Below are positions 1 to 64,000 of a DNA stretch of 64,000 nucleotides, one piece after another (position 1 is the first letter of the stretch; every line of letters starts with the position of its first letter). The notes below the pieces were generated by a model. The model had not been told where the DNA came from. It searched no databases and saw only the letters and a program-made list of their open reading frames with translations. A program made the translations under genes and the position numbers. This stretch comes from a virus, in the IMG/VR virus record IMGVR_UViG_3300042888_001972, positions 1 to 64,000 of that record; one strand, written 5' to 3'.

Positions 1-869
1 GCACTACCCGGTCTTCTTCCTTGTTGATTAAAGAACCTTAATCCTTCATTAACAATTTTTAAGTATTTTAGTAAACCACCAGCAAATCCACCTGATGAAT
101 TAATACGACTCTCTTTACTACGAATGTTTGACATACATAATCCAATACCCGCAGCGTCAGATGAATAAGTTGAAATATCATTGAATGTTTGTAATAAACC
201 TTCTCTTGAATCCCCGTTATTGTATTTCAACACACAAGACGCTAATTGAGGTGTCTTAGTTCCCGCATTAATCATAATTGGTGTTGCAGGAGAAATAAGT
301 TGATTTGACAATGATTGGTAATACTCAACCGCTTGTTCAAATGATTTAGTAACCCATAGAGCAACTCTCATATACATATGTTGAGGTCTTTCAATCACTT
401 TACCCTCAGGATTTTTTAACAAATACATTTCTTGTAACGATTTCCACGCGAAATAATCAAAATTGTAATCATTCTCGTGATTTATTACAGAATCAATATT
501 TTCAGGACCATAAAGTTCAATAGTTTCCATTAACTTATCATTAATGATACCATCAACGTGTAAGGTGTGCATTGTGTTACAAAAACTTTCGTCAGTTTCT
601 TTATGATATGCTGAAATAGCAACAGATGACGCTAGTCTTGAATAGTCGTGATGACTACCTGTATAAGACGCAGCAATTTCGTATACTAATTTATCTAACT
701 CTTTAGTTGTAATAAACCCTTCAGTTGGTACTGAAGTAATTACTTTAATAAAAATCTCGTCTGAATTAACATTTAACCCTTTGGCAGCTCGTTTAACTCT
801 ATTGTAAATTTTTTGAGGGTTAAATGAAACTTCATCTCCCCCTCTTTTTTTAATCTTTAATGACATCAT
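1..869 (-). CDS. nrdA: Ribonucleotide reductase class I, large (alpha) subunit, 3' part missing
   Basis: Reduces ribonucleoside diphosphates to deoxyribonucleotides for phage DNA synthesis, together with the NrdB subunit encoded 10 nt upstream. The first 289 residues are visible; the gene runs off the left edge. Residues about 1-90 look like an ATP-cone regulatory domain (start SLKIKKRGGDEVSFNPQKIY). The family motif SPATPIMINAGT lies near residue 195 and is followed by LASCVL, whose cysteine corresponds to the first active-site redox cysteine. Two adjacent ATG codons (869 and 866) can start it. There is no Shine-Dalgarno site. It is co-transcribed with nrdB. Identification is firm; the thiyl-radical and C-terminal cysteines lie outside the window. 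Confidence 0.93.
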   Translation of the reverse strand, partial: MMSLKIKKRGGDEVSFNPQKIYNRVKRAAKGLNVNSDEIFIKVITSVPTEGFITTKELDKLVYEIAASYTGSHHDYSRLASSVAISAYHKETDESFCNTMHTLHVDGIINDKLMETIELYGPENIDSVINHENDYNFDYFAWKSLQEMYLLKNPEGKVIERPQHMYMRVALWVTKSFEQAVEYYQSLSNQLISPATPIMINAGTKTPQLASCVLKYNNGDSREGLLQTFNDISTYSSDAAGIGLCMSNIRSKESRINSSGGFAGGLLKYLKIVNEGLRFFNQQGRRPGS

Positions 870-879
870 ATGTTTTTAA

Positions 880-1830
880 TTAGAACTCATCCGTGAATGT
901 TAACGACTCACCTAATTTAGCTTTTTGGTACTCCATAGTTCTTGATTCAAAAAAGTTACCTTTTGTTTCAACAGCAATTTGTTCCATAAATTTAAATGGT
1001 TGGTCAACATTAAAATGTTTTTTACAACCAAATTTAACCAATAACCCATCAGTTACAAATTCCAAATATTGTTTCATCAAATTTGAATTCATACCGATTA
1101 AAGATACAGGTAAAGACTCTGTAATGAACTCTTTTTCAATCTCTAATGCAGATAATAATATTTCTTTAATTCTTTTCTCACTTGGTTTGTTTTCAACATG
1201 ATTATTAATCAAATGAATAGCAAAATCACAATGTAAGTTCTCATCTTTAAAGATTAATGAGTTAGCATTACATAATCCTTGCATAATTCCTCTTGATTTC
1301 ATCCAAAAGATTGAACAGAATGAACCTGAGAAGAATATACCTTCAACTGCTGCGAATGCAACTAATCTTTCTTGGAAGGAAGCGTTTTCAATCCAATCAA
1401 GAGCCCATTTCGCTTTCTTTTGAACAGCCGGTAATCGGTCAATGGCGTGGAAACATTCGTCTTTTTCTTTATCATCAGACACATAGGTATCAATTAATAA
1501 TGAATACATTAACGAATGGATGTTCTCCATCATAATTTGGAATCCGTAAAAGAACTTCGCTTCAGCGTACTGAACCTCTTTTAAGAAATTCTCGGCTAAG
1601 TTCTCATTTACAATACCATCAGACGCAGCAAAAAACGCCAATATATTTTTAAGGAAGTATCTCTCATTATCAGATAGGTTTTCCCAATCTCTAATATCGT
1701 TAGATAAATCCACTTCTTCCGCGGTCCAAAACGCCGCTTGATGTTGTTTATAAAATTCCCATATATCATTATGTTCGATAGGGAATATGACAAATCTGTC
1801 ATTATTTGGTTCTAAAATTTTTTCCTTCAT
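880..1830 (-). CDS. nrdB: Ribonucleotide reductase class I, small (beta) subunit
   Basis: Radical-generating partner of NrdA. All expected iron ligands and the radical tyrosine can be placed: D71 (FFAASDGI), E102 and H105 (MENIH), Y109 (MYSLLIDTY), E163 (AVEGIFF), E197 and H200 (DENLHCDF). The length of 316 residues is normal. The motif spelling [13 protein letters not shown] and [10 protein letters not shown] is closer to the eukaryotic/viral NrdB branch than to the E. coli enzyme. It is followed after 10 nt by nrdA and preceded by the helicase gene, which fits an early operon. The sequence before its ATG (AATTTAATTTAAAAC) is A/T-rich with no ribosome-binding purine tract. Confidence 0.96.
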
Positions 1831-1838
1831 GTTTTAAA

Positions 1839-3221
1839 TTAAATTTGTTGTTGACTCTGTTCTCTTTGTTTTCTTTTTTCTAATAGTTCTTTAACCCTAT
1901 CTCTTTTTCTATCTTCTTGTTGTTCCTCGAATCCTAAGAATGTTACTGAACTTTCAGTATCAATCTCAAGTAATTCATTATTGAATTTACAATTCTCAAA
2001 AACAACCCCATCCTGGCCTAAACGACTTTTAGTAATCGCAATAGTTGCAAGACCCATTTCTTTTTGTTGTAATGTTTTAGCCACGGAAATAATTACGTGA
2101 CCAACTTGTGCCTTTTTAATTGACCCACCCATCTGGTCTGTAGTTACAACTTCTGATGAAATTGAAGCTCTGTTACCTTGTGTTGCCGTCCAACCAACTA
2201 AATCAAGTTCATGACACATCGCCTCAAACCCTCTCATTACAGACCCTTCAGCTTTCCATTCATCTTTACTACTTGATTCCGGTAATACACAATCAATATA
2301 GTCTAATAAAACCATATCAAGTTTAACACCATCCGCAATCATCTTTCTAACCTGATTCTTAATTTGACTCATAGTCATCGTGTCCGATGCTAACTTTTTC
2401 AAAACCAATCGATTTTGCATTGTCTCTTTAATCTCAGTAATTTTACTCATTACCTCTTCTTTATTTTGAACCAAATTATCCGGTTCAATACCAGTCCACA
2501 TTGTGAAGTGTTTTCTTTGAATAATCTTTGGATTATCCTCAAAAAATATTTGAAGAACATTGTACCCAAGATTAAACGCGGTATTTGAAATTTTAGATAA
2601 GATAGTTGTTTTACCAACACCGGTTGGTGCTAATATTACTCCAATTTCACCTTTAGCTAATCCACCTTTAAGTAATTTATCAATCCCCTTAATTCCCATT
2701 GGAATTGGGTGACGATAGTCCTCATCAAGTACGGTGTCTAAATTAGCGAAGATATCCGTTTGACCTTTATCTATCTCCCCAACCTGTAACGCCTCTCTTA
2801 CAAGTCCTTCTACCTTATCGTAAGATTCGAAATCCCCTTGAGTAATAATCTTTTGAGCTTTGTCCATCGCCTTTTGAAGTTCTTGTTGTTTACAGAACTT
2901 CAAGGCCTTCTCCTGAACGAAAGTGGTTCCTTCAAATGGAGCCTCTTTAACTTGAGTTAATGTGTCCAAAACAATCTTGGCAACCATCTCTTGGGAGATT
3001 TCAGACTTAACTATCTGCTCAAGAGTATCGAAATTAGGAGTAGATTCATATTTCTTGTGATACTCCTTTGTCATCTGTAAAATGATTTTAAAGTACTTGT
3101 TGTCGAAATAGATTGGCTCAATAACATCCATAATTGAAGATGAAAAGTCCTTATCTAATATAATCTGATTCAGTAATTGTAATTGAAATGTGTTCCCTAA
3201 ATAATCGAAATTTTTGTTCAT
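1839..3221 (-). CDS. Replicative DNA helicase, DnaB/gp41 type
   Basis: Hexameric 5'-3' replicative helicase that would unwind DNA ahead of the phage polymerase. The 460-residue protein has an N-terminal helical domain (about 1-150) and a RecA-like DnaB_C domain. The Walker A motif APTGVGKTT is at residues 198-206 and the Walker B motif LDMVLLDYID at 301-310. The C-terminal tail is highly charged and glutamine-rich (KRKQREQSQQQI-like), probably unstructured. It sits between nrdB and an unknown gene next to RNase H, as expected for a T4-like replication cluster. No gp61-type primase was seen in the window. Confidence 0.9.
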   Translation of the reverse strand: MNKNFDYLGNTFQLQLLNQIILDKDFSSSIMDVIEPIYFDNKYFKIILQMTKEYHKKYESTPNFDTLEQIVKSEISQEMVAKIVLDTLTQVKEAPFEGTTFVQEKALKFCKQQELQKAMDKAQKIITQGDFESYDKVEGLVREALQVGEIDKGQTDIFANLDTVLDEDYRHPIPMGIKGIDKLLKGGLAKGEIGVILAPTGVGKTTILSKISNTAFNLGYNVLQIFFEDNPKIIQRKHFTMWTGIEPDNLVQNKEEVMSKITEIKETMQNRLVLKKLASDTMTMSQIKNQVRKMIADGVKLDMVLLDYIDCVLPESSSKDEWKAEGSVMRGFEAMCHELDLVGWTATQGNRASISSEVVTTDQMGGSIKKAQVGHVIISVAKTLQQKEMGLATIAITKSRLGQDGVVFENCKFNNELLEIDTESSVTFLGFEEQQEDRKRDRVKELLEKRKQREQSQQQI

Positions 3222-3258
3222 AAATTGTTTTAAAAGTTACCCTTGTATTATTAAATAC

Positions 3259-3711
3259 TTACTTACTTAAGTCAAGTTCCAAATAATTGTAACTTAATTT
3301 TTTATCTGAAAAAATGTCAGTCAATCCTCGAAGAGTTTCCTTCAGGAAAGGTCTTACATCGACAGTATAACGAACTTTTGGTGGATAAAATTTTCCATCA
3401 AAAATTCTATGACAAATTGTCTGTTCCCCTAATTTGATAATAATGTTAAACATTTCAGGTCCATCAGTGAACGATGTGTCCATAATACTTGGGTCGTGAA
3501 TGATAGAATCTTTATTGTCCATCATGTAGACTAAAGTCTTCATTTTCAAGTATTCTTGAAGTTCTTCTTTGAATTCTGCAAGGAATTCATATAGCTCAAC
3601 CGAACTTTTTGCTTTTGGGTTAAACCCTCTTACGTTAAAGAATCTTTGGACTACGATGTTATCGTTTAATGTCAATAAAAATTCCATCTTAGTGCTTTCT
3701 TGCTCTCTCAT
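3259..3711 (-). CDS. Unknown protein in the replication cluster
   Basis: A 150-residue soluble protein that I do not recognise. It is mixed alpha/beta with no membrane segment, signal peptide or cysteine cluster. A second possible start is Met9 (MEFLLTLNDN), which may be the true one because the eight residues before it are very polar. It lies between the helicase and RNase H genes, 4 nt after the RNase H stop codon, so it is almost certainly co-transcribed with replication genes. A helicase loader or primase accessory role is possible from position alone, but I see no sequence signature for either. Confidence 0.6.
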   Translation of the reverse strand: MREQESTKMEFLLTLNDNIVVQRFFNVRGFNPKAKSSVELYEFLAEFKEELQEYLKMKTLVYMMDNKDSIIHDPSIMDTSFTDGPEMFNIIIKLGEQTICHRIFDGKFYPPKVRYTVDVRPFLKETLRGLTDIFSDKKLSYNYLELDLSK

Positions 3712-3715
3712 AAAT

Positions 3716-4717
3716 TTAATTTTTGTTTGTGTTTCGTTTTTCTTTTCTTGTTAATTTCATGAATGGTCTTAGGAAGTTTACCCAAGCTTCATCGTTTTTT
3801 GGAAGATATTTGAAGAGTCCGTCCTCCATCATCATCCTCATTAAGTTTTTGTATCCCCTATCTGTCGGGTCAATAGTGTCTGTGATAATTTGGTCAACTA
3901 ATTCTTTTCCATCGTCAGTTATTAAGGGGTTAGATAAATCAACTATTTTTTTGTTTGTGTCGTAAAACTCTTCACCAAGTATACCATTTTTTGTTTTACC
4001 AGTCAAAATATTTTCCAATACTTTTGATTTCTTTTCCTGCACGATAATTCCGGCATTAACCCTTATTTCGTTGATAGTGCATGGTTTAACCAACATATCA
4101 GGGAATAATTTAACTAAAGTTTTTTCCCCTAAACCTTCAATTCCACTAATGTTATCTGAACTATCTCCGGTAAGAATCTTACAAAGTAATACATTATAGT
4201 GAGGTATCTGAATTTTATTAATTGTAATCATATCACCCTGTTTAAAGTATTGTTTTGCGTTTGGAGAGTAAATGGTTACCTTATCTGAAATAAGCTGTGT
4301 AAGGTCTTTATCTGATGAAAAAATGGTAATCTCTTCATTAGTTGCTTTCAGACAATAATAAGCAATCAAGTCATCCGCCTCATTATAAACCATCTCAACT
4401 TGTCTAACAAAGACTTCCTCAAGATATTCTTTAATACGAGCGTTTTGTTGTAGATATGATTCGTACTTAAACTCATTCATATCTTGTTTTCTATTTCCTT
4501 TATATTGTGGATAAAGTTCTTTCCGAGTGGATGAACTATGTTCGGCATCCCAGAACACAACTACCTTATCGTAGTTATGTTCCTCAAGGAATTTCCGAAT
4601 TGTATTTATAAAGTGGTAAATAGCACCTAAGTGACTTCCGTCACTATAGAGGTCTTTTACTCCGTGGAATCCAATCTTCATTAAGTTGGACCCATCTACT
4701 AATAATGTTTTAATCAC
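3716..4717 (-). CDS. 5'-3' exonuclease / flap endonuclease, T4 RNase H-like
   Basis: Removes RNA primers and 5' flaps on the lagging strand. The 333-residue protein has the FEN/PIN-like acidic residues: D8 (LLVDGSN), D57 (FWDAEHS), the NEADDL cluster (E113, D115, D116), SSDKDL (D136, D138) and TGDSSDN (D185, D188). The last is followed by the helix-three-turn-helix segment GIEGLGEKT that binds DNA. T4 RNase H (305 aa) and this protein are similar in length. It is flanked by uvsX upstream and an unknown gene downstream in the replication operon. It lacks a polymerase domain, so it is a stand-alone nuclease. Confidence 0.88.
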   Translation of the reverse strand: MIKTLLVDGSNLMKIGFHGVKDLYSDGSHLGAIYHFINTIRKFLEEHNYDKVVVFWDAEHSSSTRKELYPQYKGNRKQDMNEFKYESYLQQNARIKEYLEEVFVRQVEMVYNEADDLIAYYCLKATNEEITIFSSDKDLTQLISDKVTIYSPNAKQYFKQGDMITINKIQIPHYNVLLCKILTGDSSDNISGIEGLGEKTLVKLFPDMLVKPCTINEIRVNAGIIVQEKKSKVLENILTGKTKNGILGEEFYDTNKKIVDLSNPLITDDGKELVDQIITDTIDPTDRGYKNLMRMMMEDGLFKYLPKNDEAWVNFLRPFMKLTRKEKRNTNKN

Positions 4718-4744
4718 ATTGGTGATTTAGAGGTGAATAATATT

Positions 4745-5755
4745 TTAAAATTCTCTTTCTTCTTTTTCTTCTTTTAGGTCGAAGTCACCATCAGTTCCGA
4801 TGATATCCTTCCAATATTCTGCGTATTCTTTTTTATATTTTTCAATATTAGTTTTTTCTTCCGCACTATCTTTACCCGCAATGAATCCGTGTGGTGTTAC
4901 AATAATTTTTCCATCATCATAACCTAATCCGTTGATGTGATTCTTCATTACCGAAACTTTTGTTCTTGAAGCAAACTTAATAGTTCGTTTATCTTTAGTT
5001 GCAGTAATCTTAGTTGTTCCAGCACCTTTTTGGTTTCCAAATAAATAAACCAATGATGAGTTTAACCAAATCGCCTCTCCACCTTTAGCTTTAATCTTCG
5101 GTTGTCCAAAAGGATTATCCGGTAATTCAACCCATGGTTGATTAACAATAATCAAAGTGTTTTCGTATTTTGAATCAGACTTACGAGAACCCGAAATTCT
5201 TTGGTTAATACCCATTCCAATCTTATCCGCTAATGCAGATGCATTGTGTTGTTTACCACCTTTACCTTCATAAGTCATTTTACAAGGTACAGAACCTACT
5301 GAATCCCACATAAAACATAAACTATAATCTAAGTTTCCTTTTTCTTGTTCGTCTAATAAATTATTAATGTAATCAGTAATTTGTTCGATATAATTAAAGT
5401 TATTATTAAAGATGTAAAATCCATCCCAATCTAATTCACCCGTTTCTTCATCAACAACTTCCTGACAATCAAACCCCATTAACTTAGCATGTTCAAATGA
5501 CCATTTTTGTTCGGTAATAATAAAGACAGGTAAAATACCTTTCTTTTGTGCATCAACGGCAGTTTTTACAAGTGCTGTTGTTTTACCTGTATCGGAGTGA
5601 CCCAAGAACATATTAAGGTGTCCAATAGCCGGTCCCGGTAATCCAACCGCATCCAAGAAATCAGGACCTAAGTCAAAAAATCTTTGTGGTTTGTATTTTG
5701 CCGATACCGAGAATTTATCTTTAATTGATTTGAAATCGTTTTTCTTAATTGCCAT
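4745..5755 (-). CDS. uvsX: UvsX/RecA-like recombinase
   Basis: Forms filaments on single-stranded DNA and drives strand exchange for recombination-dependent replication and repair. In 336 residues it has Walker A GHSDTGKT at 52-59, Walker B ending in D151 (SLCFMWDSVGS), and a glutamine-containing loop (VNQPWVELPDNPFG) after it. It is somewhat shorter than T4 UvsX. A terminator hairpin (5771-5807) separates it from the upstream gp32-like gene, so it probably depends on read-through or on a weak promoter in the 64-nt gap. Recombinase identity is secure; assignment to UvsX rather than bacterial RecA rests on length and gene context. Confidence 0.88.
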   Translation of the reverse strand: MAIKKNDFKSIKDKFSVSAKYKPQRFFDLGPDFLDAVGLPGPAIGHLNMFLGHSDTGKTTALVKTAVDAQKKGILPVFIITEQKWSFEHAKLMGFDCQEVVDEETGELDWDGFYIFNNNFNYIEQITDYINNLLDEQEKGNLDYSLCFMWDSVGSVPCKMTYEGKGGKQHNASALADKIGMGINQRISGSRKSDSKYENTLIIVNQPWVELPDNPFGQPKIKAKGGEAIWLNSSLVYLFGNQKGAGTTKITATKDKRTIKFASRTKVSVMKNHINGLGYDDGKIIVTPHGFIAGKDSAEEKTNIEKYKKEYAEYWKDIIGTDGDFDLKEEKEEREF

Positions 5756-5770
5756 ATAATAATATTATAA

Positions 5771-5807
5771 AAACTTGGACAAAGTGTCTAACTAAATGTC
5801 CAAGTTT
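5771..5807 (-). terminator. Terminator after the gp32-like gene
   Basis: Perfect 11-bp inverted repeat AAACTTGGACA / TGTCCAAGTTT with a 15-nt loop. On the minus strand it is followed directly by TTTTTATAA. It lies between the gp32-like gene and uvsX, and would let SSB be made in excess over the recombinase. Confidence 0.8.
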
Positions 5808-5819
5808 GATTGTTTTATT

Positions 5820-6674
5820 TTAGAAAGGTAAATCCTCGTCTGGAAAGTCGTTTGCTTGAGGGTCAACCGGTGCTGAACTTTGAGATTTTCCACCACCAAA
5901 TGATTCTGTATTTACTGAATCACTTTCGTAAGCATATCCACCTTTTTCTGAATCCCATCTTGGTGTTTCTCCACGAGCAATCGCCTCAAGATATTCAACA
6001 GGTTTTTTAGAATAAACATCTAACCAAGTTAATTCGTCAGTAATCCAAGCGTTTGCTTGAGCCGGGTCAGTATGTACCGGACCTTGGTCTTCGTACATAA
6101 TTGTAGATACTGCAGTATATTCTTTACCATTTGGAGCCTTTGTTTTATTTAATTCAATGATTAAATCTCTACCGATATTAGCATCAGTAATATCTCCTTT
6201 GTTTCTCCAAATTGGAATGATTTTATCTAAGATACCATCATTTTTGTAGTTGTGTTTAAATCTCCAAAATTTTGGTCCGTCTTCTTCCTTATCTCTATCT
6301 ATAACTTTTACGATATAGAATTTACGAGAACGATACTGAGCAGCCAATTGTTTGTCTGATTCTTTTCCGGTTGAGATTAACTCTTCATAAACCTCATTTA
6401 AAGGTGAACGTTCGTTATCGTTTTTTCCCGGGTCATAAAATTTTTGCCATTGTCCTCCTACTTGTATCTCATGATACCAAGCTTCTTTAAATGGTGATGA
6501 ACCATCGCTTGTAGGTAAGATTCTAACTCTTCTTTGTCCAGATTGCTCCTTATCACTTAAGATAAGTGCAAAATATTTTTTCATTCTTTCGTCTTGCGAC
6601 ATTTTCCCTTGGGCCCCTCCCCCTGATTGTTTTGAATTTTCGTACTGTGCCAATACGGCGTCTAATGAACTCAT
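5820..6674 (-). CDS. Single-stranded DNA-binding protein, gp32-like
   Basis: Coats single-stranded DNA and coordinates polymerase, helicase and recombinase. The 284-residue protein begins with a short polar N-terminal segment with a Gly-rich stretch (SGGGAQG). It then has a basic/aromatic core (KFYIVKVIDRD, FWRFKHNYKN) typical of gp32 OB-fold domains in T4-like phages, and ends in an acidic tail whose last nine residues are DFPDEDLPF (276-284). That tip closely matches bacterial SSB tails (acidic residues then PF), which recruit partner proteins. It has its own early-type promoter at 6707-6738 and a strong terminator, as expected for an abundant protein. The gp32 zinc cysteines are not evident. 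Confidence 0.85.
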   Translation of the reverse strand: MSSLDAVLAQYENSKQSGGGAQGKMSQDERMKKYFALILSDKEQSGQRRVRILPTSDGSSPFKEAWYHEIQVGGQWQKFYDPGKNDNERSPLNEVYEELISTGKESDKQLAAQYRSRKFYIVKVIDRDKEEDGPKFWRFKHNYKNDGILDKIIPIWRNKGDITDANIGRDLIIELNKTKAPNGKEYTAVSTIMYEDQGPVHTDPAQANAWITDELTWLDVYSKKPVEYLEAIARGETPRWDSEKGGYAYESDSVNTESFGGGKSQSSAPVDPQANDFPDEDLPF

Positions 6675-6706
6675 GTGTTATAAAATTAAATTGTTAAATT
6701 GTCCTT

Positions 6707-6738
6707 TAAATATAGGTGATAAAACTTGTGAAGTCAAA
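6707..6738 (-). promoter_or_regulatory. Early/host-type promoter for the gp32-like gene
   Basis: On the minus strand: TTTG (6738-6735), 20 nt, then TATATTTA (6714-6707). This fits the Bacteroidota -33 TTTG / -7 TAnnTTTG architecture with one mismatch. The start codon follows about 33 nt downstream. Confidence 0.65.
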
Positions 6739-6743
6739 TAAAA

Positions 6744-6767
6744 AAAGGTGTCCGTTGAGACACCTTT
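6744..6767 (-). terminator. Terminator downstream of the tail operon end
   Basis: Stem AAAGGTGTC / GACACCTTT (9 bp, 6-nt loop). On the minus strand it runs into a T-rich stretch (TTTTTTTATTTG). It closes the minus-strand late tail operon just before the gp32 promoter. Confidence 0.85.
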
Positions 6768-6777
6768 GAATTTTTTA

Positions 6778-7476
6778 TTATCGTTTGAATGATGTTTTGT
6801 ATTCATCTTCTTGAGAACCAGGTTGGAATGAATTTTTAATATCATTCACATTAATATCTTCAACTTCGTCTGAGGTTAAAACATAATCATTTTTTCCTGT
6901 TTTCTCCATCTCTTCTTGTTTGTCATCGAAGAATTGTGAAAGTTTTTGGTTAAATGGGTATGAATCATAACTTCTCAACTCTAATTTTTCTTGAGGGGTT
7001 TTTTCACGATATTTCTCAATCTTATTTTCAAGTGAGTTTAATTTGTTCATAACATTATCCATCTCACCCAATTTAGCTTCTAAATTAGAAAGTTGGTTAA
7101 ACAAGTTTTCAAAATACTCTTCTTGTTTTGTTTCAATATTTTTTTGAGAATTAACCAAATCAGTTATTTCAAGTTCTTCAGATTCTTCACCTTCAGTTCC
7201 TGTTTCTTCTGATTGTCCCTCATCGTCAATTTTTTCAACGTCAGGGTCATTCTCAACATCAATTGGTTGTGGTGCTCCTTCTCCCGGTGCCGGTGGTGGT
7301 ACTGCCTCAGAAGGTGCAGGTGCCGGTGGAGTCTCTCCTCCTGCCGCTGGCGGTGGTGTTAAAGCTTCTAACCCTGCTGTTGGGTCTTCGGGTAAATCAG
7401 CCTCTTGTTCCATAATATACTTGTTGATATTATGATATCTTGCGATTTCTTGTATTAATTTCTTGTCTAAACCCAT
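6778..7476 (-). CDS. Unknown virion-type protein with Pro/Ala-rich and coiled-coil segments
   Basis: I do not recognise a family. The 232 residues divide into a short basic helix (MGLDKKLIQE...), a Pro/Ala/Gly-rich acidic linker (about 28-80), a very acidic stretch (about 75-105), and a coiled coil (about 105-160, repeated L/N/E heptads such as LFNQLSNLEAKLGEMDNVMNKL). A C-terminal polar tail ends KTSFKR. It is the last gene of the late tail operon, 5 nt after the 74-residue gene. The start LIQE fits the [LI]-x-E leader pattern discussed in the findings. An internal head or assembly protein is plausible, but this is an inference from composition. Confidence 0.6.
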   Translation of the reverse strand: MGLDKKLIQEIARYHNINKYIMEQEADLPEDPTAGLEALTPPPAAGGETPPAPAPSEAVPPPAPGEGAPQPIDVENDPDVEKIDDEGQSEETGTEGEESEELEITDLVNSQKNIETKQEEYFENLFNQLSNLEAKLGEMDNVMNKLNSLENKIEKYREKTPQEKLELRSYDSYPFNQKLSQFFDDKQEEMEKTGKNDYVLTSDEVEDINVNDIKNSFQPGSQEDEYKTSFKR

Positions 7477-7481
7477 TTCGA

Positions 7482-7706
7482 TTATCCGTTTAATAATTGT
7501 TTAATTCCTCCTGCCGTCTCAACTCTAACTTTTCTATTAATAGTTGTTTGGTGTCCGGCTCTTTCAATAAGACCATCTCTTTCTCTGATTGTATAACAAT
7601 CCCCTGTGTCTAAATCACAAACTTGTTGTGTTCCGTCACCGTTATCTGTTTGAGAAACTCTAGTCGATTTCCCAAGATAGTTGTCTAATGCTGATTTTAT
7701 GTTCAT
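7482..7706 (-). CDS. Small conserved-looking protein, unknown function
   Basis: A 74-residue soluble protein with two cysteines close together (VCDLDTGDC) and a basic C-terminal half. Its C-terminus (VETAGGIKQLLNG) shares the segment TAGGIK with the C-terminus of the HAD-like protein at 24264-25094. A TATTTATA late motif lies 14 nt before the start (7721-7728), so it opens a late transcript with the coiled-coil gene. Function unknown. Confidence 0.6.
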   Translation of the reverse strand: MNIKSALDNYLGKSTRVSQTDNGDGTQQVCDLDTGDCYTIRERDGLIERAGHQTTINRKVRVETAGGIKQLLNG

Positions 7707-7720
7707 AAAATTGTTTTTAT

Positions 7721-7728
7721 TATAAATA
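7721..7728 (-). promoter_or_regulatory. Late-promoter motif before the 74-residue gene
   Basis: TATTTATA followed by ATAAAAA on the minus strand, 14 nt before the ATG. No TTTG lies 19-21 nt upstream. One of about fifteen such sites in the window. Confidence 0.6.
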
Positions 7729-7738
7729 TATCGTTATG

Positions 7739-10700
7739 TTATAAAGTGAATGGAGGACTAGTAACCAATTCTTTTATTGCATCACCACCGAACCCTTTTG
7801 GATAATATTCCATAACTAATGTAAACACCCCTAAACCATTAACAGTACAAACTTTTGTACCATTTGTACTCTCTCCAGCGATACAACTTGAAGGAACCGG
7901 AAATGAATCTCCGGGTTTAAAGAATTGAGAAGAACCAACCCATTGGAAATTAAATGGTCGATTACCAGTATCAAACTTGAATGAGATGTAACCACCCGCG
8001 GGTTTTTTAATGTTAATATAATTAAACGCGTTTCCTTGTATATTAGGACTCTCACCAAGAGATATTATTGATAATTGTGATGTAGTTGCCGGTTGTGAAT
8101 TAGGAGTAAGAGTAGATGGTTTAAAATAAAAATTAACACATCTAAGAGCTTTATTAGGGTATTTAACTTTATCAACGGCACTTGAGGTCACACAAAATTC
8201 AATTGTAACAACTTGTTTATTTCTAATTGGATTTTGGGCAAATTGACTAATAGGTGTATTAATTAACATATCAGCAATTTGGCTATATGTAATTGTAAAA
8301 ATATTATTATTCACATAATTTGTAATATCTGTTTTTACCGTTCTATTTAAAGTTGTTTTGACTTTATTATTTTCTAATGTCTCATCAAATATTGAAATAG
8401 TCATTTCAACTTTAGTGTCAAGTACCCAAGCCCCAACTTGTGGGTTAACCGAAATTGTTACTTTCTCAGTAACTTTACCACTTACTAAATCTTGACTTGT
8501 CGATATTAGTGGTTCCGGCCCATATAATTGTTGATTAGAATTTGGTGCGTCTGCTTTAGGAGCATTTACAATTTGATTCTGTGGGTTTTGATATCCTCCC
8601 GGTGATGCCGCGGCAGATGCTGGTAATGCGGGGTCATAAGTATATTGGTCAATTGTTGTAAATGTACCAAAATCAGTAGTGACAACAATAAACCCTTTCT
8701 TAACCACATTATTAGGTAAGAATTTAGGTGTAATAACTCTCATCGTTGAATCATTAAACACCGTTATACCTGTCATTCCAACCTCAACTCCGTTAACTTT
8801 AACCGATTTAACACCATTAAAGTTTCTACCATTAAGTTGTACAATCGTCCCCGTATTACCTGATAATGGTGAGAATGATGATATAACCGGTGGTGGACAA
8901 GATTGACCAGGTAATGGTGGAATCGGTGAAGGTGTTGGTGTAACACCCGGACTACTACCTTTATTATCGGTTTCATTTATCTGATTTAATAAATCCGCAA
9001 CAATTTCTTTAGTTGCAACCTCAACCCCTTTAGACAATGCAGACGTTAAAGCCTTTTCCATTGTCCTTTTTAAAGTTTTATACTCATCGATATTTTTATC
9101 GTAATCACTTGGTGAAACATTCTTTTGAGGGTAGAAACAAACATAATATTTTACCAAACCAATATCTAAAACTCTGTCAATATTATTAATCAACCTATCT
9201 CTCATAAAAGTAATATATGTATCGAGTGTTGAAAAACTTGCCAACGGTAATGAAATATTAGTCGATGGATTTGTTTGAACATTAACACAAGAATAAGGTT
9301 TTAAAAATAATGTTGATGTTGCTCCGTAGTTAATATCTAATGAAACTGATGCCCAATTATTATTCCACCCATTAAATTTACCCGCGTTACTATTACTAAT
9401 TTTTTCAAATGAACGAGCATAAGAGATACAATAAATAATAGTTTGAAGTACCGGTAGATTTGGTATTAACCTCTTAAGAGCCGACGCAAATTCTGCCTCA
9501 GTAATACTAGTTTTGGTCGCGTCAACCACATTATATCCCGCGTTAAGATATACTGGAAGAACTTTACTACTACAAGTATTTGAAGCTGCTTTAGTTGAAT
9601 TAGCGTTTTGTTGAATATTTTTACTTTTATTTGAATCAGTTGATGCCGATAATACATTAATAACATCTTTCTTAATTTTAAGAATTGATTCTAATTTAGT
9701 TAATAAGTTCTGATTAACACTTTGAATGAAGTTATCTATCGCGGGTAAATCATATACTCCTTGTCTAATCCCTTGAAATGATGTTTGAAATTGACCCGGT
9801 TGAATACTATGTTCAACTTGTTGTATCATATATGGTCCATTAAACATTGGGACGTGTCTTAAATTAAAATACATGGTTGGTTGTAATAACGCATTTCCTA
9901 AACAAACAACATTACATTTATAACTTCTCTGTTTGTATAGATTATATAAACTTGCATTTTGAGTTGTAACATTTTTTCCTGATGATTGGTCAATCATATT
10001 AATTTGAGCATTTATCGATTCTGATGTTGCGGTCCCATTATCTTGGGAAACACTAAATGAATAGAATATACTCTGATTACGAGTTCCAATATCAACATTA
10101 AATCCAACACATTTGTTAGATAAAGCCCAATCTTTTTTACCCTGTTGATTTTCAATTAATGGATTTTCAGACGCTCTTCTCATTTCAAAACCATCATCTC
10201 TAAATCTAAAATTACCTTTTGGTAAATCTAAATATTGAGATGGTTTACCTACATAAAAACAAACCATTTTTGAACTCGATTTTCTATAGTCGACATCCAA
10301 GAATGTTCCCCACATACTATTAGCAAATCCTAATGAACCCTCTGATTTATTTGGAATAACTGTTCCATCAACATCTTGAACATTATAAAAATTAATATAA
10401 GCAGGTAAATTCATTACTGTGAAATTATTACTAATTAATAATCCACTAATGAAGGTGTAAACACTCATAGCTTGGTTTAACGAATAATCACCATCTTTAC
10501 CACCAACTCCAAACATCCCTTGTATATCAAAGATGTTTAATATGATAGTATCACCAATATTTCTTGATGCCCTATCTAAAAATAACATATCCTCAAATAA
10601 TGTTTTTGTTTTAAAGTCACCACCCGCAATCCACTTATCATTAAGAGCTTTGAATACTTCGTAATTTTCAACTTTACTTTGTTCCCCATCAATAGCACTC

Positions 10701-13700
10701 CTATTTACCCTTTCAGGTAATTGTTGTTGGTTTGGTAAATCTCTTCTAACCCCATCTAAAACTAAATTTAAGAAATTGTCTTGTAATACACTTTCATTGT
10801 TCAAGTACTGATTAATTTGATTTTGAAATTGAGCAACCGTAATTGTTGGGTTTTTTAATTTTTGAGTTGCGTACATCTTAATTATTGGTGCCAATAAAAC
10901 AACATTATCCGTTGTAAATTCAATATTATTATTCACAAAGAAATCCGTTATGTATGAACCGGTACTACTATATTCAACATTTCTTATCGTTGAAAATCCA
11001 ACTTCAGTTTCGAGTGCTATCCACGCGTTAGGATTTAACCCTTTTGATTGAGAAACCGTTAACGTACCTCCATTTGTTGGAAGAGTATTTTGAATGTAAG
11101 GTCTAAATTTAACAGGGTCAACAACTTTTTGAGTGTTATTATGAGATAAATAAGAATTAAAAAGTCTTCTTTTATAATCAGATGGATTACCATATCTAAA
11201 TAAAACATCATAATTCATAAAATCTTTAATACCACCTTGGAATGTATTATATTGATTAGTAATTGTATTATTAAAATATTCGTCTTCCGTCGCACTTGCA
11301 GATTTTGCAGGAACTGACATTAACCCTCTAAATAATGATTGAAAATTTTTAAAATTATTATTATCATCAACGGTTGAGGTATAAAAAGAAGTTGTTTCTT
11401 TTATTGTTGAAATATCAGTAATTGGTTTACAGAAATTTAAAAACTCTTGTTCAAATGAGTCTAAAATTTTCTTCTCAAATACTGAAAGGATTTCTTCAAT
11501 TTTAGTATACTTATCCTCATTTAATAATGACATAGGAGATTGTTCCTCACCATTATTAATAAAGTTTAAATATGAGTCAGGCTGAGGGTATTTAATCTGA
11601 TTGTTATCAAAATAACCATAATTTGGTGCAGACCATAGAGTTCTAACCGAACCATTGTATATATTCGGATTAAATGTAAAATCAACTACAGCGTTATTAG
11701 TTGTTGTTAAATTTTCAACACAAGCAATTTGAGTTTGGTTATAAAAAGTACCAAAAGAAGGTACAACAAAATATTCAACACCTTTAGTATTATTAGTAGG
11801 GTCACAATCTATTCCGGTACCAAAATCTTTATTTTCTAACAACACTGAATATGTAAATAAATTTAACGTTTTACTATTTCGAGACGCAGTAATATTTGAG
11901 TTTTCAAAATTATAAATTTTCATTCCATTATTAACACTACTTTGAATCTCGTCATTAGTATAATTGTCATATAACTCAAACCCCTTGTAAAACACGTTAA
12001 AGTCATTTACAACTTTAGGATAAAAACCAATTTGCATTTTAACATCAGTTGAATTCTCCTGTTGTAATGTAATAGTTGTTGGTACGTTATTTATTTTAAA
12101 ATCATATGTTTGAGTAACCGAACTTAAAATAGGACTATAATTGGTAGTATAATCAAAATTCTTCCAAGCACTATCCAAAATATCTGTATTCGATTCTTTA
12201 TATTTTTTATAACGATGCCAAACAGAACCATATTTTAAAATCCAAGCGTATGGTAATTTGTGAATAGCACCAAACTTATTAAAACATGACGCGATATAAT
12301 CTAAGTCAGTTGTAATATCATTTGACAATGATTTATATCTTTCTCTTAGTGATGCTAATGGTAACGAATTCAAAAACAAATAAGCCGATTGAACAAACGG
12401 ATATGGGTCACTTGTTCTAATATTTTGTACACCATTTTGAATTGAATTAACAAAATAAGGTGTGTTCAATATTGAAGTTGTAGTTCTAAATGGTAAAGCA
12501 TTTGTTGGGGTTATGTAATCACAATACCCTTCAGTCGCCACAAAAGTTTTTGGTGTTCGAAACTCATAAAAACCATTTAATCCCAATAATGCAAACACAG
12601 TAGGATTTTGATTTTGATAAAAAGAAAAATTTGTTACAGGTCTATTCGTAGTAAAATCATATACGTCTGTGAAATTTGCAATAACTTTTCTTGGTTCAAA
12701 AACTTTTAAAGTTTGTTTTGTATTAAAAACTTCATTTCCAACCGATTTATTACTTGAACTTAAATTGTTTAGACACCAAGTAGGGTCCGTATAAGGTAAC
12801 GTATCAATAATCAATGGCTCGTTAGATGCATTCGATAATAAAGATTGTAACGCGTCTGATTTAGTACTTGATTGTGGTAGTTTACCAATATCATTAGTAT
12901 TTAAAATACTGTAAGAATTTTCTGTTAAATTTTTAATATATGGAGTAACAAAAAAATCTCTAATATAATCTTGATAAGCCCTACCGGTTCCTGAATTTGA
13001 AATAGTTTTTAAAAACTCCGGATAATTTGAGGCCTTTAAATCGTAATTTTTTAATTTTAAACTTAAATATGGAGAACTCACACCAATCCCTTTAACAATA
13101 TTATTAACCTCAGCCTCAGAATTTAATTTAATTAATGAATCAATTTGATTTTGATTAGCTCTAATTAAATTTGAATAATGTGATGTTAAAAATTGTCTTT
13201 CCCATATTTCATAAAAGAATTTAACTTCTTCTTTGTTAACATAAGGTAATCCTTCTGATGGAAACTCAATTGCATTAATATTAATCCTATTCGTATCTCT
13301 TTGATTATCTAATGGTGGTGGTGCTGACGGCTGGCTAAATTTTTGAGTTAAACCAATCATATATTCTTCCACAAATTCAACCTCAGGCCATTTGTCATAT
13401 AAATAACCTTGGGTTAAGTCAACAACTGATGGGTCCGCAATATATTTTAATTGGAATCTTCCTTTAGTGTCTTCAGGTGTTTCAACAAAAAATAACGGCC
13501 ATGGATAGACAGGTATCTCAGAATTACTTAAACCTTGATTTGATTGTTGTGCCTCTGTTGTAATAACCACTTTTTGTACTGTCTCCGAACTTGGCGCTGA
13601 CGAAGGATTATCTAATATTGCTTGTTTTCTAACCGGGTCATATTTTACGTTCCATGCGTTTGTATGAACGTCATCCATTAAACGAATAAACGCTTCAGCC

Positions 13701-15427
13701 GAAGCCATTACAACTGCAATCATATTTCTAACCGTTGGTTTGAATCCAATACCTGTGTCAGTATCTTCAATTTTTCTTAACAATTCAGCTGAAATTGACG
13801 CCTCATATTCTGACAATTTTTTATTTGCCTGTGCCTCTATTAATGATATTTGATTGTCAAATCTCCCATTACCTTCAAATATAAAAAATTTTGTATTAAC
13901 TATATCAACCGAGGTCTTACCATTGGTTTCAGTTTTTGCCGCCGCAGGTGTTTTTGTACGATAAATCAATTCTTTAACTTTTTGTTCATCCTCAATGGTT
14001 GGTAATACTTTACCTGTTTGTAACCTAACTGTTTCGTTCCAATTAATAGTCTCATCCGTTGGTGGGGCTATTTCAATCGTTTTTAATAATATTGGATTAG
14101 CAATTGGAGATTCTCCATTTTTACCTAAAGTGGCATTTTCAGACAAAGCATTATTAAATTTTGTTATATAAGATTCCAATAATGTCATCGCATAGTCCTT
14201 ATCTTCTCGACTCAGTTCCTTAAAGAAATATATTTTTTGATTCCCATTAGTCACAATAGGTTTTGGATTTAAATATTTATTGAACCATGAGATATTTGAA
14301 CCTCTAACAGCATCAAAGTATTGTTTTAGAACTTCTTTATAACTTCTAATATTAGTAAGAGGGGCAACTTTTGCTGGAGGGAAAGATGCCATTATATTAT
14401 TCTCAAACGTTTGTAATTTAGTCATTAACTGAAATAAAGTTAATTCCGGTAAATCAGGTGGAATTAATCCTTTGGATTTATATTCACTATAAACCTCAAC
14501 AATTTTTTGATAACCTTTTTCAGAAACAATTTGAGTAACAACCTCATCTTGACTTAAGGCATTATTTTGAGAAGCCTTACCCTCAACTTTAGATTGAGAT
14601 TCAGCTTGTTTGTTAGATTCTTGAGTACCTCCAGGAGTTGTAGATATGTCAAATCTTTGACCATACATATGTGGTACCGCAAGTAAATGTCCCATAGATA
14701 TTTCATTTAGAACATTAAACTTATAACCTTTAAACTTTAAACTAACTTGGTAATTTCCACTAAACGAATTAAATCGAGCATTAAAAGTTTCTAAATTTAA
14801 CTGATATCTAATGGCCTGACCATAATATCCTTTAAGTGTTAAATAAAATTGTGGATATGGTAAATTAAAAAACGCAGCGTATGGTGAATTATTACCCAAT
14901 TGAAATAACGCTTTCCCTTGAACGTCTTCCAATTCCATTGTAACTGAAGGAACAAATGATGAATTAGTGGTAACATTAATCTGTGTAATACCTAATAAAC
15001 CATTATCGAAAACTTCTTTTAAATTTGCGGGAGAACTAGTAAAATAAGGGGCATCACCATTTTTTGGGTCATTAACCTTTTCCATCATTTGATTAGCTCC
15101 TTTAAATTGGGTTGAATTTTCACCTGTTAACTCATCGTAGTAACCCACTCCTAAAAACGAATCTTTAGTTGGTTTCAACATATTCATTTTGGCAACAGAA
15201 ATAGTTCTAATTCTATCTTCAGGACTACCCCCTACGGCTAATTTAGTTCTTGGGAGAACTTCCGCTTCCAAATTTGCATACATAACCAAACTCTCATGGT
15301 CAACCAATCTTTCTTGAATTTTACCCTGAGAGTCAATTGTTTTATTTGGGTCAACTACAATAATATTGTTGTAATCAAACTCAACTAAAATATTTCCGCT
15401 GTTGTCTGCTTGTAAGTTACCTGCCAT
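7739..15427 (-). CDS. Giant baseplate/hub protein with IPT/TIG domain
   Basis: A 2562-residue protein, much larger than any T4 baseplate protein. The N-terminal 270 residues and a segment near 1860-1885 (NGPYMIQQVEHSI) look like tail-hub domains of contractile phages. A clear IPT/TIG immunoglobulin-like domain lies at about 2178-2266 (PVISSFSPLSGNTGTIVQL). After it come Pro/Ser-rich linkers and a C-terminal beta-rich region (about 2300-2562). There is no signal peptide or transmembrane segment. It overlaps the gp53-like gene by 11 nt and follows the 1677-residue gene in the same operon. A composite hub/wedge protein is my best reading; the central 1500 residues are unassigned. Confidence 0.7.
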   Translation of the reverse strand: MAGNLQADNSGNILVEFDYNNIIVVDPNKTIDSQGKIQERLVDHESLVMYANLEAEVLPRTKLAVGGSPEDRIRTISVAKMNMLKPTKDSFLGVGYYDELTGENSTQFKGANQMMEKVNDPKNGDAPYFTSSPANLKEVFDNGLLGITQINVTTNSSFVPSVTMELEDVQGKALFQLGNNSPYAAFFNLPYPQFYLTLKGYYGQAIRYQLNLETFNARFNSFSGNYQVSLKFKGYKFNVLNEISMGHLLAVPHMYGQRFDISTTPGGTQESNKQAESQSKVEGKASQNNALSQDEVVTQIVSEKGYQKIVEVYSEYKSKGLIPPDLPELTLFQLMTKLQTFENNIMASFPPAKVAPLTNIRSYKEVLKQYFDAVRGSNISWFNKYLNPKPIVTNGNQKIYFFKELSREDKDYAMTLLESYITKFNNALSENATLGKNGESPIANPILLKTIEIAPPTDETINWNETVRLQTGKVLPTIEDEQKVKELIYRTKTPAAAKTETNGKTSVDIVNTKFFIFEGNGRFDNQISLIEAQANKKLSEYEASISAELLRKIEDTDTGIGFKPTVRNMIAVVMASAEAFIRLMDDVHTNAWNVKYDPVRKQAILDNPSSAPSSETVQKVVITTEAQQSNQGLSNSEIPVYPWPLFFVETPEDTKGRFQLKYIADPSVVDLTQGYLYDKWPEVEFVEEYMIGLTQKFSQPSAPPPLDNQRDTNRININAIEFPSEGLPYVNKEEVKFFYEIWERQFLTSHYSNLIRANQNQIDSLIKLNSEAEVNNIVKGIGVSSPYLSLKLKNYDLKASNYPEFLKTISNSGTGRAYQDYIRDFFVTPYIKNLTENSYSILNTNDIGKLPQSSTKSDALQSLLSNASNEPLIIDTLPYTDPTWCLNNLSSSNKSVGNEVFNTKQTLKVFEPRKVIANFTDVYDFTTNRPVTNFSFYQNQNPTVFALLGLNGFYEFRTPKTFVATEGYCDYITPTNALPFRTTTSILNTPYFVNSIQNGVQNIRTSDPYPFVQSAYLFLNSLPLASLRERYKSLSNDITTDLDYIASCFNKFGAIHKLPYAWILKYGSVWHRYKKYKESNTDILDSAWKNFDYTTNYSPILSSVTQTYDFKINNVPTTITLQQENSTDVKMQIGFYPKVVNDFNVFYKGFELYDNYTNDEIQSSVNNGMKIYNFENSNITASRNSKTLNLFTYSVLLENKDFGTGIDCDPTNNTKGVEYFVVPSFGTFYNQTQIACVENLTTTNNAVVDFTFNPNIYNGSVRTLWSAPNYGYFDNNQIKYPQPDSYLNFINNGEEQSPMSLLNEDKYTKIEEILSVFEKKILDSFEQEFLNFCKPITDISTIKETTSFYTSTVDDNNNFKNFQSLFRGLMSVPAKSASATEDEYFNNTITNQYNTFQGGIKDFMNYDVLFRYGNPSDYKRRLFNSYLSHNNTQKVVDPVKFRPYIQNTLPTNGGTLTVSQSKGLNPNAWIALETEVGFSTIRNVEYSSTGSYITDFFVNNNIEFTTDNVVLLAPIIKMYATQKLKNPTITVAQFQNQINQYLNNESVLQDNFLNLVLDGVRRDLPNQQQLPERVNRSAIDGEQSKVENYEVFKALNDKWIAGGDFKTKTLFEDMLFLDRASRNIGDTIILNIFDIQGMFGVGGKDGDYSLNQAMSVYTFISGLLISNNFTVMNLPAYINFYNVQDVDGTVIPNKSEGSLGFANSMWGTFLDVDYRKSSSKMVCFYVGKPSQYLDLPKGNFRFRDDGFEMRRASENPLIENQQGKKDWALSNKCVGFNVDIGTRNQSIFYSFSVSQDNGTATSESINAQINMIDQSSGKNVTTQNASLYNLYKQRSYKCNVVCLGNALLQPTMYFNLRHVPMFNGPYMIQQVEHSIQPGQFQTSFQGIRQGVYDLPAIDNFIQSVNQNLLTKLESILKIKKDVINVLSASTDSNKSKNIQQNANSTKAASNTCSSKVLPVYLNAGYNVVDATKTSITEAEFASALKRLIPNLPVLQTIIYCISYARSFEKISNSNAGKFNGWNNNWASVSLDINYGATSTLFLKPYSCVNVQTNPSTNISLPLASFSTLDTYITFMRDRLINNIDRVLDIGLVKYYVCFYPQKNVSPSDYDKNIDEYKTLKRTMEKALTSALSKGVEVATKEIVADLLNQINETDNKGSSPGVTPTPSPIPPLPGQSCPPPVISSFSPLSGNTGTIVQLNGRNFNGVKSVKVNGVEVGMTGITVFNDSTMRVITPKFLPNNVVKKGFIVVTTDFGTFTTIDQYTYDPALPASAAASPGGYQNPQNQIVNAPKADAPNSNQQLYGPEPLISTSQDLVSGKVTEKVTISVNPQVGAWVLDTKVEMTISIFDETLENNKVKTTLNRTVKTDITNYVNNNIFTITYSQIADMLINTPISQFAQNPIRNKQVVTIEFCVTSSAVDKVKYPNKALRCVNFYFKPSTLTPNSQPATTSQLSIISLGESPNIQGNAFNYINIKKPAGGYISFKFDTGNRPFNFQWVGSSQFFKPGDSFPVPSSCIAGESTNGTKVCTVNGLGVFTLVMEYYPKGFGGDAIKELVTSPPFTL

Positions 15428-15740
15428 AATAATAAAAATGATTTTCTAACGCTGCCTTATAATCCTGTAAAGATGGTAGTAAAGGAAATGGAATTATCAA
15501 GATAGCCCCGTCATATATATAATTTTCCAACCCACCAAATTGAGGATTAGCTTGTAAAATTAACCAACTAAAATATGGTGAATTATAATACTCTTGTGAA
15601 ACTTTATCCAATCTACTTTTAGCAACTTTATAGATATAAGCTTTGTCAGTAGTTTTTTGAGGTAGTTGCACATACGGAACTACGGTTTGTTCACCGTTAA
15701 TTAAAAATTCACTGTATCTATTCCAATATTGAAAAGCCAT
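15417..15740 (-). CDS. Baseplate wedge protein with LysM-like fold, gp53-like
   Basis: A 107-residue protein with a LysM-like core: YKVAKSRLDKVSQEYY, then SWLILQANPQF, then DGAILIIPFPL. This corresponds to the usual LysM pattern (slow-step helix, N/P turn, closing strand) found at the start of T4 gp53 and in tail protein X families. In T4, gp53 holds baseplate wedges together around the hub. It is shorter than T4 gp53 (196 aa), lacking most of the C-terminal part. The stop/start overlap with the upstream 1677-residue gene is one base, and there is an 11-nt overlap with the 2562-residue gene, so the three are translationally coupled. Confidence 0.72.
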   Translation of the reverse strand: MAFQYWNRYSEFLINGEQTVVPYVQLPQKTTDKAYIYKVAKSRLDKVSQEYYNSPYFSWLILQANPQFGGLENYIYDGAILIIPFPLLPSLQDYKAALENHFYYYGR

Positions 15741-18700
15741 TAATTAAGTTTTACTTTTGAAATATATGCCGCTGAATTAACTCCATCTTCACTATTCCAT
15801 TTGTTTATGTCAGTATTTCTATTTGTTGTATCACCCAATGATGAAATCATAGTTTGTTGAGATTTCTTTTTATTATCAGGAGCATTACTTAATGTTGTAT
15901 AAGTGAACTCTCGGGTTTTTTTATCAAAAGGAGTATATATCATGAAATTTTTTAGTGGTGTTTTTTCAATATTATCAATGAATGATTTTGTAATATTTGT
16001 TTCATTCAAAAATAATGGTTTTGTTTTAACCAACCAATAATCATCAAATTTTTTCTCAATATCGTCAAACCCGGTTCCAATAATACTAGCATTACCAATT
16101 ATATTACCAATCATCGCAGTTTTAAATGTTTCATATTTTTTTGAATCAAGAATATCATCTGAAATAATCATATAAACTCGTTTGAAAATATCATTTTGGA
16201 AGTCATTATTTTTACTAAAAGGATTAAACACTTTTTCAACTGTAGGTGCATCGATACCCGTTTTACCTTTAGTGTCAGTTCCATAAACTAAAATACCTGT
16301 ATATTTTTGTCCCTCATACGTGAAATCATAAGGACTCGAAATAATTTTATTAAATTCAGTAATACCGGTTTTAATTGTATCGATATCATTAACTAATTCA
16401 ATTAATGTGTTCGCAACATCATTTGATGTAATATTAACATTTGTTGTACCACTTGTGTTATAAACCTTAACAGGTCCTGATTTCGCTTGATATCCATCAG
16501 TACCCATATCAGTCATCCCTTGAAAAATAATAGTATTAGCTCTACCTAATGTTTGAATATAAGTTTGTTCAATATTCGTAACATCTTGAGTTATTTTACT
16601 AATCGCATTTTGAAATGAACCTCTTTTGTTTTTAACTAAATTTATATAATTATCCTTAAGTTGTCGAATTACCTTAGTTGAAAACCCAAATGAAGGAGAT
16701 GACATCCATTGTATAAGTCCTTCATCTCCATCTGAAATATTCTTCTGTAATGACGCAAAAATTTCATCAAATCTTTTTTCAACATTACTTGGTTTACCAA
16801 ATAATACAGTTGGATTTTCAGATACTCTTATAGAACCTTGAGTATATGACCTTTCTAACATCCATTGTTGACGAACAGCGTTGTTATATTGATTAACACT
16901 TTCTTTTGTTTTATTAACAATTGTTTGAAAATAAGTTTGAGTTTCTTTAACAACTTTAACCATAAAATCAGAATAACTTAAAGTACCTTTTTCCTCAGTT
17001 GCCGTAACCTCATTTGTTGAAATTGTTCCAATTGTACTATTATTATTTTGTCCATTTTCAACCTCTGCTTGATTCAGTGTAGGTGGTGACGGAGGTGGTG
17101 CCATCGCCAAAAATTCTCTATCTAATGACTCAAAAAATTCCGTATTTTTGGTAGTAACATCCGCTCTATCGTCCCAAATCTCGGTATTAGCATAATAATT
17201 AAACGTTAACGCATTTTGTAACTTATCAATTGACTCTTTTAATCCACTACCACCAACAAAATTAAATCCCATTGTTACATTTGCAATCATAGGTTGAATA
17301 CCAATACCCTCAGGATTGATATCAAGTGATTCATATTGTAATGACAATGACGTTGGTATTATTTTAGTATTATAAAAATCCCCAACACGTAATATCAATA
17401 CTGGAGGTGCTCCAAAAGAGGTATTAGTAGCATTATTATACTGTAATTGAGGAGTACCATTTATTTCTTTAATTGTTGGAATAGTGTCTCCCGGTCTTAA
17501 ACATTGTTGTAAAAATGTTAGACGAGAGTTTAACCCTTCCGGAGTTGTTGAATGGAATGCCGGTTGAAAGAATTTTAACTTATCTCTCAAGTTATCATAA
17601 ACCATAGGTGTTTCTGCCTTTATTGTTTCAAAATAATCACATTCTGATAATAACGCTCTTAAAACTCTTTTAGTAATATTATCTCTAGGTTTATATTCTT
17701 GACTAATAACCTCTTCTTTAACCGTTTTTAATACTTTATTCTCTTCAAGAACTGTAGTAAATTGTGCCGGAGGTGTAGTTGTTGGGTTATTTAAAGTTGA
17801 TTTAATTGCACTAATATAGGCTCTTCTACATGCCATTGCACCATAAGTATAAACTTCTTTAGCCCCCACTTTAATATCACCACCTACAACACTAGAATCT
17901 TGGTCGGTACAATTTACACTTTGTTTACTAACAAAAGGTAACGTATATGGGGCCTGTCTTGATTTAGAAGCTAAAGGTAATGTAGTGGTTTGTTCCCCTA
18001 AACTCCTACCTTGATTTACTAATAATCGTTTACCAAACTCCTTTTTAGTATTTTCATTTTGTTGGAAAAATTTAATTGCCGATTCAATCCTTCTTGTCGC
18101 TAATTCAGTATTATACGACGGACTCGCAGGTGCGGAACAACTTGCGTCAATTGTTATTGTCACAATACCCTGAGTATTAGCACTTAATTGTTTACCAATA
18201 TCAATAGCCAATTGTTTCATTACCTCATAATTAGGTGTTACAACCGTATTAAAAACCTCAGTAGTTTGTGCCGCGTTTGGTTTACCAGCATAAGTACCTT
18301 TATTACCAATATATAAATCGTATTGAGATGGGTAAGCACTTACATTATTTTTTTGAGGGTAATCATTTTCAAAATAAAACCCTAAATCTTTATACTTCCC
18401 AAATAAATCTTCACTACTTGCTTGAGATACGTTTGTGTCTGCGCCTGTAGGAGAATTATTACCTGTCTGAATTGTTTTTTTAATATATTCAGTTTGTTCT
18501 TTTGTTGTTTCTTTTGAAGTTATTGCTTGTTGTAACAAATATAAATCATTAGGATTAACCGTATAATATTTTTTTGCTAATTCATATAAATCATATTTTC
18601 TACATCCGGCAAAGAATGAATCTAAAATACTATCAATTCTTACTTTATTTGTTTCATTAGCTAAAACTTTATTAACAACAACATTTAAAGATGACGGATG

Positions 18701-20773
18701 GTCAACAACTATTTTCCAAGTTAAAGTACCAGTACGAGAAGTATTTTTATAAGTGTAAACAGGTTCCGGTCTTCCAAGAAATTCAGATGTGTTCCAATTT
18801 GCAGATACTTGTTCACTAAATGTTAAACCATATGGTGGAAACCACATAACTCGACCTCCATTAGGACCTCTCTCACAAACAGGTAAATCAGAAATCGCAA
18901 AACCAGGAGTACTTGATGTTCTCCACGCCAAATTTTCTAATGAAAACATATACTTTTTAGCATATGCGTCATTTTGAGTTCCAATCAAATTAGTCGAATC
19001 TTGTCCACCTTCTTGTTTGTTTGGAGCAATATTTAAATTATAGGTATTATCAAACACTGAATCTGCAAATCTTCGACCTGATGTTGTAATACCGTCTACT
19101 TTTTGTAAATCATTATATTGTAGGTAAGGTACATCTTTTGCAAAAATACGACAATACTCTGTTCCAACTTCTTGTCCCACAGCACCAACATATCGATATA
19201 CTCTTGAACCTTTAGTTATTTCTTTATATCCATCATGGAAAACTTTACTAACTTGGTCAATTGCATTACCTACGTGTTGTAATCTTCGACCTCCTTGAGG
19301 TTGGCTATTAATTATTCTCTGAGTATCATCTAAAATAGAACCACCTTTAAAAGTCCTGTTTGTCGATTCAGTTGTATTATATGACGATGGTTTAAAATCT
19401 TCATCTTGATTTGTTACAACCCCACCTAATCCAACTTTTTTTCCGGCATTATCTTTATACTTTGGAGAAACCCAAGTAAAACCACCTTCAATACCACCAC
19501 CATTAGAATAAGTAGGACCATTAGCCCCTAACCTAACTTCTTGACTTGGTCCTTCATAAAGTTGAGCCAACTCTTGAGGTCCGTATACCGGTGATTGTTG
19601 CTCTTTTCCAAATTGGTCAACAGGTAAATCACCACCTGGAGAAAACACTCGAGACGGTTCAGAAGACACAGAACCAATATAGTAATTACTATTATCAGAT
19701 AAAGTTCCGGTTAATACACCCGCAACTCTATCAAATATACCTCTAACTAAATTTGGTTTATATTTGTTATAATCAATATTTTTAAATAAACGAGACCTTT
19801 GACCAGCACCTGTGTTGTTGTAAAATATTTGAGAACCTGTTTGTGTTCCACCTAATAACTGATTAAAGAAATTACCAATACCAGTACCAGCAATTGCATT
19901 GGTTACTTGTTGGATGGTTGTTGGTTGTCCCGGATTAATTGTTGGGTCAAAATAAGAACCAGGTATTAAGGAAACAGGTAAAATACTTCCACCTAATCTT
20001 AAAGCAAAATCAGCCGCTGCTGTTAATGGATTTGCAGGAACGGTAATTTGCCAATTTGGTTCTAATATTGGAACTTGTCCTGAAATGATATTCAATAAAT
20101 CATTCCCACTATTAACATTTAATATATTGGCTTGTCCTATTGTCTCTAATCTAATTCTAGTTGCGATTCTTTCTTGAAACTCATTTCTAAGTGTTTGAGC
20201 ACCTAAACGAGCTATATATGAATCCTGACTTAGATTACCATTACTACCGGTTGGGTTTGTCGATAATAAAATAGATAACGGAGAATATGATGATGGAACA
20301 ATTGGCCCCGGATACGGTTGTCCATTACTTTGTCTGTCTTGGTCAGGTCTAACTGTTTCTAAACTTGAAAATGATTCCGCCGAGTCAAACACATTTAACC
20401 CATCAGCATAAGCGTTTAATGGTCTCCATAACCTTACCGCATCATAACCCTCATCAACAATATGAGCATCTTGTTGACCAGGTCCATATTCACCTTGATT
20501 AGAAATACTATTAGTTAATCCATTTGGGTCAGGAACTTGTTGATATCCTCCCTCATTACCATATCTATTTAAAGGATATAGTTGGTTTGCTAATGATGGA
20601 TTATCAATAAGTTGGTCAGGACTATCAATTACAGAGAAATCCGATGAAATATATTCATACGGAACTTGGACAGAAGGTCTGTTTGGAGATTTAGCATAAG
20701 GTACTAAATTTCTCGTTATAAGTTTTTTTCTGAACGAATCCGAGTTAATTAAATCTAATGGACTATTTGACAT
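15740..20773 (-). CDS. Large baseplate protein with OmpA-like segment
   Basis: A 1677-residue structural protein. Near residues 666-686 it carries a motif common in phage baseplate proteins (GRPEPVYTYKNTSRTGTLTWK) preceded by FPPYGLTFSEQVSANW. Near 868-930 there is an OmpA_C-like stretch: a hydrophobic strand (VTITIDASCSAPASPSYN), then TELATRRIESAIKFF, which matches the peptidoglycan-associated loop/helix region of OmpA domains. The C-terminal 400 residues are helical and charged. It has its own late motif (20789-20796) and heads the baseplate operon. An OmpA-like domain on the baseplate could contact host peptidoglycan. Confidence 0.68.
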   Translation of the reverse strand: MSNSPLDLINSDSFRKKLITRNLVPYAKSPNRPSVQVPYEYISSDFSVIDSPDQLIDNPSLANQLYPLNRYGNEGGYQQVPDPNGLTNSISNQGEYGPGQQDAHIVDEGYDAVRLWRPLNAYADGLNVFDSAESFSSLETVRPDQDRQSNGQPYPGPIVPSSYSPLSILLSTNPTGSNGNLSQDSYIARLGAQTLRNEFQERIATRIRLETIGQANILNVNSGNDLLNIISGQVPILEPNWQITVPANPLTAAADFALRLGGSILPVSLIPGSYFDPTINPGQPTTIQQVTNAIAGTGIGNFFNQLLGGTQTGSQIFYNNTGAGQRSRLFKNIDYNKYKPNLVRGIFDRVAGVLTGTLSDNSNYYIGSVSSEPSRVFSPGGDLPVDQFGKEQQSPVYGPQELAQLYEGPSQEVRLGANGPTYSNGGGIEGGFTWVSPKYKDNAGKKVGLGGVVTNQDEDFKPSSYNTTESTNRTFKGGSILDDTQRIINSQPQGGRRLQHVGNAIDQVSKVFHDGYKEITKGSRVYRYVGAVGQEVGTEYCRIFAKDVPYLQYNDLQKVDGITTSGRRFADSVFDNTYNLNIAPNKQEGGQDSTNLIGTQNDAYAKKYMFSLENLAWRTSSTPGFAISDLPVCERGPNGGRVMWFPPYGLTFSEQVSANWNTSEFLGRPEPVYTYKNTSRTGTLTWKIVVDHPSSLNVVVNKVLANETNKVRIDSILDSFFAGCRKYDLYELAKKYYTVNPNDLYLLQQAITSKETTKEQTEYIKKTIQTGNNSPTGADTNVSQASSEDLFGKYKDLGFYFENDYPQKNNVSAYPSQYDLYIGNKGTYAGKPNAAQTTEVFNTVVTPNYEVMKQLAIDIGKQLSANTQGIVTITIDASCSAPASPSYNTELATRRIESAIKFFQQNENTKKEFGKRLLVNQGRSLGEQTTTLPLASKSRQAPYTLPFVSKQSVNCTDQDSSVVGGDIKVGAKEVYTYGAMACRRAYISAIKSTLNNPTTTPPAQFTTVLEENKVLKTVKEEVISQEYKPRDNITKRVLRALLSECDYFETIKAETPMVYDNLRDKLKFFQPAFHSTTPEGLNSRLTFLQQCLRPGDTIPTIKEINGTPQLQYNNATNTSFGAPPVLILRVGDFYNTKIIPTSLSLQYESLDINPEGIGIQPMIANVTMGFNFVGGSGLKESIDKLQNALTFNYYANTEIWDDRADVTTKNTEFFESLDREFLAMAPPPSPPTLNQAEVENGQNNNSTIGTISTNEVTATEEKGTLSYSDFMVKVVKETQTYFQTIVNKTKESVNQYNNAVRQQWMLERSYTQGSIRVSENPTVLFGKPSNVEKRFDEIFASLQKNISDGDEGLIQWMSSPSFGFSTKVIRQLKDNYINLVKNKRGSFQNAISKITQDVTNIEQTYIQTLGRANTIIFQGMTDMGTDGYQAKSGPVKVYNTSGTTNVNITSNDVANTLIELVNDIDTIKTGITEFNKIISSPYDFTYEGQKYTGILVYGTDTKGKTGIDAPTVEKVFNPFSKNNDFQNDIFKRVYMIISDDILDSKKYETFKTAMIGNIIGNASIIGTGFDDIEKKFDDYWLVKTKPLFLNETNITKSFIDNIEKTPLKNFMIYTPFDKKTREFTYTTLSNAPDNKKKSQQTMISSLGDTTNRNTDINKWNSEDGVNSAAYISKVKLN

Positions 20774-20788
20774 CTATGATTTTTATTT

Positions 20789-20796
20789 TATAAATA
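20789..20796 (-). promoter_or_regulatory. Late-promoter motif before the 1677-residue baseplate gene
   Basis: TATTTATA then AAATAAAA on the minus strand, 15 nt before the ATG. Confidence 0.6.
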
Positions 20797-20801
20797 GATT
20801 A

Positions 20802-22598
20802 TTAGTAAGTTTTTGAAACAGGTTCTTTTGAGTCACCAGGTATTAACCTAACAATATAATCCTTAAATCTTGACTCATTAAAGGTAGTATCTAAAATTTG
20901 TTTTAGTTGTTCTGATGAAAGTCCTGCAGGAACTTTAACATCGACTTCAATTTTTCCTCCAACATCAACAGTACTTTTAGTGGTTATATTTTGATTTTGA
21001 TAAATTGTTTTTTCATTTGTAATTTTATTGGCATTTGAATCTATTGGGGCAGTCTTAGATGATGCTCCCGCACCACTTATTGATGAAGCTGCATTAACCC
21101 CTGCAGCTGCAACTTTCTCAATCGGTGTATCACCTAATTTACTAGTAACATTTTTACCATACTCTTTTAATGCATCAGTAAACTTATTTTGAACTGATTC
21201 CATTTGATTACCAACTTTCATTAAGTAATCCGATAATGTTTGAGTTGCGGGTTTAATACCCTCTTTAAAATCCATTGCCATAGTACCCAAATCTTTCAAT
21301 GCTGTTTCAACTTCTACCCTAGCACTTTTAGTGTCTCCAAATTTTTTAGAAGCTTCACCACCTAATACATCCGCAGTTTTTTGAGCTCCAATTATAGTTT
21401 CTTTAACAGGTTTTGCGGTTGCGGTACCTCCAAGAAAAGCGTTTTTAATTGCCGCAACATCCCCTTTAACGGTTTCCGAAATGTTCATTTGAACTCTGGC
21501 AATCTCCTCTAAACTCTTTGGACCGTCTTTTTGTTCTTGTATTAATTTATCAAATTCTTTTTGAGTTACTTCTGATAATTTTTTAGTTTCTTCTTCTCCT
21601 TTTTCATTTTTGATTTTAACTTCATACTCTCCAGTTTCACCCATTTTAGCAATATTTGCCAAGAATTGTTTATCTTCTTCAGTACCTATTGTTATTCCAG
21701 CCAAATTAACTGCCGATAATCTTTTGTCTAATTCCGCCGCGGCTAACCCCATTTTACTCATTTCCGCAGCACTAACACCGGTTTGTTTTTCCATCTCTCT
21801 AAGTGTTAACACACCTTGAGGATTTATTTTAAAGGTTTTTGTTTTCTCATCAAAATATGTAAATTGTTTTGCAACATCCGCTAAACTATCTTGTAAACCT
21901 GATGGGTCATTAATAGACATATTCATTAATTGGAATGGGTCTGCTAATGCACCTGCCGAAACTCCTAATCTTTGAAATGCAGATGCAACTTCAATCGCTC
22001 CGTCAGGGTCTAATACTTTATCCGCCAATCTAAAGGTCTCATTCATATTAAACCTCAACATTGATGCTTGTGCTGCCATTTTAGTTAAACCAACAACACC
22101 ACCTTCAAATTGGAACCTATTCATTTGTTCCATATTGCTAGTAACAGATTTCATTACCGCTTGTGTGTTACCACCAATACTTTGAATATATTCTATAGAC
22201 TCTTCTAATTGTTTAGGAATCTGAGCCAAACCAACACCAATATCTAAAAAAGAATTGGTCATTTCCCTTGCACTAATACCTAATACTTTCTGAGCCGCGT
22301 AAAGTTTTTCAACCTCCTCAGTGCTCGCAATAACATTTCGACCAGATGCATCAGCAACTTCACCAATAGTTTTGGCAACATCAGTCATTGACCCACCTAA
22401 ACGATTGACCATAGGGAGTGCATCTGCGATACTTGACATTAGTATACCAACTCGTTCTCTACCCTGACCAAAAACCTTATTTATCTCAATAGATGATTTT
22501 TGTATCTCAACAACGTATGACGCCAATTCTGTCGCAACATCAAGAGAGCCAATAAGTGATTTTTTATATTCTTCCGGTGATTGTTCAGCTGCTTGCAT
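20802..22598 (-). CDS. Tail tape measure protein (gp29-like by position)
   Basis: Sets tail length and occupies the tube lumen. The 598 residues are close to T4 gp29 (590), which fits a tail of about 100 nm. The protein is Ala/Ser/Met-rich and largely helical, with many hydrophobic-patch helices (VGILMSSIADALPMVNRLGG; ADPFQLMNMSI), typical of tape measure proteins. A beta-rich C-terminal 60 residues (TKSTVDVGGKIEVDVKVPAG) may bind the baseplate. It lies downstream of the tail tube and the gp26-like/frameshift pair, the standard order for contractile and siphovirus tails. It has its own late motif. Confidence 0.75.
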   Translation of the reverse strand: MQAAEQSPEEYKKSLIGSLDVATELASYVVEIQKSSIEINKVFGQGRERVGILMSSIADALPMVNRLGGSMTDVAKTIGEVADASGRNVIASTEEVEKLYAAQKVLGISAREMTNSFLDIGVGLAQIPKQLEESIEYIQSIGGNTQAVMKSVTSNMEQMNRFQFEGGVVGLTKMAAQASMLRFNMNETFRLADKVLDPDGAIEVASAFQRLGVSAGALADPFQLMNMSINDPSGLQDSLADVAKQFTYFDEKTKTFKINPQGVLTLREMEKQTGVSAAEMSKMGLAAAELDKRLSAVNLAGITIGTEEDKQFLANIAKMGETGEYEVKIKNEKGEEETKKLSEVTQKEFDKLIQEQKDGPKSLEEIARVQMNISETVKGDVAAIKNAFLGGTATAKPVKETIIGAQKTADVLGGEASKKFGDTKSARVEVETALKDLGTMAMDFKEGIKPATQTLSDYLMKVGNQMESVQNKFTDALKEYGKNVTSKLGDTPIEKVAAAGVNAASSISGAGASSKTAPIDSNANKITNEKTIYQNQNITTKSTVDVGGKIEVDVKVPAGLSSEQLKQILDTTFNESRFKDYIVRLIPGDSKEPVSKTY

Positions 22599-22618
22599 AA
22601 TTTAAAATAGTATTTTAT

Positions 22619-22626
22619 TATAAATA
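22619..22626 (-). promoter_or_regulatory. Late-promoter motif before the tape measure gene
   Basis: TATTTATA followed by ATAAAATA on the minus strand, 20 nt before the ATG. It lies directly downstream of the terminator hairpin at 22628-22653. Confidence 0.6.
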
Positions 22627-22627
22627 C

Positions 22628-22653
22628 AAAAGGACTGAGTTTTCAGTCCTTTT
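22628..22653 (-). terminator. Terminator at the end of the gp26/frameshift ORF
   Basis: Perfect 11-bp stem AAAAGGACTGA / TCAGTCCTTTT with a 4-nt loop, then a T-rich run on the minus strand. The TGA stop of the small +1-frame ORF lies inside the stem. Confidence 0.85.
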
Positions 22654-22789
22654 TATTATCTTCTAACCATTTATCTAACAAATATTTTCTAACAAATAAG
22701 GGCATCGTTACAAAATCTTGATAGGATATGTTCATTAATTTGTTCAAATAATAGAATTCATCTATTTGTCCCTTCCTATAATCAGAAGA
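22643..22789 (-). CDS. Small +1-frame ORF overlapping the end of the gp26-like gene; probable tail-assembly frameshift product or gp51-like protein
   Basis: Immediately before the tape measure gene, a short ORF in the +1 frame continues past the gp26-like stop. It reads (GQ)IDEFYYLNKLMNISYQ, then DFVTMPLFVRKYLLDKW, ending LEDNKKD. The only in-frame ATG (22735) would give 30 residues. The longer form has no ATG and would need a +1 slip at TTT TTT C (22796-22803, minus strand), where tRNA-Phe can re-pair with TTC. Tail-assembly chaperone genes just before tape measure genes are known to use frameshifting (lambda G/GT, P2 E/E'), though usually -1. The hydrophobic/aromatic pattern resembles the second half of such chaperones or T4 gp51. 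Confidence 0.5.
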   Translation of the reverse strand, partial: SSDYRKGQIDEFYYLNKLMNISYQDFVTMPLFVRKYLLDKWLEDNKKD

Positions 22790-23525
22790 AAGGGCGAAAA
22801 AAGTCCACCCCAAATCCGACGTTAACTGTCATCTTTTCTCCTGATGGGGTGCTTACAACTCGACTCATGTCCAATTTTGGTTCATTTTCATTCATAAATT
22901 GTCTAATATACTTAGAATCTGAAATAGGCATTTGTTCAACAAATTTAGATATTTCTGACTTATCCGTATTTCCGTTTACTTCAACAATCTCTTTTTGAAG
23001 TCTCCAAGTTATTTTTGGAACTACTCTACCTTGAGGGTACGTCGATTCTAACTTACTAATTTCCATTATTTCACCATAATTTAATGGTTTTAATTTAATT
23101 GTTGCATTAGATTTTGGTAATATAGTTGTAAATGTACCATCCTCATTTGGAGACTGACCTTTAATAACATTTAATTCATCAAGAGCTACTGTCGTTTTGA
23201 ATGGTTTTTTAGTAACCGGGTCAATTAAATTTAAATCCATTTCAGGTCCAAAACCAGTATTTCTTAAAAATACTAATATTGACTCAACATCACCTTCAAT
23301 CATATCTTCAATCCTAAGGTCTGGTTCGTAAATTTTATTTCTTAATAAATTTGTGGTAATATCTAACCCACCTGCCATTAAAATATTTTCATCAGAGGCG
23401 GTTAAATAACCCACCTTGATTGATTTTTTTTTGTTTTTGTAAAAAACTCCACCTGATGGTAATGGTACCACATCGTGAGGTAAAGTAAAATTTTGTTGTC
23501 CGTAATCTGTTGTTTGATTTTCCAT
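22782..23525 (-). CDS. Baseplate hub/tail assembly protein, gp26-like
   Basis: The 247-residue protein has the pattern of T4-like gp26 hub/assembly proteins: LPSGGVFY, then IKVGYLTASDENIL, followed by a helix and IEGDVESILVFLRNTGFGPE. In T4, gp26 acts in baseplate hub assembly. Its position between tail tube and tape measure is also that of tail-assembly chaperones. A second reading frame overlaps its 3' end (see the +1-frame ORF). It lies just downstream of a strong terminator, so it is expressed well below the tube protein. Family assignment is from motif memory; the chaperone role is inferred. Confidence 0.62.
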   Translation of the reverse strand: MENQTTDYGQQNFTLPHDVVPLPSGGVFYKNKKKSIKVGYLTASDENILMAGGLDITTNLLRNKIYEPDLRIEDMIEGDVESILVFLRNTGFGPEMDLNLIDPVTKKPFKTTVALDELNVIKGQSPNEDGTFTTILPKSNATIKLKPLNYGEIMEISKLESTYPQGRVVPKITWRLQKEIVEVNGNTDKSEISKFVEQMPISDSKYIRQFMNENEPKLDMSRVVSTPSGEKMTVNVGFGVDFFRPFF

Positions 23526-23534
23526 ATAAAAAAA

Positions 23535-23564
23535 TAACCGTAAAGTTTATTGTCTTTACGGTTA
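23535..23564 (-). terminator. Terminator after the tail tube gene
   Basis: Stem TAACCGTAAAG / CTTTACGGTTA (11 bp, 8-nt loop), then TTTTTTTA on the minus strand. It limits read-through from the abundant tail tube gene into the gp26-like gene. Confidence 0.88.
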
Positions 23565-23597
23565 AATATAATTAGTATTGATTTTTTATAAAGAGTA

Positions 23598-24086
23598 TTA
23601 GTAAACTAAAACACATCTATCCATTCTTAATGATGCTGTAATATCCGCAAGAGCGTCAGTACTATATCCTAATGAACCAAAATTCACTCCTGTTAAGAAT
23701 GTACCATATAAAATCCATTTCTCAACAACAACTCCTGTTGGGTCTAACATCTCAAGGTCAATGTCTTTTTTATAACCTGCAGCATAACCCATACGACCTG
23801 TTACAGATTCTGCGTGTAAACGAACCCACTCCATAAGAGCTTGAGACGCAGATGGTCCAATTGGGTCTCTGAATTTAACTGAAATCTCATCCCAGTTAAA
23901 TCTTCCCGCAACATAAGTTGAGGTATTTAAAAATTGAATTTCCGTAGATGCAATTTTAATTGAAGGTCTTGAAGCACTTTCCACGAACCATTCGTTAATT
24001 CCTAAACTTGATGGAAACCTTAGTATGAATCGATTCTGTCTTTTCGGTTCGTAAGGAATCGGCATTTTCATCAATAAATCAGCCAT
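23598..24086 (-). CDS. Tail tube protein, gp19 family
   Basis: Builds the inner tube of the contractile tail through which DNA passes. The 162 residues match the T4 gp19 family in size (163 aa) and layout. An N-terminal NRFILRFP strand is followed by GINEWFVESASRPS, a beta-barrel core (TYVAGRFNWDEISVKFRDP), a helix (ASQALMEWVRLHAESV) and a final strand pair ending RMDRCVLVY. It has its own late motif upstream (24120-24127) and a strong terminator after, as expected for a highly expressed structural gene. It is separated from the sheath gene by a HAD-like gene. Confidence 0.9.
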   Translation of the reverse strand: MADLLMKMPIPYEPKRQNRFILRFPSSLGINEWFVESASRPSIKIASTEIQFLNTSTYVAGRFNWDEISVKFRDPIGPSASQALMEWVRLHAESVTGRMGYAAGYKKDIDLEMLDPTGVVVEKWILYGTFLTGVNFGSLGYSTDALADITASLRMDRCVLVY

Positions 24087-24119
24087 ATTATTTTAAATTA
24101 GTTTTTCTTTGTTTATTAT

Positions 24120-24127
24120 CATAAATA
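24120..24127 (-). promoter_or_regulatory. Late-promoter motif before the tail tube gene
   Basis: TATTTATG followed by ATAATAAA on the minus strand, 33 nt before the ATG; last base differs from the common TATTTATA. Confidence 0.55.
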
Positions 24128-24190
24128 TATCCAAATGGAAAATATTTTTATTGACTTTCTGAAATTAAATCTTTATCATTATATTCCAGT

Positions 24191-24264
24191 CTAGTTTATT
24201 TAATTCTAGTTAATTTAACTAGTTTTTTTAATTATTTATTTAATACTAGTTCTTAATAACTAGT
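24191..24264. repeat. Cluster of CTAGTT repeats between the HAD-like and tail tube genes
   Basis: CTAGTT or its complement occurs five times within about 75 bp, twice inside the palindrome AACTAGTT. One pair forms CTAGTTAA-T-TTAACTAG followed by seven T on the plus strand. CTAG is usually a rare tetranucleotide, so the cluster stands out. Its role is unknown; transcript end, processing signal or protein-binding site are all possible. Confidence 0.5.
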
Positions 24265-25094
24265 TAATATTCTTTTTTTATTCCTCCTGCGGTTGAATAA
24301 GTTTTAACAATATTGTCCGGTTTGTCTTTAAAGTGTTTTTTCATAACCTCTACATTTCGGATGTCATCATCAGAAAACCCAATTGTCGGTTTTGTAGGAA
24401 CAAAATTATTACTTACCTCTTTTTTTAAATACACTTTTTTATCTAAATCATAGGCCATTTCTTTAATGTATTCCACAAATTTCTCCATCGCACGAACTTT
24501 CGCCTCTTCAGGATTTGCAGCACCTTCCGGGTCATTATAAGAAACTGGATGGTATCTATTCATATTTAGATAAGTTTTAATTAATTCATCATCACTCATG
24601 TCTTCATCATCATTAATATCTCGATACTTTCTTAAGTTTTTAACTAACTCATCTTTATCAATACCATTAAACCCTGATATGATATAATTATATACCGCCT
24701 CTTTTAATGTATTAGGATTATGACCTCTTGCGGTTATAATAGAAAATATTGAACCATTGTTAATTGCCTCTCTAAAATCATCAAATGCAGGTCCTAATTT
24801 GGCTCTCATTGCGTCAATTAAAAAATCTTTATCACCTGGTGTTTGGAAATTTTTAAATGGTTCGTCACTATATCCTACAATAGTTTCACCTTTATAGTTA
24901 AATGGTTCATCACCTATTTGATGTCTATACTCAGCAAAATCATCAGTACTCATACCTATCTCATCACCATCTTCATTCTTAAGGATAATCTTAGTTGGCA
25001 TATGAACAACATTATCATCCCAATCGAAAGCATAATACTTCATATCGGGTGTCCCCATTTCATCTATCCCTTCATTTAATCTAATCTTTTTCAT
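24264..25094 (-). CDS. HAD-superfamily hydrolase-like protein in the tail operon
   Basis: A 276-residue protein with the three HAD motifs. Motif I is AFDWDDNVVHMPT (nucleophile D24, acid/base D26), motif II is IITARG (T121), and motif III/IV is IGFSDDDIRN (D242-D244). Such enzymes are Mg-dependent phosphatases or nucleotidases; the substrate cannot be told. The cap region (about 40-110 and 140-230) is acidic. It begins MKKIRLNEG, fitting the leader pattern described in the findings, and ends TAGGIKKEY, shared with the 74-residue protein. It lies between sheath and tube genes, after the sheath terminator, so expression depends on read-through. An enzyme here is unusual. Confidence 0.68.
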   Translation of the reverse strand: MKKIRLNEGIDEMGTPDMKYYAFDWDDNVVHMPTKIILKNEDGDEIGMSTDDFAEYRHQIGDEPFNYKGETIVGYSDEPFKNFQTPGDKDFLIDAMRAKLGPAFDDFREAINNGSIFSIITARGHNPNTLKEAVYNYIISGFNGIDKDELVKNLRKYRDINDDEDMSDDELIKTYLNMNRYHPVSYNDPEGAANPEEAKVRAMEKFVEYIKEMAYDLDKKVYLKKEVSNNFVPTKPTIGFSDDDIRNVEVMKKHFKDKPDNIVKTYSTAGGIKKEY

Positions 25095-25105
25095 AATTGG
25101 CTAAA

Positions 25106-25127
25106 AAGTGGGGACGTATCCCCACTT
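25106..25127 (-). terminator. Terminator after the tail sheath gene
   Basis: Stem AAGTGGGGA / TCCCCACTT (9 bp, GC-rich, CGTA loop), followed by TTTTTAG on the minus strand. Confidence 0.85.
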
Positions 25128-25137
25128 ATGGTTTTTA

Positions 25138-28100
25138 TTAAATATTCTCGAACGAAGCTCCTGTTGGAGTAATAAAGAATTCAATATCAATAAATTCTAA
25201 CGCTTTCGTCGGTTTCAAGTAAATTTTACCTGTTAATGTATTTCTATCTAAATCCTCAGGAGATGATGAAACTGTTACACGGAAATCGTATAAACCTCGG
25301 TCTCTTCTGATTGAATCTAATATAGGGTTAACACTATCTAAGAATTGTTGTCTAACAACTTGGTCGTTTTGTTCAAACAATAATCTTACCGCTACTGCTG
25401 ATATTAACTTACGAGCTTGAAGTAATAATCTTCTTACATTCAATCTGTTAAGTGCTGTGTCAGCAACTTGTAATGTTTTATTACCCCAAATAACCGTACC
25501 AACATCTGAGAAAGTTGCGATAGGGTTAATTCTACCTTGGTATAATGTATCTCTATCTTCTTGAGTCAATTTAACTCTTGCTTTAACTGAGTTTACAAGA
25601 CCTCTTGTGTAACCCGCTGATGCGAACCATGGGAAAGCAATGTTGTCTGTTAATGCTAAGTTTCTACAAACTTCACCTGTTGCAGGTAAATAAATTTGTG
25701 TATTATTAACAGTATCTCTTGTTAAAATCCAAGGATAGTAAGTTGCAGTATAATTAGAGTCAATTCCAGTATTATCTAAGTTATCAACCGCCTCTTGAGA
25801 ATAGATAACATCTTGTGGATTTGTTGAATCCGGTGTGTACATTCTATAATCAGGAGTTGTTGTAATATAAACAGAATCCGCTCTTTGGAATTGAACCATA
25901 TCAATTGTTTCTTCAACTAAGTTTGAGTTATTAACATAATCAATACTTGCTGTTGCTAATACATTAATATTAGTAGCTTCAGGATTCGCAAATGTTAATA
26001 TACCAAGTAAGTAAGCGTAATAGTCAGTGTTTGCAAAATCTTGAGTATTATTTTCAACTACAATACGTTTGAATAAACCTTCACCTGTTGCATTTGGATA
26101 TCTTGTTGATACCGATGCTCCTGCTAAAAATCCTGATTGACCTAATTGGAATCTATCTTCATTTGTACGATATTCTCTATAAATGTCCCATCCATCAAAT
26201 CCACCAGCAAAACATAAAGTATATTTTCTTGAGTAAATGAAATAGTATGGATTTTCTTGAGTTTCAGGGTCTGTTCTAAACTCAGCTACACCACATTCAA
26301 AAGCAGTTTGACCACTTGTGTCATAACTATTTGAAATTGTTACAACTGTCGCTCCGGAGTCCATGTGAAAACCTTTACTTACATAATTCCAAGCAGCGCC
26401 TTCAACAGGTGTTATTGAGTTCACCCAAGACGCTGGATTTTGTCTTCCTTTATATGATAAGAATGATTCGTCAATACCATATTGTGTTGAGAAACCTAAA
26501 TAAGTTCTTCTAACAATATCACCAGGTGATTCAACTAAATTTGAACTACCTGTTGGGGTTCCAAATGGAGGGTTAGCGATTGTCTCACCAGGGAAAAAAT
26601 ATTTTGTTTTAAATACAGGGTATGGTGATGGGTTAGTCACTGATTCATATTCTCTTTGAGTATAACCTTCAAAACCACATGGTATTGCATCAATTGGTGC
26701 CTCATCAGCCAACTCAATCATTACATATTTTGATAATAATGCGTATTCACCATTAGTTGAACCTAATTTTTTAGCAACGAAGTTATTAGAATTAGGGTCC
26801 ATATTACAATTAGTAAATTTCTCAATAACAATAGGGTTTGAATCCGTGTCAAAGAAATTTCTAACTAAAACATCAAATGTCATATTGTTAAATGATAAAT
26901 TTGCGATAGACACTTTAACTTCAGTGTTTGCAGTACCCCCATCAGAGATTGAAACAAATTTAAATAATTTATAAACTTTATTACCTCTTAATTCTGACAC
27001 CAAATAAGGTGTACTAGGTGATTGATATCTTTCAACACTATAAGCAATTGAATTTGATTGTTCACTTCTAGCTTCAGGTAATGCAACTAATTGAGGGTTA
27101 ATACCTTTAATATAACCTTGATTGAAAGCATATGCCAATGAACTTGGATAAATTTCTTCAACAAATAAAGGAACCTCATTTCTTGATTTTCCAAAATTAT
27201 CAACACCTAACACTTTTGTAATAAACTTAGATGAAGTTGCCGATAAATTAGTTTCGAACGTAAAAATGTCTCCATCTTTTGTTACACCTGATAAACCAAA
27301 TGATGCAAAAGGATTTTTATCCGTATCCACATATTGTTCGTTTGTTAATAACGTAACATTATTTTCATTATTTACTTCATATATTTGTCCATGATTATCA
27401 CTTGTCGAACTATTAGTATATAATGAAATACCTCTTGAACGAAGTGTTGCTACAACCATATTGTTAAATTCAGTATAAGCAGTACCAATAAATGTATAGT
27501 AATCACCCGAAATTGTTCCTGAGAAAGTTTGTGAGTCACCTGTTCCTGTAACTGATAAAGCACTTATATTATAATCAAATGAGTATCCTGTATAAGCATT
27601 ACCTGTATAATTATTAAAGTTAGCATAAAACCATGAGTCATTTTCAGATGCCGATAAATCGTTAGTTGCTAAGTTATTCGTATCTGAACCAAATTCATTT
27701 ACAACTGTTGTGTAATTATTCGTAATATTATAATAATCTGTTTCAGGAATTGCTCCATAAATAAATGCTGTTGTAGCAGTTAAAGTATTATTATCAACTG
27801 CATTATAAATATTTGCAGTAAAATCAGTGTCAAATGTAGATACGCTACCATCAGATAATCTATATTGTGTGTTTAAGTTAGTCTGAACCGCAGATGGGAA
27901 TGAACCACTAATAAAATTAACGGTACCCGCACTCGTTGCACCTGTAAAAGATACAGACCAAGCAGTTGCTCCGGTTGGACTTTGTGTAATTGTTGTTGGG
28001 TCAACATTTGCAGTAACTCTAATACTCCAAGATGGACCAGCATCATATCCTGACAATCCTAAGATTCTTGTCACGAACAACTGATTCGATTGTTGTAAGT

Positions 28101-28359
28101 AAGATTTAGCTATGTATGCCGCCTCATATTTAGGGATTTGTGTGTTAACAAATTTAGTTGGTTCTGTTCCTCCGAAAAAGGCTTGGAACTCATCGTAGTT
28201 TGTTATGAATACCGGTTCAAATGCAGGACCTCTTAAAGTCTCACCAACTAAACCTAGGGTAGTAACACCCACACTTTGTGCTACGAATGATAAGTCAGTT
28301 TCAGAAGTGTATACCCCCGGTGAAACGAAAACTTTTTGATTTGCTTGTGCTGTTGCCAT
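25138..28359 (-). CDS. Tail sheath protein, gp18-like, enlarged
   Basis: Forms the contractile sheath around the tail tube. The N-terminus (VFVSPGVYTSETDLSF, residues about 10-25, then VGETLRGPAFEP) and C-terminal domain (RRLLLQARKLISAVAVRLLF to LKPTKALEFIDIEFFITP, about 945-1065) are the conserved parts that interlock neighbouring subunits. At 1073 residues it is over 400 longer than T4 gp18 (659). The extra sequence is a Thr/Ser/Asn/Tyr-rich beta-type region between about 120 and 870, probably surface-exposed decoration domains. It has its own late motif upstream and a strong terminator downstream. Confidence 0.92.
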   Translation of the reverse strand: MATAQANQKVFVSPGVYTSETDLSFVAQSVGVTTLGLVGETLRGPAFEPVFITNYDEFQAFFGGTEPTKFVNTQIPKYEAAYIAKSYLQQSNQLFVTRILGLSGYDAGPSWSIRVTANVDPTTITQSPTGATAWSVSFTGATSAGTVNFISGSFPSAVQTNLNTQYRLSDGSVSTFDTDFTANIYNAVDNNTLTATTAFIYGAIPETDYYNITNNYTTVVNEFGSDTNNLATNDLSASENDSWFYANFNNYTGNAYTGYSFDYNISALSVTGTGDSQTFSGTISGDYYTFIGTAYTEFNNMVVATLRSRGISLYTNSSTSDNHGQIYEVNNENNVTLLTNEQYVDTDKNPFASFGLSGVTKDGDIFTFETNLSATSSKFITKVLGVDNFGKSRNEVPLFVEEIYPSSLAYAFNQGYIKGINPQLVALPEARSEQSNSIAYSVERYQSPSTPYLVSELRGNKVYKLFKFVSISDGGTANTEVKVSIANLSFNNMTFDVLVRNFFDTDSNPIVIEKFTNCNMDPNSNNFVAKKLGSTNGEYALLSKYVMIELADEAPIDAIPCGFEGYTQREYESVTNPSPYPVFKTKYFFPGETIANPPFGTPTGSSNLVESPGDIVRRTYLGFSTQYGIDESFLSYKGRQNPASWVNSITPVEGAAWNYVSKGFHMDSGATVVTISNSYDTSGQTAFECGVAEFRTDPETQENPYYFIYSRKYTLCFAGGFDGWDIYREYRTNEDRFQLGQSGFLAGASVSTRYPNATGEGLFKRIVVENNTQDFANTDYYAYLLGILTFANPEATNINVLATASIDYVNNSNLVEETIDMVQFQRADSVYITTTPDYRMYTPDSTNPQDVIYSQEAVDNLDNTGIDSNYTATYYPWILTRDTVNNTQIYLPATGEVCRNLALTDNIAFPWFASAGYTRGLVNSVKARVKLTQEDRDTLYQGRINPIATFSDVGTVIWGNKTLQVADTALNRLNVRRLLLQARKLISAVAVRLLFEQNDQVVRQQFLDSVNPILDSIRRDRGLYDFRVTVSSSPEDLDRNTLTGKIYLKPTKALEFIDIEFFITPTGASFENI

Positions 28360-28392
28360 TATCTAATTATTCTATTGCAGATTTATTTTATA

Positions 28393-28400
28393 GATAAATA
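28393..28400 (-). promoter_or_regulatory. Late-promoter motif before the tail sheath gene
   Basis: TATTTATC followed by TATAAAAT on the minus strand, 33 nt before the ATG. Confidence 0.55.
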
Positions 28401-28479
28401 TTCAATAAAATATCAAAAAACTTTACTTTTAGATATGTATTTGTAAAGAGTATGAATTAATTCTACCTTTTTTCTACCT

Positions 28480-28641
28480 ATGAAACAGACAAAAGAAATC
28501 AAGAATATTAAAATTGACCCCGCCGTACACGACATACTGAAAAAGTACTGTGAAAAGCGAGGATTAAAAATTTATAAGTTTTTGGAAAAATTAATCGTAG
28601 AAACCTGTAAAGAGAAGAAAGATATCTACGGTGAGAATTAA
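28480..28641 (+). CDS. Small ribbon-helix-helix-like protein, possible regulator
   Basis: A 53-residue plus-strand gene lying alone between minus-strand tail genes. It reads as one beta strand (KNIKIDP) followed by two helices (AVHDILKKYCEKRG and KIYKFLEKLIVETCKE). That is the layout of Arc/MetJ-type ribbon-helix-helix DNA-binding proteins, which act as dimers. Its last 4 nt overlap the stop of the convergent gene at 28638. Lysine-rich composition supports nucleic-acid binding. It could repress a phage or host promoter, or the sheath gene promoter located 80 nt away and divergent from it. No clear promoter of either class was found upstream. Confidence 0.6.
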   Translation: MKQTKEIKNIKIDPAVHDILKKYCEKRGLKIYKFLEKLIVETCKEKKDIYGEN

Positions 28642-29675
28642 ACTAATAAGTTTTCAAACTGAATTGTTGACTCTAAACTATCATTAGTTTTAATAACATC
28701 AATACGTAAAATATCATTAGTGGTTATTTGAATATTTTGAACATCCGTCCCAAAATAATCTCCATTAATATAGACATCATATGAATCTACGTTAATCCAA
28801 TTTGAAAAAGAAAGATTTGCAGTATACGCAACTACATCACTTAAACTATCATTACCTACAATAAATAAATAATTCTCTAAAAACTCATTTGGATTTTTTG
28901 GGAATTTTTCTCTTTTAGTATTGCCTGTTCCTGTTAATTCCATAAGTTGGGTCACTCTTGCAATTGCAGGCTTAACCTGAAATTCTTCTTCATCAATCAA
29001 ATAACCTAACATGGTAAAATCATATGATTGAACATAATACTTCCTTGACTCCAAACTCATTTGAGATTCATCGGAAACATTATTCATAATAATTGGAACG
29101 TATTGACCCTTGATAAATGTATATGCCTGTCTTGATGAAAACTTCTGCATAATTATTTTATTCAACTGATTAAGTTCTCTCATTCGATTACAAATTATCT
29201 TAACACTATAATTGATATCCACGGGAACCGGTTGAGGTATTGTGTAGATATCCATTCCTTGTTCGTTTCCATTCCAAGTTGGAACAGATGCATAATAGAA
29301 TTGTTTTCTATCCGGGATTGTGTATTGTAATGATGGATTGGTACCAAACTTAACTTCAGGACTTCTAACTACCGTGATAAAGGGCGGGGATGGGTTATAA
29401 TCTAAATCCACAAATAAGGCAGTCTCAACGTATTGAGTCCAGTTTTGAGTTGTGATTATAATATCCACCATTGGAACTATTTTCCCTGCGGTGACAACCT
29501 CTAAATCAGTTTTAACAAAATCTAACATTCCTCTATCTAAATCGGCGTGTAGTACTGATTTAGGAAGATATGTTCCGTCTTTATTAATATATTCCAATAG
29601 TTGTTCCCTACGAGCAGACAATGTCTTCTGTGGTACTAATGGTAATGTTGGTATAACTTTCTTTGGTAATGGCAT
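28638..29675 (-). CDS. Tail completion/neck protein, possibly gp15-like
   Basis: A 345-residue structural protein. Its position between neck-type genes and the tail sheath is that of T4 gp15, the tail sheath stabiliser. Internal features that agree loosely with gp15-type proteins are PVDINYSVKIICNRMREL, SRQAYTFIKGQYVPI and a helix/strand MLGYLIDEEEFQVKPAI. It is 70 residues longer than T4 gp15. The C-terminal 90 residues form a separate beta-rich segment. There is no late motif of its own; it is the last gene of an operon starting at 31520. A structural role is likely, but the exact equivalence is tentative. Confidence 0.5.
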   Translation of the reverse strand: MPLPKKVIPTLPLVPQKTLSARREQLLEYINKDGTYLPKSVLHADLDRGMLDFVKTDLEVVTAGKIVPMVDIIITTQNWTQYVETALFVDLDYNPSPPFITVVRSPEVKFGTNPSLQYTIPDRKQFYYASVPTWNGNEQGMDIYTIPQPVPVDINYSVKIICNRMRELNQLNKIIMQKFSSRQAYTFIKGQYVPIIMNNVSDESQMSLESRKYYVQSYDFTMLGYLIDEEEFQVKPAIARVTQLMELTGTGNTKREKFPKNPNEFLENYLFIVGNDSLSDVVAYTANLSFSNWINVDSYDVYINGDYFGTDVQNIQITTNDILRIDVIKTNDSLESTIQFENLLV

Positions 29676-29676
29676 T

Positions 29677-30213
29677 TTATTTCTTAACTACAAATAATTT
29701 ATTTTGTGAATTTATCATATCAACTTCAGTTGCACTATAAATTGGTTCTCCACTTGATTTATAAACAAATGAATCATACTTGTATGGATTATAGGTAACA
29801 ATCATATCTGATGATGGTGTTGGTATGTCATCACAAGGGTATTCACAAAAATCCATTAAATCCCCAATAACAAACGCATGGACATTTTTTGATTTTTCCG
29901 AACGAACTCTGTCTTTCCCACCTTTTCTAACTCTAAACTCAACATCCCCTAATTTAACATAATCCGCATGCATTATGACTTTAGATTTATATGTTACCGA
30001 AAAAGTATGTTTGTGAAGGTTATAATAAACCATAACTCTTTTTCCAATATGACTTTCTTCTGAGTTATCGTGTCCACATTTATGACAAATATAAGGGTCG
30101 TCACCACCATCAGCTAAATCCCATGACCAACCACACTCGTCACAAATTACTTTATCTTTTGTGACAATTTCAAATATTCTTCTTAATTGAGATTCTTTAA
30201 CTAATACTTTCAT
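29677..30213 (-). CDS. Zinc-ribbon protein of unknown function
   Basis: A 178-residue protein with a CPXCG-type zinc ribbon. C24 and C27 (ICDECGWSW) and C43 and C46 (YICHKCGHDN) are separated by an acidic Gly loop. The N-terminus MKVLVKESQLRRIFE resembles the leader on the two paralogues just upstream (EYIITESKL). The rest is beta-rich and basic, followed by a mixed C-terminal half (MDFCEYPCDDIPTP). One nucleotide separates its stop from the start of the downstream gene region, so it is translated with its neighbours. It may bind DNA or RNA through the ribbon; I cannot give a specific job. Confidence 0.6.
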   Translation of the reverse strand: MKVLVKESQLRRIFEIVTKDKVICDECGWSWDLADGGDDPYICHKCGHDNSEESHIGKRVMVYYNLHKHTFSVTYKSKVIMHADYVKLGDVEFRVRKGGKDRVRSEKSKNVHAFVIGDLMDFCEYPCDDIPTPSSDMIVTYNPYKYDSFVYKSSGEPIYSATEVDMINSQNKLFVVKK

Positions 30214-30215
30214 TA

Positions 30216-30617
30216 TTAATAATGTGTTGATACCGATTTAACCGGTAATTTAAAATTATCTTGAACCCATTTTTTCATAGGTTCAACCCAATGGTCATCA
30301 AACATAGTGTCTAAATGTTCACCATATTTGCCCATAACTTCTAAAATAGGTGCTTGTTTTCTAAACGATTTAGTTGATGGATTATTTTCATAATAATCCA
30401 CATCAAAATAATAAAAAACTATGTCAGTATCATCTTCCCCATTCCATTCTCCTTTAAAGAACATTAAAAAGTTTTCATCATCCTTATCTATATCCTCATA
30501 ACCATCTTCGTCAGAACCAGTCCCATAGACCCAATCCATTTCACTTGGGTTTAGATAACTATCAATGTACTGATAGATGGCATTAAATAATTTACTCTCT
30601 GTTATTATGTATTCCAT
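30216..30617 (-). CDS. Acidic protein, paralogue A of a tandem pair
   Basis: A 133-residue acidic protein of unknown function, about a third of whose residues are D, E, Y or W. It shares its first 18 residues almost exactly with the next gene upstream (YIITESKLFNAIYQYID). It also shares later blocks: a PS.(K/R)SF motif, APIL/TPIL, LDTMF/LETMF, MKKWVQDNF/FKKWFENKF and LPVK. The pair is a tandem duplication. High acidity suggests DNA mimicry or interaction with a basic partner, which is an inference. Its ATG overlaps the stop of the upstream paralogue by one base. It lies in the late operon with neck proteins. Confidence 0.6.
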   Translation of the reverse strand: MEYIITESKLFNAIYQYIDSYLNPSEMDWVYGTGSDEDGYEDIDKDDENFLMFFKGEWNGEDDTDIVFYYFDVDYYENNPSTKSFRKQAPILEVMGKYGEHLDTMFDDHWVEPMKKWVQDNFKLPVKSVSTHY

Positions 30618-31006
30618 TAATCAGCTACAATTGTTTTAACGGGTAATTCAAATTTATTTTCAAACCATTTTTTAAAAGGTCCTTTCCAATATTCACCAAA
30701 CATTGTTTCTAACGTTCCATAATCATTAACAATTAAAATTGGTGTTTGATTTATAAAAGATTGTCTTGAAGGTTCATCTGAATAATATTCCTTTACAATA
30801 TAAATAAATAACATCCCATTTTCATCATAATCACCATCATATTCAGTCTTAAAAAACTCCGTAATATATGGATTTTCTTTGTCATCATGTTCATCATCAT
30901 TCCAAGTTGTTGGATTAAAATAATCAATTTTATCCACATCATATGACCCATCAATATACTGATAGATTGCGTTAAATAATTTACTCTCTGTTATTATGTA
31001 TTCCAC
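30617..31006 (-). CDS. Acidic protein, paralogue B of a tandem pair
   Basis: The upstream copy of the tandem acidic pair. An ATG at 31033 would add nine residues (MKTNLEEYN), but the paralogue begins exactly at the equivalent of the GTG at 31006. That GTG is one base past the stop of the preceding gene (TAATG overlap region), so I favour GTG and a 129-residue protein. The 5' ends of the two genes are nearly identical at DNA level (about 47 of 49 bases, 30567-30617 versus 30957-31006), far more than the rest. This points to recent duplication or gene conversion of the leader region. Function unknown. Confidence 0.58.
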   Translation of the reverse strand: MEYIITESKLFNAIYQYIDGSYDVDKIDYFNPTTWNDDEHDDKENPYITEFFKTEYDGDYDENGMLFIYIVKEYYSDEPSRQSFINQTPILIVNDYGTLETMFGEYWKGPFKKWFENKFELPVKTIVAD

Positions 31007-31007
31007 A

Positions 31008-31520
31008 TTATATTCCTCTAAATTCGTTTTCACTTACATAAGTGGCAACAACACTTCTATAAAATGGTTTATATCCACCATACGTGTGTTTATTATCTGA
31101 CCTAACATATCCATCATCACTTACTACATAATATCTAACTCGGTCTTCAGTTTCATAATACCCAAGATAATCTCCTTGGAATATCTCAACACCCAATTCA
31201 TCAAGAGTTTTCTGATACAATGAGAATTTCATATTACCCGGTTCTTGTAATTCAACTCGAGAATTACCATAATTTTTAGATGTTGGAGCCATTACCTGAA
31301 CCAAACCTTGTAATTCAACAGGGGCCATGAATTGGATACCATCTTCCGTAACCTCACCATAAACATCATCTGTTTTGGTTTTATATCTATCGATACGATA
31401 TAGGATTACCGTGAAGTTCATATCACCCAATAACCACTCCTCACCCATACCGATGTCTAAAGCGTAATCCTCCGCTCCGAAGAATTTACCTAATCTTGTA
31501 ATTGGAACTAATTTTTGCAT
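31008..31520 (-). CDS. Probable neck/head-completion protein, gp14-like
   Basis: A 170-residue protein heading the neck/tail-completion operon. The segment DVYGEVTEDGIQFMAPVELQG followed by GNMKFSLYQKTLDELGVEIFQGDYLGYY fits the general pattern of T4-like gp14 neck proteins: a YGE motif, then a beta domain describing an interface loop. Length is below T4 gp14 (256). The N-terminus (RLGKFFGAEDYALDIGMG) has no signal peptide. A late motif lies 5 nt before its ATG, back-to-back with the early promoter of the SNF2 helicase gene. Structural assignment is moderate; gp14 equivalence is tentative. Confidence 0.5.
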   Translation of the reverse strand: MQKLVPITRLGKFFGAEDYALDIGMGEEWLLGDMNFTVILYRIDRYKTKTDDVYGEVTEDGIQFMAPVELQGLVQVMAPTSKNYGNSRVELQEPGNMKFSLYQKTLDELGVEIFQGDYLGYYETEDRVRYYVVSDDGYVRSDNKHTYGGYKPFYRSVVATYVSENEFRGI

Positions 31521-31523
31521 ATA

Positions 31524-31554
31524 TTGATAAATACTTCAATATCAACTATATTTA
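31524..31554 (+). promoter_or_regulatory. Early/host-type promoter for the SNF2 helicase gene
   Basis: Plus strand TTG (31524-31526), 20 nt, TATATTTA (31547-31554), about 21 nt before the ATG at 31576. The -7 element is the same octamer as for gp32 and DNA polymerase. Confidence 0.6.
31526..31533 (-). promoter_or_regulatory. Late-promoter motif before the gp14-like gene
   Basis: TATTTATC on the minus strand, 5 nt before the ATG, so a T4-like spacing would give a leaderless or nearly leaderless mRNA. It lies inside the early promoter of the divergent helicase gene. Confidence 0.55.
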
Positions 31555-31575
31555 ATTCAAATATTTTTTGTATAG

Positions 31576-33327
31576 ATGGATGTAAGTCTCGAGTCAAAAG
31601 CATTGTCCCTATTGGAAACCTATGAAGGTGGTAATAACTACCTGATTGAGTTAAAACGAAAGTCTCAATTAAATAGAAAATTTTATCCCACAAGGAGTCA
31701 ATCAGAATACATTATTAACAATCATGATAAACAACCCAAAGTCGCTAAGAAATGGGTTATTCTTGATGCCTACTTTGCACAAAAACTTGCAGATGATAAA
31801 CTATACACCGAAATACCACAAAAAGTTTGGGTAGAAAAACTATTATCTGATAAAGAAAAGGCATTTCATATTTGGGGTAAAGTATTCGAAAACGAGGAAT
31901 TATATCACTTTTGGTTACCTAAAGCCGCCATCATTAAAGATAATACCGTTAAGGATGTTGTTATTGATTATTCAAAATATTCTAATCGTCCCCCTCTTGA
32001 ACACCAAAAAGAAGCTATCCAAAAATTAGTTGAGAATAAAAAGTTTATCCTTGCCGATGATATGGGTCTTGGTAAAACCACTTCAACGATTATTGCCGCA
32101 TTAGAGACCGGAGCAAAGAAAATTTTAATTATTTGTCCGGCGACTCTTAAAATTAACTGGAAACGAGAGATTGAAAATTATTCTGACCGACCAATTTTTA
32201 TTTCAGAAGGAAAACAATTTAGTACAGAAGATGACTTTGTTATTGTCAACTACGACATTATAAAGAATTTTCACGACCCAAAAAAGAAAGACGATTCTCT
32301 CATTTTAATGTCAAAATTTGATTTGATTATTATTGATGAAGCACATTATATTAAAAACGCTCAAGCTCAACGAACAAAACTTATCAACGATATAACCAAG
32401 AGTGTTGATAGATTATGGTTGTTAACCGGTACACCGATGACTTCCCGTCCAATAGATTATTTTAACTTACTTAGTTTAATTGATTCACCTGTTGCCAAGA
32501 ATTGGATGGCGTATGTTATTCGTTATTGTGCCGGTTTTCAATTTAAAGTTGGTCCAAGAAAAATTTGGAATGTCCAAGGAGCATCAAACCTTGAAGAATT
32601 ACGAGATAGAACAGTTGGTCTAACATTAAGAAGATTAAAAGAGAATGTTTTAGATTTACCTGATAAAATTATTACACCTGTTTATTTGAGATTAAAATCA
32701 AAAATGTATGAGGAAGTAATGGGTGATTATTATAATTGGTATGAAAAAAACCCTGAAGAATCAAAATCACTAACAGTACAATTCACCAAACTAACTAAAA
32801 TTAGACAAATTATTGCAGATGAGAAAATTTCTCAAACAATTGAAATTGCTGAAAATATTATTGAACAAGATAAAAAAGTAATCATCTTTTGTAATTTTAC
32901 CGATTCATTAAATAAAATTACTGAACACTTTGGAAAGGCATCGGTTAAACTTGATGGGTCAATGTCCAAAGTTGAGAGACAGTTTAGTGTTGACCAATTT
33001 CAAGAGAATGATAAAATAAAAGTATTTGTTGGGAATATTAAAGCAGCCGGTGTCGGAATTACTTTAACTTCCGCAGAGGCAGTAATCTTTAATGACTTAT
33101 CATTCTTACCATCTGACCACGCACAAGCAGAAGACCGAGCATATAGATATGGTCAAAAAAATAATGTATTAGTTTATTACCCAATTTTTGAAAATACAAT
33201 CGAGGGAATCATTTACGATATACTCCACAATAAGAAACAAGTTATTGCAACCGTTATGGGTGATAATCAAAATACTGCCGACGCAGCTCAAGAAATTTTA
33301 AAGAGAATTAATGAAATGCGTCGTTAA
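31576..33327 (+). CDS. SNF2-family DNA helicase/translocase
   Basis: ATP-dependent DNA translocase of the SWI2/SNF2 type, likely filling the role of T4 UvsW in recombination and stalled-fork repair. It has 583 residues. Motif I is LADDMGLGKTTS (159-170), motif Ia CPATLKINW, motif II IIDEAHYIKN (252-261), motif III LLTGTPMTS (282-290). Motifs V/VI include GVGITL and QAEDRAYRYGQ near the C-terminus. The N-terminal 130 residues form an accessory domain with an HARP-like flavour (SMARCAL1 relatives anneal DNA), which I could not confirm. It has an early promoter and is the first gene of the plus-strand block, divergent from the neck operon. Confidence 0.9.
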   Translation: MDVSLESKALSLLETYEGGNNYLIELKRKSQLNRKFYPTRSQSEYIINNHDKQPKVAKKWVILDAYFAQKLADDKLYTEIPQKVWVEKLLSDKEKAFHIWGKVFENEELYHFWLPKAAIIKDNTVKDVVIDYSKYSNRPPLEHQKEAIQKLVENKKFILADDMGLGKTTSTIIAALETGAKKILIICPATLKINWKREIENYSDRPIFISEGKQFSTEDDFVIVNYDIIKNFHDPKKKDDSLILMSKFDLIIIDEAHYIKNAQAQRTKLINDITKSVDRLWLLTGTPMTSRPIDYFNLLSLIDSPVAKNWMAYVIRYCAGFQFKVGPRKIWNVQGASNLEELRDRTVGLTLRRLKENVLDLPDKIITPVYLRLKSKMYEEVMGDYYNWYEKNPEESKSLTVQFTKLTKIRQIIADEKISQTIEIAENIIEQDKKVIIFCNFTDSLNKITEHFGKASVKLDGSMSKVERQFSVDQFQENDKIKVFVGNIKAAGVGITLTSAEAVIFNDLSFLPSDHAQAEDRAYRYGQKNNVLVYYPIFENTIEGIIYDILHNKKQVIATVMGDNQNTADAAQEILKRINEMRR

Positions 33328-33340
33328 AACAATTTTTGAT

Positions 33341-33348
33341 TATTTATA
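33341..33348 (+). promoter_or_regulatory. Late-promoter motif before the SOD-fusion gene
   Basis: TATTTATA on the plus strand, 21 nt before the ATG at 33370. It implies late expression independent of the upstream early helicase gene. Confidence 0.55.
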
Positions 33349-33369
33349 TGTAATGGTTAATCCAAACAT

Positions 33370-34902
33370 ATGAAAAAAATAGAACAAAAAATTCAACAGT
33401 TAGAAACAACAATCCTTGAAAGTCACGTACTTAAGGAAAAAAATCTGTTGATTACAGAAATGAAGAAAATAGGAATTGAAAAATTACCTTACTCTTATTC
33501 AGCCTTGAAACAATTCATCGACCCCGAAACGATGGAATTTCACTACAACAAACATTATAAGGGATACGTGGATAAATTAAATGATGCTCTCTCAAAGAAA
33601 AAATACGGGGATTTAGAATTAGAACAAATCATAAAAACAATTAGTCGATTTGATAAAACAATTCGTAATAATGCCGGTGGGGCTTTTAACCACGCATTAT
33701 TTTGGAATATGTTGTCACCAACACCCACAAAACTTAAAGGAGAACTTTTAAATAAAATTACCAAACAATATGGTAGTTTTCCTAACTTTAAAAAAGAATT
33801 TGAAAAAATTGCAAAAGAACGATTTGGTTCGGGTTGGGTATGGTTAGTTTTAACATCAAGAAATACTTTAAAAATTATGTCTACTCCAAATCAAGATAAT
33901 CCACTAATGAATGTTATCGAAGGTGGTGGATTCCCGTTGTTAGGATTAGATTTATGGGAACACGCTTACTATCTAAAGTATAGGAATAAAAGAGATGAGT
34001 ACATCTCAAACTTTTGGAAAGTTGTAAATTGGGATTTTGTTTCTAAATTATATGAAATGAAAACTGAAACAAAACTTTTAGAGTCCACAAAAATAAAACT
34101 AATATTGAGTGAGGGTAAATCAGAAATGTGTTCATCAGATGAAAACGAATTTTATAGAAAGTTATTTAACACTAACGAAGATGTTAAATGGATTTACATG
34201 AAAGGTATCGATAAAATCATGAGAGAAGTTTTTTCTGAGAATTATGTTGAAAATCCTCCTAATAACCAAATGTCAGGTGTTTATGATTTAGAAGGAACAG
34301 GGAGGTCAATAATTAATAAATTAAATACAAATTATACAACATTCTGTATTTTATTAAATGATTTAAATCAAGTTATTAATAAATTAACAAAAAACGCACC
34401 AATTAATTTTAAAAATAAAAACACAGAAGAACAAAAGAAAGAAGCTTTAAGATTTATTTCCGCAATTAACCATTATAAATTTAAAATATTTAATCGAGAG
34501 AGTTCAACATTTCAAAACTTGTTAAAGGTCTTAATTGAAAAAGATGCCGCGGGTTCAAAACGTGAAGAAATAACAGCTTCAATATTGAGAAGATATTTTG
34601 GTAAAGGAGTTAAAGTTGAAATTGTCGGTGAACTTGGAAGTAAAAAAGACGCGATTAGTGGAATTGATTTAGAAATAACCAAAGATGGTGTGACCAAAAC
34701 CGCTCAAGTTAAACCCTTCCGAGAGAAAAAAATGACAGATGATGGTATTTTACTCGAAGGGACTGCAAGTGTAAAGATTTATAAAACCGATTTAATGGTT
34801 TTTCAAAAAGGGAAAAATGTTTTAGTTTTTGATAAAAAACCAATAATAGTTAATGGTAATTTCCTTTTTCCATTGGACTCATTATTATATGATATACAAT
34901 AA
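33370..34902 (+). CDS. Fe/Mn superoxide dismutase fused to a PD-(D/E)XK nuclease-like domain
   Basis: A 510-residue fusion. Residues 38-230 form a complete Fe/Mn-SOD with all metal ligands: H58 (METMEFHYNKH region), H108 (NHALFW), D194 and H198 (GLDLWEHAYY). The family signatures NNAGG, ERFGSGWVWLV and NFWKVVNW are also present. Residues 400-510 contain GELGSKKDAISGIDLEI then TAQVKPF. This resembles a PD-(D/E)XK nuclease core (E400, D433, Q446, K448), with Q replacing the usual D/E. The middle (240-395) is helical. The first 35 residues before the SOD carry ILE and ITE motifs. Late expression and neck-gene neighbours suggest a virion-associated enzyme. Both domain calls come from motif reading; the SOD is near-certain, the nuclease moderate. 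Confidence 0.82.
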   Translation: MKKIEQKIQQLETTILESHVLKEKNLLITEMKKIGIEKLPYSYSALKQFIDPETMEFHYNKHYKGYVDKLNDALSKKKYGDLELEQIIKTISRFDKTIRNNAGGAFNHALFWNMLSPTPTKLKGELLNKITKQYGSFPNFKKEFEKIAKERFGSGWVWLVLTSRNTLKIMSTPNQDNPLMNVIEGGGFPLLGLDLWEHAYYLKYRNKRDEYISNFWKVVNWDFVSKLYEMKTETKLLESTKIKLILSEGKSEMCSSDENEFYRKLFNTNEDVKWIYMKGIDKIMREVFSENYVENPPNNQMSGVYDLEGTGRSIINKLNTNYTTFCILLNDLNQVINKLTKNAPINFKNKNTEEQKKEALRFISAINHYKFKIFNRESSTFQNLLKVLIEKDAAGSKREEITASILRRYFGKGVKVEIVGELGSKKDAISGIDLEITKDGVTKTAQVKPFREKKMTDDGILLEGTASVKIYKTDLMVFQKGKNVLVFDKKPIIVNGNFLFPLDSLLYDIQ

Positions 34903-34914
34903 CGTTTAACAATA

Positions 34915-34922
34915 TATTTATA
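34915..34922 (+). promoter_or_regulatory. Late-promoter motif before the gp13-like gene
   Basis: TATTTATA with only GTT between it and the ATG at 34926. A T4-like start distance would give a leaderless mRNA. Confidence 0.6.
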
Positions 34923-34925
34923 GTT

Positions 34926-36053
34926 ATGGCAGTTATACCGGAACCAGAAAGAAGTAAAATTTATACAAGAGTCAAACATCAATTAGGTGCTCCACTTAGA
35001 AGTGTTGAACTTGAAGATGAAATGATGGACTCATTAATGGAATTATCTATTGGAGACTACGAAGAATACGTTCTTCAGTGGTTAATAGATAGTCAATGGG
35101 TTAATTTAGTTAACCTAAACATGAATGAGAAATCAGTTGCAAAAGCATTGATTACTCGAACAATGGATTTTGAACAACAATTTAGTTATTCATATTCAAA
35201 AATTGTAGGTCTTCAAACAGAAGGTCCATGGGTTTTGAAGAAAGATTATTTTATCTTAAGTGCAAATACTCAAACATACGAAATCCCTGCAGGTCGTGAG
35301 GTTAATGAATTATTATGGTTTAGTGATAGACCATGGAATGCATTTGGATTAGGTGCCACTGCCGGTGGATTTGGTGCTGGTATAGGTCTTGGAGCTAATG
35401 AGGCGGGATTCGCACAAATGGGAAATCAAGGTTCTTACTTTATGATGTCAGGTTTTGATTATCTTGTGAGAATGCAAGAGGCAAATGTCTTGAGTAGAAT
35501 TTTAGGAGGTTCACTTACCTATAGAATTACCGGATTACCTGATGGTAAGAAAAATATTCATTTATACAATACACCGGGAGGAAGATTTAATTGGAATAAT
35601 ATTAACGGTTATGTGGGTAAAGCGGTGTGGTATTGGTATTATGATGTATCACCTGATAATAGAGCGGATTGTTTAAAAAATAATCCCGATGTAATTAAAT
35701 TACCTTCGGATGTTCCAATGGATAATTTATCTTGGGAAGATTTAAACATACCAGGTCAACAATGGGTTAGAAGATGGTTTACCGCGTATTGTAAAGAAAC
35801 GTTAGCAAGAGTTAGAGGAAAATATAGTGGTAATCTTAAAACACCTGATAGTGAATTAACTATGGACTATACATCCTTATTAACTGAATCAAAAGATGAA
35901 AAAACTAAATTAATTGAAGAATTAACAGGTGCTGAAGGATGGTTAACAAGATTAAGACCAGAAAAAGTGATGGAACGAGAGGCATTAATTGCGGAAAACT
36001 TAAACAAACAAATGAAATTTAGAGCAATGCCTCGACAAATATACGTAATATAA
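34926..36053 (+). CDS. Neck protein, gp13-like
   Basis: A 375-residue structural protein. The C-terminal part QWVRRWFTAYCKETLARVRGK, followed by a Ser-Gly-x-Leu segment and ELTMDY.SLL, matches the conserved end of T4-like gp13 neck/head-completion proteins (YALALAKE.LG.IRGKFS.. type). Gp13 seals the portal after DNA packaging and joins head to tail. It is longer than T4 gp13 (309); a Gly-rich insertion (ATAGGFGAGIGLGANEAG, about 140-160) accounts for part of the difference. One nucleotide separates it from the next gene. A late motif sits 3 nt before the start. Confidence 0.62.
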   Translation: MAVIPEPERSKIYTRVKHQLGAPLRSVELEDEMMDSLMELSIGDYEEYVLQWLIDSQWVNLVNLNMNEKSVAKALITRTMDFEQQFSYSYSKIVGLQTEGPWVLKKDYFILSANTQTYEIPAGREVNELLWFSDRPWNAFGLGATAGGFGAGIGLGANEAGFAQMGNQGSYFMMSGFDYLVRMQEANVLSRILGGSLTYRITGLPDGKKNIHLYNTPGGRFNWNNINGYVGKAVWYWYYDVSPDNRADCLKNNPDVIKLPSDVPMDNLSWEDLNIPGQQWVRRWFTAYCKETLARVRGKYSGNLKTPDSELTMDYTSLLTESKDEKTKLIEELTGAEGWLTRLRPEKVMEREALIAENLNKQMKFRAMPRQIYVI

Positions 36054-36054
36054 C

Positions 36055-36390
36055 ATGGCAATAATTAAATCAATACCATCAAGAAAAATAATAAACGGAT
36101 TAATAATTGATTCTTCAGAAATTTCTGTAGTATCAGAATTGGATTATAAAACCAATGGTGAAAGTTGTATTATTGTTAGAGGAGTATCTCAATCAGTAAT
36201 CACTTTAAACTCAATAACAACTGACCATGTTGTTATAAAATCAATGACTAAAGTCACAATTAAACCTGATGTCGGAAAAATAGATGAAGATTATGATGAA
36301 TTAGTTGCCGACCAATATGCATGTATCGAATTTAGATTTGTTGGTGGTAATTGGTATATTCTATCATCCGATGGTTTAAAACAATCATAA
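36055..36390 (+). CDS. Small structural protein, unknown
   Basis: A 111-residue, beta-rich protein starting one base after the gp13-like stop. The segment ACIEFRFVGGNWYILSSDGLK resembles the end of small phage decoration/fibre-base domains where a W-containing strand follows a hydrophilic turn. No cysteine motif, membrane segment or enzyme signature is seen. Co-transcription with a neck gene and placement before a bidirectional terminator suggest a minor virion component. I do not recognise a named family. Confidence 0.55.
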   Translation: MAIIKSIPSRKIINGLIIDSSEISVVSELDYKTNGESCIIVRGVSQSVITLNSITTDHVVIKSMTKVTIKPDVGKIDEDYDELVADQYACIEFRFVGGNWYILSSDGLKQS

Positions 36391-36391
36391 A

Positions 36392-36421
36392 AAAAAAAGT
36401 GGTCCTAAGACCACTTTTTTT
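36392..36421. terminator. Bidirectional terminator between the neck operon and DNA polymerase
   Basis: GTGGTC / GACCAC stem with CTAA loop, extended by A-run on one side and T-run on the other (up to 13 bp). It works for both the plus-strand gene ending at 36390 and the minus-strand polymerase ending at 36420. Confidence 0.9.
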
Positions 36422-39146
36422 ATGCTATTACCTTTAATTTTTCTTCCCAACCTTCTTCGGCTAAGTCATACATATAATCAGGAGATAACCCTCGTTTTTC
36501 CCAATATTTTAATTCTTGTTCTGTAACATCTAGAACATCTTCTTGTAATCTGTCTTGAGACCCTTCATCCAATGGATGTCCATTTATCAACTCACATTGT
36601 GATTTTGTAAAGATACCTCTTTTTTCGGGGTCATTAACTAATAAGTTGTTTCTAACTTCATCTTGGAAAACCACCATTAAAGGTTGTAATTTCTTATTGA
36701 ATGTGGTTACCGCTCTTGCAACGTTATAGTCCCCTTTTAAATCAGGATTATCATCTAAGATATTCTTATCTAACATATAACAATTTAATTGAACTCCATC
36801 ACCTTTTTTCTGAACATCACCGTGAGATGCTCTAAGTCCATTATTCACATACATAATAACATCCCCCAAGTTAACTTTTAAGTTTTCCTGTAATGCTAAT
36901 TCCATATGGGCCATTCTTGACATACTATTACCTGCTTTTGTTTTAGTGGATAATCGTTTCTTATAATCATCTAATGATAATTTAACTCTAGCTCTTTGAG
37001 CTACCTTACTTAAAGAAATTTCTTTATCATAAATTTTTTGTAAGTATTCATAATAATATTCAACAAACGCCTGTCCTTTCCCTTCTAACAATAACTTAAT
37101 CCCTTTATCTAAAAACTCCTCAATGTACAGTGGTAATTTTTTAGATTTAATTGAGTTACCGGTAAGTTTTATTTTACCTTTAGAATCCATAACCGCATAA
37201 TTCTTACGAGCTAAGTTGATAGTTGAGGGCCAAACACCATCAGTATCAAGTGCCATCTCACCTCTCATAAAAACATCATTATACTCCGCAACATCCGCCT
37301 CAGGTCCATAATATTCTTTACCCTCTTTAACCTTCCAATTCAATCCACGACCAACATAAACTCTATCATTCGCTTCGTCCGGTGTGGAGAAGTTAACACC
37401 ATCCGTATCCATTACTAACGGGGTGTATCCTTTTGACATAAAGAACTTAATCATTTGACGAAGATATTGTCTACCGGTACAGGTAATCTGTTCTCCCATA
37501 TACATATCTCCCCAAGCGTATACCTGTGGTGCCGACAATGCTCCGAACATTGAGTTAATGAAAATCTTAATCGGTAATTGTTTATTACCATATGATTCTG
37601 ATTTCGCCCTGTCTGTTTCGTAAAACTCCTCAGCCAATTGTTTGTATTTAATACGAGTATTACGGAAATAAGTCAACATACCTTTCATTGCACCTGTTAC
37701 ATCACAATCAGGGAATACATCGTGTACTAACTGAATTGAGGGGTATAGGGAACTAAAATCGAGTTTTAGGACATTCTTACTATAACCAACTTTTAATAGT
37801 CTTGAAAGACCTCCTACGAAGTCAGTCTTAGATTCTTTTGCCGGTATCGCAATCCCATGTTTATAAGACCAAGCTAACATTAACATTTTCCATAATGTCG
37901 CCGTACCCATAGTTGAAACCCTTTCATATGTTGTTGGAATCATTGCCGCCAACAAGAATGAACCTTGGTTAAACTCTTGGTCCACCTTAAGGGTTTCATC
38001 TAAGTCATCGTCAAGATACCTCTCAACTAACTTATCTCCTGTAGTTTTTTCGTAAGTATCAGTTCTTCTCTCACAAATCCCATCAATCTTAGAATCAACA
38101 CCAACTTTTTTATAATTACCATTAGTTGTGTTTAACCAAAACTCTTCTTTGTTTGCATAAAATGGACCAATATCCAAGTGGTCAATATAAACACGACTCG
38201 GAGATTCTGCATTAATATACTTGGTAATATATTTTAAACCAGCTGCTTTAATACTTGAGTTGATAGCTTGAGCTCTACGAACCGCATGAATAATGTCAAT
38301 TACATTATAACCCCAAATAGAAGTTTGAGTATAAATCTCAACCTCATTTGCCAATTTTAACATACCATCTTTACGAGTATAAGAATGGTTAGGGTTTAAT
38401 GATTTACAAACTTTCTTTAAATCAATTCCCAATATCTTACTTCTCTCAAATATCCAATGCCAGTCAAAGTTTGCTGAGTTATACCCACCAATAATAGATG
38501 GTTTAAGTTCGTTGATTACTTTGAAGAATTCAATGATTGCTCCCTTCTCTTCATTCTCATCAGTACATTCGATTACTCTGTGGTAACCTTTATTGGTTTT
38601 AATTCCAATCATGAAGATACGACCGTCCTTAGGTTCAAGTGAGGTCGTCTCCAAGTCATATACCATTCGAGTAACCTCGTTATAGTTTTCAAACCCTTTA
38701 AATAATCTCTTTTCTTTGGATACAAGGTATTGTTCCACCGGAGATAGAAGTGTTATCTTATCCTTGGATTTGTCCCCCCACGGGTCACATCCACCATCCC
38801 TAAAGAATTGGATAAGTTCTCGGTAACCTTTCATCGATTTAACTAAAAACGTTAAACCTTTTTCGAGACGTTCGTTTCCATGAGTTTCTAATTTTTCAAT
38901 TATAATCCCATACTTAGTCATCGCCTCTTTCTGAGCGGCTTTCGAATCATTATAAAATTTTAGATTTCTTAAATCACCTACCCAAGCGAACGGGGTAAAA
39001 GTGTCTTTACGGATTTCTTTCCCTTTTCCGGGAATCTCCTTAATTTTGTAGATACAGTTGTCTCGGTAATCATACTCGATGGCAACTATAAATTCTTCCG
39101 GGTCATTCCCATGTAGGAATGACTCAATTTCTTCACTGTTAATCAT
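36420..39146 (-). CDS. DNA polymerase, family B (gp43-like)
   Basis: Replicative polymerase with proofreading. The 908 residues are close to T4 gp43 (898). The exonuclease domain has Exo I YDLETTS (D164, E166) and Exo II GGYNSANFDWHW. The polymerase domain has motif A KLDFSSLYPSIQ (about residue 460), motif B KIFINSMFGAL (about 530) and motif C VMDTDGVNF (about 582, catalytic D-T-D). The thumb and clamp-binding tail follow. The C-terminus does not show an obvious clamp-binding box. It is monocistronic, with an early promoter upstream and a bidirectional terminator downstream. Confidence 0.96.
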   Translation of the reverse strand: MINSEEIESFLHGNDPEEFIVAIEYDYRDNCIYKIKEIPGKGKEIRKDTFTPFAWVGDLRNLKFYNDSKAAQKEAMTKYGIIIEKLETHGNERLEKGLTFLVKSMKGYRELIQFFRDGGCDPWGDKSKDKITLLSPVEQYLVSKEKRLFKGFENYNEVTRMVYDLETTSLEPKDGRIFMIGIKTNKGYHRVIECTDENEEKGAIIEFFKVINELKPSIIGGYNSANFDWHWIFERSKILGIDLKKVCKSLNPNHSYTRKDGMLKLANEVEIYTQTSIWGYNVIDIIHAVRRAQAINSSIKAAGLKYITKYINAESPSRVYIDHLDIGPFYANKEEFWLNTTNGNYKKVGVDSKIDGICERRTDTYEKTTGDKLVERYLDDDLDETLKVDQEFNQGSFLLAAMIPTTYERVSTMGTATLWKMLMLAWSYKHGIAIPAKESKTDFVGGLSRLLKVGYSKNVLKLDFSSLYPSIQLVHDVFPDCDVTGAMKGMLTYFRNTRIKYKQLAEEFYETDRAKSESYGNKQLPIKIFINSMFGALSAPQVYAWGDMYMGEQITCTGRQYLRQMIKFFMSKGYTPLVMDTDGVNFSTPDEANDRVYVGRGLNWKVKEGKEYYGPEADVAEYNDVFMRGEMALDTDGVWPSTINLARKNYAVMDSKGKIKLTGNSIKSKKLPLYIEEFLDKGIKLLLEGKGQAFVEYYYEYLQKIYDKEISLSKVAQRARVKLSLDDYKKRLSTKTKAGNSMSRMAHMELALQENLKVNLGDVIMYVNNGLRASHGDVQKKGDGVQLNCYMLDKNILDDNPDLKGDYNVARAVTTFNKKLQPLMVVFQDEVRNNLLVNDPEKRGIFTKSQCELINGHPLDEGSQDRLQEDVLDVTEQELKYWEKRGLSPDYMYDLAEEGWEEKLKVIA

Positions 39147-39212
39147 TTGTTTTATTTAGGAGTGGTTTATTGGCAATCACTTAGTTGTGAAGTTTACCTT
39201 ACTCATCGTAAA

Positions 39213-39243
39213 TAAATATAATGAATAAAAATCGATTGTCAAA
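39213..39243 (-). promoter_or_regulatory. Early/host-type promoter for DNA polymerase
   Basis: Minus strand TTTG (39243-39240), exactly 19 nt, TATATTTA (39220-39213), with a 66-nt leader before the ATG at 39146. A TATTTATT late-like motif overlaps the -7 element, so dual control is possible. Confidence 0.7.
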
Positions 39244-39258
39244 TTATGAAAAAAAAAA

Positions 39259-39277
39259 TCCCCCAAAAGGTGGGGGA
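39259..39277 (-). terminator. Terminator of a small minus-strand transcription unit
   Basis: TCCCCCA / TGGGGGA stem (7 bp, 5 of them G-C) with a 5-nt loop, followed on the minus strand by ten T. It ends the unit that starts at the promoter near 39440, just upstream of the polymerase promoter. Confidence 0.88.
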
Positions 39278-39282
39278 AGTTA

Positions 39283-39396
39283 TTAATAAATTATTTTTTT
39301 GTGTTTTGGTTTTCTGTTATAATTTTTTTTACTTTTTTGAATTAATGGTCTTGACGCCATCCATATCTCTTGCATTGTAAAGGTAGTTGTTTTCAT
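39283..39396 (-). CDS. Tiny basic protein in an orphan early unit
   Basis: The 354 bp between the polymerase and the next plus-strand gene hold this 37-residue ORF (starts MKTTTFTMQEIWMASRP, ends KPKHKKIIY). About a third of its C-terminal half is K/R. It lies between a host-type promoter (39439-39470) and a strong terminator (39259-39277), so the unit is clearly meant to be transcribed. An 11-residue ORF precedes it. Small basic early phage proteins often bind host RNA polymerase or nucleic acid, but there is no family evidence here. The transcript could also act as an RNA. Confidence 0.45.
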   Translation of the reverse strand: MKTTTFTMQEIWMASRPLIQKSKKNYNRKPKHKKIIY

Positions 39397-39438
39397 GATT
39401 TGTGTAGGTGTTTATATGATTGTTTCATTTTGACAGGA

Positions 39439-39470
39439 CAAAAGTAATACTTTAATTTGAATTACACAAG
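39439..39470 (-). promoter_or_regulatory. Host-type promoter of the small unit at 39283-39396
   Basis: Minus strand CTTG (39470-39467), 20 nt, TACTTTTG (39446-39439). The -7 element is an exact TAnnTTTG match. Confidence 0.65.
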
Positions 39471-39488
39471 AATTTATAAAAAAAAATA

Positions 39489-39496
39489 TATTTATA
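39489..39496 (+). promoter_or_regulatory. Late-promoter motif before the 190-residue gene
   Basis: TATTTATA on the plus strand, 4 nt before the ATG at 39501. Confidence 0.55.
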
Positions 39497-39500
39497 AGTT

Positions 39501-40073
39501 ATGAATCAATTAATAAAAAATATACTTAGGGAATTTGTTGATAAAATAGTTTCTTTTGAGGTTGTTGGTAATTATTTAACGGAAGAAAATGGTGAAAAGT
39601 TTATCCCAACAATTAGTCAAGAAGTTAGACAACTAATCAAATCAAGATTATCTTTTATTAATCCATTTATAGGTGTTTTTGTTGATAAAAAAACTGGTGC
39701 GGAAAAAAAGATAGAATTTGAGATTATCCCGACAAAACATTATTTGGATAGGTTATACAGAAAAGACGACCCTAAATACGCAAATAACCAAAAATTAACT
39801 AATCCGTTCCCTTTGGAAGGTCTCAATTTTTTATACGATAATAGGGATAGATTGGCCGAAGAAATAATGACAAAAAGAATTAATGATGGTGATATTGTTG
39901 CGGTTAAAAGATATTATGATACACTTTATTCTGTTGTTGTTTCTTTAGATAGAAAGAATACAAAAAACATACCTCTATATCAACTACATTTAAAAACACA
40001 AATCAAAGGAGATAATTTTTACGGAAAACGAGGACAAAAAGAATTAAAAATTAAAAACCCCTCAAATAATTAA
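39501..40073 (+). CDS. Unknown late protein with leader-like N-terminus
   Basis: A 190-residue, basic, soluble protein. The first 15 residues MNQLIKNILREFVDK form an amphipathic helix with LRE at positions 9-11, like the leaders discussed in the findings. A central block IIPTKHYLDRLYRKDDPKY and a C-terminal block (VSLDRKNT, then YQLHLKTQIKGDNFYGKRGQ) contain conserved-looking H, R, K and D residues. These would suit a small RNase or DNA-binding enzyme, but I cannot assign a family. It has a late motif and is monocistronic. The stop codon lies inside the downstream terminator hairpin. Confidence 0.55.
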   Translation: MNQLIKNILREFVDKIVSFEVVGNYLTEENGEKFIPTISQEVRQLIKSRLSFINPFIGVFVDKKTGAEKKIEFEIIPTKHYLDRLYRKDDPKYANNQKLTNPFPLEGLNFLYDNRDRLAEEIMTKRINDGDIVAVKRYYDTLYSVVVSLDRKNTKNIPLYQLHLKTQIKGDNFYGKRGQKELKIKNPSNN

Positions 40074-40082
40074 GGGGTTTTT
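40053..40082. terminator. Bidirectional terminator
   Basis: Stem AAAAACCCCT / AGGGGTTTTT (10 bp) with a 10-nt loop. T-runs in both directions serve the 190-residue gene on the plus strand and the small minus-strand unit that begins near 40222. Confidence 0.85.
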
Positions 40083-40228
40083 TATTTAGTACACTAACCT
40101 TTCGTGTTGTACTTTCGATTTACGCTTGGTAGGATAATCCAAGTAATCCACTTAATCACCATCGTTAGATGTACTCGCTGTATTTAAAATACCCACTCGT
40201 TTTCAATTAAGATTTTTTAATTCTTTGA
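40083..40228 (-). ncRNA. Orphan transcript of about 170 nt, ncRNA or micro-peptide mRNA
   Basis: A near-perfect host promoter (40229-40259) and a terminator (40053-40082) bound this region. It has no gene of normal size. Two micro-ORFs are present: 40094-40162 (22 residues, MVIKWITW..., hydrophobic start) and 40086-40151 from GTG (21 residues, DYLDYPTKRKSKVQHE-type, charged), which overlap in different frames. Neither has a recognisable family. A small regulatory RNA or an early micro-peptide are equally possible. Confidence 0.45.
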
Positions 40229-40259
40229 CAAAGATACAACTTAATTTGAACTTGCCAAA
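40229..40259 (-). promoter_or_regulatory. Consensus Bacteroidota-type promoter
   Basis: Minus strand TTTG (40259-40256), exactly 19 nt, TATCTTTG (40236-40229). This matches -33 TTTG / -7 TAnnTTTG perfectly and is the clearest host-type promoter in the window. Confidence 0.78.
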
Positions 40260-40276
40260 CTTATTTTATTTTTTTT

Positions 40277-40654
40277 TTAACAACAAGCAGTTTCTGAAAT
40301 AAAACTTGGTTGAACATTAATATAAAGTTCTTCTCTAATTGGAAGAATTAAATTACCTTCGTCATTCTTAATTAAGAATTGACCCTCATATCTACCCGGA
40401 GTGTTAGTATCTCGGGAGGTAAATTTAAAGTAAATGTAGTATTCAGGAGATGCTCCGTCAGGTAAAATTAAATTTACAATTTCGGCGGGAGCGGACACTA
40501 TTTTAGGAATACCCGTCTCCACGTCAATCATTGTAAAAAATATTGTAGATACCTCTAAATCTTGCATAAGTTGTTGGTATCCGGCTCTACCGTCCTTAAC
40601 AACTTGCATTTTCAATACAGGTAATGTTGCGTTTTGTTTGATATAAAATTCCAT
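40277..40654 (-). CDS. Small structural protein, BppU-N-like
   Basis: A 125-residue beta-rich protein: MEFYIKQNATLPVLKMQV at the start, a middle strand series (STIFFTMIDVETG), then SRDTNTPGRYEGQFLI and a closing strand PIREELYINVQPSF, ending with ACC. This arrangement resembles the N-terminal domain of BppU-type baseplate/fibre adaptor proteins (aF.ik.gdt.p.l ... DT...G.Y...F). The resemblance is by pattern only. A late motif lies 3 nt before the start. It follows the glycosyltransferase block in gene order, separated by 16 nt. Confidence 0.5.
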   Translation of the reverse strand: MEFYIKQNATLPVLKMQVVKDGRAGYQQLMQDLEVSTIFFTMIDVETGIPKIVSAPAEIVNLILPDGASPEYYIYFKFTSRDTNTPGRYEGQFLIKNDEGNLILPIREELYINVQPSFISETACC

Positions 40655-40657
40655 AAC

Positions 40658-40665
40658 AATAAATA
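40658..40665 (-). promoter_or_regulatory. Late-promoter motif before the BppU-like gene
   Basis: TATTTATT followed by GTT and the ATG at 40654, giving a near-leaderless arrangement. Confidence 0.55.
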
Positions 40666-40670
40666 TATCG

Positions 40671-42350
40671 TTATGACTCTTTACGTAACTCTCCTTCGTA
40701 ATGTTCGAATCTATCGTGTTCAGTTGGGGTTAAAAGTAATAAACCCGATGACAATTCACCCTTTTTAGTTAATTGATACATATGACTCATCCATGTTTGT
40801 TCGAATGGATGTGCCCATGTTGTGTCCAAAAACATTTTTTTATTTCCCGGTCTACTAACAATTTGAGGCCAATTACAATAATAAACTTCACCGGAACCAT
40901 ACGGTAAACCTTTGTGAGATAAAATTGATGAAAATTTAGTTTTTGGTGCGTTAGGGTCTAACCCAAGATGAGGTAATGACGATTTTTCAGGCCAAAACTC
41001 TTCTCTAACTGATTGAGGTACGTTATACCAAGACCATTGGGTACCATTATCACCATAAAACTCAGAATAATTAAGTTTTAAAAAATCAAAATTTTCTTTT
41101 TTAATTATCTCTAATGATTTGGTATACAAATTTGGGACATATCTATTAAAACCATTTCGACAAACAGAACCTTCGTTAGGAAAGAAAAACATATCATCTT
41201 CAAAAAATAAATAATAATCTAAATCTGTCGTTTCAAAATGTTCGGCAATCCATTGTCTACCTCCACAAATCCCAAGATTTTCTTTTTTTATGTGTTCAAA
41301 TCCGTGTTCTTCACATAATTTCAAGTACTCCTCTGTTGTTGATAAATCCGTTGAATTATCCAACAAATATTTCTTAGTCTTTAATAAATAATCATTATCA
41401 TAAACTTCAAATGATTTAATCAACGTTTTAAATTGATTTGGGCTATTAAAAGTCAAAACATAAAGACCAACTTTATTGGTGTCTAAATTGTTTCCAACAA
41501 TTACCTTTGATTCGTTTTTTGGAACTAAATCATCGTTTTTTAAATCTTCAAAAAATTTACCAACTAACCCATTAGATTCAATTTCAAAGTAGTTAATTAA
41601 ATCAGAATGTTTGTAAGACATTATACTAAAGATTGATTCTTCAGTACCCATATAACCTTCACTAAGAGTAGATTTTAGTAAACCATAGTAAATTCCATTA
41701 ATATCTGTAATAGTACTTTTAGGTCCCCCAAAAAATCCACCTCGAGAAACTTTAGTAACCTTATTACCGGCAATTGAATTTAATTTATTATACTCAAAAC
41801 CATGTATTTCACTCTCAGCTCCATAAGGAAAACTAATAAATGAAAATTTTGAAACATACTTTGATAATTTATCAAAAACTTTATCGTGAGTAAAATAACC
41901 CGGATGAACTGTATTAGTTAATCCACCATCTATCCAAAACATATATTCCGAATCAAACTTATCAAATATTTTTGCATCATGTAAAAGAAAAACTTTTGAC
42001 ATAACTAATGGGTTATAATTCTCAAGTTTTGCCTGTGTCGATTGCTCTAACCACCCAACTTGACTATACCAATTAGGGTTATTCCTAATATTTTGAATCA
42101 AAGGAAAGAACTCTGAATCGGTAAACCAATTTAATGGTCTTTCAATAAATTGAGTATTTGATTCATCCCTTTTTGTAAAAACAAAATCTTTAAGTTCTTT
42201 ATCCCCAAAAATAATCATATTTTCTTGAACATCTAAAAGTTGTTCAAATTTATCTAAATAATGTTGGTACGACCTTGACCATCCTTCAGTTAGGTCACTT
42301 CTACCAATATCCCATATTCCTGTTACTAACGTTATATTACTCATTTTCAA
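40671..42350 (-). CDS. Two-domain glycosyltransferase (HtrL/YibB-like + GT-A)
   Basis: A 559-residue fusion. The N-terminal half (1-270) resembles HtrL/YibB/WlaTC-type proteins: ITLVTGIWDIGR, PLVMSKVFLLHDA, YMFWIDGGLTNTVHP and GGFFGGPKSTI. The C-terminal half (about 285-559) looks like a GT-A transferase with DYYLFFEDDMFFF (near residue 382) as the metal/nucleotide-sugar site and HPFEQTWMSHMY near the end. It is the last gene of a six-gene minus-strand glycosyltransferase cluster and overlaps its neighbour by 14 nt. The acceptor is unknown; host surface glycans or the Thr/Pro-rich phage fibres are candidates. Confidence 0.75.
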   Translation of the reverse strand: MKMSNITLVTGIWDIGRSDLTEGWSRSYQHYLDKFEQLLDVQENMIIFGDKELKDFVFTKRDESNTQFIERPLNWFTDSEFFPLIQNIRNNPNWYSQVGWLEQSTQAKLENYNPLVMSKVFLLHDAKIFDKFDSEYMFWIDGGLTNTVHPGYFTHDKVFDKLSKYVSKFSFISFPYGAESEIHGFEYNKLNSIAGNKVTKVSRGGFFGGPKSTITDINGIYYGLLKSTLSEGYMGTEESIFSIMSYKHSDLINYFEIESNGLVGKFFEDLKNDDLVPKNESKVIVGNNLDTNKVGLYVLTFNSPNQFKTLIKSFEVYDNDYLLKTKKYLLDNSTDLSTTEEYLKLCEEHGFEHIKKENLGICGGRQWIAEHFETTDLDYYLFFEDDMFFFPNEGSVCRNGFNRYVPNLYTKSLEIIKKENFDFLKLNYSEFYGDNGTQWSWYNVPQSVREEFWPEKSSLPHLGLDPNAPKTKFSSILSHKGLPYGSGEVYYCNWPQIVSRPGNKKMFLDTTWAHPFEQTWMSHMYQLTKKGELSSGLLLLTPTEHDRFEHYEGELRKES

Positions 42351-43200
42351 TGTTATTTAATTTTTCAAAAATTCTATAAAAATATATCTCATTATCAAAG
42401 TTATATTGTGCCATATCACTATCTTCATGGTGCCATGTAGTGAATATTAATTTATTAAAGTTATTTTTATTTCTTTGATATATTATTGTATATAAGGCTT
42501 CTTCCATGTCTAACGCATCATAATCAATCATTTCTTTTAAAACATCGTCATACATTAAACAAAAATCATTAATAAGTTCTTTTTTACCACCAAACATACC
42601 TCCGACAATATGACAATTATCAACAATGTCTATGTTATGATAAAATTTTTGGTTAGCTCTTCGTTCTAATAAGTGTTTTGATTGGTCCCCATATAACACC
42701 GTAACCTTATCTTCAACCTTATTCAAGTTCTCAACCATTGTAGGGTTGAATAATGTACATGAGAAAAAGTCGTGGAAATTATCACCACTTCGATATTTTC
42801 TTGGAAATAAACCTCCATGTGATAAACCACAATCAATCCAATAATAAAAATCATAATCCTCTGTAAGATGATTTTTAATCCATGAAGTTTTACTATGCAT
42901 TATTTCATGACATCTATCACTTTTATTTCCATTCAACATTTTTTGAAAATATTCGTGGTTTGGATGTGAAAATAAATCATAAATAATAAACCTAACGTTT
43001 GATTTATATTCGGTAAAATCAATATGTTTTTCAAGATATTCTTTATCTTCTTGAGATGTGTAAATTACAAAATCTGATTCTAAATTCAGTAGTGTTCTTA
43101 ATGAATTTACATAATGATGAATTCTACCAACACGGCCACCTAAAATTGTGTTGTCTAACCCGTTATAAAAACAAGTTATAAATAATGTTTTGTTTTCCAT
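42337..43200 (-). CDS. Glycosyltransferase-like protein, HtrL/YibB family
   Basis: A 287-residue protein related to the N-terminal half of the next gene: TLFITCFYNGLDN, DFYYWIDCGLSHGGLFP (near residue 118), HIVGGMFGGKKELI and EEALYTIIYQR. This set is characteristic of HtrL/YibB-type proteins, found in surface polysaccharide loci and thought to be glycosyltransferases. It overlaps the 559-residue gene by 14 nt, so translation is coupled. No signal peptide or membrane segment, so it would act in the cytoplasm. Confidence 0.68.
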   Translation of the reverse strand: MENKTLFITCFYNGLDNTILGGRVGRIHHYVNSLRTLLNLESDFVIYTSQEDKEYLEKHIDFTEYKSNVRFIIYDLFSHPNHEYFQKMLNGNKSDRCHEIMHSKTSWIKNHLTEDYDFYYWIDCGLSHGGLFPRKYRSGDNFHDFFSCTLFNPTMVENLNKVEDKVTVLYGDQSKHLLERRANQKFYHNIDIVDNCHIVGGMFGGKKELINDFCLMYDDVLKEMIDYDALDMEEALYTIIYQRNKNNFNKLIFTTWHHEDSDMAQYNFDNEIYFYRIFEKLNNIENE

Positions 43201-43209
43201 TTTAATGTT

Positions 43210-43848
43210 TTAAAAAAATATATAATTTTGAGGTTTTCCGAAATTATTTTCGTCCCACCATCCACCAACAAAATATTCATTGGTTTTTTCAATTGGAAAG
43301 GTTTTCAAATATGTTGAACAGTGAATCAAATAACTGTCATTAAATAAAGGTACTAATTTTTCTCTTAAAAATTTTTGGTCTGAATCATAGTAATGACCTT
43401 CCCAATCTTTACTTAATTCATTCATTTTAACTCTATCATTTTTTTTAATCCCCCACATTCCACCCATAATATTATTATGGCTAGGATTATCTCTAATTGA
43501 ATGTAATAAGAATTCAGACTCCATAAAAATATCCACACAATGTTTTTCTCGATACGATAGTCTGGCGTCAGCATCTCTTGAAATCATAACTTCAACATCC
43601 TCATCGTCAATTGCTAAAAATCTCCACATCATCGGGAAGATATTTTCTTCACCTTCATCCATTAAGTATAATTCAACATTACTATAAGTTTTTAATTGTT
43701 CTATAATCTCCGATGAAACTGATTTACCATAATAAATCCTACATATCCAATCCGGAAAAATAACTTGGGCAATCTCAACATTACTTATCATTCCATAAGA
43801 ATATTTTTGTTGCCCACCATACAAAGAAAATGATATTATTTTTTTCAT
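43210..43848 (-). CDS. Glycosyltransferase-like protein with DxD motif
   Basis: A 212-residue protein with the pattern ISRDADARLSYREK followed by a helix and HSIRDNPSHNNIMGGMWGIK. I recognise this as a conserved core of small GT-A-like proteins found in Bacteroidota and large viruses. The RDADAR box gives a DxD metal site. Start MKKIISFSLYGGQQKY is the first strand of a Rossmann-like fold. Its ATG overlaps the stop of the upstream gene by one base. Cytoplasmic; acceptor unknown. Confidence 0.65.
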   Translation of the reverse strand: MKKIISFSLYGGQQKYSYGMISNVEIAQVIFPDWICRIYYGKSVSSEIIEQLKTYSNVELYLMDEGEENIFPMMWRFLAIDDEDVEVMISRDADARLSYREKHCVDIFMESEFLLHSIRDNPSHNNIMGGMWGIKKNDRVKMNELSKDWEGHYYDSDQKFLREKLVPLFNDSYLIHCSTYLKTFPIEKTNEYFVGGWWDENNFGKPQNYIFF

Positions 43849-44786
43849 TATGATAAATCCATAAAAGGCCCGTAATTTTGTACAAACGAATTGTTTTTAT
43901 ACGGGTTTACAACCCCAAATTTATTGTTTAGCACACCATAAACAATAAAATTACTAATCCAACTATAATTTGTAAATATGTTAATTTTTTCTGACATTGA
44001 AATTAAACAAAATTCAACTAAACAAAAGTTCCAATATTCTTCATCATTATAATCTCTTCTTGTCGTTTTTAAAATATCATCGTCATATAAAAAAACATTA
44101 TTAAAATGTTCTTTTATATATTGTTTAACTCTCATACTATTTGAACAAACAAAAACCATTTCATTACTATCACAAATATCTTTTATTTTGTTCATTGTAT
44201 TTTCATTTATTGAAAATGTCGATTTTAATGTTTTGTGTCTTACTTGAAACTCTTCATCTTGTATGTCAGGATGTAATATTCTAGAATTATATGCGTCTCC
44301 AATGTCATCCCACTCTCTAAAATGAATAACACTAAAATTATTTAAATCGTTATCTGTTCTAAATTTTTCTGTGTTTTTAATAATCTCTTTAGATAATTTT
44401 GGAAAATTACTTAAGTCTTGATAATTTAATAAACCAAAATGAGATAAATTAAAAAAATATTGATTATATTCATCATTGAATTCTTTAGGGACAAACATTT
44501 CCCAACAATGTACCCCTGCATTCCATTTCTCATGTGGGTATTTTATTTTATAATTTTCAAAATCATTTAAAGTTTTTCCATTTTCAACTAAAAATATTTG
44601 GTCAAAATATTCATAATATTTGGATTCAAATAAATTTAAAAAATCTATTTTCCTTTTGGAATTAAAGTACAAATGAACATCATGACCTAATTCTTTAAGT
44701 TGTTTAGATGAAAAATATATTTCACAAAAATAAGCATAAAAATCTCCAATACCCGAACTAAAATTTATTTGTATATTAATAGTCAT
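43848..44786 (-). CDS. Probable GT-B glycosyltransferase (fucosyltransferase-like)
   Basis: A 312-residue protein that starts with a GIGDFYAYFCEIYFSSKQL segment, a nucleotide-sugar-type first domain. It then has FSVIHFREWDDIGDAYNSR, resembling the HxRxGD-like motif I of O-fucosyl/alpha-fucosyltransferases, and ends with EKINIFTNYSWISNFIVYGV, like the motif that closes the active site in those families. Low GC even for this window (many AAT/TTT codons) suggests recent acquisition. One base separates it from the upstream gene. Family assignment is by pattern. Confidence 0.52.
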   Translation of the reverse strand: MTINIQINFSSGIGDFYAYFCEIYFSSKQLKELGHDVHLYFNSKRKIDFLNLFESKYYEYFDQIFLVENGKTLNDFENYKIKYPHEKWNAGVHCWEMFVPKEFNDEYNQYFFNLSHFGLLNYQDLSNFPKLSKEIIKNTEKFRTDNDLNNFSVIHFREWDDIGDAYNSRILHPDIQDEEFQVRHKTLKSTFSINENTMNKIKDICDSNEMVFVCSNSMRVKQYIKEHFNNVFLYDDDILKTTRRDYNDEEYWNFCLVEFCLISMSEKINIFTNYSWISNFIVYGVLNNKFGVVNPYKNNSFVQNYGPFMDLS

Positions 44787-44787
44787 T

Positions 44788-45738
44788 TTATAAATCTAAT
44801 AATTTTAATGTGTATTCAATACTACTTTCAGGTGATAAGTATTTTTCATAATACTCTCTAGCGTTTGTTGAAATAAAATTCAAAAATTCTTTATCGTCTT
44901 TTACTTCTAAAAATTTTTTTGTTATCATATCCGCATGATGTTGTAACCCATTTCTATCTAAGTTCATCCAATCTTTTAAGTCATCCGGTCTTTTAACTGA
45001 AATATAATGATAATTCGGAATCAATGGTTCGTGAAATTCACTTGTAAATTCAAATCTAATGAATGGAATACCCATTGCCATACATTCTATATCTCTATAA
45101 CAAATTTCAGCTCTACCTGCAACAGAAAATGCAACTTCAAAATTCAACATTTCGTTAGCGTAATTTTCAAACCCACCAATTGGTCCTCCACCATAAAAAA
45201 CATCAGGACTAAAATAATTAAGAATAGGTCTTGTTGATGTATCTCCTCTGAAATAAAATTTATCATTGGAGATGTCCATGGTTTTTCTTAAGTTATAATA
45301 ATAATCTAAATCATACTCATTTGACGGAAAATATATCCATGGAAAGTATTTGTATTGATTTTGGGGTGAAACATGATGATATACTTTTTCTCTAATAAAT
45401 TGAGAAATAAAAACTTTTTTTACATTATCATACGATTGTAAGTTTAAAGTTGCTGAGGTTAAATCATCAGCAACTCCAAACACATATGTTTCACCTGTGT
45501 CATAATCTTCAATAATCATTTCACATTCGTAGGTCAATACATCAACATCATTTTCATTATGTTGCCACCCCAGTCTAACTAATTTTTGTCCGAGATGAGC
45601 ATCTCTATAATATCTATCGGTCACGACATCATGTTTTTCCGACAATTTTTTAATAAAATTATCAAAGAATATATTGTAATACCTATATTTTTTACTTTGA
45701 TGGTTTGTTGGTTGATGAACTATTAATTTTCTACTCAT
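44788..45738 (-). CDS. Probable GT-B glycosyltransferase
   Basis: A 316-residue protein with a nucleotide-sugar-binding C-terminal domain: FSVAGRAEICYRDIECMAMG followed by IPFIRFEFTSEFHEPLI. It fits GT-B enzymes where a conserved acidic residue near AMGIP contacts the sugar nucleotide. The N-terminal half contains VFGVADDLTSATLN and a KKVFISQFIREKVY strand-helix typical of an acceptor domain. It is part of the six-gene cluster, 8 nt after the GT60-like gene and 1 nt before the next. Specificity unknown. Confidence 0.6.
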   Translation of the reverse strand: MSRKLIVHQPTNHQSKKYRYYNIFFDNFIKKLSEKHDVVTDRYYRDAHLGQKLVRLGWQHNENDVDVLTYECEMIIEDYDTGETYVFGVADDLTSATLNLQSYDNVKKVFISQFIREKVYHHVSPQNQYKYFPWIYFPSNEYDLDYYYNLRKTMDISNDKFYFRGDTSTRPILNYFSPDVFYGGGPIGGFENYANEMLNFEVAFSVAGRAEICYRDIECMAMGIPFIRFEFTSEFHEPLIPNYHYISVKRPDDLKDWMNLDRNGLQHHADMITKKFLEVKDDKEFLNFISTNAREYYEKYLSPESSIEYTLKLLDL

Positions 45739-45746
45739 TAATTTTA

Positions 45747-47012
45747 TTAACTAACTATATTATGGTGTAATCTGCCTGTTATTCTATCACACCATCCTTT
45801 AGATGTTGAAAACGGCCATACAACCCAATGTGATGGTAATTCGTCTGTTTGGAATTCTCTCCACACTTTACAATATTTGTCAGGGTCTCTCATAAAACCA
45901 GCAATTTCGTTTTTATCAGCATCTTTTCTAAATAAAGTCTCATCTTTATCATTATGGAATGCAACAACCCAAAACTCATAATCTTTTTCAGGTACTTGGT
46001 CATAACCAATATCAATACAATGTTTGAACATCATACAAAAACTATCTTTCCATTCTTGCTCTGTTTCAAAATTATATGGATTTGGTGGGTAGTTTTTATC
46101 TAAAGTGTATTTATCAATCGCTCTCTTTTCAAATAACAACCCTGAATACTTTTCGTAGTCTGTTAAGGTTCTAATTGGACCAAATCCAAATGGACCATCA
46201 TGTCCTTCTTGTTTTTCACCATCCATACCAAATAGTTTTCTATTTGTAAAATGAGAATGTTTGTTTTTCTCCCCCCACGTTTTGTCGTCATCCCATTGTT
46301 TGGTTCTACCTTTACGAGTATATTCATGATATACCACAGGAATTTGTGGATGGAACAAATCGTAACCCCAAGTATAAGCTCTTGCCGCGATTGAAATTTC
46401 TTCACCATGAAAATAATATTCAGGGTTGTGTTGGACTTCTAACGAGAAGGCACCCAATGTAAAACAAAAGTGTGCTGAATAGAATCTTGCCGTCACAGGT
46501 TTTTTCATTTCTCTCCATCCCGGGATTGTTTCAGGTAAAAAGAATACAGCACCTTCAGGGATGAATCTATCGAATACCATTCTCCATGCTTCATTCACTC
46601 TACCTGCTGGGTCATTTTCAGGGTCAAAAGATGGTACGTAACCTGTTAACAAAGGTTTCTCATATCCGTCTTTTTGAAGACCTTTAATCATCTTGATTAA
46701 AATATCGTCCCAATCTTTAACAAATCTCATATGAGAATCTATTTGAAGGGTATATGTCTCACCACCATAAAGTTGTTGAGTTAGATTTCTTGCCCAACAA
46801 ACACCTTTGGATTCTTCGTATGGAATATCCAAGATTTTAAATCTTTTATCTTTTCTATAGTCTTCTAATTTATCGAATCCATCGTCTTCACTAAATTGTC
46901 TTGCAATTCCAAAATGAATATTTTTAGGTTTCTTGGCGTTCTCCAACATATTTTTAATTGTTGGTTCTAATTGTGGGTCTCGGTAAGAGGCGATTTGAAC
47001 AAATATTTTCAT
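45747..47012 (-). CDS. GlcNAc-transferase-like glycosyltransferase (GT60-type)
   Basis: A 421-residue protein that I recognise as the GlcNAc-transferase family related to the Skp1 hydroxyproline GlcNAc-transferase (GT60). It has FVQIASYRDPQLEPTI at the start, CWARNLTQQLY, LQIDSHMRFV (near residue 89, DxH metal site) and YYFHGEEISIAARAYTWGYD (near 200). Family members transfer GlcNAc to hydroxyproline or Ser/Thr of proteins, which is striking beside Thr/Pro-repeat fibre genes. It heads the glycosyltransferase operon, just downstream of a terminator at 47040-47065, so it needs read-through or an unseen promoter. Confidence 0.78.
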   Translation of the reverse strand: MKIFVQIASYRDPQLEPTIKNMLENAKKPKNIHFGIARQFSEDDGFDKLEDYRKDKRFKILDIPYEESKGVCWARNLTQQLYGGETYTLQIDSHMRFVKDWDDILIKMIKGLQKDGYEKPLLTGYVPSFDPENDPAGRVNEAWRMVFDRFIPEGAVFFLPETIPGWREMKKPVTARFYSAHFCFTLGAFSLEVQHNPEYYFHGEEISIAARAYTWGYDLFHPQIPVVYHEYTRKGRTKQWDDDKTWGEKNKHSHFTNRKLFGMDGEKQEGHDGPFGFGPIRTLTDYEKYSGLLFEKRAIDKYTLDKNYPPNPYNFETEQEWKDSFCMMFKHCIDIGYDQVPEKDYEFWVVAFHNDKDETLFRKDADKNEIAGFMRDPDKYCKVWREFQTDELPSHWVVWPFSTSKGWCDRITGRLHHNIVS

Positions 47013-47039
47013 AGTATTACTTTTTGTTTTAAAAATAAA

Positions 47040-47065
47040 AAACCCTCGAGATAAGTCGAGGGTTT
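47040..47065 (-). terminator. Terminator between fibre and glycosyltransferase genes
   Basis: Stem AAACCCTCGA / TCGAGGGTTT (10 bp, 6-nt loop) followed on the minus strand by TTTTTTATTTTT. Confidence 0.88.
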
Positions 47066-47088
47066 AATGAAATATATTTTATTTTTTT

Positions 47089-49059
47089 TTATATACATCC
47101 CACTGGGTTTACAAATGTAATTACACCTGGACCAGATGTACCATCTATTTCAATACTTTTAGTTCCATCAGAATACCATCCATCAGGAGCTTCGTTAGTT
47201 GGAGGTATACCTGCAGTTAAGTATAACGTTTCTCCCACGTTAGGACCAGGTCCTCCCGCAACAGTTCCGTAAATTGTTTGTGGTGTTGCAATACACGCCG
47301 CATTTTCCGTTCCTCCTGTTCCTAAACTATATGTATAATAAGCGAAGGTTGATGTAGGAGTTGGTGTTTGAGTAGATGTTTGTGTAGGGGTTTGTGTATT
47401 TGTTGGTGTAGGAGTTTGCGTAGATGTTTGTGTCGGTGTTGGAGTTAATGTTTGACATACGCTAAATCCTCCTGTTTGTGTACCATTATTTAATTGAACA
47501 ACAATTTGAGAGTTATTAAAATAACCGTTTAAGTTTTCAGTGCTTGGTCCAATAATTGTATTATAGAATATAATATTTTCATCAAATAAAGAATCTTCAC
47601 CATAAATTGTTATTGATGGGAAATATTGTCCACACGCCTCGTCAGATGTTGTTCCTGAATATACTGTAAATGCAAATCTATTACCTGTTGGTGTTGGTGT
47701 TTGAGTTGGTGTTCCTGTTGGTGTTTGTGTTTGAGTTGGTGTTTGAGTTGGTGTAGGAGTTGCCGTTAATGTGGTTGTTGTAGTTGGTGTTTGAGTTTGT
47801 GTTTGAGTTGGTGTAGGAGTTTGTGTAGGAGTTGCCGTTAATGTGGTTGTTGTAGTTGGTGTTTGAGTAGATGTTTGTGTAGGAGTTTGAGTCTGAGTTT
47901 GAGTCGGTGTTGGTGTTAATGTTTGACAAGCAACATAACCACCTGTTTCTACTCCATTATTTAATTGAACAACAATTTGAGAATTGTTGAAATATCCTGT
48001 TAAGTTTCCAACACTTGGTCCAACAATTGTGTCATAAAGTATTGTGTTATCATCAAAAGTTTGTTCTTCACCATAAATTGTTATTGATGGGAAATATTGT
48101 CCACACGCCTCGTCAGAGGTTGTCCCTGAATAAACACTAAACATAAATCTATTTGCAGTTGGAGTTGGTGTTTGAGTTGGGGTTCCTGTTGGAGTATTAG
48201 TTGGAGTATTAGTTGGTGTTTCCGTATTTGTCGGAGTATTTGTTGGAGTTTCTGCCGGTGTTCCTGTATTTGTTGGTGTATTTGTTGGAGTACTAGTTGG
48301 AGTTGCCGTTGGTAATCCAATACAACCATTAGGGTCTGATTGTGTAATTTCACCTAAACCTCCTGATACAATAAACCAAGCGGTTCCATTAGAATAATAT
48401 CCATCAGAAACAGGATTAGTTAATGGGTTGCCAGGTGTTTGATATAAGAATTCACCAACATTAGGACCCGGTCCATCAACTACTTGACCATAAACCGTTT
48501 GAGGTGATGCAGCAAAGTTATTACAAGCATCACTTGCATTATTTCCAAAACCTAAACTATAAATAAAATATAAAAAAGTTGTGGTTGGAGTTTGAGTCTG
48601 AGTTGGTGTTGGAGTATTAGTTGGAGTTTCTGTATTTGTTGGTGTTGGTGTTTGTGTTGGTGTACCTGTTTGTGTCGGAGTTTGAGTTTGAGTTTGGGTA
48701 GGAGTATTTGTAGGAGTTTCCGTATTAGTTGGAGTTTGAGTTTGTGTTTGAGTTTGGGTTGGTGTAGGCGTATTTGTGGCCGTATTACTTGGCGTTGGAG
48801 TATTTGTTGAAGTTGGTGTATTAGTTGGAGTTGGCGTATTACTAGCAGTAACCGGAGGAAATGCTCCTTGGTTTACCAATACAACATAAGGTCTAAATGA
48901 AGGTGCAATTGAATAAGTATTATTAAGTAACCAAATATTCTTAGTTTGATTTGGATTTAATTCAACTTGGTATTGCCATAGAGAATCATCACATCTTCTA
49001 TAGTTAAAGTTCACTAAAGTGGAACCTGTATTTGTTAAAGTATATTTACTACATGCCAT
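47089..49059 (-). CDS. Mucin-like repeat fibre/adhesin A
   Basis: A 656-residue protein built as globular units joined by long Thr-Pro-Asn/Gln linkers ([14 protein letters not shown]). An N-terminal domain (1-85, IAPSFRPYVVLVN) is followed by four related units of about 75-88 residues near 161, 302, 460 and 571. Each has two cysteines and a YSLG/YSGT...AC...IYG...GP.VG...GYY core. Units 2 and 3 are near-duplicates even at DNA level. The linkers are over 80% T/P/N/Q. No signal peptide. A late motif lies upstream. It is likely a virion surface fibre; the linkers would be good O-glycosylation substrates for the adjacent enzymes (inference). Confidence 0.7.
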   Translation of the reverse strand: MACSKYTLTNTGSTLVNFNYRRCDDSLWQYQVELNPNQTKNIWLLNNTYSIAPSFRPYVVLVNQGAFPPVTASNTPTPTNTPTSTNTPTPSNTATNTPTPTQTQTQTQTPTNTETPTNTPTQTQTQTPTQTGTPTQTPTPTNTETPTNTPTPTQTQTPTTTFLYFIYSLGFGNNASDACNNFAASPQTVYGQVVDGPGPNVGEFLYQTPGNPLTNPVSDGYYSNGTAWFIVSGGLGEITQSDPNGCIGLPTATPTSTPTNTPTNTGTPAETPTNTPTNTETPTNTPTNTPTGTPTQTPTPTANRFMFSVYSGTTSDEACGQYFPSITIYGEEQTFDDNTILYDTIVGPSVGNLTGYFNNSQIVVQLNNGVETGGYVACQTLTPTPTQTQTQTPTQTSTQTPTTTTTLTATPTQTPTPTQTQTQTPTTTTTLTATPTPTQTPTQTQTPTGTPTQTPTPTGNRFAFTVYSGTTSDEACGQYFPSITIYGEDSLFDENIIFYNTIIGPSTENLNGYFNNSQIVVQLNNGTQTGGFSVCQTLTPTPTQTSTQTPTPTNTQTPTQTSTQTPTPTSTFAYYTYSLGTGGTENAACIATPQTIYGTVAGGPGPNVGETLYLTAGIPPTNEAPDGWYSDGTKSIEIDGTSGPGVITFVNPVGCI

Positions 49060-49076
49060 CTTATTTTTGTTTTATA

Positions 49077-49084
49077 TATAAATA
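49077..49084 (-). promoter_or_regulatory. Late-promoter motif before fibre gene A
   Basis: TATTTATA followed by TATAAAAC on the minus strand, 17 nt before the ATG. Confidence 0.58.
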
Positions 49085-49149
49085 CTATAATAGTATTGAT
49101 TTTATGTTTTTATCTTAAATTATTTTTTTATTTCAAAGGATATTAAAGA

Positions 49150-51933
49150 TTATGATGGGTCCGCCATTGTAATTATTAGTACATCACTCGATAATAATGG
49201 TACTCCACCTAAAGTTACATCTACATTTTGACTACCACCATAAAGTGAATTCAATATTACAGTACCATTAAGAGTAATAGTTAAAACACAGTCAGATGGA
49301 AGAGTTGTTGATATATTTATCCCCGGAGAATTACTAGTACCGTTTTGATAACCCAAAAATGTATTACCTCCTGTTACTGGAAATGAACCTTGTTCATATT
49401 GAAATGTTAAGTTACCCGGATAACTTGCACTATCGAAAAAACTATTTATAGTACTTCCTGAAACAGAAGAATTTGTAATTGTAACATTAATAATTGGTGA
49501 AGGTGTTGGTGTTTGAGTTGGTGTTTGAGTCGGAGTCCCTGTATTAGTTGTTGTTGTTGTTGGTGTAGGGGTTGGTGTAGGAGGTGCAACAATTTCAAGA
49601 GTAAATTTATAAAAAGTTGAACCACTACCCCAAGTCCAATCATAACTTCCCGGAGTTAATCCTAAACTTGAAATGGTTTTTCCATTGTAAATTGTTGAGC
49701 CAGTCATAAAACTACCTGAAGTATATGTAGAAGGAAGTAGTATAAAACTATTACCCCCCACTCCAAAAGGACTTCCTGTCGAAGTATCCCCAAATATTTG
49801 TGGACCAGAACCAAAACTAACTGGACTTGTAAATGTAATACCTGAAATTGGGTCGTATCTATTCAATTCTGATACATTAGAATCAGAACCAATTAAAATT
49901 TGACGACTACCAGGATACACATAACTATCGATGGCTTGAAGGTTTACGAATTGAAATAAATCTGTATAATCAATAACCCCTGAACCTGACATCACAACAT
50001 TAGGTCCATCTTCAAACACTCTAACATAATAATTAGGTGCAGGAATTGTTGGTGTCGGAGTTGGTGTTCCCGTGTTAGTCGGAGTATTAGTTGGTGTTGT
50101 TGTTGGTGTTGGTGTGTTTGTAGGAGTGTTTGTTGGTGTCTCAGTATTAGTTGGAGTTGGAGTTTGAGTAATTAAACCAGCACATCCTAATGGGTTTGAT
50201 GAAGTAATTTGTCCAAAACCACCTGTAACTTGATACCATGCAGTTCCGTTAGAATAATATCCATCTGGTACGGCATCTGTAAGAGGTCTTCCTTCGGTTT
50301 CGTATAAATATTCACCCACGTTTGGACCTACACCACCTTCAATTGTTCCGTAAATTGTTTGTGGTACAGCAATACACGCATCATTAGAAGTTGCACCTGT
50401 CCCTAAACTATACGTATACCATGCAAATGTTGATGTAGGTGTAGAAGTTTGAGTAGGTGTTTGTGTATTTGTTGGTGTATTTGTTGGTGTATTTGTTGGA
50501 GTATTTGTTGGTGTACTTGTTTGAGTTTGAGTTTGAGTTTGAGTTGGTGTTTGAGTTGGTGTTGGAGTTTCTGTGTTTGTAGGGGTTACGGTATTAGTGG
50601 GAGTTTGTGTATTAGTTGGAGTATTAGTAGGAGTTTCGGTATTAGTTGGTGTGTTTGTTGGCGTTTCCGCAGGTGTTCCTGTATTAGTTGGTGTATTAGT
50701 TGGAGTTTCCGTATTAGTTGGTGTATTAGTTGGAGTTTCCGTATTTGTCGGTGTGTTAGTTGGAGTCTCTGTATTAGTTGGTGTGTTAGTCGGAGTTTCC
50801 GTATTTGTCGGTGTGTTAGTTGGAGTTTCTGTTGGAGTTTGTGTTGGAGTTTCTGTATTAGTTGGTGTTGGTGTTGGAGTCACAGGACAAGCAGAAATCG
50901 AAACAATAGTCGCACCTGTTGTACATCCAATCCCACAATCAGTACTTAATTGATATTCTATTCCATCAATTGCATACCATCCTTCAGGGTTTCCTGTATT
51001 TGGACCGCTTGGGTCAGAGAAAAATGCAGTACTTGCACTAAACACCGGGTTGTTACCCCATATTGTTGCAACTTGAGCACAATTACATGAAACACCACTA
51101 TTATTTTCACTATGACAAATATTGTCAAATTCATATCTAATAGGTTCTGTCGGGGATGGTGTTATTGTTGGTGTATTAGTTGGTGTTGTTGTTGGCGTTG
51201 AACTTACAATAGGTGTTGATGTATTAGTAGGTGTATTAGTTGGCGTCTGTGTATTAGTTGATGTATTAGTTGGTGTTGGAGTAGGTGTTGTCACAACACT
51301 TAAACAAGTCGAACAATTATCATAATCTATTGATAATGATGATACATAATCAGAACCAGTTCCCGGGGCCTCAGTATTAACAATTTCATAACACCCATCT
51401 GATGTTTCTCCTGAGAATGTTAAATAATAATTCCCTCCAATCACAGGAAGAGATACACTATTAAAATCAACATTTAAAGCAGTACCACCCAAACAAGGGG
51501 CAATAAGGTATGTTACCAAAATTTGAATTTGAGTTTGTGTTGGAGTTTGTGTTGGTGTACTAGTTTGAGTATTAGTCGGAGTTGAAGTAGTAGTATTAGT
51601 TGGAGTATTAGTTGGTGTTTGAGTTGAAGTGGTAGTATTAGTTGGCGTATTAGTTGGAGTTGATGTATTAGTAGGGGTATTAGTTGGAGTATTAGTTGGT
51701 GTTGAAGTACTAGTCATTGTTGGCGTAGGTGTCGGAGCTAAAACATCTAAACTATAAGTGTATCCGTATGTTGGCACATAACAATTATATGTTCCATACA
51801 CATAGTCTGAAATATAATTAAATGGGAACACCTGAGTCCCAAGACTAATTGTTCCACCTGATTGAGGTAGAAACGTTACATTTGTGGTTAAACCACTTAA
51901 ATTATCACTTAAAATTCTTATTCCTAATGCCAT
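49150..51933 (-). CDS. Mucin-like repeat fibre/adhesin B
   Basis: A 927-residue protein of the same design as fibre A. It has an N-terminal beta domain (1-65), then Thr/Pro linkers separating units near 138, 265 and 502 (the last matching [20 protein letters not shown] in fibre A). A larger beta domain spans about 633-790 and a C-terminal beta domain about 815-927. The longest linker (about 355-500) is a run of [11 protein letters not shown]-type repeats with hardly any other residue. The repetitive DNA should be prone to slippage, so linker length may vary between isolates. A late motif lies 3 nt before the ATG. Likely a host-binding fibre or head decoration. Confidence 0.7.
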
Positions 51934-51936
51934 ATC

Positions 51937-51944
51937 AATAAATA
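51937..51944 (-). promoter_or_regulatory. Late-promoter motif before fibre gene B
   Basis: TATTTATT followed by GAT and the ATG at 51933, a near-leaderless arrangement. Confidence 0.55.
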
Positions 51945-51971
51945 CTCTATTTTTCTTATTTTATTTTTTTT

Positions 51972-52535
51972 TTAACAAACACCTTGATTTATAATTAATG
52001 TTCCCGATATCTGTATAAATCTTCCACCATCCGATATTGTAAAATTAGCATTAACCGGTGGTATAGTTAACTCTCTATTACCGTAAACATGGTCACCAAC
52101 AATAAGTTGGGTAAAAGGTTTTATTGAATATACCGTGACATTAGTAGGATTTGCAAATGAATTTACCGATTCACACACATTTTGATACCAACCACCAGTT
52201 CTTAAATTTTGAATATAAATTGGTTGAGGTGTATTTGATGGTGTTGCGGTATTGGTTGGTGTTGGAGTCTGAGTAACCGGAGTTGGAGTTAAACTCACAG
52301 TAGGGGTTACTGATGGTGTAATTGATGGTGTTGGTGTATTTGAAGGACACAGTCCAATATTATTTATTGTTAATGGTGCACCATAATCTTCTTGAGTTAA
52401 GTCATCCGCGCAAACAAAATCAGTTTGTAATGGATTTACTTGTGAAACACTAATAATTCCTGTACAACCTGTCCATTTATAATATCCTTCTTGAATATTA
52501 TTATAATTGGTTATTTGATATTGATAACAACTCAT
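51972..52535 (-). CDS. Small Thr/Pro-linker protein of the fibre cluster
   Basis: A 187-residue protein with an N-terminal unit (1-70, aromatic and Cys-containing: YQYQITNYNNIQEGYYKW), a short linker of TPTP/TPSITPSVTPT type (about 73-108), and a C-terminal unit (109-187, WYQNVCESVNSF to FIQISGTLIINQGVC) with two cysteines. It is a reduced version of fibres A and B. Its own late motif lies 25 nt upstream. Probably a fibre-associated or adaptor protein. Confidence 0.58.
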   Translation of the reverse strand: MSCYQYQITNYNNIQEGYYKWTGCTGIISVSQVNPLQTDFVCADDLTQEDYGAPLTINNIGLCPSNTPTPSITPSVTPTVSLTPTPVTQTPTPTNTATPSNTPQPIYIQNLRTGGWYQNVCESVNSFANPTNVTVYSIKPFTQLIVGDHVYGNRELTIPPVNANFTISDGGRFIQISGTLIINQGVC

Positions 52536-52560
52536 CTCTATATTTTATTTTTTTTTATTT

Positions 52561-52568
52561 TATAAATA
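52561..52568 (-). promoter_or_regulatory. Late-promoter motif before the 187-residue gene
   Basis: TATTTATA followed by AAATAAAA on the minus strand, 25 nt before the ATG. Confidence 0.58.
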
Positions 52569-52593
52569 TGTTTTTATAGTCCGTATTTTGATT

Positions 52594-53100
52594 TTAACTT
52601 ATTTTAATATATCCGTAATTTACTACCTGAGATGTACCACTGTTATTGGTTATACCAAATGTAAAGGTATTTGTATTTGAACCCGCCGGTGCTGAAGTAC
52701 TAATACTTCCCGCAGTTCCAACTATCTGACTTGGTATTGATGTTAACTCCAAAGCATTTCCCGCAAGATAATACCAACCATATTGTACACCTATTGCAGG
52801 TACGTTTGTGTTTGATAATGTTACTGTTGCATTCCAATTAACAATACCGTTTGGAATATTTCCATTCACCCACATAACATATGATTGACCTGCAGTAACT
52901 GTAAAACTAACAGTATTTGTGCCTGCGGATAAAGTCCAACTTCCTGAGACAGGTGAGACCACATTTGTAGAATATCCACTAAATAATGTTTCTTTAGAAA
53001 CTTTAAATGATTCTGTATTACCACTATTGTTTATAACAATAAATGTTCCGTTGGTATTTCCCGTAAATGTTGGTAATGCACTTATTTTTGTATTTGCCAT
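52594..53100 (-). CDS. Fibre/collar-type structural protein
   Basis: A 168-residue beta-rich protein starting MANTKISALPTFTGNTNGT. This is a start seen on many phage fibre and head-decoration proteins (kIsaLp.), where the N-terminus docks onto the virion. The remainder is Ser/Thr/Asn/Gly-rich with alternating hydrophobic strands and an aromatic patch (GVQYGWYYLAGN). There are no cysteines. It lies between the LamG-containing fibre and the Thr/Pro-linker proteins. An A/T-rich degenerate promoter-like sequence (GGATTATAAAAACAT) lies upstream, less clear than for its neighbours. Confidence 0.55.
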   Translation of the reverse strand: MANTKISALPTFTGNTNGTFIVINNSGNTESFKVSKETLFSGYSTNVVSPVSGSWTLSAGTNTVSFTVTAGQSYVMWVNGNIPNGIVNWNATVTLSNTNVPAIGVQYGWYYLAGNALELTSIPSQIVGTAGSISTSAPAGSNTNTFTFGITNNSGTSQVVNYGYIKIS

Positions 53101-53120
53101 TTTATTTTATATTAATGTTT

Positions 53121-56100
53121 TTATAATCCATATTTTAATTTATCTGCGTTGAAGTTTTGTAAAACTTGTGCAGAGGTAAGTGATGCGTTGTATAAACGAG
53201 TTATACCAATTTTTCCATCAAACCATTGAGCAAACTCACCTCCATTGTAACTACCTATGTAAAGTGGGTTAGTTGAGTTTAATATACTCGACAAATTATG
53301 ACCAACACTTCCTATACTTACACCATTTACAAATGTCTCAAGTGTCTTAGATGCAACATTGGTAAACACATAAACTATCTGATACCAAGTACCAATCGTT
53401 CCAACGTAGTTTGTACTATTAACAAACAATGATGAACCACTACCACTACCGGAACCTATTTGAGCATAATAAGTTGTATTTGTTGTTCTAATACTATAAC
53501 TCACATCAAGAGATAATCCACCATTATCAAATTTTCCAAGTACAACATCATTACCCAAAACCGATTGGTTAACCCATACTTCCATAGTCCAATTCCCACT
53601 TCCTGGTTCTAATAATACATTATCTACAACACTAACTTGTGATGAGGTTCCATTGTATGTGAAGTATGGTGATGTATATGTGATATTGGACATTGTTCCA
53701 TTTAATCCATTACCTGATAAATCATTAATTGTTGTACCAGTACCGGGGTAACTTGATGGATTACTTGGGTCATAATATAACCTAAGGTTACTTGTTACAG
53801 GTGCATTAGGTGTTGTGGATGGTGTTTGAGTTTGAGTAACTGTTGGTGTGTTAGTATTTGTTGGCGTTGTCGTATTTGTTGGTGTAGGTGATAGAATAAT
53901 ATCAATTTGAATATTATCATCATTTTCCGCAGTTGCAACTGAATTATCTTCAAATAATAAGAAATCTAAATCAGGTAAAGTTGGAGTTGGTGTTGTTGTA
54001 TTTGTTGGTGTAGTTGTATTTGTCGGAGTTGGAGTATTGGTAGGGGTTTTACTTGGAGTGTTAGTAGGTGTTTCCGTATTTGTTGGTGTTACCGTTGGAG
54101 TGCTAGTTGTTGTAGGGGTTGGAGTTGGTTCCAAAAATCTTGTGTAAGTGTTATTATAACTTTGAAGAATGTCTGATGATGATAATGCCGTATTATAAAT
54201 TTTTACAATTGCCAAATCCCCATCAGTAAGATTACTTGATATTAAAGTTTCATCCCATCTTCTCATCAGTCTTATTTCACCACCTGATTGTGAAGCCACT
54301 GATGTAGTTAATGTCCCACCAGAAGCAACTCCATTAACATATTGTCTTATTGTCGTACCATCATAAGTACCAACAACTTGGTACCAATTACCTACAACAG
54401 GAACTACTCCTGTAGTTGTTCTCCATAAACCACCACTAAGGTTATAAAACCCTACTGATAGATTAGAATTAGTTGGCATATTATTCGTACCAATACTAAA
54501 ATTCAAAACTGAGTTGTTAAATTGGTTTGAAACTATTGACGAAACTTTTCCTACTAATGATGTGGTTAATCTAAACCAAACCTCAACAGTCCAATTAGAT
54601 AAAGTTCCAATGTTAGGTATTGTACCATACTCCAAAGACACATCATCAAATTGTAATATTCCATCATAAGAAGATGAGTATGTTGGTGAATTAAATAATG
54701 TAGCATTATTTGCAGTTCCCGCTAAATCAAACCATGTACTACCTGAACCAGGATAAGATGATAAATTTCCTGAATCAAGATTAATTAATAACCCCGCAGG
54801 TTGAGTTGATGATGGTGTTGGTGAAATTGTATTAGTCGGAGTCGGTGTATTAGTTGGTGTTTCTGTATTTGTTGGAGTCGGAGTATTAGTTGGTGTTTCT
54901 GTTGGAGTTGAGGTAGGTGTATTACTTGGAGTTGTGGTAGGAGTTAATCCTATAGTAACTGTAGGTGTTTGTGTTGTCGTAGGTGTTGGCGTTGGTGTTG
55001 GAGTTGAGGTAGGTGTATTACTTGGAGTTGTGGTAGGAGTTAATCCTATAGTAACTGTAGGTGTTTGTGTTGTCGTAGGTGTTGATGTATTTGTTGGTGT
55101 CTGAGTTGGTGATGATGTATTGGTTGGTGTTGTCGTAGGTGTTTGTGTAGGAGTTCCTGTATTTGTAGTTGTAGGAGTATTTGTTGGTGTTTCCGTATTT
55201 GTTGGCGTTTGTGTAGGAGTTTCTGTATTTGTAGGCGTAGGAGTATTTGTTGGTGTTTCCGTATTTGTTGGTGTTTGAGTTGGTGTTTGAGTTGGAGTTT
55301 GCGTATTTGTAGGTGTAGGTGTAGGCGTCCCAGTATTTGTTGGTGTTGGATTTATTAATTCATAATATAAATCATTACTTGGTATAGAAAGATAATACAA
55401 ATCATTATCCGGAATAAAATTATAATATAAATCATTACTCGGAATAAAAATGTAATATAAATCATTACTCGGAATAAAAATTCTACAATTTAAACAATTA
55501 GGGTCTAATAAATTGTATTTTAACTTTAATAAATTAAAGTTATGTTTTATTTGAGATGCATTTAATGGTTCGGTGTACATTCTAAACGCACTTATATCAC
55601 CAATCATACTACCCCCAAAATATTCTTCTAGCTTAATGTGAGTTGTTAGACCTGAGTAAATTGTATTATCTAAATCATGTGTTGTTAAACATTCAGGGTC
55701 TTGTTGATAAACAATGTCATTAATTGTAGGAGGACATCCACCTGAAAAAGTTAAATTATCATGAAGACCTTGAGTTCCTCCACCCAACGATATGTTATAT
55801 CCAACCCCAATTTGTTTTTCTTTTGGAGTATCTAATAGTCGTGGAATAATTTCTTCAAAGTTTTCTGCAACCATGAACAATTTACCATTCACATAGAATT
55901 TCATTGTCCCTAATCTATATTTTTCTTCGGCCGTCCAATTATCATTGAATGTTACAATTTCAGTTGTTGCAGGGTCATATTTTTCCTCGTGAGTAATTGG
56001 TGGTTCGATTAAACTAATACTATTGTTTGCAGTTGTCGCAGTATAAATTTCTTTAACAATTAACCCAAGACCTCCTTTATTATTTAAATCACAAGCATCA

Positions 56101-57335
56101 AACCATTCGTTTCGTTGAAATACTGCGTCAATTTGAACCCAATGTTCAACATTTGAATAAGTTGTACCACTACAGTCATCAAAGATTCCTCTTGTAGAAC
56201 ACCATTCAGTAACTGAAGTTCCTGTTGTATAGGTTATACCTGTTAAACAAGTACCTGTTGTTTCACAACCTCCTGTTATTCGATATGTTTTCACACATAA
56301 CCTTGGACTTCCTGTATCACCACTTAATCTTAAAGATAATGCATTTGAAACCCCATCATACAATGGGTCTGTTTCAGGGTATTGTGCCGTTACCCCACAA
56401 GAACATGGGCATCCACAACTACAATTATATGAAGTACCACCTGATTGTTGGTAAACTTTCAAACAATCATGAGGATTACTACCTAATAAACTACAAGCAC
56501 AAGTATCCATACAGGTTAAACCTGAAGTAACTCTTGTATAACCCGAATCTTGTTTTGGTGAACCATCAGGGTAGTGATAGAATTTGTTTTCCGCTCTCGC
56601 TCCCATATAAAAGAACGTTCCTTTATTATTTGGGTATCGAGAATTTAAACCAACAGATGTATCACCTGTCCATCGATATCTTAACATAAATTCCGCACTC
56701 CATCCTAAATTAGGTCTTTCAGGAAAAATTTGGTAATCATAACCGGCAACCTTATAAAATCCTTGGAAAAATCCACCATCTAATCTTGCAACATATCCGA
56801 TATCACCTCCGGCATTGGTATAAGATAAATCATACGAATATGAATCATCATTCCATAATCTATTCTGTGATGTTGTGAACCCAGTAATTGGGTGCATTTT
56901 CATCCTTCTATCGTATTTGTATCTACTAAATTTGTCTGATTGAGATGTGTAAAGTCCTGTATTGATTTGAATAGTCTCTCCTGACATATGTTTTACCAAT
57001 CCATTGTCAATCCCTGTTAAACCAACATCACATAAGTCAGTTATTATAGGACAAAAATTTGGGTCAGTGTCTGTAGGGTTCCAATAATTTTCAGATACGA
57101 TAGTATCATAGTCAAATGTACATGCACTTGTTGTACACAAAGTTGTTCCTGAACTATCAAAATTAAACTTAAATGGCATTCTATTACCATCTAACTCTCC
57201 TATTAGTAAAGGTGAAAACACAACCTCTTGGTCGTAATCTTTTTCGTCTGAAGCAAGACAAATGTCCGTGATTTCATTCGCCGGTTTTAGACCCCATCGT
57301 CTAAAATTATACTGATTAATGTTTTGATATGCCAT
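53121..57335 (-). CDS. Large adhesin with three LamG-like domains and Thr/Pro linkers
   Basis: A host-recognition protein of about 1404 residues. Domain 1 (about 195-600) is LamG/concanavalin-like ([12 protein letters not shown] to [19 protein letters not shown]), interrupted by a Cys-rich loop near 275-320. Domain 2 (about 850-1080, [25 protein letters not shown]) and domain 3 (about 1190-1404, [24 protein letters not shown]) are single LamG-like folds, which typically bind sugars. Four tandem copies of (x)FIPSNDLYY precede the first linker. An ATG at 57362 would add nine residues, but a TATTTATC late motif (57344-57351) lies inside that stretch, 8 nt before the ATG at 57335, so I favour the latter. 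Confidence 0.75.
54901..55085. repeat. Exact tandem duplication in the Thr/Pro linker
   Basis: A 96-bp period: about 89 identical bases starting at 54901 recur from 54997. In the protein it duplicates a 32-residue block containing [19 protein letters not shown]. No base differences were seen, which indicates recent slippage or recombination. Confidence 0.8.
55363..55482. repeat. Four 30-bp tandem repeats encoding (x)FIPSNDLYY
   Basis: Four copies of a 30-bp unit encode a 10-residue motif ([36 protein letters not shown]). They lie between the first LamG-like domain and the Thr/Pro linker. It may form a short beta-solenoid or stalk. Confidence 0.75.
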
Positions 57336-57343
57336 ATACAATT

Positions 57344-57351
57344 GATAAATA
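57344..57351 (-). promoter_or_regulatory. Late-promoter motif before the LamG adhesin
   Basis: TATTTATC on the minus strand, 8 nt before the ATG at 57335. It supports the shorter start. Confidence 0.5.
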
Positions 57352-57364
57352 CCTTGTTTCATAG

Positions 57365-57372
57365 TATTTATA
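57365..57372 (+). promoter_or_regulatory. Late-promoter motif before the 268-residue gene
   Basis: TATTTATA followed by ATTAAAAA on the plus strand, 14 nt before the ATG at 57387. Head-to-head with the LamG adhesin promoter. Confidence 0.58.
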
Positions 57373-57386
57373 ATTAAAAAGAATAG

Positions 57387-58193
57387 ATGATTAGCGTAGA
57401 CACAGAATTTTATTCATCACCTTATTATTTTCTTATCAGAGATAAAGGGGATAAATATTCCTTATATTTCTCCGTAGAGGAAACTTTAACTGAAGCCCGT
57501 AAAAAAGACGAGGTCATTCACTTTGATAAAAAGAAAGGAAAGAAAGTTAAAAATTATTTGGAAAAAACCGTAAAAGACAAAAAAAAGAAATCAACCAAAA
57601 CACTTAAAACTGATTTGGAAGAATTAGTAAACGCAGACGGTGCTATGTCAAACTCAGCAATTCCAATCCTTGACCCAAAAGTTGGGGCGGAAAAAACAAT
57701 GGACCAAACAATATCTATGGCTCGTATAACCAACGACCCTATTGCTCGTGGTTATAGAACATATTATGGTGAAAGTGAAATGAAAGAAACTAATTTGTCA
57801 AAAACTTTTGGAAATAAAGAAACTAAAGACATGGATGGACCTGAAACTTATAAATATTATATTGAAGAATTAGGTATGGATGAAGATGAGGCAAAAGAAA
57901 GAACAAAGGAACAAGGAAAAGATTGGACAGGAAAAAAAGATAAGAAGTCAGAATACTATGATGACCCTAATTTTATTTCAAGAGAAACATTATCTGAAAT
58001 ACAAAAACAAAAAGCAATTAAAGTTGTTGAAGATTTATTAGTTAAGAAAAAATCATCAAACAATGCCGATGTAAATAAAAAAGAATTAGAGACCTCAAGA
58101 ATGTTAAAAAGAAATTTATCGGTTTTGAAGAAACAAGCAGAAAAAGAAGGTATTTCAGTTTCTGAATTAATTAAAATGTTAAAGAGTGAATAA
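57387..58193 (+). CDS. Lysine-rich protein, unknown, virion-type
   Basis: A 268-residue, highly charged protein with about one residue in six Lys. The first 35 residues ([27 protein letters not shown]) look like a small beta domain. A Lys-rich linker follows (about 50-80), then a central block with [18 protein letters not shown] and [22 protein letters not shown], and a helical C-terminus ([19 protein letters not shown]). I know no family for it. It opens the plus-strand late operon of four short-spaced genes and could be a head-internal or DNA-condensing protein, judging from charge alone. Confidence 0.55.
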
Positions 58194-58662
58194 AGACCTA
58201 TACAATTCATCCAAAGGTGAAATAGAATTTCCTAAAGAGAAAAAGGAACATATGAAAAAATGTTTTCATATGGTTAAAGGTGCCGATGAAAATACCGAAG
58301 GTTTTAACAGAAATAAGGAATTACAAAATCAAAATTTTATAGAATATAAACAATTAAAAAGGATTAAAAATTTCTTTGATAATTTTATTGGAAACCAAAA
58401 CGAACCGTCATTTATTTTAAATGGTGGTGTTGTTATGAAAAATTGGGTTAATGATGAACTTCGTAAAATGAGAGAATTTGGAGATTTAACCAAAAGAAAC
58501 AAAAAAGATACGGGGATGCAAAACTCATACATTAAACCTCACGAGAAAAAAGATTTTACAAATGTAAGAAAATCTCAAGAACATTCAAAAACTGTTGAAC
58601 GATATGATGAGGCGGTTACGAATACCTTGAAAAGAATAAACGAAATAATGTTAAAACTATAA
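58186..58662 (+). CDS. Unknown charged helical protein
   Basis: A 158-residue protein starting at GTG (58186), overlapping the end of the previous gene by 8 nt. It is Lys/Asn/Glu-rich and mainly helical, with one cysteine. The central part SFILNGGVVMKNWVNDELRKM is the most hydrophobic section. The C-terminus (SKTVERYDEAVTNTLKRINEI) is an amphipathic helix. There is no recognisable family or enzyme motif. Its place in a compact operon with virion-type genes and the overlap with its neighbour support it being real. Confidence 0.5.
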   Translation: MNKDLYNSSKGEIEFPKEKKEHMKKCFHMVKGADENTEGFNRNKELQNQNFIEYKQLKRIKNFFDNFIGNQNEPSFILNGGVVMKNWVNDELRKMREFGDLTKRNKKDTGMQNSYIKPHEKKDFTNVRKSQEHSKTVERYDEAVTNTLKRINEIMLKL

Positions 58663-58664
58663 TT

Positions 58665-58964
58665 ATGGCAACCGAAATTACAGTCGATTTATCACAAAAT
58701 GTTGAAAACACCCTTTCAGCCATTGCTGAAATGGAAAGAGCTAAACTAATACCTAAAAATGATTACAACTCAGTGGGTAACGAATATTCTTCAGTGAATA
58801 AAGATGCCGTTGCAGATGGAGATAATAAAGGTAGAGGAACCGGAGTATTCCTTGATGTGTATAATACAGCGGCAGGTACTGCTCAAGATATTATCGAAAG
58901 AAAGGACGATATTAAAATAAATAAATTTAATTCATCTAACACTTACCCGAACTTTCAACTATAA
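58665..58964 (+). CDS. Small unknown protein
   Basis: A 99-residue protein, acidic at the N-terminal half (MATEITVDLSQNVENTLSAI) and Gly/Asp-rich in the middle (DGDNKGRGTGVFLD). It has no cysteines or membrane segments. It starts 2 nt after the stop of the 158-residue gene, and its stop overlaps the start of the WYL-like gene by one base (TAATG), so it is translated as part of the operon. No family is recognised. A minor structural protein is the simplest guess. Confidence 0.5.
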   Translation: MATEITVDLSQNVENTLSAIAEMERAKLIPKNDYNSVGNEYSSVNKDAVADGDNKGRGTGVFLDVYNTAAGTAQDIIERKDDIKINKFNSSNTYPNFQL

Positions 58965-59623
58965 TGAAATTACAAAACTCTCTTAAAAGTTTAATATTAG
59001 AAATTGCGTCAATTGAAAGTGTTATTGATGCAATCAAGACTAAACGAGTAATGGGTGCTAGTTATGATGGTGACGAACCAGGTGGTAAAGGTCAAAGACT
59101 AATAGAACCTGTTTGTGTCGGAGTCAGTAAAGCTGGTAACCGAGTTGTTCGTGCTTGGGAAAGAGAGGGGGCATCTCACACTGCAACAATTGGTTCACAA
59201 CCATTACCCGGATGGAGACTTTTTAGATTAGATAAAACATTCACTTTCCTACCAACATCAGAAGTTTTTGATGAAATGAGACCAGGGTTTAATCCTAATG
59301 GAGATAAAAGTATGGTTTCTGTCGAAATAGTTGCAAACTTTAACACACCACCAACACCTTCTATAATACCTCAACAATTTCAACAAACACCTGAAACTCC
59401 GGAAACACCACAGCCAAACAATGATGAGGTTATTGATAGAACAATTGATTCATTAACGAACGAGTTTACACAGAAATACGGTGAAGGTGGGTTTGATTTA
59501 TCCAAATCTGCTGAAGCATTCAAACGAATCTACGCGGCAATAGAATCAGAAACCGGAAATAAATTAACAGACGCCGAAAAGGCATCATTAAGAACAACAA
59601 TAACAAACAAATTACAAAAATAA
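58964..59623 (+). CDS. WYL-like domain protein with leader-like N-terminus
   Basis: A 219-residue protein. Residues about 18-120 fit the WYL ligand-sensing domain: VIDAIKTKRVMGASYDGD, then RLIEPVCVGVSKAGNRVVRAW, then PGWRLFRLDKTF. These are the usual IePv, Gn.vlrAw and W.fRLD signatures, where the aromatic/Arg residues bind nucleic acid or nucleotides. Residues 130-160 are a Pro/Thr/Gln-rich linker and the rest is helical. The N-terminus MKLQNSLKSLILE is an amphipathic helix with ILE, like the leader group. It has no DNA-binding helix-turn-helix, unlike bacterial WYL regulators. Confidence 0.62.
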   Translation: MKLQNSLKSLILEIASIESVIDAIKTKRVMGASYDGDEPGGKGQRLIEPVCVGVSKAGNRVVRAWEREGASHTATIGSQPLPGWRLFRLDKTFTFLPTSEVFDEMRPGFNPNGDKSMVSVEIVANFNTPPTPSIIPQQFQQTPETPETPQPNNDEVIDRTIDSLTNEFTQKYGEGGFDLSKSAEAFKRIYAAIESETGNKLTDAEKASLRTTITNKLQK

Positions 59624-59643
59624 TTTTAACCTTATAATGACAA

Positions 59644-59665
59644 AATCATAAAATCGTTTATGATT
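59644..59665. other. AT-only hairpin
   Basis: AATCATAAA / TTTATGATT (9 bp, ATCG loop) between the WYL-like gene and the 207-residue gene. It is a weak structure without G-C pairs at the base, so a terminator role is uncertain. Confidence 0.35.
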
Positions 59666-59684
59666 ATATTAAAATTCAAAACTT

Positions 59685-60308
59685 ATGAGTGATTTAATGC
59701 AAAAATTAGCAATGTCAAACGCTAAAGCCCTAATGAGAGAAACCGATAGTCCAAGAAGAATGGATTCATCATCGCAATCAATGGTTCAACAATTTGACGT
59801 TCCAAACGTAAAATATAACATACCACAAGAATATCTACAAGAAAGTCCTCAACAATCGGCACAACCATACCTTTCATCATTACCTGTTGAAAATACTAAA
59901 CCTGTTGGTGTACCTACGGTTGACGCAATTAAAAACTCAAAACTACCGGATGAAATCAAAAAATTAATGATGGAACATCCAATTGCCCAACCAAACCAAG
60001 CACCTACAATGACAATGTCTAACGAGTTGATTGAAAAATCAAGAAGATTAATGGGTCACAACGAAGGAAGTTATATTCCTGAATCTGCAAAACCAAAATC
60101 AGCACCTATTCAACAATCGGAACCAACTCAAAATACCGGAATTAATTATAAATTAATTCAAAAAATGATTAATGAAGCAGTTACTAAATCATTAAAAGAA
60201 AATGGTTTGATTGCTGAAAGTACAGAAAAATCTAACGAAACGTTTAGTTTTAAAGTTGGAAAACACGTATTTGAAGGTAGAGTAACAAAAATTAAAAAAA
60301 TGTCTTAA
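59685..60308 (+). CDS. Unknown Pro/Gln/Ser-rich protein with helical C-terminus
   Basis: A 207-residue protein. The first 145 residues are low-complexity and polar (Gln, Pro, Ser, Met). The last 60 form a helix (NYKLIQKMINEAVTKSLKEN) followed by a short beta pair (FSFKVGKHVFEGRVTKIKK). This helix-plus-beta tail occurs in other T4-like phage proteins of unknown role, to my memory. It may be a scaffold, core or assembly protein, but no motif proves this. It is followed by a 55-nt gap and then glycosyltransferase genes. Confidence 0.52.
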   Translation: MSDLMQKLAMSNAKALMRETDSPRRMDSSSQSMVQQFDVPNVKYNIPQEYLQESPQQSAQPYLSSLPVENTKPVGVPTVDAIKNSKLPDEIKKLMMEHPIAQPNQAPTMTMSNELIEKSRRLMGHNEGSYIPESAKPKSAPIQQSEPTQNTGINYKLIQKMINEAVTKSLKENGLIAESTEKSNETFSFKVGKHVFEGRVTKIKKMS

Positions 60309-60363
60309 CGACTTTCTTTCTACGACATAAATTATTATATTTTAGTGAATATAATAAATAACT

Positions 60364-61575
60364 ATGTCAAAAATAAAAGTATTAGTCGTACCATCCGACA
60401 GAAGCGGAGTTGGTAAATTTAGGTCAGTCGACCCTCACATTTTCTTACAAAATCTTTATGGTGATGATTTTCATATTGATATCATCTATGACCCGTCCTA
60501 TGACGATATGAATTTTTGGAAACAATACCAAATTGTTAGTTTCCATAGAAGTATCGGTCCTGATTTTGAAAAATCTCACGAATTAATCCAAAAATTAAAT
60601 ACTATGGGTATCATAACTGTTTGTGATATCGATGACTATTGGATGCCCGGTAAAGAACATCCTATTCATGACATTATTATTTTTAATAAAATAAACGAAA
60701 AAATAGTAGCAAATCTTAAGGTTGCGAAATATGTTACTACAACAACCACACTATTTGCAGATGAAATTAGAAAATACAATAAAAATGTTTTTGTATTACC
60801 AAACGCGATAAATCCTAACGAACCTCAATTCAAAGAACCAACATTAGAATCTGATAGATTAAGATTCGGATGGTTAGGTGGTTCATCTCACTTACACGAC
60901 ATTCAAATATTAAACGAAGGGTTTAATAAATTAACAAAATACCAAGATAAAGTACAATATGTTCTTTGTGGTTTTGACACTAGAGGTACGGTAACTGAAA
61001 TCAATTCACAAACCGGAGAACACGTAAAACGAAATATTAAACCTGACGAAACTGTTTGGGCTCAATATGAAAAAATCTTCACACAAGATTATAAAATAGT
61101 TTCAGACGATTATAAAAAACATTTACTATTATACAATCAAGATATATTCCCTAATGAGATGACAGAATCTTACTTAAGAGTTTGGACAAAACCAGTTACA
61201 TCTTACGCAAAGAATTATTCAAAATTTGATGTATCTTTGGCACCAATTAAAAACCATATGTTTAATAGAATGAAATCGCAATTAAAAGTAATTGAGGCGG
61301 GATTCTATAAAAAAGCGTTAATTGCCTCTAATGTAGGTCCTTATAGTTTAGATTTAAAACATTGTTTAAAAAATGGAGAATTAGTTGACGGAAATGCGTT
61401 ATTAGTTGATGAGGTTAGAAATCATTCTGATTGGGCAAAATACATGGAAAAATTAATTAAGAACCCTAATATGGCAAAAGATATGGGGGAAAGATTGTAT
61501 GAGACAGTTAAAGACAAATACGATTTAAATATCGTAACAAAAGACAGAGCAGAATTTTATAAATCAATACTATGA
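60364..61575 (+). CDS. GT-B glycosyltransferase (GT4-type)
   Basis: A 403-residue protein with two Rossmann-like halves. The start IKVLVVPSDRSGVGKFRS is the acceptor-side first strand, TVCDIDDYWMPG and YVTTTTTLFADEIRKY follow, and RFGWLGGSSHLHDI begins the donor domain. SQLKVIEAGFYKKALIASNVG corresponds to the family's E-x7-E sugar-nucleotide site. It starts a three-gene coupled operon with an exonuclease and dUTPase; its stop overlaps the next start (ATGA). Acceptor unknown. Confidence 0.82.
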   Translation: MSKIKVLVVPSDRSGVGKFRSVDPHIFLQNLYGDDFHIDIIYDPSYDDMNFWKQYQIVSFHRSIGPDFEKSHELIQKLNTMGIITVCDIDDYWMPGKEHPIHDIIIFNKINEKIVANLKVAKYVTTTTTLFADEIRKYNKNVFVLPNAINPNEPQFKEPTLESDRLRFGWLGGSSHLHDIQILNEGFNKLTKYQDKVQYVLCGFDTRGTVTEINSQTGEHVKRNIKPDETVWAQYEKIFTQDYKIVSDDYKKHLLLYNQDIFPNEMTESYLRVWTKPVTSYAKNYSKFDVSLAPIKNHMFNRMKSQLKVIEAGFYKKALIASNVGPYSLDLKHCLKNGELVDGNALLVDEVRNHSDWAKYMEKLIKNPNMAKDMGERLYETVKDKYDLNIVTKDRAEFYKSIL

Positions 61576-62273
61576 TAAACATACCATTAAACAAGATTTT
61601 ATTTTTAGACATTGAAACTGTTGGTATTGAACCAACATGGGAATCATTGTGTTTAAATAGACCGGAACTTTCATTTCAATTTGAAAAATATTTTGATTGG
61701 TTCCAAAAAAGATTTCCGGAAGATGCGGATGAGGGTCCGGGTAAAATGTTTGTAAACAGAGCGGCATTAGTTCCTGAATTTTTACGAATTGCATGTGTTA
61801 GTGTTGCGTTTGTGGCACCTGATGGTACTACAAAAATGGAATCATATAGTAATGTGGACGAAAAAGAACTATTAAAAGATGTTCAGAAAATGCTTCATCG
61901 TACCGGTGAATTAGGATTCTTTCTATGTGGTCATAATGTTAAAGGGTTTGATATTCCCGTTCTTGCAAAAAGAATGATTATGAATGGATTATTACCTCCA
62001 AAAATATTACCAGGTCATGACACTAAACCTTGGGAGATTAAAGCTCTTGATACCAAAGAAGTTTGGCAATATGGTGGTTATGGGTCAATTGCATCATTAG
62101 AATTGATGTGTGTTTGTTTAGGAGTTGAATCTTCAAAAAATATGGAAGTAACAGGAAACAAAGTTCACGAAGCTTTTTGGGATAAAAAAGACATTAAAGG
62201 AATTGTTGAGTATTGTGAAAAAGATGTTGAAGTGTTGATAGAAGTAATTAAAAAATTAAAAGAATTAGTATAA
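61572..62273 (+). CDS. DEDDy 3'-5' exonuclease
   Basis: A 233-residue exonuclease of the DnaQ-like superfamily. Exo I is ILFLDIETVG (D13, E15), Exo II is FLCGHNVKGFDIPVL (D127), and Exo III is VEYCEKDVEVLI (Y214, D218), the Y form, as in predicted PolB-like exonucleases. An insertion of about 45 residues after Exo I (FQFEKYFDWFQKRFPED) is a family-type insert. The start overlaps the previous stop and the stop overlaps the dUTPase start. A role in repair or nucleotide recycling is plausible; the separate polymerase already has its own proofreading domain. Confidence 0.82.
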   Translation: MINIPLNKILFLDIETVGIEPTWESLCLNRPELSFQFEKYFDWFQKRFPEDADEGPGKMFVNRAALVPEFLRIACVSVAFVAPDGTTKMESYSNVDEKELLKDVQKMLHRTGELGFFLCGHNVKGFDIPVLAKRMIMNGLLPPKILPGHDTKPWEIKALDTKEVWQYGGYGSIASLELMCVCLGVESSKNMEVTGNKVHEAFWDKKDIKGIVEYCEKDVEVLIEVIKKLKELV

Positions 62274-62896
62274 TGCAAAATTTAGATGGATTAGGGTTTG
62301 ACCCCGAAATGATGGCAAGTTTTCAAAAACAATTAGAAGACCTTCAAGAAGAAGCCGATGTTGAAATTGATGATGAATACCAAAAAGAATTAGAAAAATT
62401 AATTGGTATGACTTATGAAGAAATGAATGAGGATATGATGTTAGCCCTAAAAAGTAAAACACTTAAAGTGGAATTACTTAATGATGAAATATCATTCCCG
62501 GAATACGCCTACCCAAGTGATTCAGGATTTGATTTATTCTCAACAGAAGAAATAATATTACAACCATTTGGTAGAGCACTTGTGCCAACTGGTATTAAAT
62601 TGTCAATACCTGAAGAATTTGAAATTCAAGTTAGACCTAAAAGTGGTTTGGCAATCAATCAAGGGTTAACCGTATTAAACACGCCAGGAACTGTGGATTC
62701 AGGATATAATGGTGAAATTAAAGTAATTATTTTTAACACAAATAACATATCGGTATTAATTCCTAAAGGAACTAAAATTGCTCAAGCGGTTTTATGTCCA
62801 GTAGTTAATGGAAAATTTGTTAACTTAATTCAAGTTAATAATATTACTGATGGTGATAGAGGAGATAACGGATTTGGTAGTACAGGATTGATATAA
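62273..62896 (+). CDS. dut: dUTPase (dUTP diphosphatase) with N-terminal extension
   Basis: Hydrolyses dUTP to dUMP and pyrophosphate, keeping uracil out of phage DNA. The C-terminal 145 residues have all five trimeric dUTPase motifs: SDSGFDLFS (82-90), RPKSGLA (121-127), GTVDSGYNGEI (139-149), IPKGTKIAQAV (163-173) and RGDNGFGSTG (196-205). The first 62 residues form an acidic helical extension not present in typical dUTPases (about 150 residues). It starts at TAATG overlap with the exonuclease and is followed 1 nt later by a glycosyltransferase. Confidence 0.93.
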   Translation: MQNLDGLGFDPEMMASFQKQLEDLQEEADVEIDDEYQKELEKLIGMTYEEMNEDMMLALKSKTLKVELLNDEISFPEYAYPSDSGFDLFSTEEIILQPFGRALVPTGIKLSIPEEFEIQVRPKSGLAINQGLTVLNTPGTVDSGYNGEIKVIIFNTNNISVLIPKGTKIAQAVLCPVVNGKFVNLIQVNNITDGDRGDNGFGSTGLI

Positions 62897-62897
62897 T

Positions 62898-64000
62898 ATG
62901 ATAACAGTAGGATATTCGACAAGGACTCACAACCCAGAGTTCATTGAGTACTTGAAAAAAAGTTCAGGTTTCAAAAAAATTGAGGTTATTGAAAAAATAA
63001 ATAATGGAGAAAAATCTCTGTCCGAGGTTTACAACGAAATACTATCCGAGTCAAAAACGGATATTGTTGTTTTATGTCATGACGACATTTATTTTGATAC
63101 TAATGCTTGGTATGCCAAATTAATTAAACATTTTGAAAAATCTGATTTCGGTATCATTGGAATGGCCGGGACTACTGATATGCCTGAAAGTGGTATGTGG
63201 TGGGAAAACAGAAAAAAAATGGTGGGTATTGTTAACCACGAACATGAAGGAAAAAAATGGGAATCAAAATACTCAGATAGTCTTGGTAATGATATTCTTG
63301 AAACTATAATTGTGGATGGACTTTTTATGGCAATCAATAAAAAAAGAATTAAGAAAAACTTTAATGAAGACTTTAAAGGGTTTCACTTCTATGATATACC
63401 ATTTTGTTTTGATAACTATTTGGAAGGTGTTAAAGTAGGTGTTATAACAAACATCAGAATAACTCACAAATCTATTGGTCAAACTAATGAACAATGGGAA
63501 GAAAATAAAAAATTATTTGCAGAAAAGTATAAATCAAACTTGCCGGTAAAATTACCATATAATGAAAAAAGAAAACTAAAAGTATTATTATCTTGCTTAT
63601 TCTTTAAAACATTTACTGGTTCAGAGCTTTATGTTTATGAATTAGCTAAAAATTTAATAAAACAAAATTGTGATGTAACCGTAATGTCCCAAATTGGAGG
63701 TCTGTTAACGGACATGGCAAAAAAACAAGGTATTAAATGTGTTTCTTTTGAAGACGCTCCCGGGTTTAAAATGGGTGACGGAAAATGGGGGCATAATACA
63801 GATAAAGGGTTTCAACCATCTCAACCAAATGTAATGTACCGAGTGTCAGAAGTTAATTTTGATTTAATCCATATGCAACATAAACCTGTTGCAGAAAGAA
63901 TGATTCAATTTTATCCTGAAATTGATAAAATTTATTCAATCCATTCAGAAGTGATTCAATTGGAAAACCCAATCGAACATGAATCAATTAAAAAATACAT
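62898..64000 (+). CDS. Two-domain glycosyltransferase, 3' part missing
   Basis: The first 367 residues are visible before the window ends. Domain 1 (1-200) is a GT-A-like transferase: MITVGYSTRTHNPEFIEYL, then TDIVVLCHDDIYFDT (DD metal site), DFGIIGMAGT and DGLFMAINKKRI. Domain 2 begins at about residue 225 with LKVLLSCLFFKTFTGSELY and a VYELAKNLIKQNCDVTVMS helix-strand, the start of a GT-B (GT4) fold. It is the eighth glycosyltransferase of the window. It starts one base after the dUTPase stop, so it is in the same operon. Confidence 0.8.
   Translation, partial: MITVGYSTRTHNPEFIEYLKKSSGFKKIEVIEKINNGEKSLSEVYNEILSESKTDIVVLCHDDIYFDTNAWYAKLIKHFEKSDFGIIGMAGTTDMPESGMWWENRKKMVGIVNHEHEGKKWESKYSDSLGNDILETIIVDGLFMAINKKRIKKNFNEDFKGFHFYDIPFCFDNYLEGVKVGVITNIRITHKSIGQTNEQWEENKKLFAEKYKSNLPVKLPYNEKRKLKVLLSCLFFKTFTGSELYVYELAKNLIKQNCDVTVMSQIGGLLTDMAKKQGIKCVSFEDAPGFKMGDGKWGHNTDKGFQPSQPNVMYRVSEVNFDLIHMQHKPVAERMIQFYPEIDKIYSIHSEVIQLENPIEHESIKKY

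What the first reader, a model, noticed from the sequence alone, without database searches (positions are those of the whole stretch)
33370..34902. Late-expressed superoxide dismutase fused to a nuclease-like domain
A complete Fe/Mn-SOD (ligands H58, H108, D194, H198) is followed by a helical region and a C-terminal domain with a GIDLEI...AQVK core like PD-(D/E)XK nucleases. Phage SODs of this kind are rare in my knowledge, and a fusion with a nuclease fold is one I have not met. A TATTTATA late motif and neck-gene neighbours suggest the product is made late and may be packaged. It might protect incoming DNA or disarm a redox-triggered defence while the nuclease part acts on host DNA or RNA. 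Function is inference.
Basis: partly seen in the sequence, partly recalled or inferred. Interest (0 to 1): 0.78.

Follow-up and report, generated by a model that had tools for sequence, protein, structure and literature searches.

The report
Phage superoxide dismutase–nuclease, probably capsid cargo
A family of large freshwater phages carries one gene that joins a superoxide-removing enzyme to a DNA-cutting-enzyme fold, and its sequence suggests that it is packed inside the virus head, cut into separate enzymes there, and delivered into the bacterium with the DNA.

Summary
ORF 33370-34902 (+, 510 aa) is a complete Mn-type Fe/Mn superoxide dismutase (SOD) followed by a C-terminal part that AlphaFold2 models with high confidence (pLDDT 90). 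Foldseek matches its core to PD-(D/E)XK nucleases (I-Ssp6803I, Hjc). E399, D433, Q446 and K448 are invariant in 30/30 diverse homologues, and the checked SOD active-site residues in all SOD-bearing ones. The fusion is a conserved gene between an SNF2-type helicase and a neck gene in many environmental phages. It is also modular: the same locus holds SOD+nuclease, SOD alone, HEWxH-domain+SOD, or nuclease alone after in-frame loss of the SOD. A conserved promoter-like TATTTAT precedes it. New here: the two domain junctions match prohead-protease sites. [IL]-x-E ends a variable N-terminal leader in 50/50 phage SODs and 0/70 bacterial SODs. A second, LILSE|G-type site separates SOD from nuclease in 26 of 27. 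Relatives encode a T4-gp21-type protease, and their capsid protein carries LINE|A where its propeptide should end. Best reading: a late, capsid-packaged precursor that the prohead protease splits into SOD and nuclease for delivery into the host. Packaging, cleavage and both enzyme activities are inferred, not shown.

The parts
33341..33348 (+). TATTTATA promoter-like motif upstream of the gene
   Evidence: 8 of 45 window genes carry it within 40 nt upstream, 0.9 expected; TATTTAT within 70 nt upstream of 25 of 30 representative homologous genes
33370..34902 (+). SOD-nuclease fusion gene (510 aa)
   Evidence: full-length homologues in many viral contigs; dN/dS about 0.02-0.08 for the SOD part and 0.04-0.07 for the nuclease core
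33370..33459 (+). N-terminal leader (residues 1-30) ending in LITE|M; candidate capsid-targeting propeptide and prohead-protease site
   Evidence: [IL]-x-E 50/50 in phage SODs with an otherwise variable leader, 0/70 in bacterial SODs; residues 27-41 have pLDDT below 50
33478..34047 (+). Fe/Mn SOD domain (residues 37-226), Mn-type active site H58, H108, D194, H198, Q175
34102..34113 (+). ILSE|G junction (residues 245-248), second candidate prohead-protease site between SOD and nuclease
   Evidence: E248 in 26 of 27 homologues, P3 I/L/M, P1' G/S/A/T; residues 236-248 have pLDDT below 50
34135..34503 (+). helical domain (residues 256-378) of the C-terminal module, incl. the NKLNTNY motif
   Evidence: AlphaFold2 secondary structure; conserved in stand-alone homologues
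34504..34893 (+). PD-(D/E)XK-like nuclease core (residues 379-508); E399, D433, Q446, K448
   Evidence: Foldseek I-Ssp6803I and Hjc; residues 30/30 invariant
31576..33327 (+). upstream neighbour: SNF2-type helicase
   Evidence: Pfam SNF2-rel_dom and phrog_62; conserved neighbour
34926..36053 (+). downstream neighbour: neck / head-tail adaptor protein
   Evidence: phrog_211; conserved neighbour
36055..36390 (+). conserved 111-aa neighbour of unknown function
   Evidence: synteny

Best explanation
The gene encodes a late-made internal head (cargo) precursor of a large T4-like phage that probably infects Bacteroidota. A ~30-aa leader carries it into the prohead core. The phage's T4-gp21-type prohead protease then cuts after E30 (LLITE|M) and E248 (LILSE|G), leaving an MnSOD and a separate PD-(D/E)XK-type nuclease inside the capsid, to be delivered into the host with the genome. 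There the SOD would lower superoxide early in infection and the nuclease would cut DNA (host, competitor or branched phage DNA). Shown by computation: both domains, the intact candidate catalytic sites, conservation, synteny, the modular gain and loss of domains, the promoter-like motif and the two junction motifs. Inferred: packaging, cleavage, both activities, delivery and targets.
For: SOD. Nuclease fold: AlphaFold2 pLDDT 90; Foldseek top PDB hits I-Ssp6803I (probability 1.00) and Hjc resolvases; E399/D433/Q446/K448 30/30. Leader junction: [IL]-x-E 50/50 with variable P2 against 0/70 in bacterial SODs. Second junction: 26/27. The only two segments below pLDDT 50 in the full-length model are 27-41 and 236-248. 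Relatives carry a Peptidase_S77 (gp21-family) gene (5 of 7 records) and gp23-type capsid genes (5 of 6); their capsid protein has an invariant LINE|A around residue 60, the same tetrapeptide type. The T4 precedent says residues 8 and 10 of the 10-aa IPIII targeting sequence, i.e. P3 and P1, govern processing (PMC9026906) and gp21 removes N-terminal peptides from internal proteins and 65 residues from gp23 (PMC9958956). In a 318-kb relative, such motifs are 3.3-fold enriched in the first 35 residues of proteins (p = 7e-13), against 1.5-fold in Bacteroidota loci. Late-type motif and neck neighbour. Virion-packaged viral SOD has a precedent in chlorovirus PBCV-1, also a late gene (PMC7019647). 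Closest cellular SODs are mostly Bacteroidota.
Against: No proteomics or biochemistry. The leader is about 30 aa and unlike T4's 10-aa CTS in sequence. Conservation continues past E30 into the SOD, so E30 could have a structural role. One homologue (L324) lacks E248. In the sister clade the same motif lies between an N-terminal HEWxH domain and the SOD, with no separate leader in front. The window's own record (an 89-kb fragment) lacks the protease and capsid genes, so these come from relatives. A nuclease packed with the phage genome would need restraint or substrate selectivity, which is not shown. Q replaces D/E in the third nuclease motif.
Confidence: 0.58

Rival explanations
1. A late-made but unpackaged and uncut bifunctional enzyme: the SOD detoxifies superoxide in the infected cell, and the tethered nuclease processes DNA, with the SOD dimer helping the nuclease to dimerise.
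For: Fusion kept in one frame in most members; both domain types commonly work as dimers (general knowledge).
Against: The two domains are joined by low-confidence segments that carry invariant or near-invariant [IL]-x-E motifs; SOD and nuclease are separable in evolution.
Confidence: 0.22
2. The nuclease is a Holliday-junction resolvase / DNA-debranching enzyme needed before packaging (a substitute for T4 endonuclease VII), acting with the neighbouring helicase; the SOD is an accessory.
For: Foldseek hits to Hjc resolvases; helicase next door; no Endonuclease_7 or RuvC match in four relatives.
Against: Endonuclease_7 was found in no control either, so its absence is not shown; other resolvase families were not searched; the top fold hit is a homing endonuclease; one related locus lacks both SOD and C-part and 36 lack the C-part, so it is not essential across the wider group.
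Confidence: 0.13
3. The C-part is a catalytically dead PD-(D/E)XK scaffold (DNA binding or head assembly) and the SOD is the only enzyme.
For: Q instead of D/E in the third motif; no sequence match to a known nuclease family above cut-off.
Against: E399, D433, Q446 and K448 invariant over deep divergence; strong purifying selection on the core.
Confidence: 0.06
4. The C-part is a mobile, homing-type endonuclease that landed next to an SOD gene.
For: Best PDB fold hit is I-Ssp6803I, a homing endonuclease.
Against: Fixed position between helicase and neck gene, vertical inheritance in a whole clade, own conserved promoter-like motif.
Confidence: 0.01

Closest known systems
Bacterial Fe/Mn superoxide dismutase (SodA type; nearest cellular sequences mostly Bacteroidota)
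   Same: Full domain, all four metal ligands, Mn-type Gln (Q175), about 50% identity
   Different: Phage SODs form one group split from the sampled bacterial SODs by a fully supported branch, carry a phage-only N-terminal leader ending [IL]-x-E and are fused to other domains
PD-(D/E)XK nucleases, nearest by fold I-Ssp6803I (PDB 2ost) and Hjc resolvases
   Same: Core fold and the order helix-E, strand-D, strand-QxK
   Different: Q-x-K third motif, extra N-terminal helical domain (NKLNTNY), no sequence match to any Pfam, NCBIfam, PADLOC or PDB family above cut-off
T4 internal head proteins (IPI-III, Alt) with capsid-targeting sequence cut by gp21
   Same: N-terminal leader, P3 I/L and P1 E at the junction, gp21-family protease and gp23 capsid protein in relatives
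   Different: Longer leader, two sites giving two enzymes from one precursor; packaging not demonstrated
Chlorovirus PBCV-1 Cu/Zn SOD (A245R), late gene, packaged in the virion (PMC7019647)
   Same: Late viral SOD delivered in the particle (there shown, here inferred)
   Different: Unrelated SOD family, eukaryotic virus, not fused to a nuclease
UniProt A0A6J5L953 'superoxide dismutase', uncultured Caudovirales phage, 501 aa
   Same: Same fusion; 50% identity over the full-length comparison
   Different: Annotated only as SOD; the nuclease part is unannotated

Membership tests
Fe/Mn superoxide dismutase | Both Pfam domains over cut-off | tested here: met
   PF00081 1e-22, PF02777 2e-40
Fe/Mn superoxide dismutase | Four metal ligands and second-shell residues | tested here: met
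   H58, H108, D194, H198, H62, Y66, Q175, E197, Y201 invariant in all SOD-bearing diverse homologues
Fe/Mn superoxide dismutase | Superoxide dismutation activity | not testable with these tools
   Needs purified protein
PD-(D/E)XK nuclease superfamily | Common core fold | tested here: met
   AlphaFold2 pLDDT 90; Foldseek I-Ssp6803I probability 1.00, Hjc up to 0.98, though E-values only 0.004-0.05
PD-(D/E)XK nuclease superfamily | Acidic residue in helix A, D before strand 2, K on strand 3, conserved | tested here: met
   E399, D433, K448 30/30
PD-(D/E)XK nuclease superfamily | D or E two residues before the motif-III lysine | tested here: not met
   Q446 in 30/30; Q-x-K variants exist in other members such as Mrr-type enzymes (general knowledge, not tested). 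Hence 'PD-(D/E)XK-like' is claimed rather than a canonical member
PD-(D/E)XK nuclease superfamily | Active-site geometry and metal-dependent cleavage | not testable with these tools
T4-type internal head proteins | N-terminal leader ending in prohead-protease motif (P3 I/L, P1 E) | tested here: met
   50/50; 0/70 in bacterial SODs
T4-type internal head proteins | Phage encodes a gp21-family prohead protease and a gp23-type capsid protein cut at the same motif | tested here: inconclusive
   Protease in 5 of 7 and gp23 in 5 of 6 records including relatives, but not in the 89-kb window record; LINE|A at the capsid propeptide position is inferred from alignment
T4-type internal head proteins | Presence of the mature protein in virions | not testable with these tools
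   Needs proteomics
Holliday-junction resolvase (Hjc) | Sequence family match | tested here: not met
   No Pfam or PDB sequence match

The most novel reading that the evidence does not exclude
A tailed-phage virion cargo polyprotein: one precursor is packed into the head and the prohead protease liberates two different enzymes, an MnSOD and a PD-(D/E)XK-like nuclease, for delivery at the start of infection. The locus acts as an interchangeable cargo slot (SOD+nuclease, HEWxH-domain+SOD, SOD alone, nuclease alone).
Probability: 0.48. Interest if true: 0.86.

Novelty: new variant of a known kind. Interest (0 to 1): 0.74.

Why it matters
If true, a phage delivers an antioxidant enzyme and a nuclease together with its DNA, which makes testable whether superoxide control in the first minutes of infection matters for phages of aerobic freshwater Bacteroidota. 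It would also mean that prohead proteases make several enzymes from one packaged precursor, and it offers a sequence signature for finding further delivered proteins in large phages: an N-terminal leader ending in [IL]-x-E. In-frame loss of the SOD in some lineages supplies natural controls.

Tried and rejected
Sequence searches for a known nuclease family (Pfam, NCBIfam, PADLOC, PHROGs, PDB hmmsearch) gave only weak, below-cut-off leads: DUF6602, MC4, EcoO109I, ShosA. C-part in prokaryote genomes: none found, but the scan is limited by its short patterns. Relatives of the two jumbo-phage stand-alone proteins by single-sequence patterns: none; an alignment headed by one of them did find SOD-less forms. 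Several short 'phage' records with about 45-50% identical SODs are probably bacterial contigs deposited as phage, and were not used. Pseudomonas and Vibrio jumbo-phage SODs are distant, unfused and not close kin. Endonuclease VII and RuvC searches in relatives were negative, but for endonuclease VII no control rang. Mel-JY01 and Flavobacterium phage immuto have a related neck gene but no such gene beside it. The AF2 active-site geometry could not be measured. Literature searches found no report of this fusion, within an open-access library only.

Full report
WHAT IS THERE. ORF 33370-34902 (+) codes for 510 aa. Residues 37-226 are a complete Fe/Mn SOD: Pfam 1e-22 and 2e-40, and PDB matches to 1e-58, best with MnSODs. 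The Gln at 175 in 'NQDNPLMN' and the Gly-Gly before the second ligand point to the Mn type (established knowledge of the family). Residues 231-510 match no family above cut-off in Pfam, PHROGs, NCBIfam, PADLOC or PDB sequences.

THE C-TERMINAL PART IS A NUCLEASE-LIKE FOLD. AlphaFold2 on 27 homologues gave mean pLDDT 90 and pTM 0.84. Foldseek against the PDB returned PD-(D/E)XK enzymes on top: the homing endonuclease I-Ssp6803I (probability 1.00, E 0.004) and then archaeal Hjc resolvases. A paper in the library lists I-Ssp6803I as a PD-(D/E)XK enzyme (PMC1995217). E-values are modest, since only the core of about 110 residues matches. Across 30 representative homologues down to about 20-25% identity, E399 (helix A), D433 (at strand 2), Q446 and K448 (strand 3) are invariant. 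The third motif is Q-x-K, a departure from the canonical letters.

IT IS A CONSERVED GENE, NOT A CHIMERIC CONTIG. Viral-contig scans returned many full-length homologues; among the 235 loci then held (with much redundancy between scans), 233 carried both halves and the only two without the SOD were the jumbo-phage loci L159 and L160. dN/dS in close pairs is 0.02-0.08 for the SOD part, 0.04-0.07 for the nuclease core and 0.06-0.20 for the helical region between. The order helicase - this gene - neck gene - 111-aa gene - polB is constant. The same fusion is already in UniProt as 'superoxide dismutase' A0A6J5L953.

THE LOCUS IS MODULAR. A census anchored on the neck gene, not on this gene, gave 42 SOD+C-part, 36 SOD without C-part, 1 C-part without SOD and 1 with neither. 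In 19 of the SOD-without-C-part proteins an N-terminal domain of about 120 aa with HEW[x]H is fused in front of the SOD, which suggests a zinc metalloprotease (no Pfam hit). Nuclease-only forms occur at the same locus. One of them, L351, keeps the leader and the first residues of the SOD ('NEMKKIEIEKL') directly joined to the C-part and groups with a fusion (L374) at full support, so this is best read as an in-frame loss of the SOD. Seven SOD-less records, including ones of 272, 308 and 318 kb, have no SOD elsewhere (the records may be incomplete). Two other jumbo phages (735 and 635 kb) have stand-alone, very diverged C-parts.

ORIGIN. The closest cellular SODs are mostly from Bacteroidota at 46-57% identity. 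In a quick SOD tree the bacterial rows are one side of a branch with 100% support; the locus's phage SODs, fused or not, all lie on the other side together with two distant jumbo-phage SODs. Whether the fused form is ancestral and the C-part was lost in the SOD-only clade is likely from nesting, but not firmly rooted. Relatives reach 318 kb, so the window is a fragment of a large T4-like phage; it may belong near the freshwater 'moraphages' (PMC12619734), which I did not test.

EXPRESSION. TATTTATA lies upstream of 8 of 45 window genes against 0.9 expected, and TATTTAT lies within 70 nt of the start of 25 of 30 representative homologous genes, typically at about -29. The window genes with the motif include several in the tail and structural regions. 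This supports co-expression with structural genes but is not a mapped promoter.

PACKAGING AND CUTTING. Three observations, none expected from an ordinary SOD, point the same way. First, phage SODs carry an N-terminal leader that is variable except for [IL]-x-E at the junction: 50/50 among thinned sequences, 0/70 in bacterial SODs. Second, a like motif ([IL]-[IL/M]-S-E before G/S/A/T) sits between SOD and nuclease in 26 of 27 members that have this region. Third, the full-length AlphaFold2 model falls below pLDDT 50 in exactly two segments, 27-41 and 236-248, i.e. at these two junctions. In T4, the prohead protease gp21 removes N-terminal peptides of internal proteins and 65 residues of gp23 (PMC9958956), and processing of the IPIII targeting sequence depends on residues 8 and 10 of 10, that is P3 and P1 (PMC9026906). 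Relatives encode a gp21-family protease in 5 of 7 records and a gp23 in 5 of 6; the window's own 89-kb record has neither. Their capsid proteins have an invariant 'LINE|A' near residue 60, the same tetrapeptide type as 'LITE', 'LINE', 'IISE' and 'ILSE' at the SOD and nuclease junctions. In the 318-kb relative, such motifs are 3.3-fold enriched in the first 35 residues of proteins (p = 7e-13), against 1.5-fold in Bacteroidota loci. The regular expression was chosen after seeing the junctions, so the p-value is indicative only.

MECHANISM. I think it most likely (0.58) that the precursor is packed into the prohead, cut at E30 and E248, and delivered as SOD plus nuclease. Virion-borne SOD has a precedent in chlorovirus PBCV-1, where infected cells accumulate less superoxide than with a relative that lacks the gene (PMC7019647). 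The targets of the nuclease are unknown, and I have no direct evidence on them. Rivals are listed with their refuting tests.

WHAT WAS COUNTED AND WHAT WAS NOT. Absence claims (C-part in cellular genomes, resolvases in relatives) rest on limited searches. The literature search covers open-access papers only.

Noticed in passing
L432-L471 (e.g. L434:3867-4949, L446:3850-4929): Sister clade has an N-terminal ~120-aa domain with HEW[SQVIAH]H and a following NE[DN][DE]A[NS] motif fused in front of the SOD (19/19 with HEWxH), suggesting a metalloprotease-SOD fusion at the same locus.
   Followed up: partly
L481:3877-4959: A SOD-less C-part gene is followed by a 361-aa ORF with its own PD-(D/E)XK-like motif (GQDFDVIID...YFQIK), a second nuclease-like protein at the locus.
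   Followed up: no
G002 (L500-L515): Many proteins of this 318-kb relative start with a short leader ending in [IL]-x-E (e.g. MKLIESIRQIITE|A, MRLTNTLSTLITE|Q): candidate set of capsid-targeted proteins.
   Followed up: partly
window 29677-31033 (-): Three neighbouring genes have similar leader-like starts (MKVLVKESQLRRIFE; two with EYIITESKLFNAIYQYID), perhaps further head cargo and a tandem duplication.
   Followed up: no
window 25138-28359 (-): Tail sheath protein is unusually long (1073 aa), with the sheath domain only in its C-terminal quarter.
   Followed up: no
BFVD A0A8D9CCA0: A 1113-aa uncultured marine phage protein contains the C-part fold (TMq 0.80, 22% identity), so the module has further partners.
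   Followed up: no
phages collection, H1-H9: Several short records named as phages carry SODs 43-51% identical and are probably bacterial DNA deposited as phage.
   Followed up: no
window 40671-47012 (-) and 60364-61575 (+): Glycosyltransferase genes, one with a weak match to an HMC glucosyltransferase family (5e-4): the phage DNA may be modified, which would matter for a packaged nuclease.
   Followed up: no
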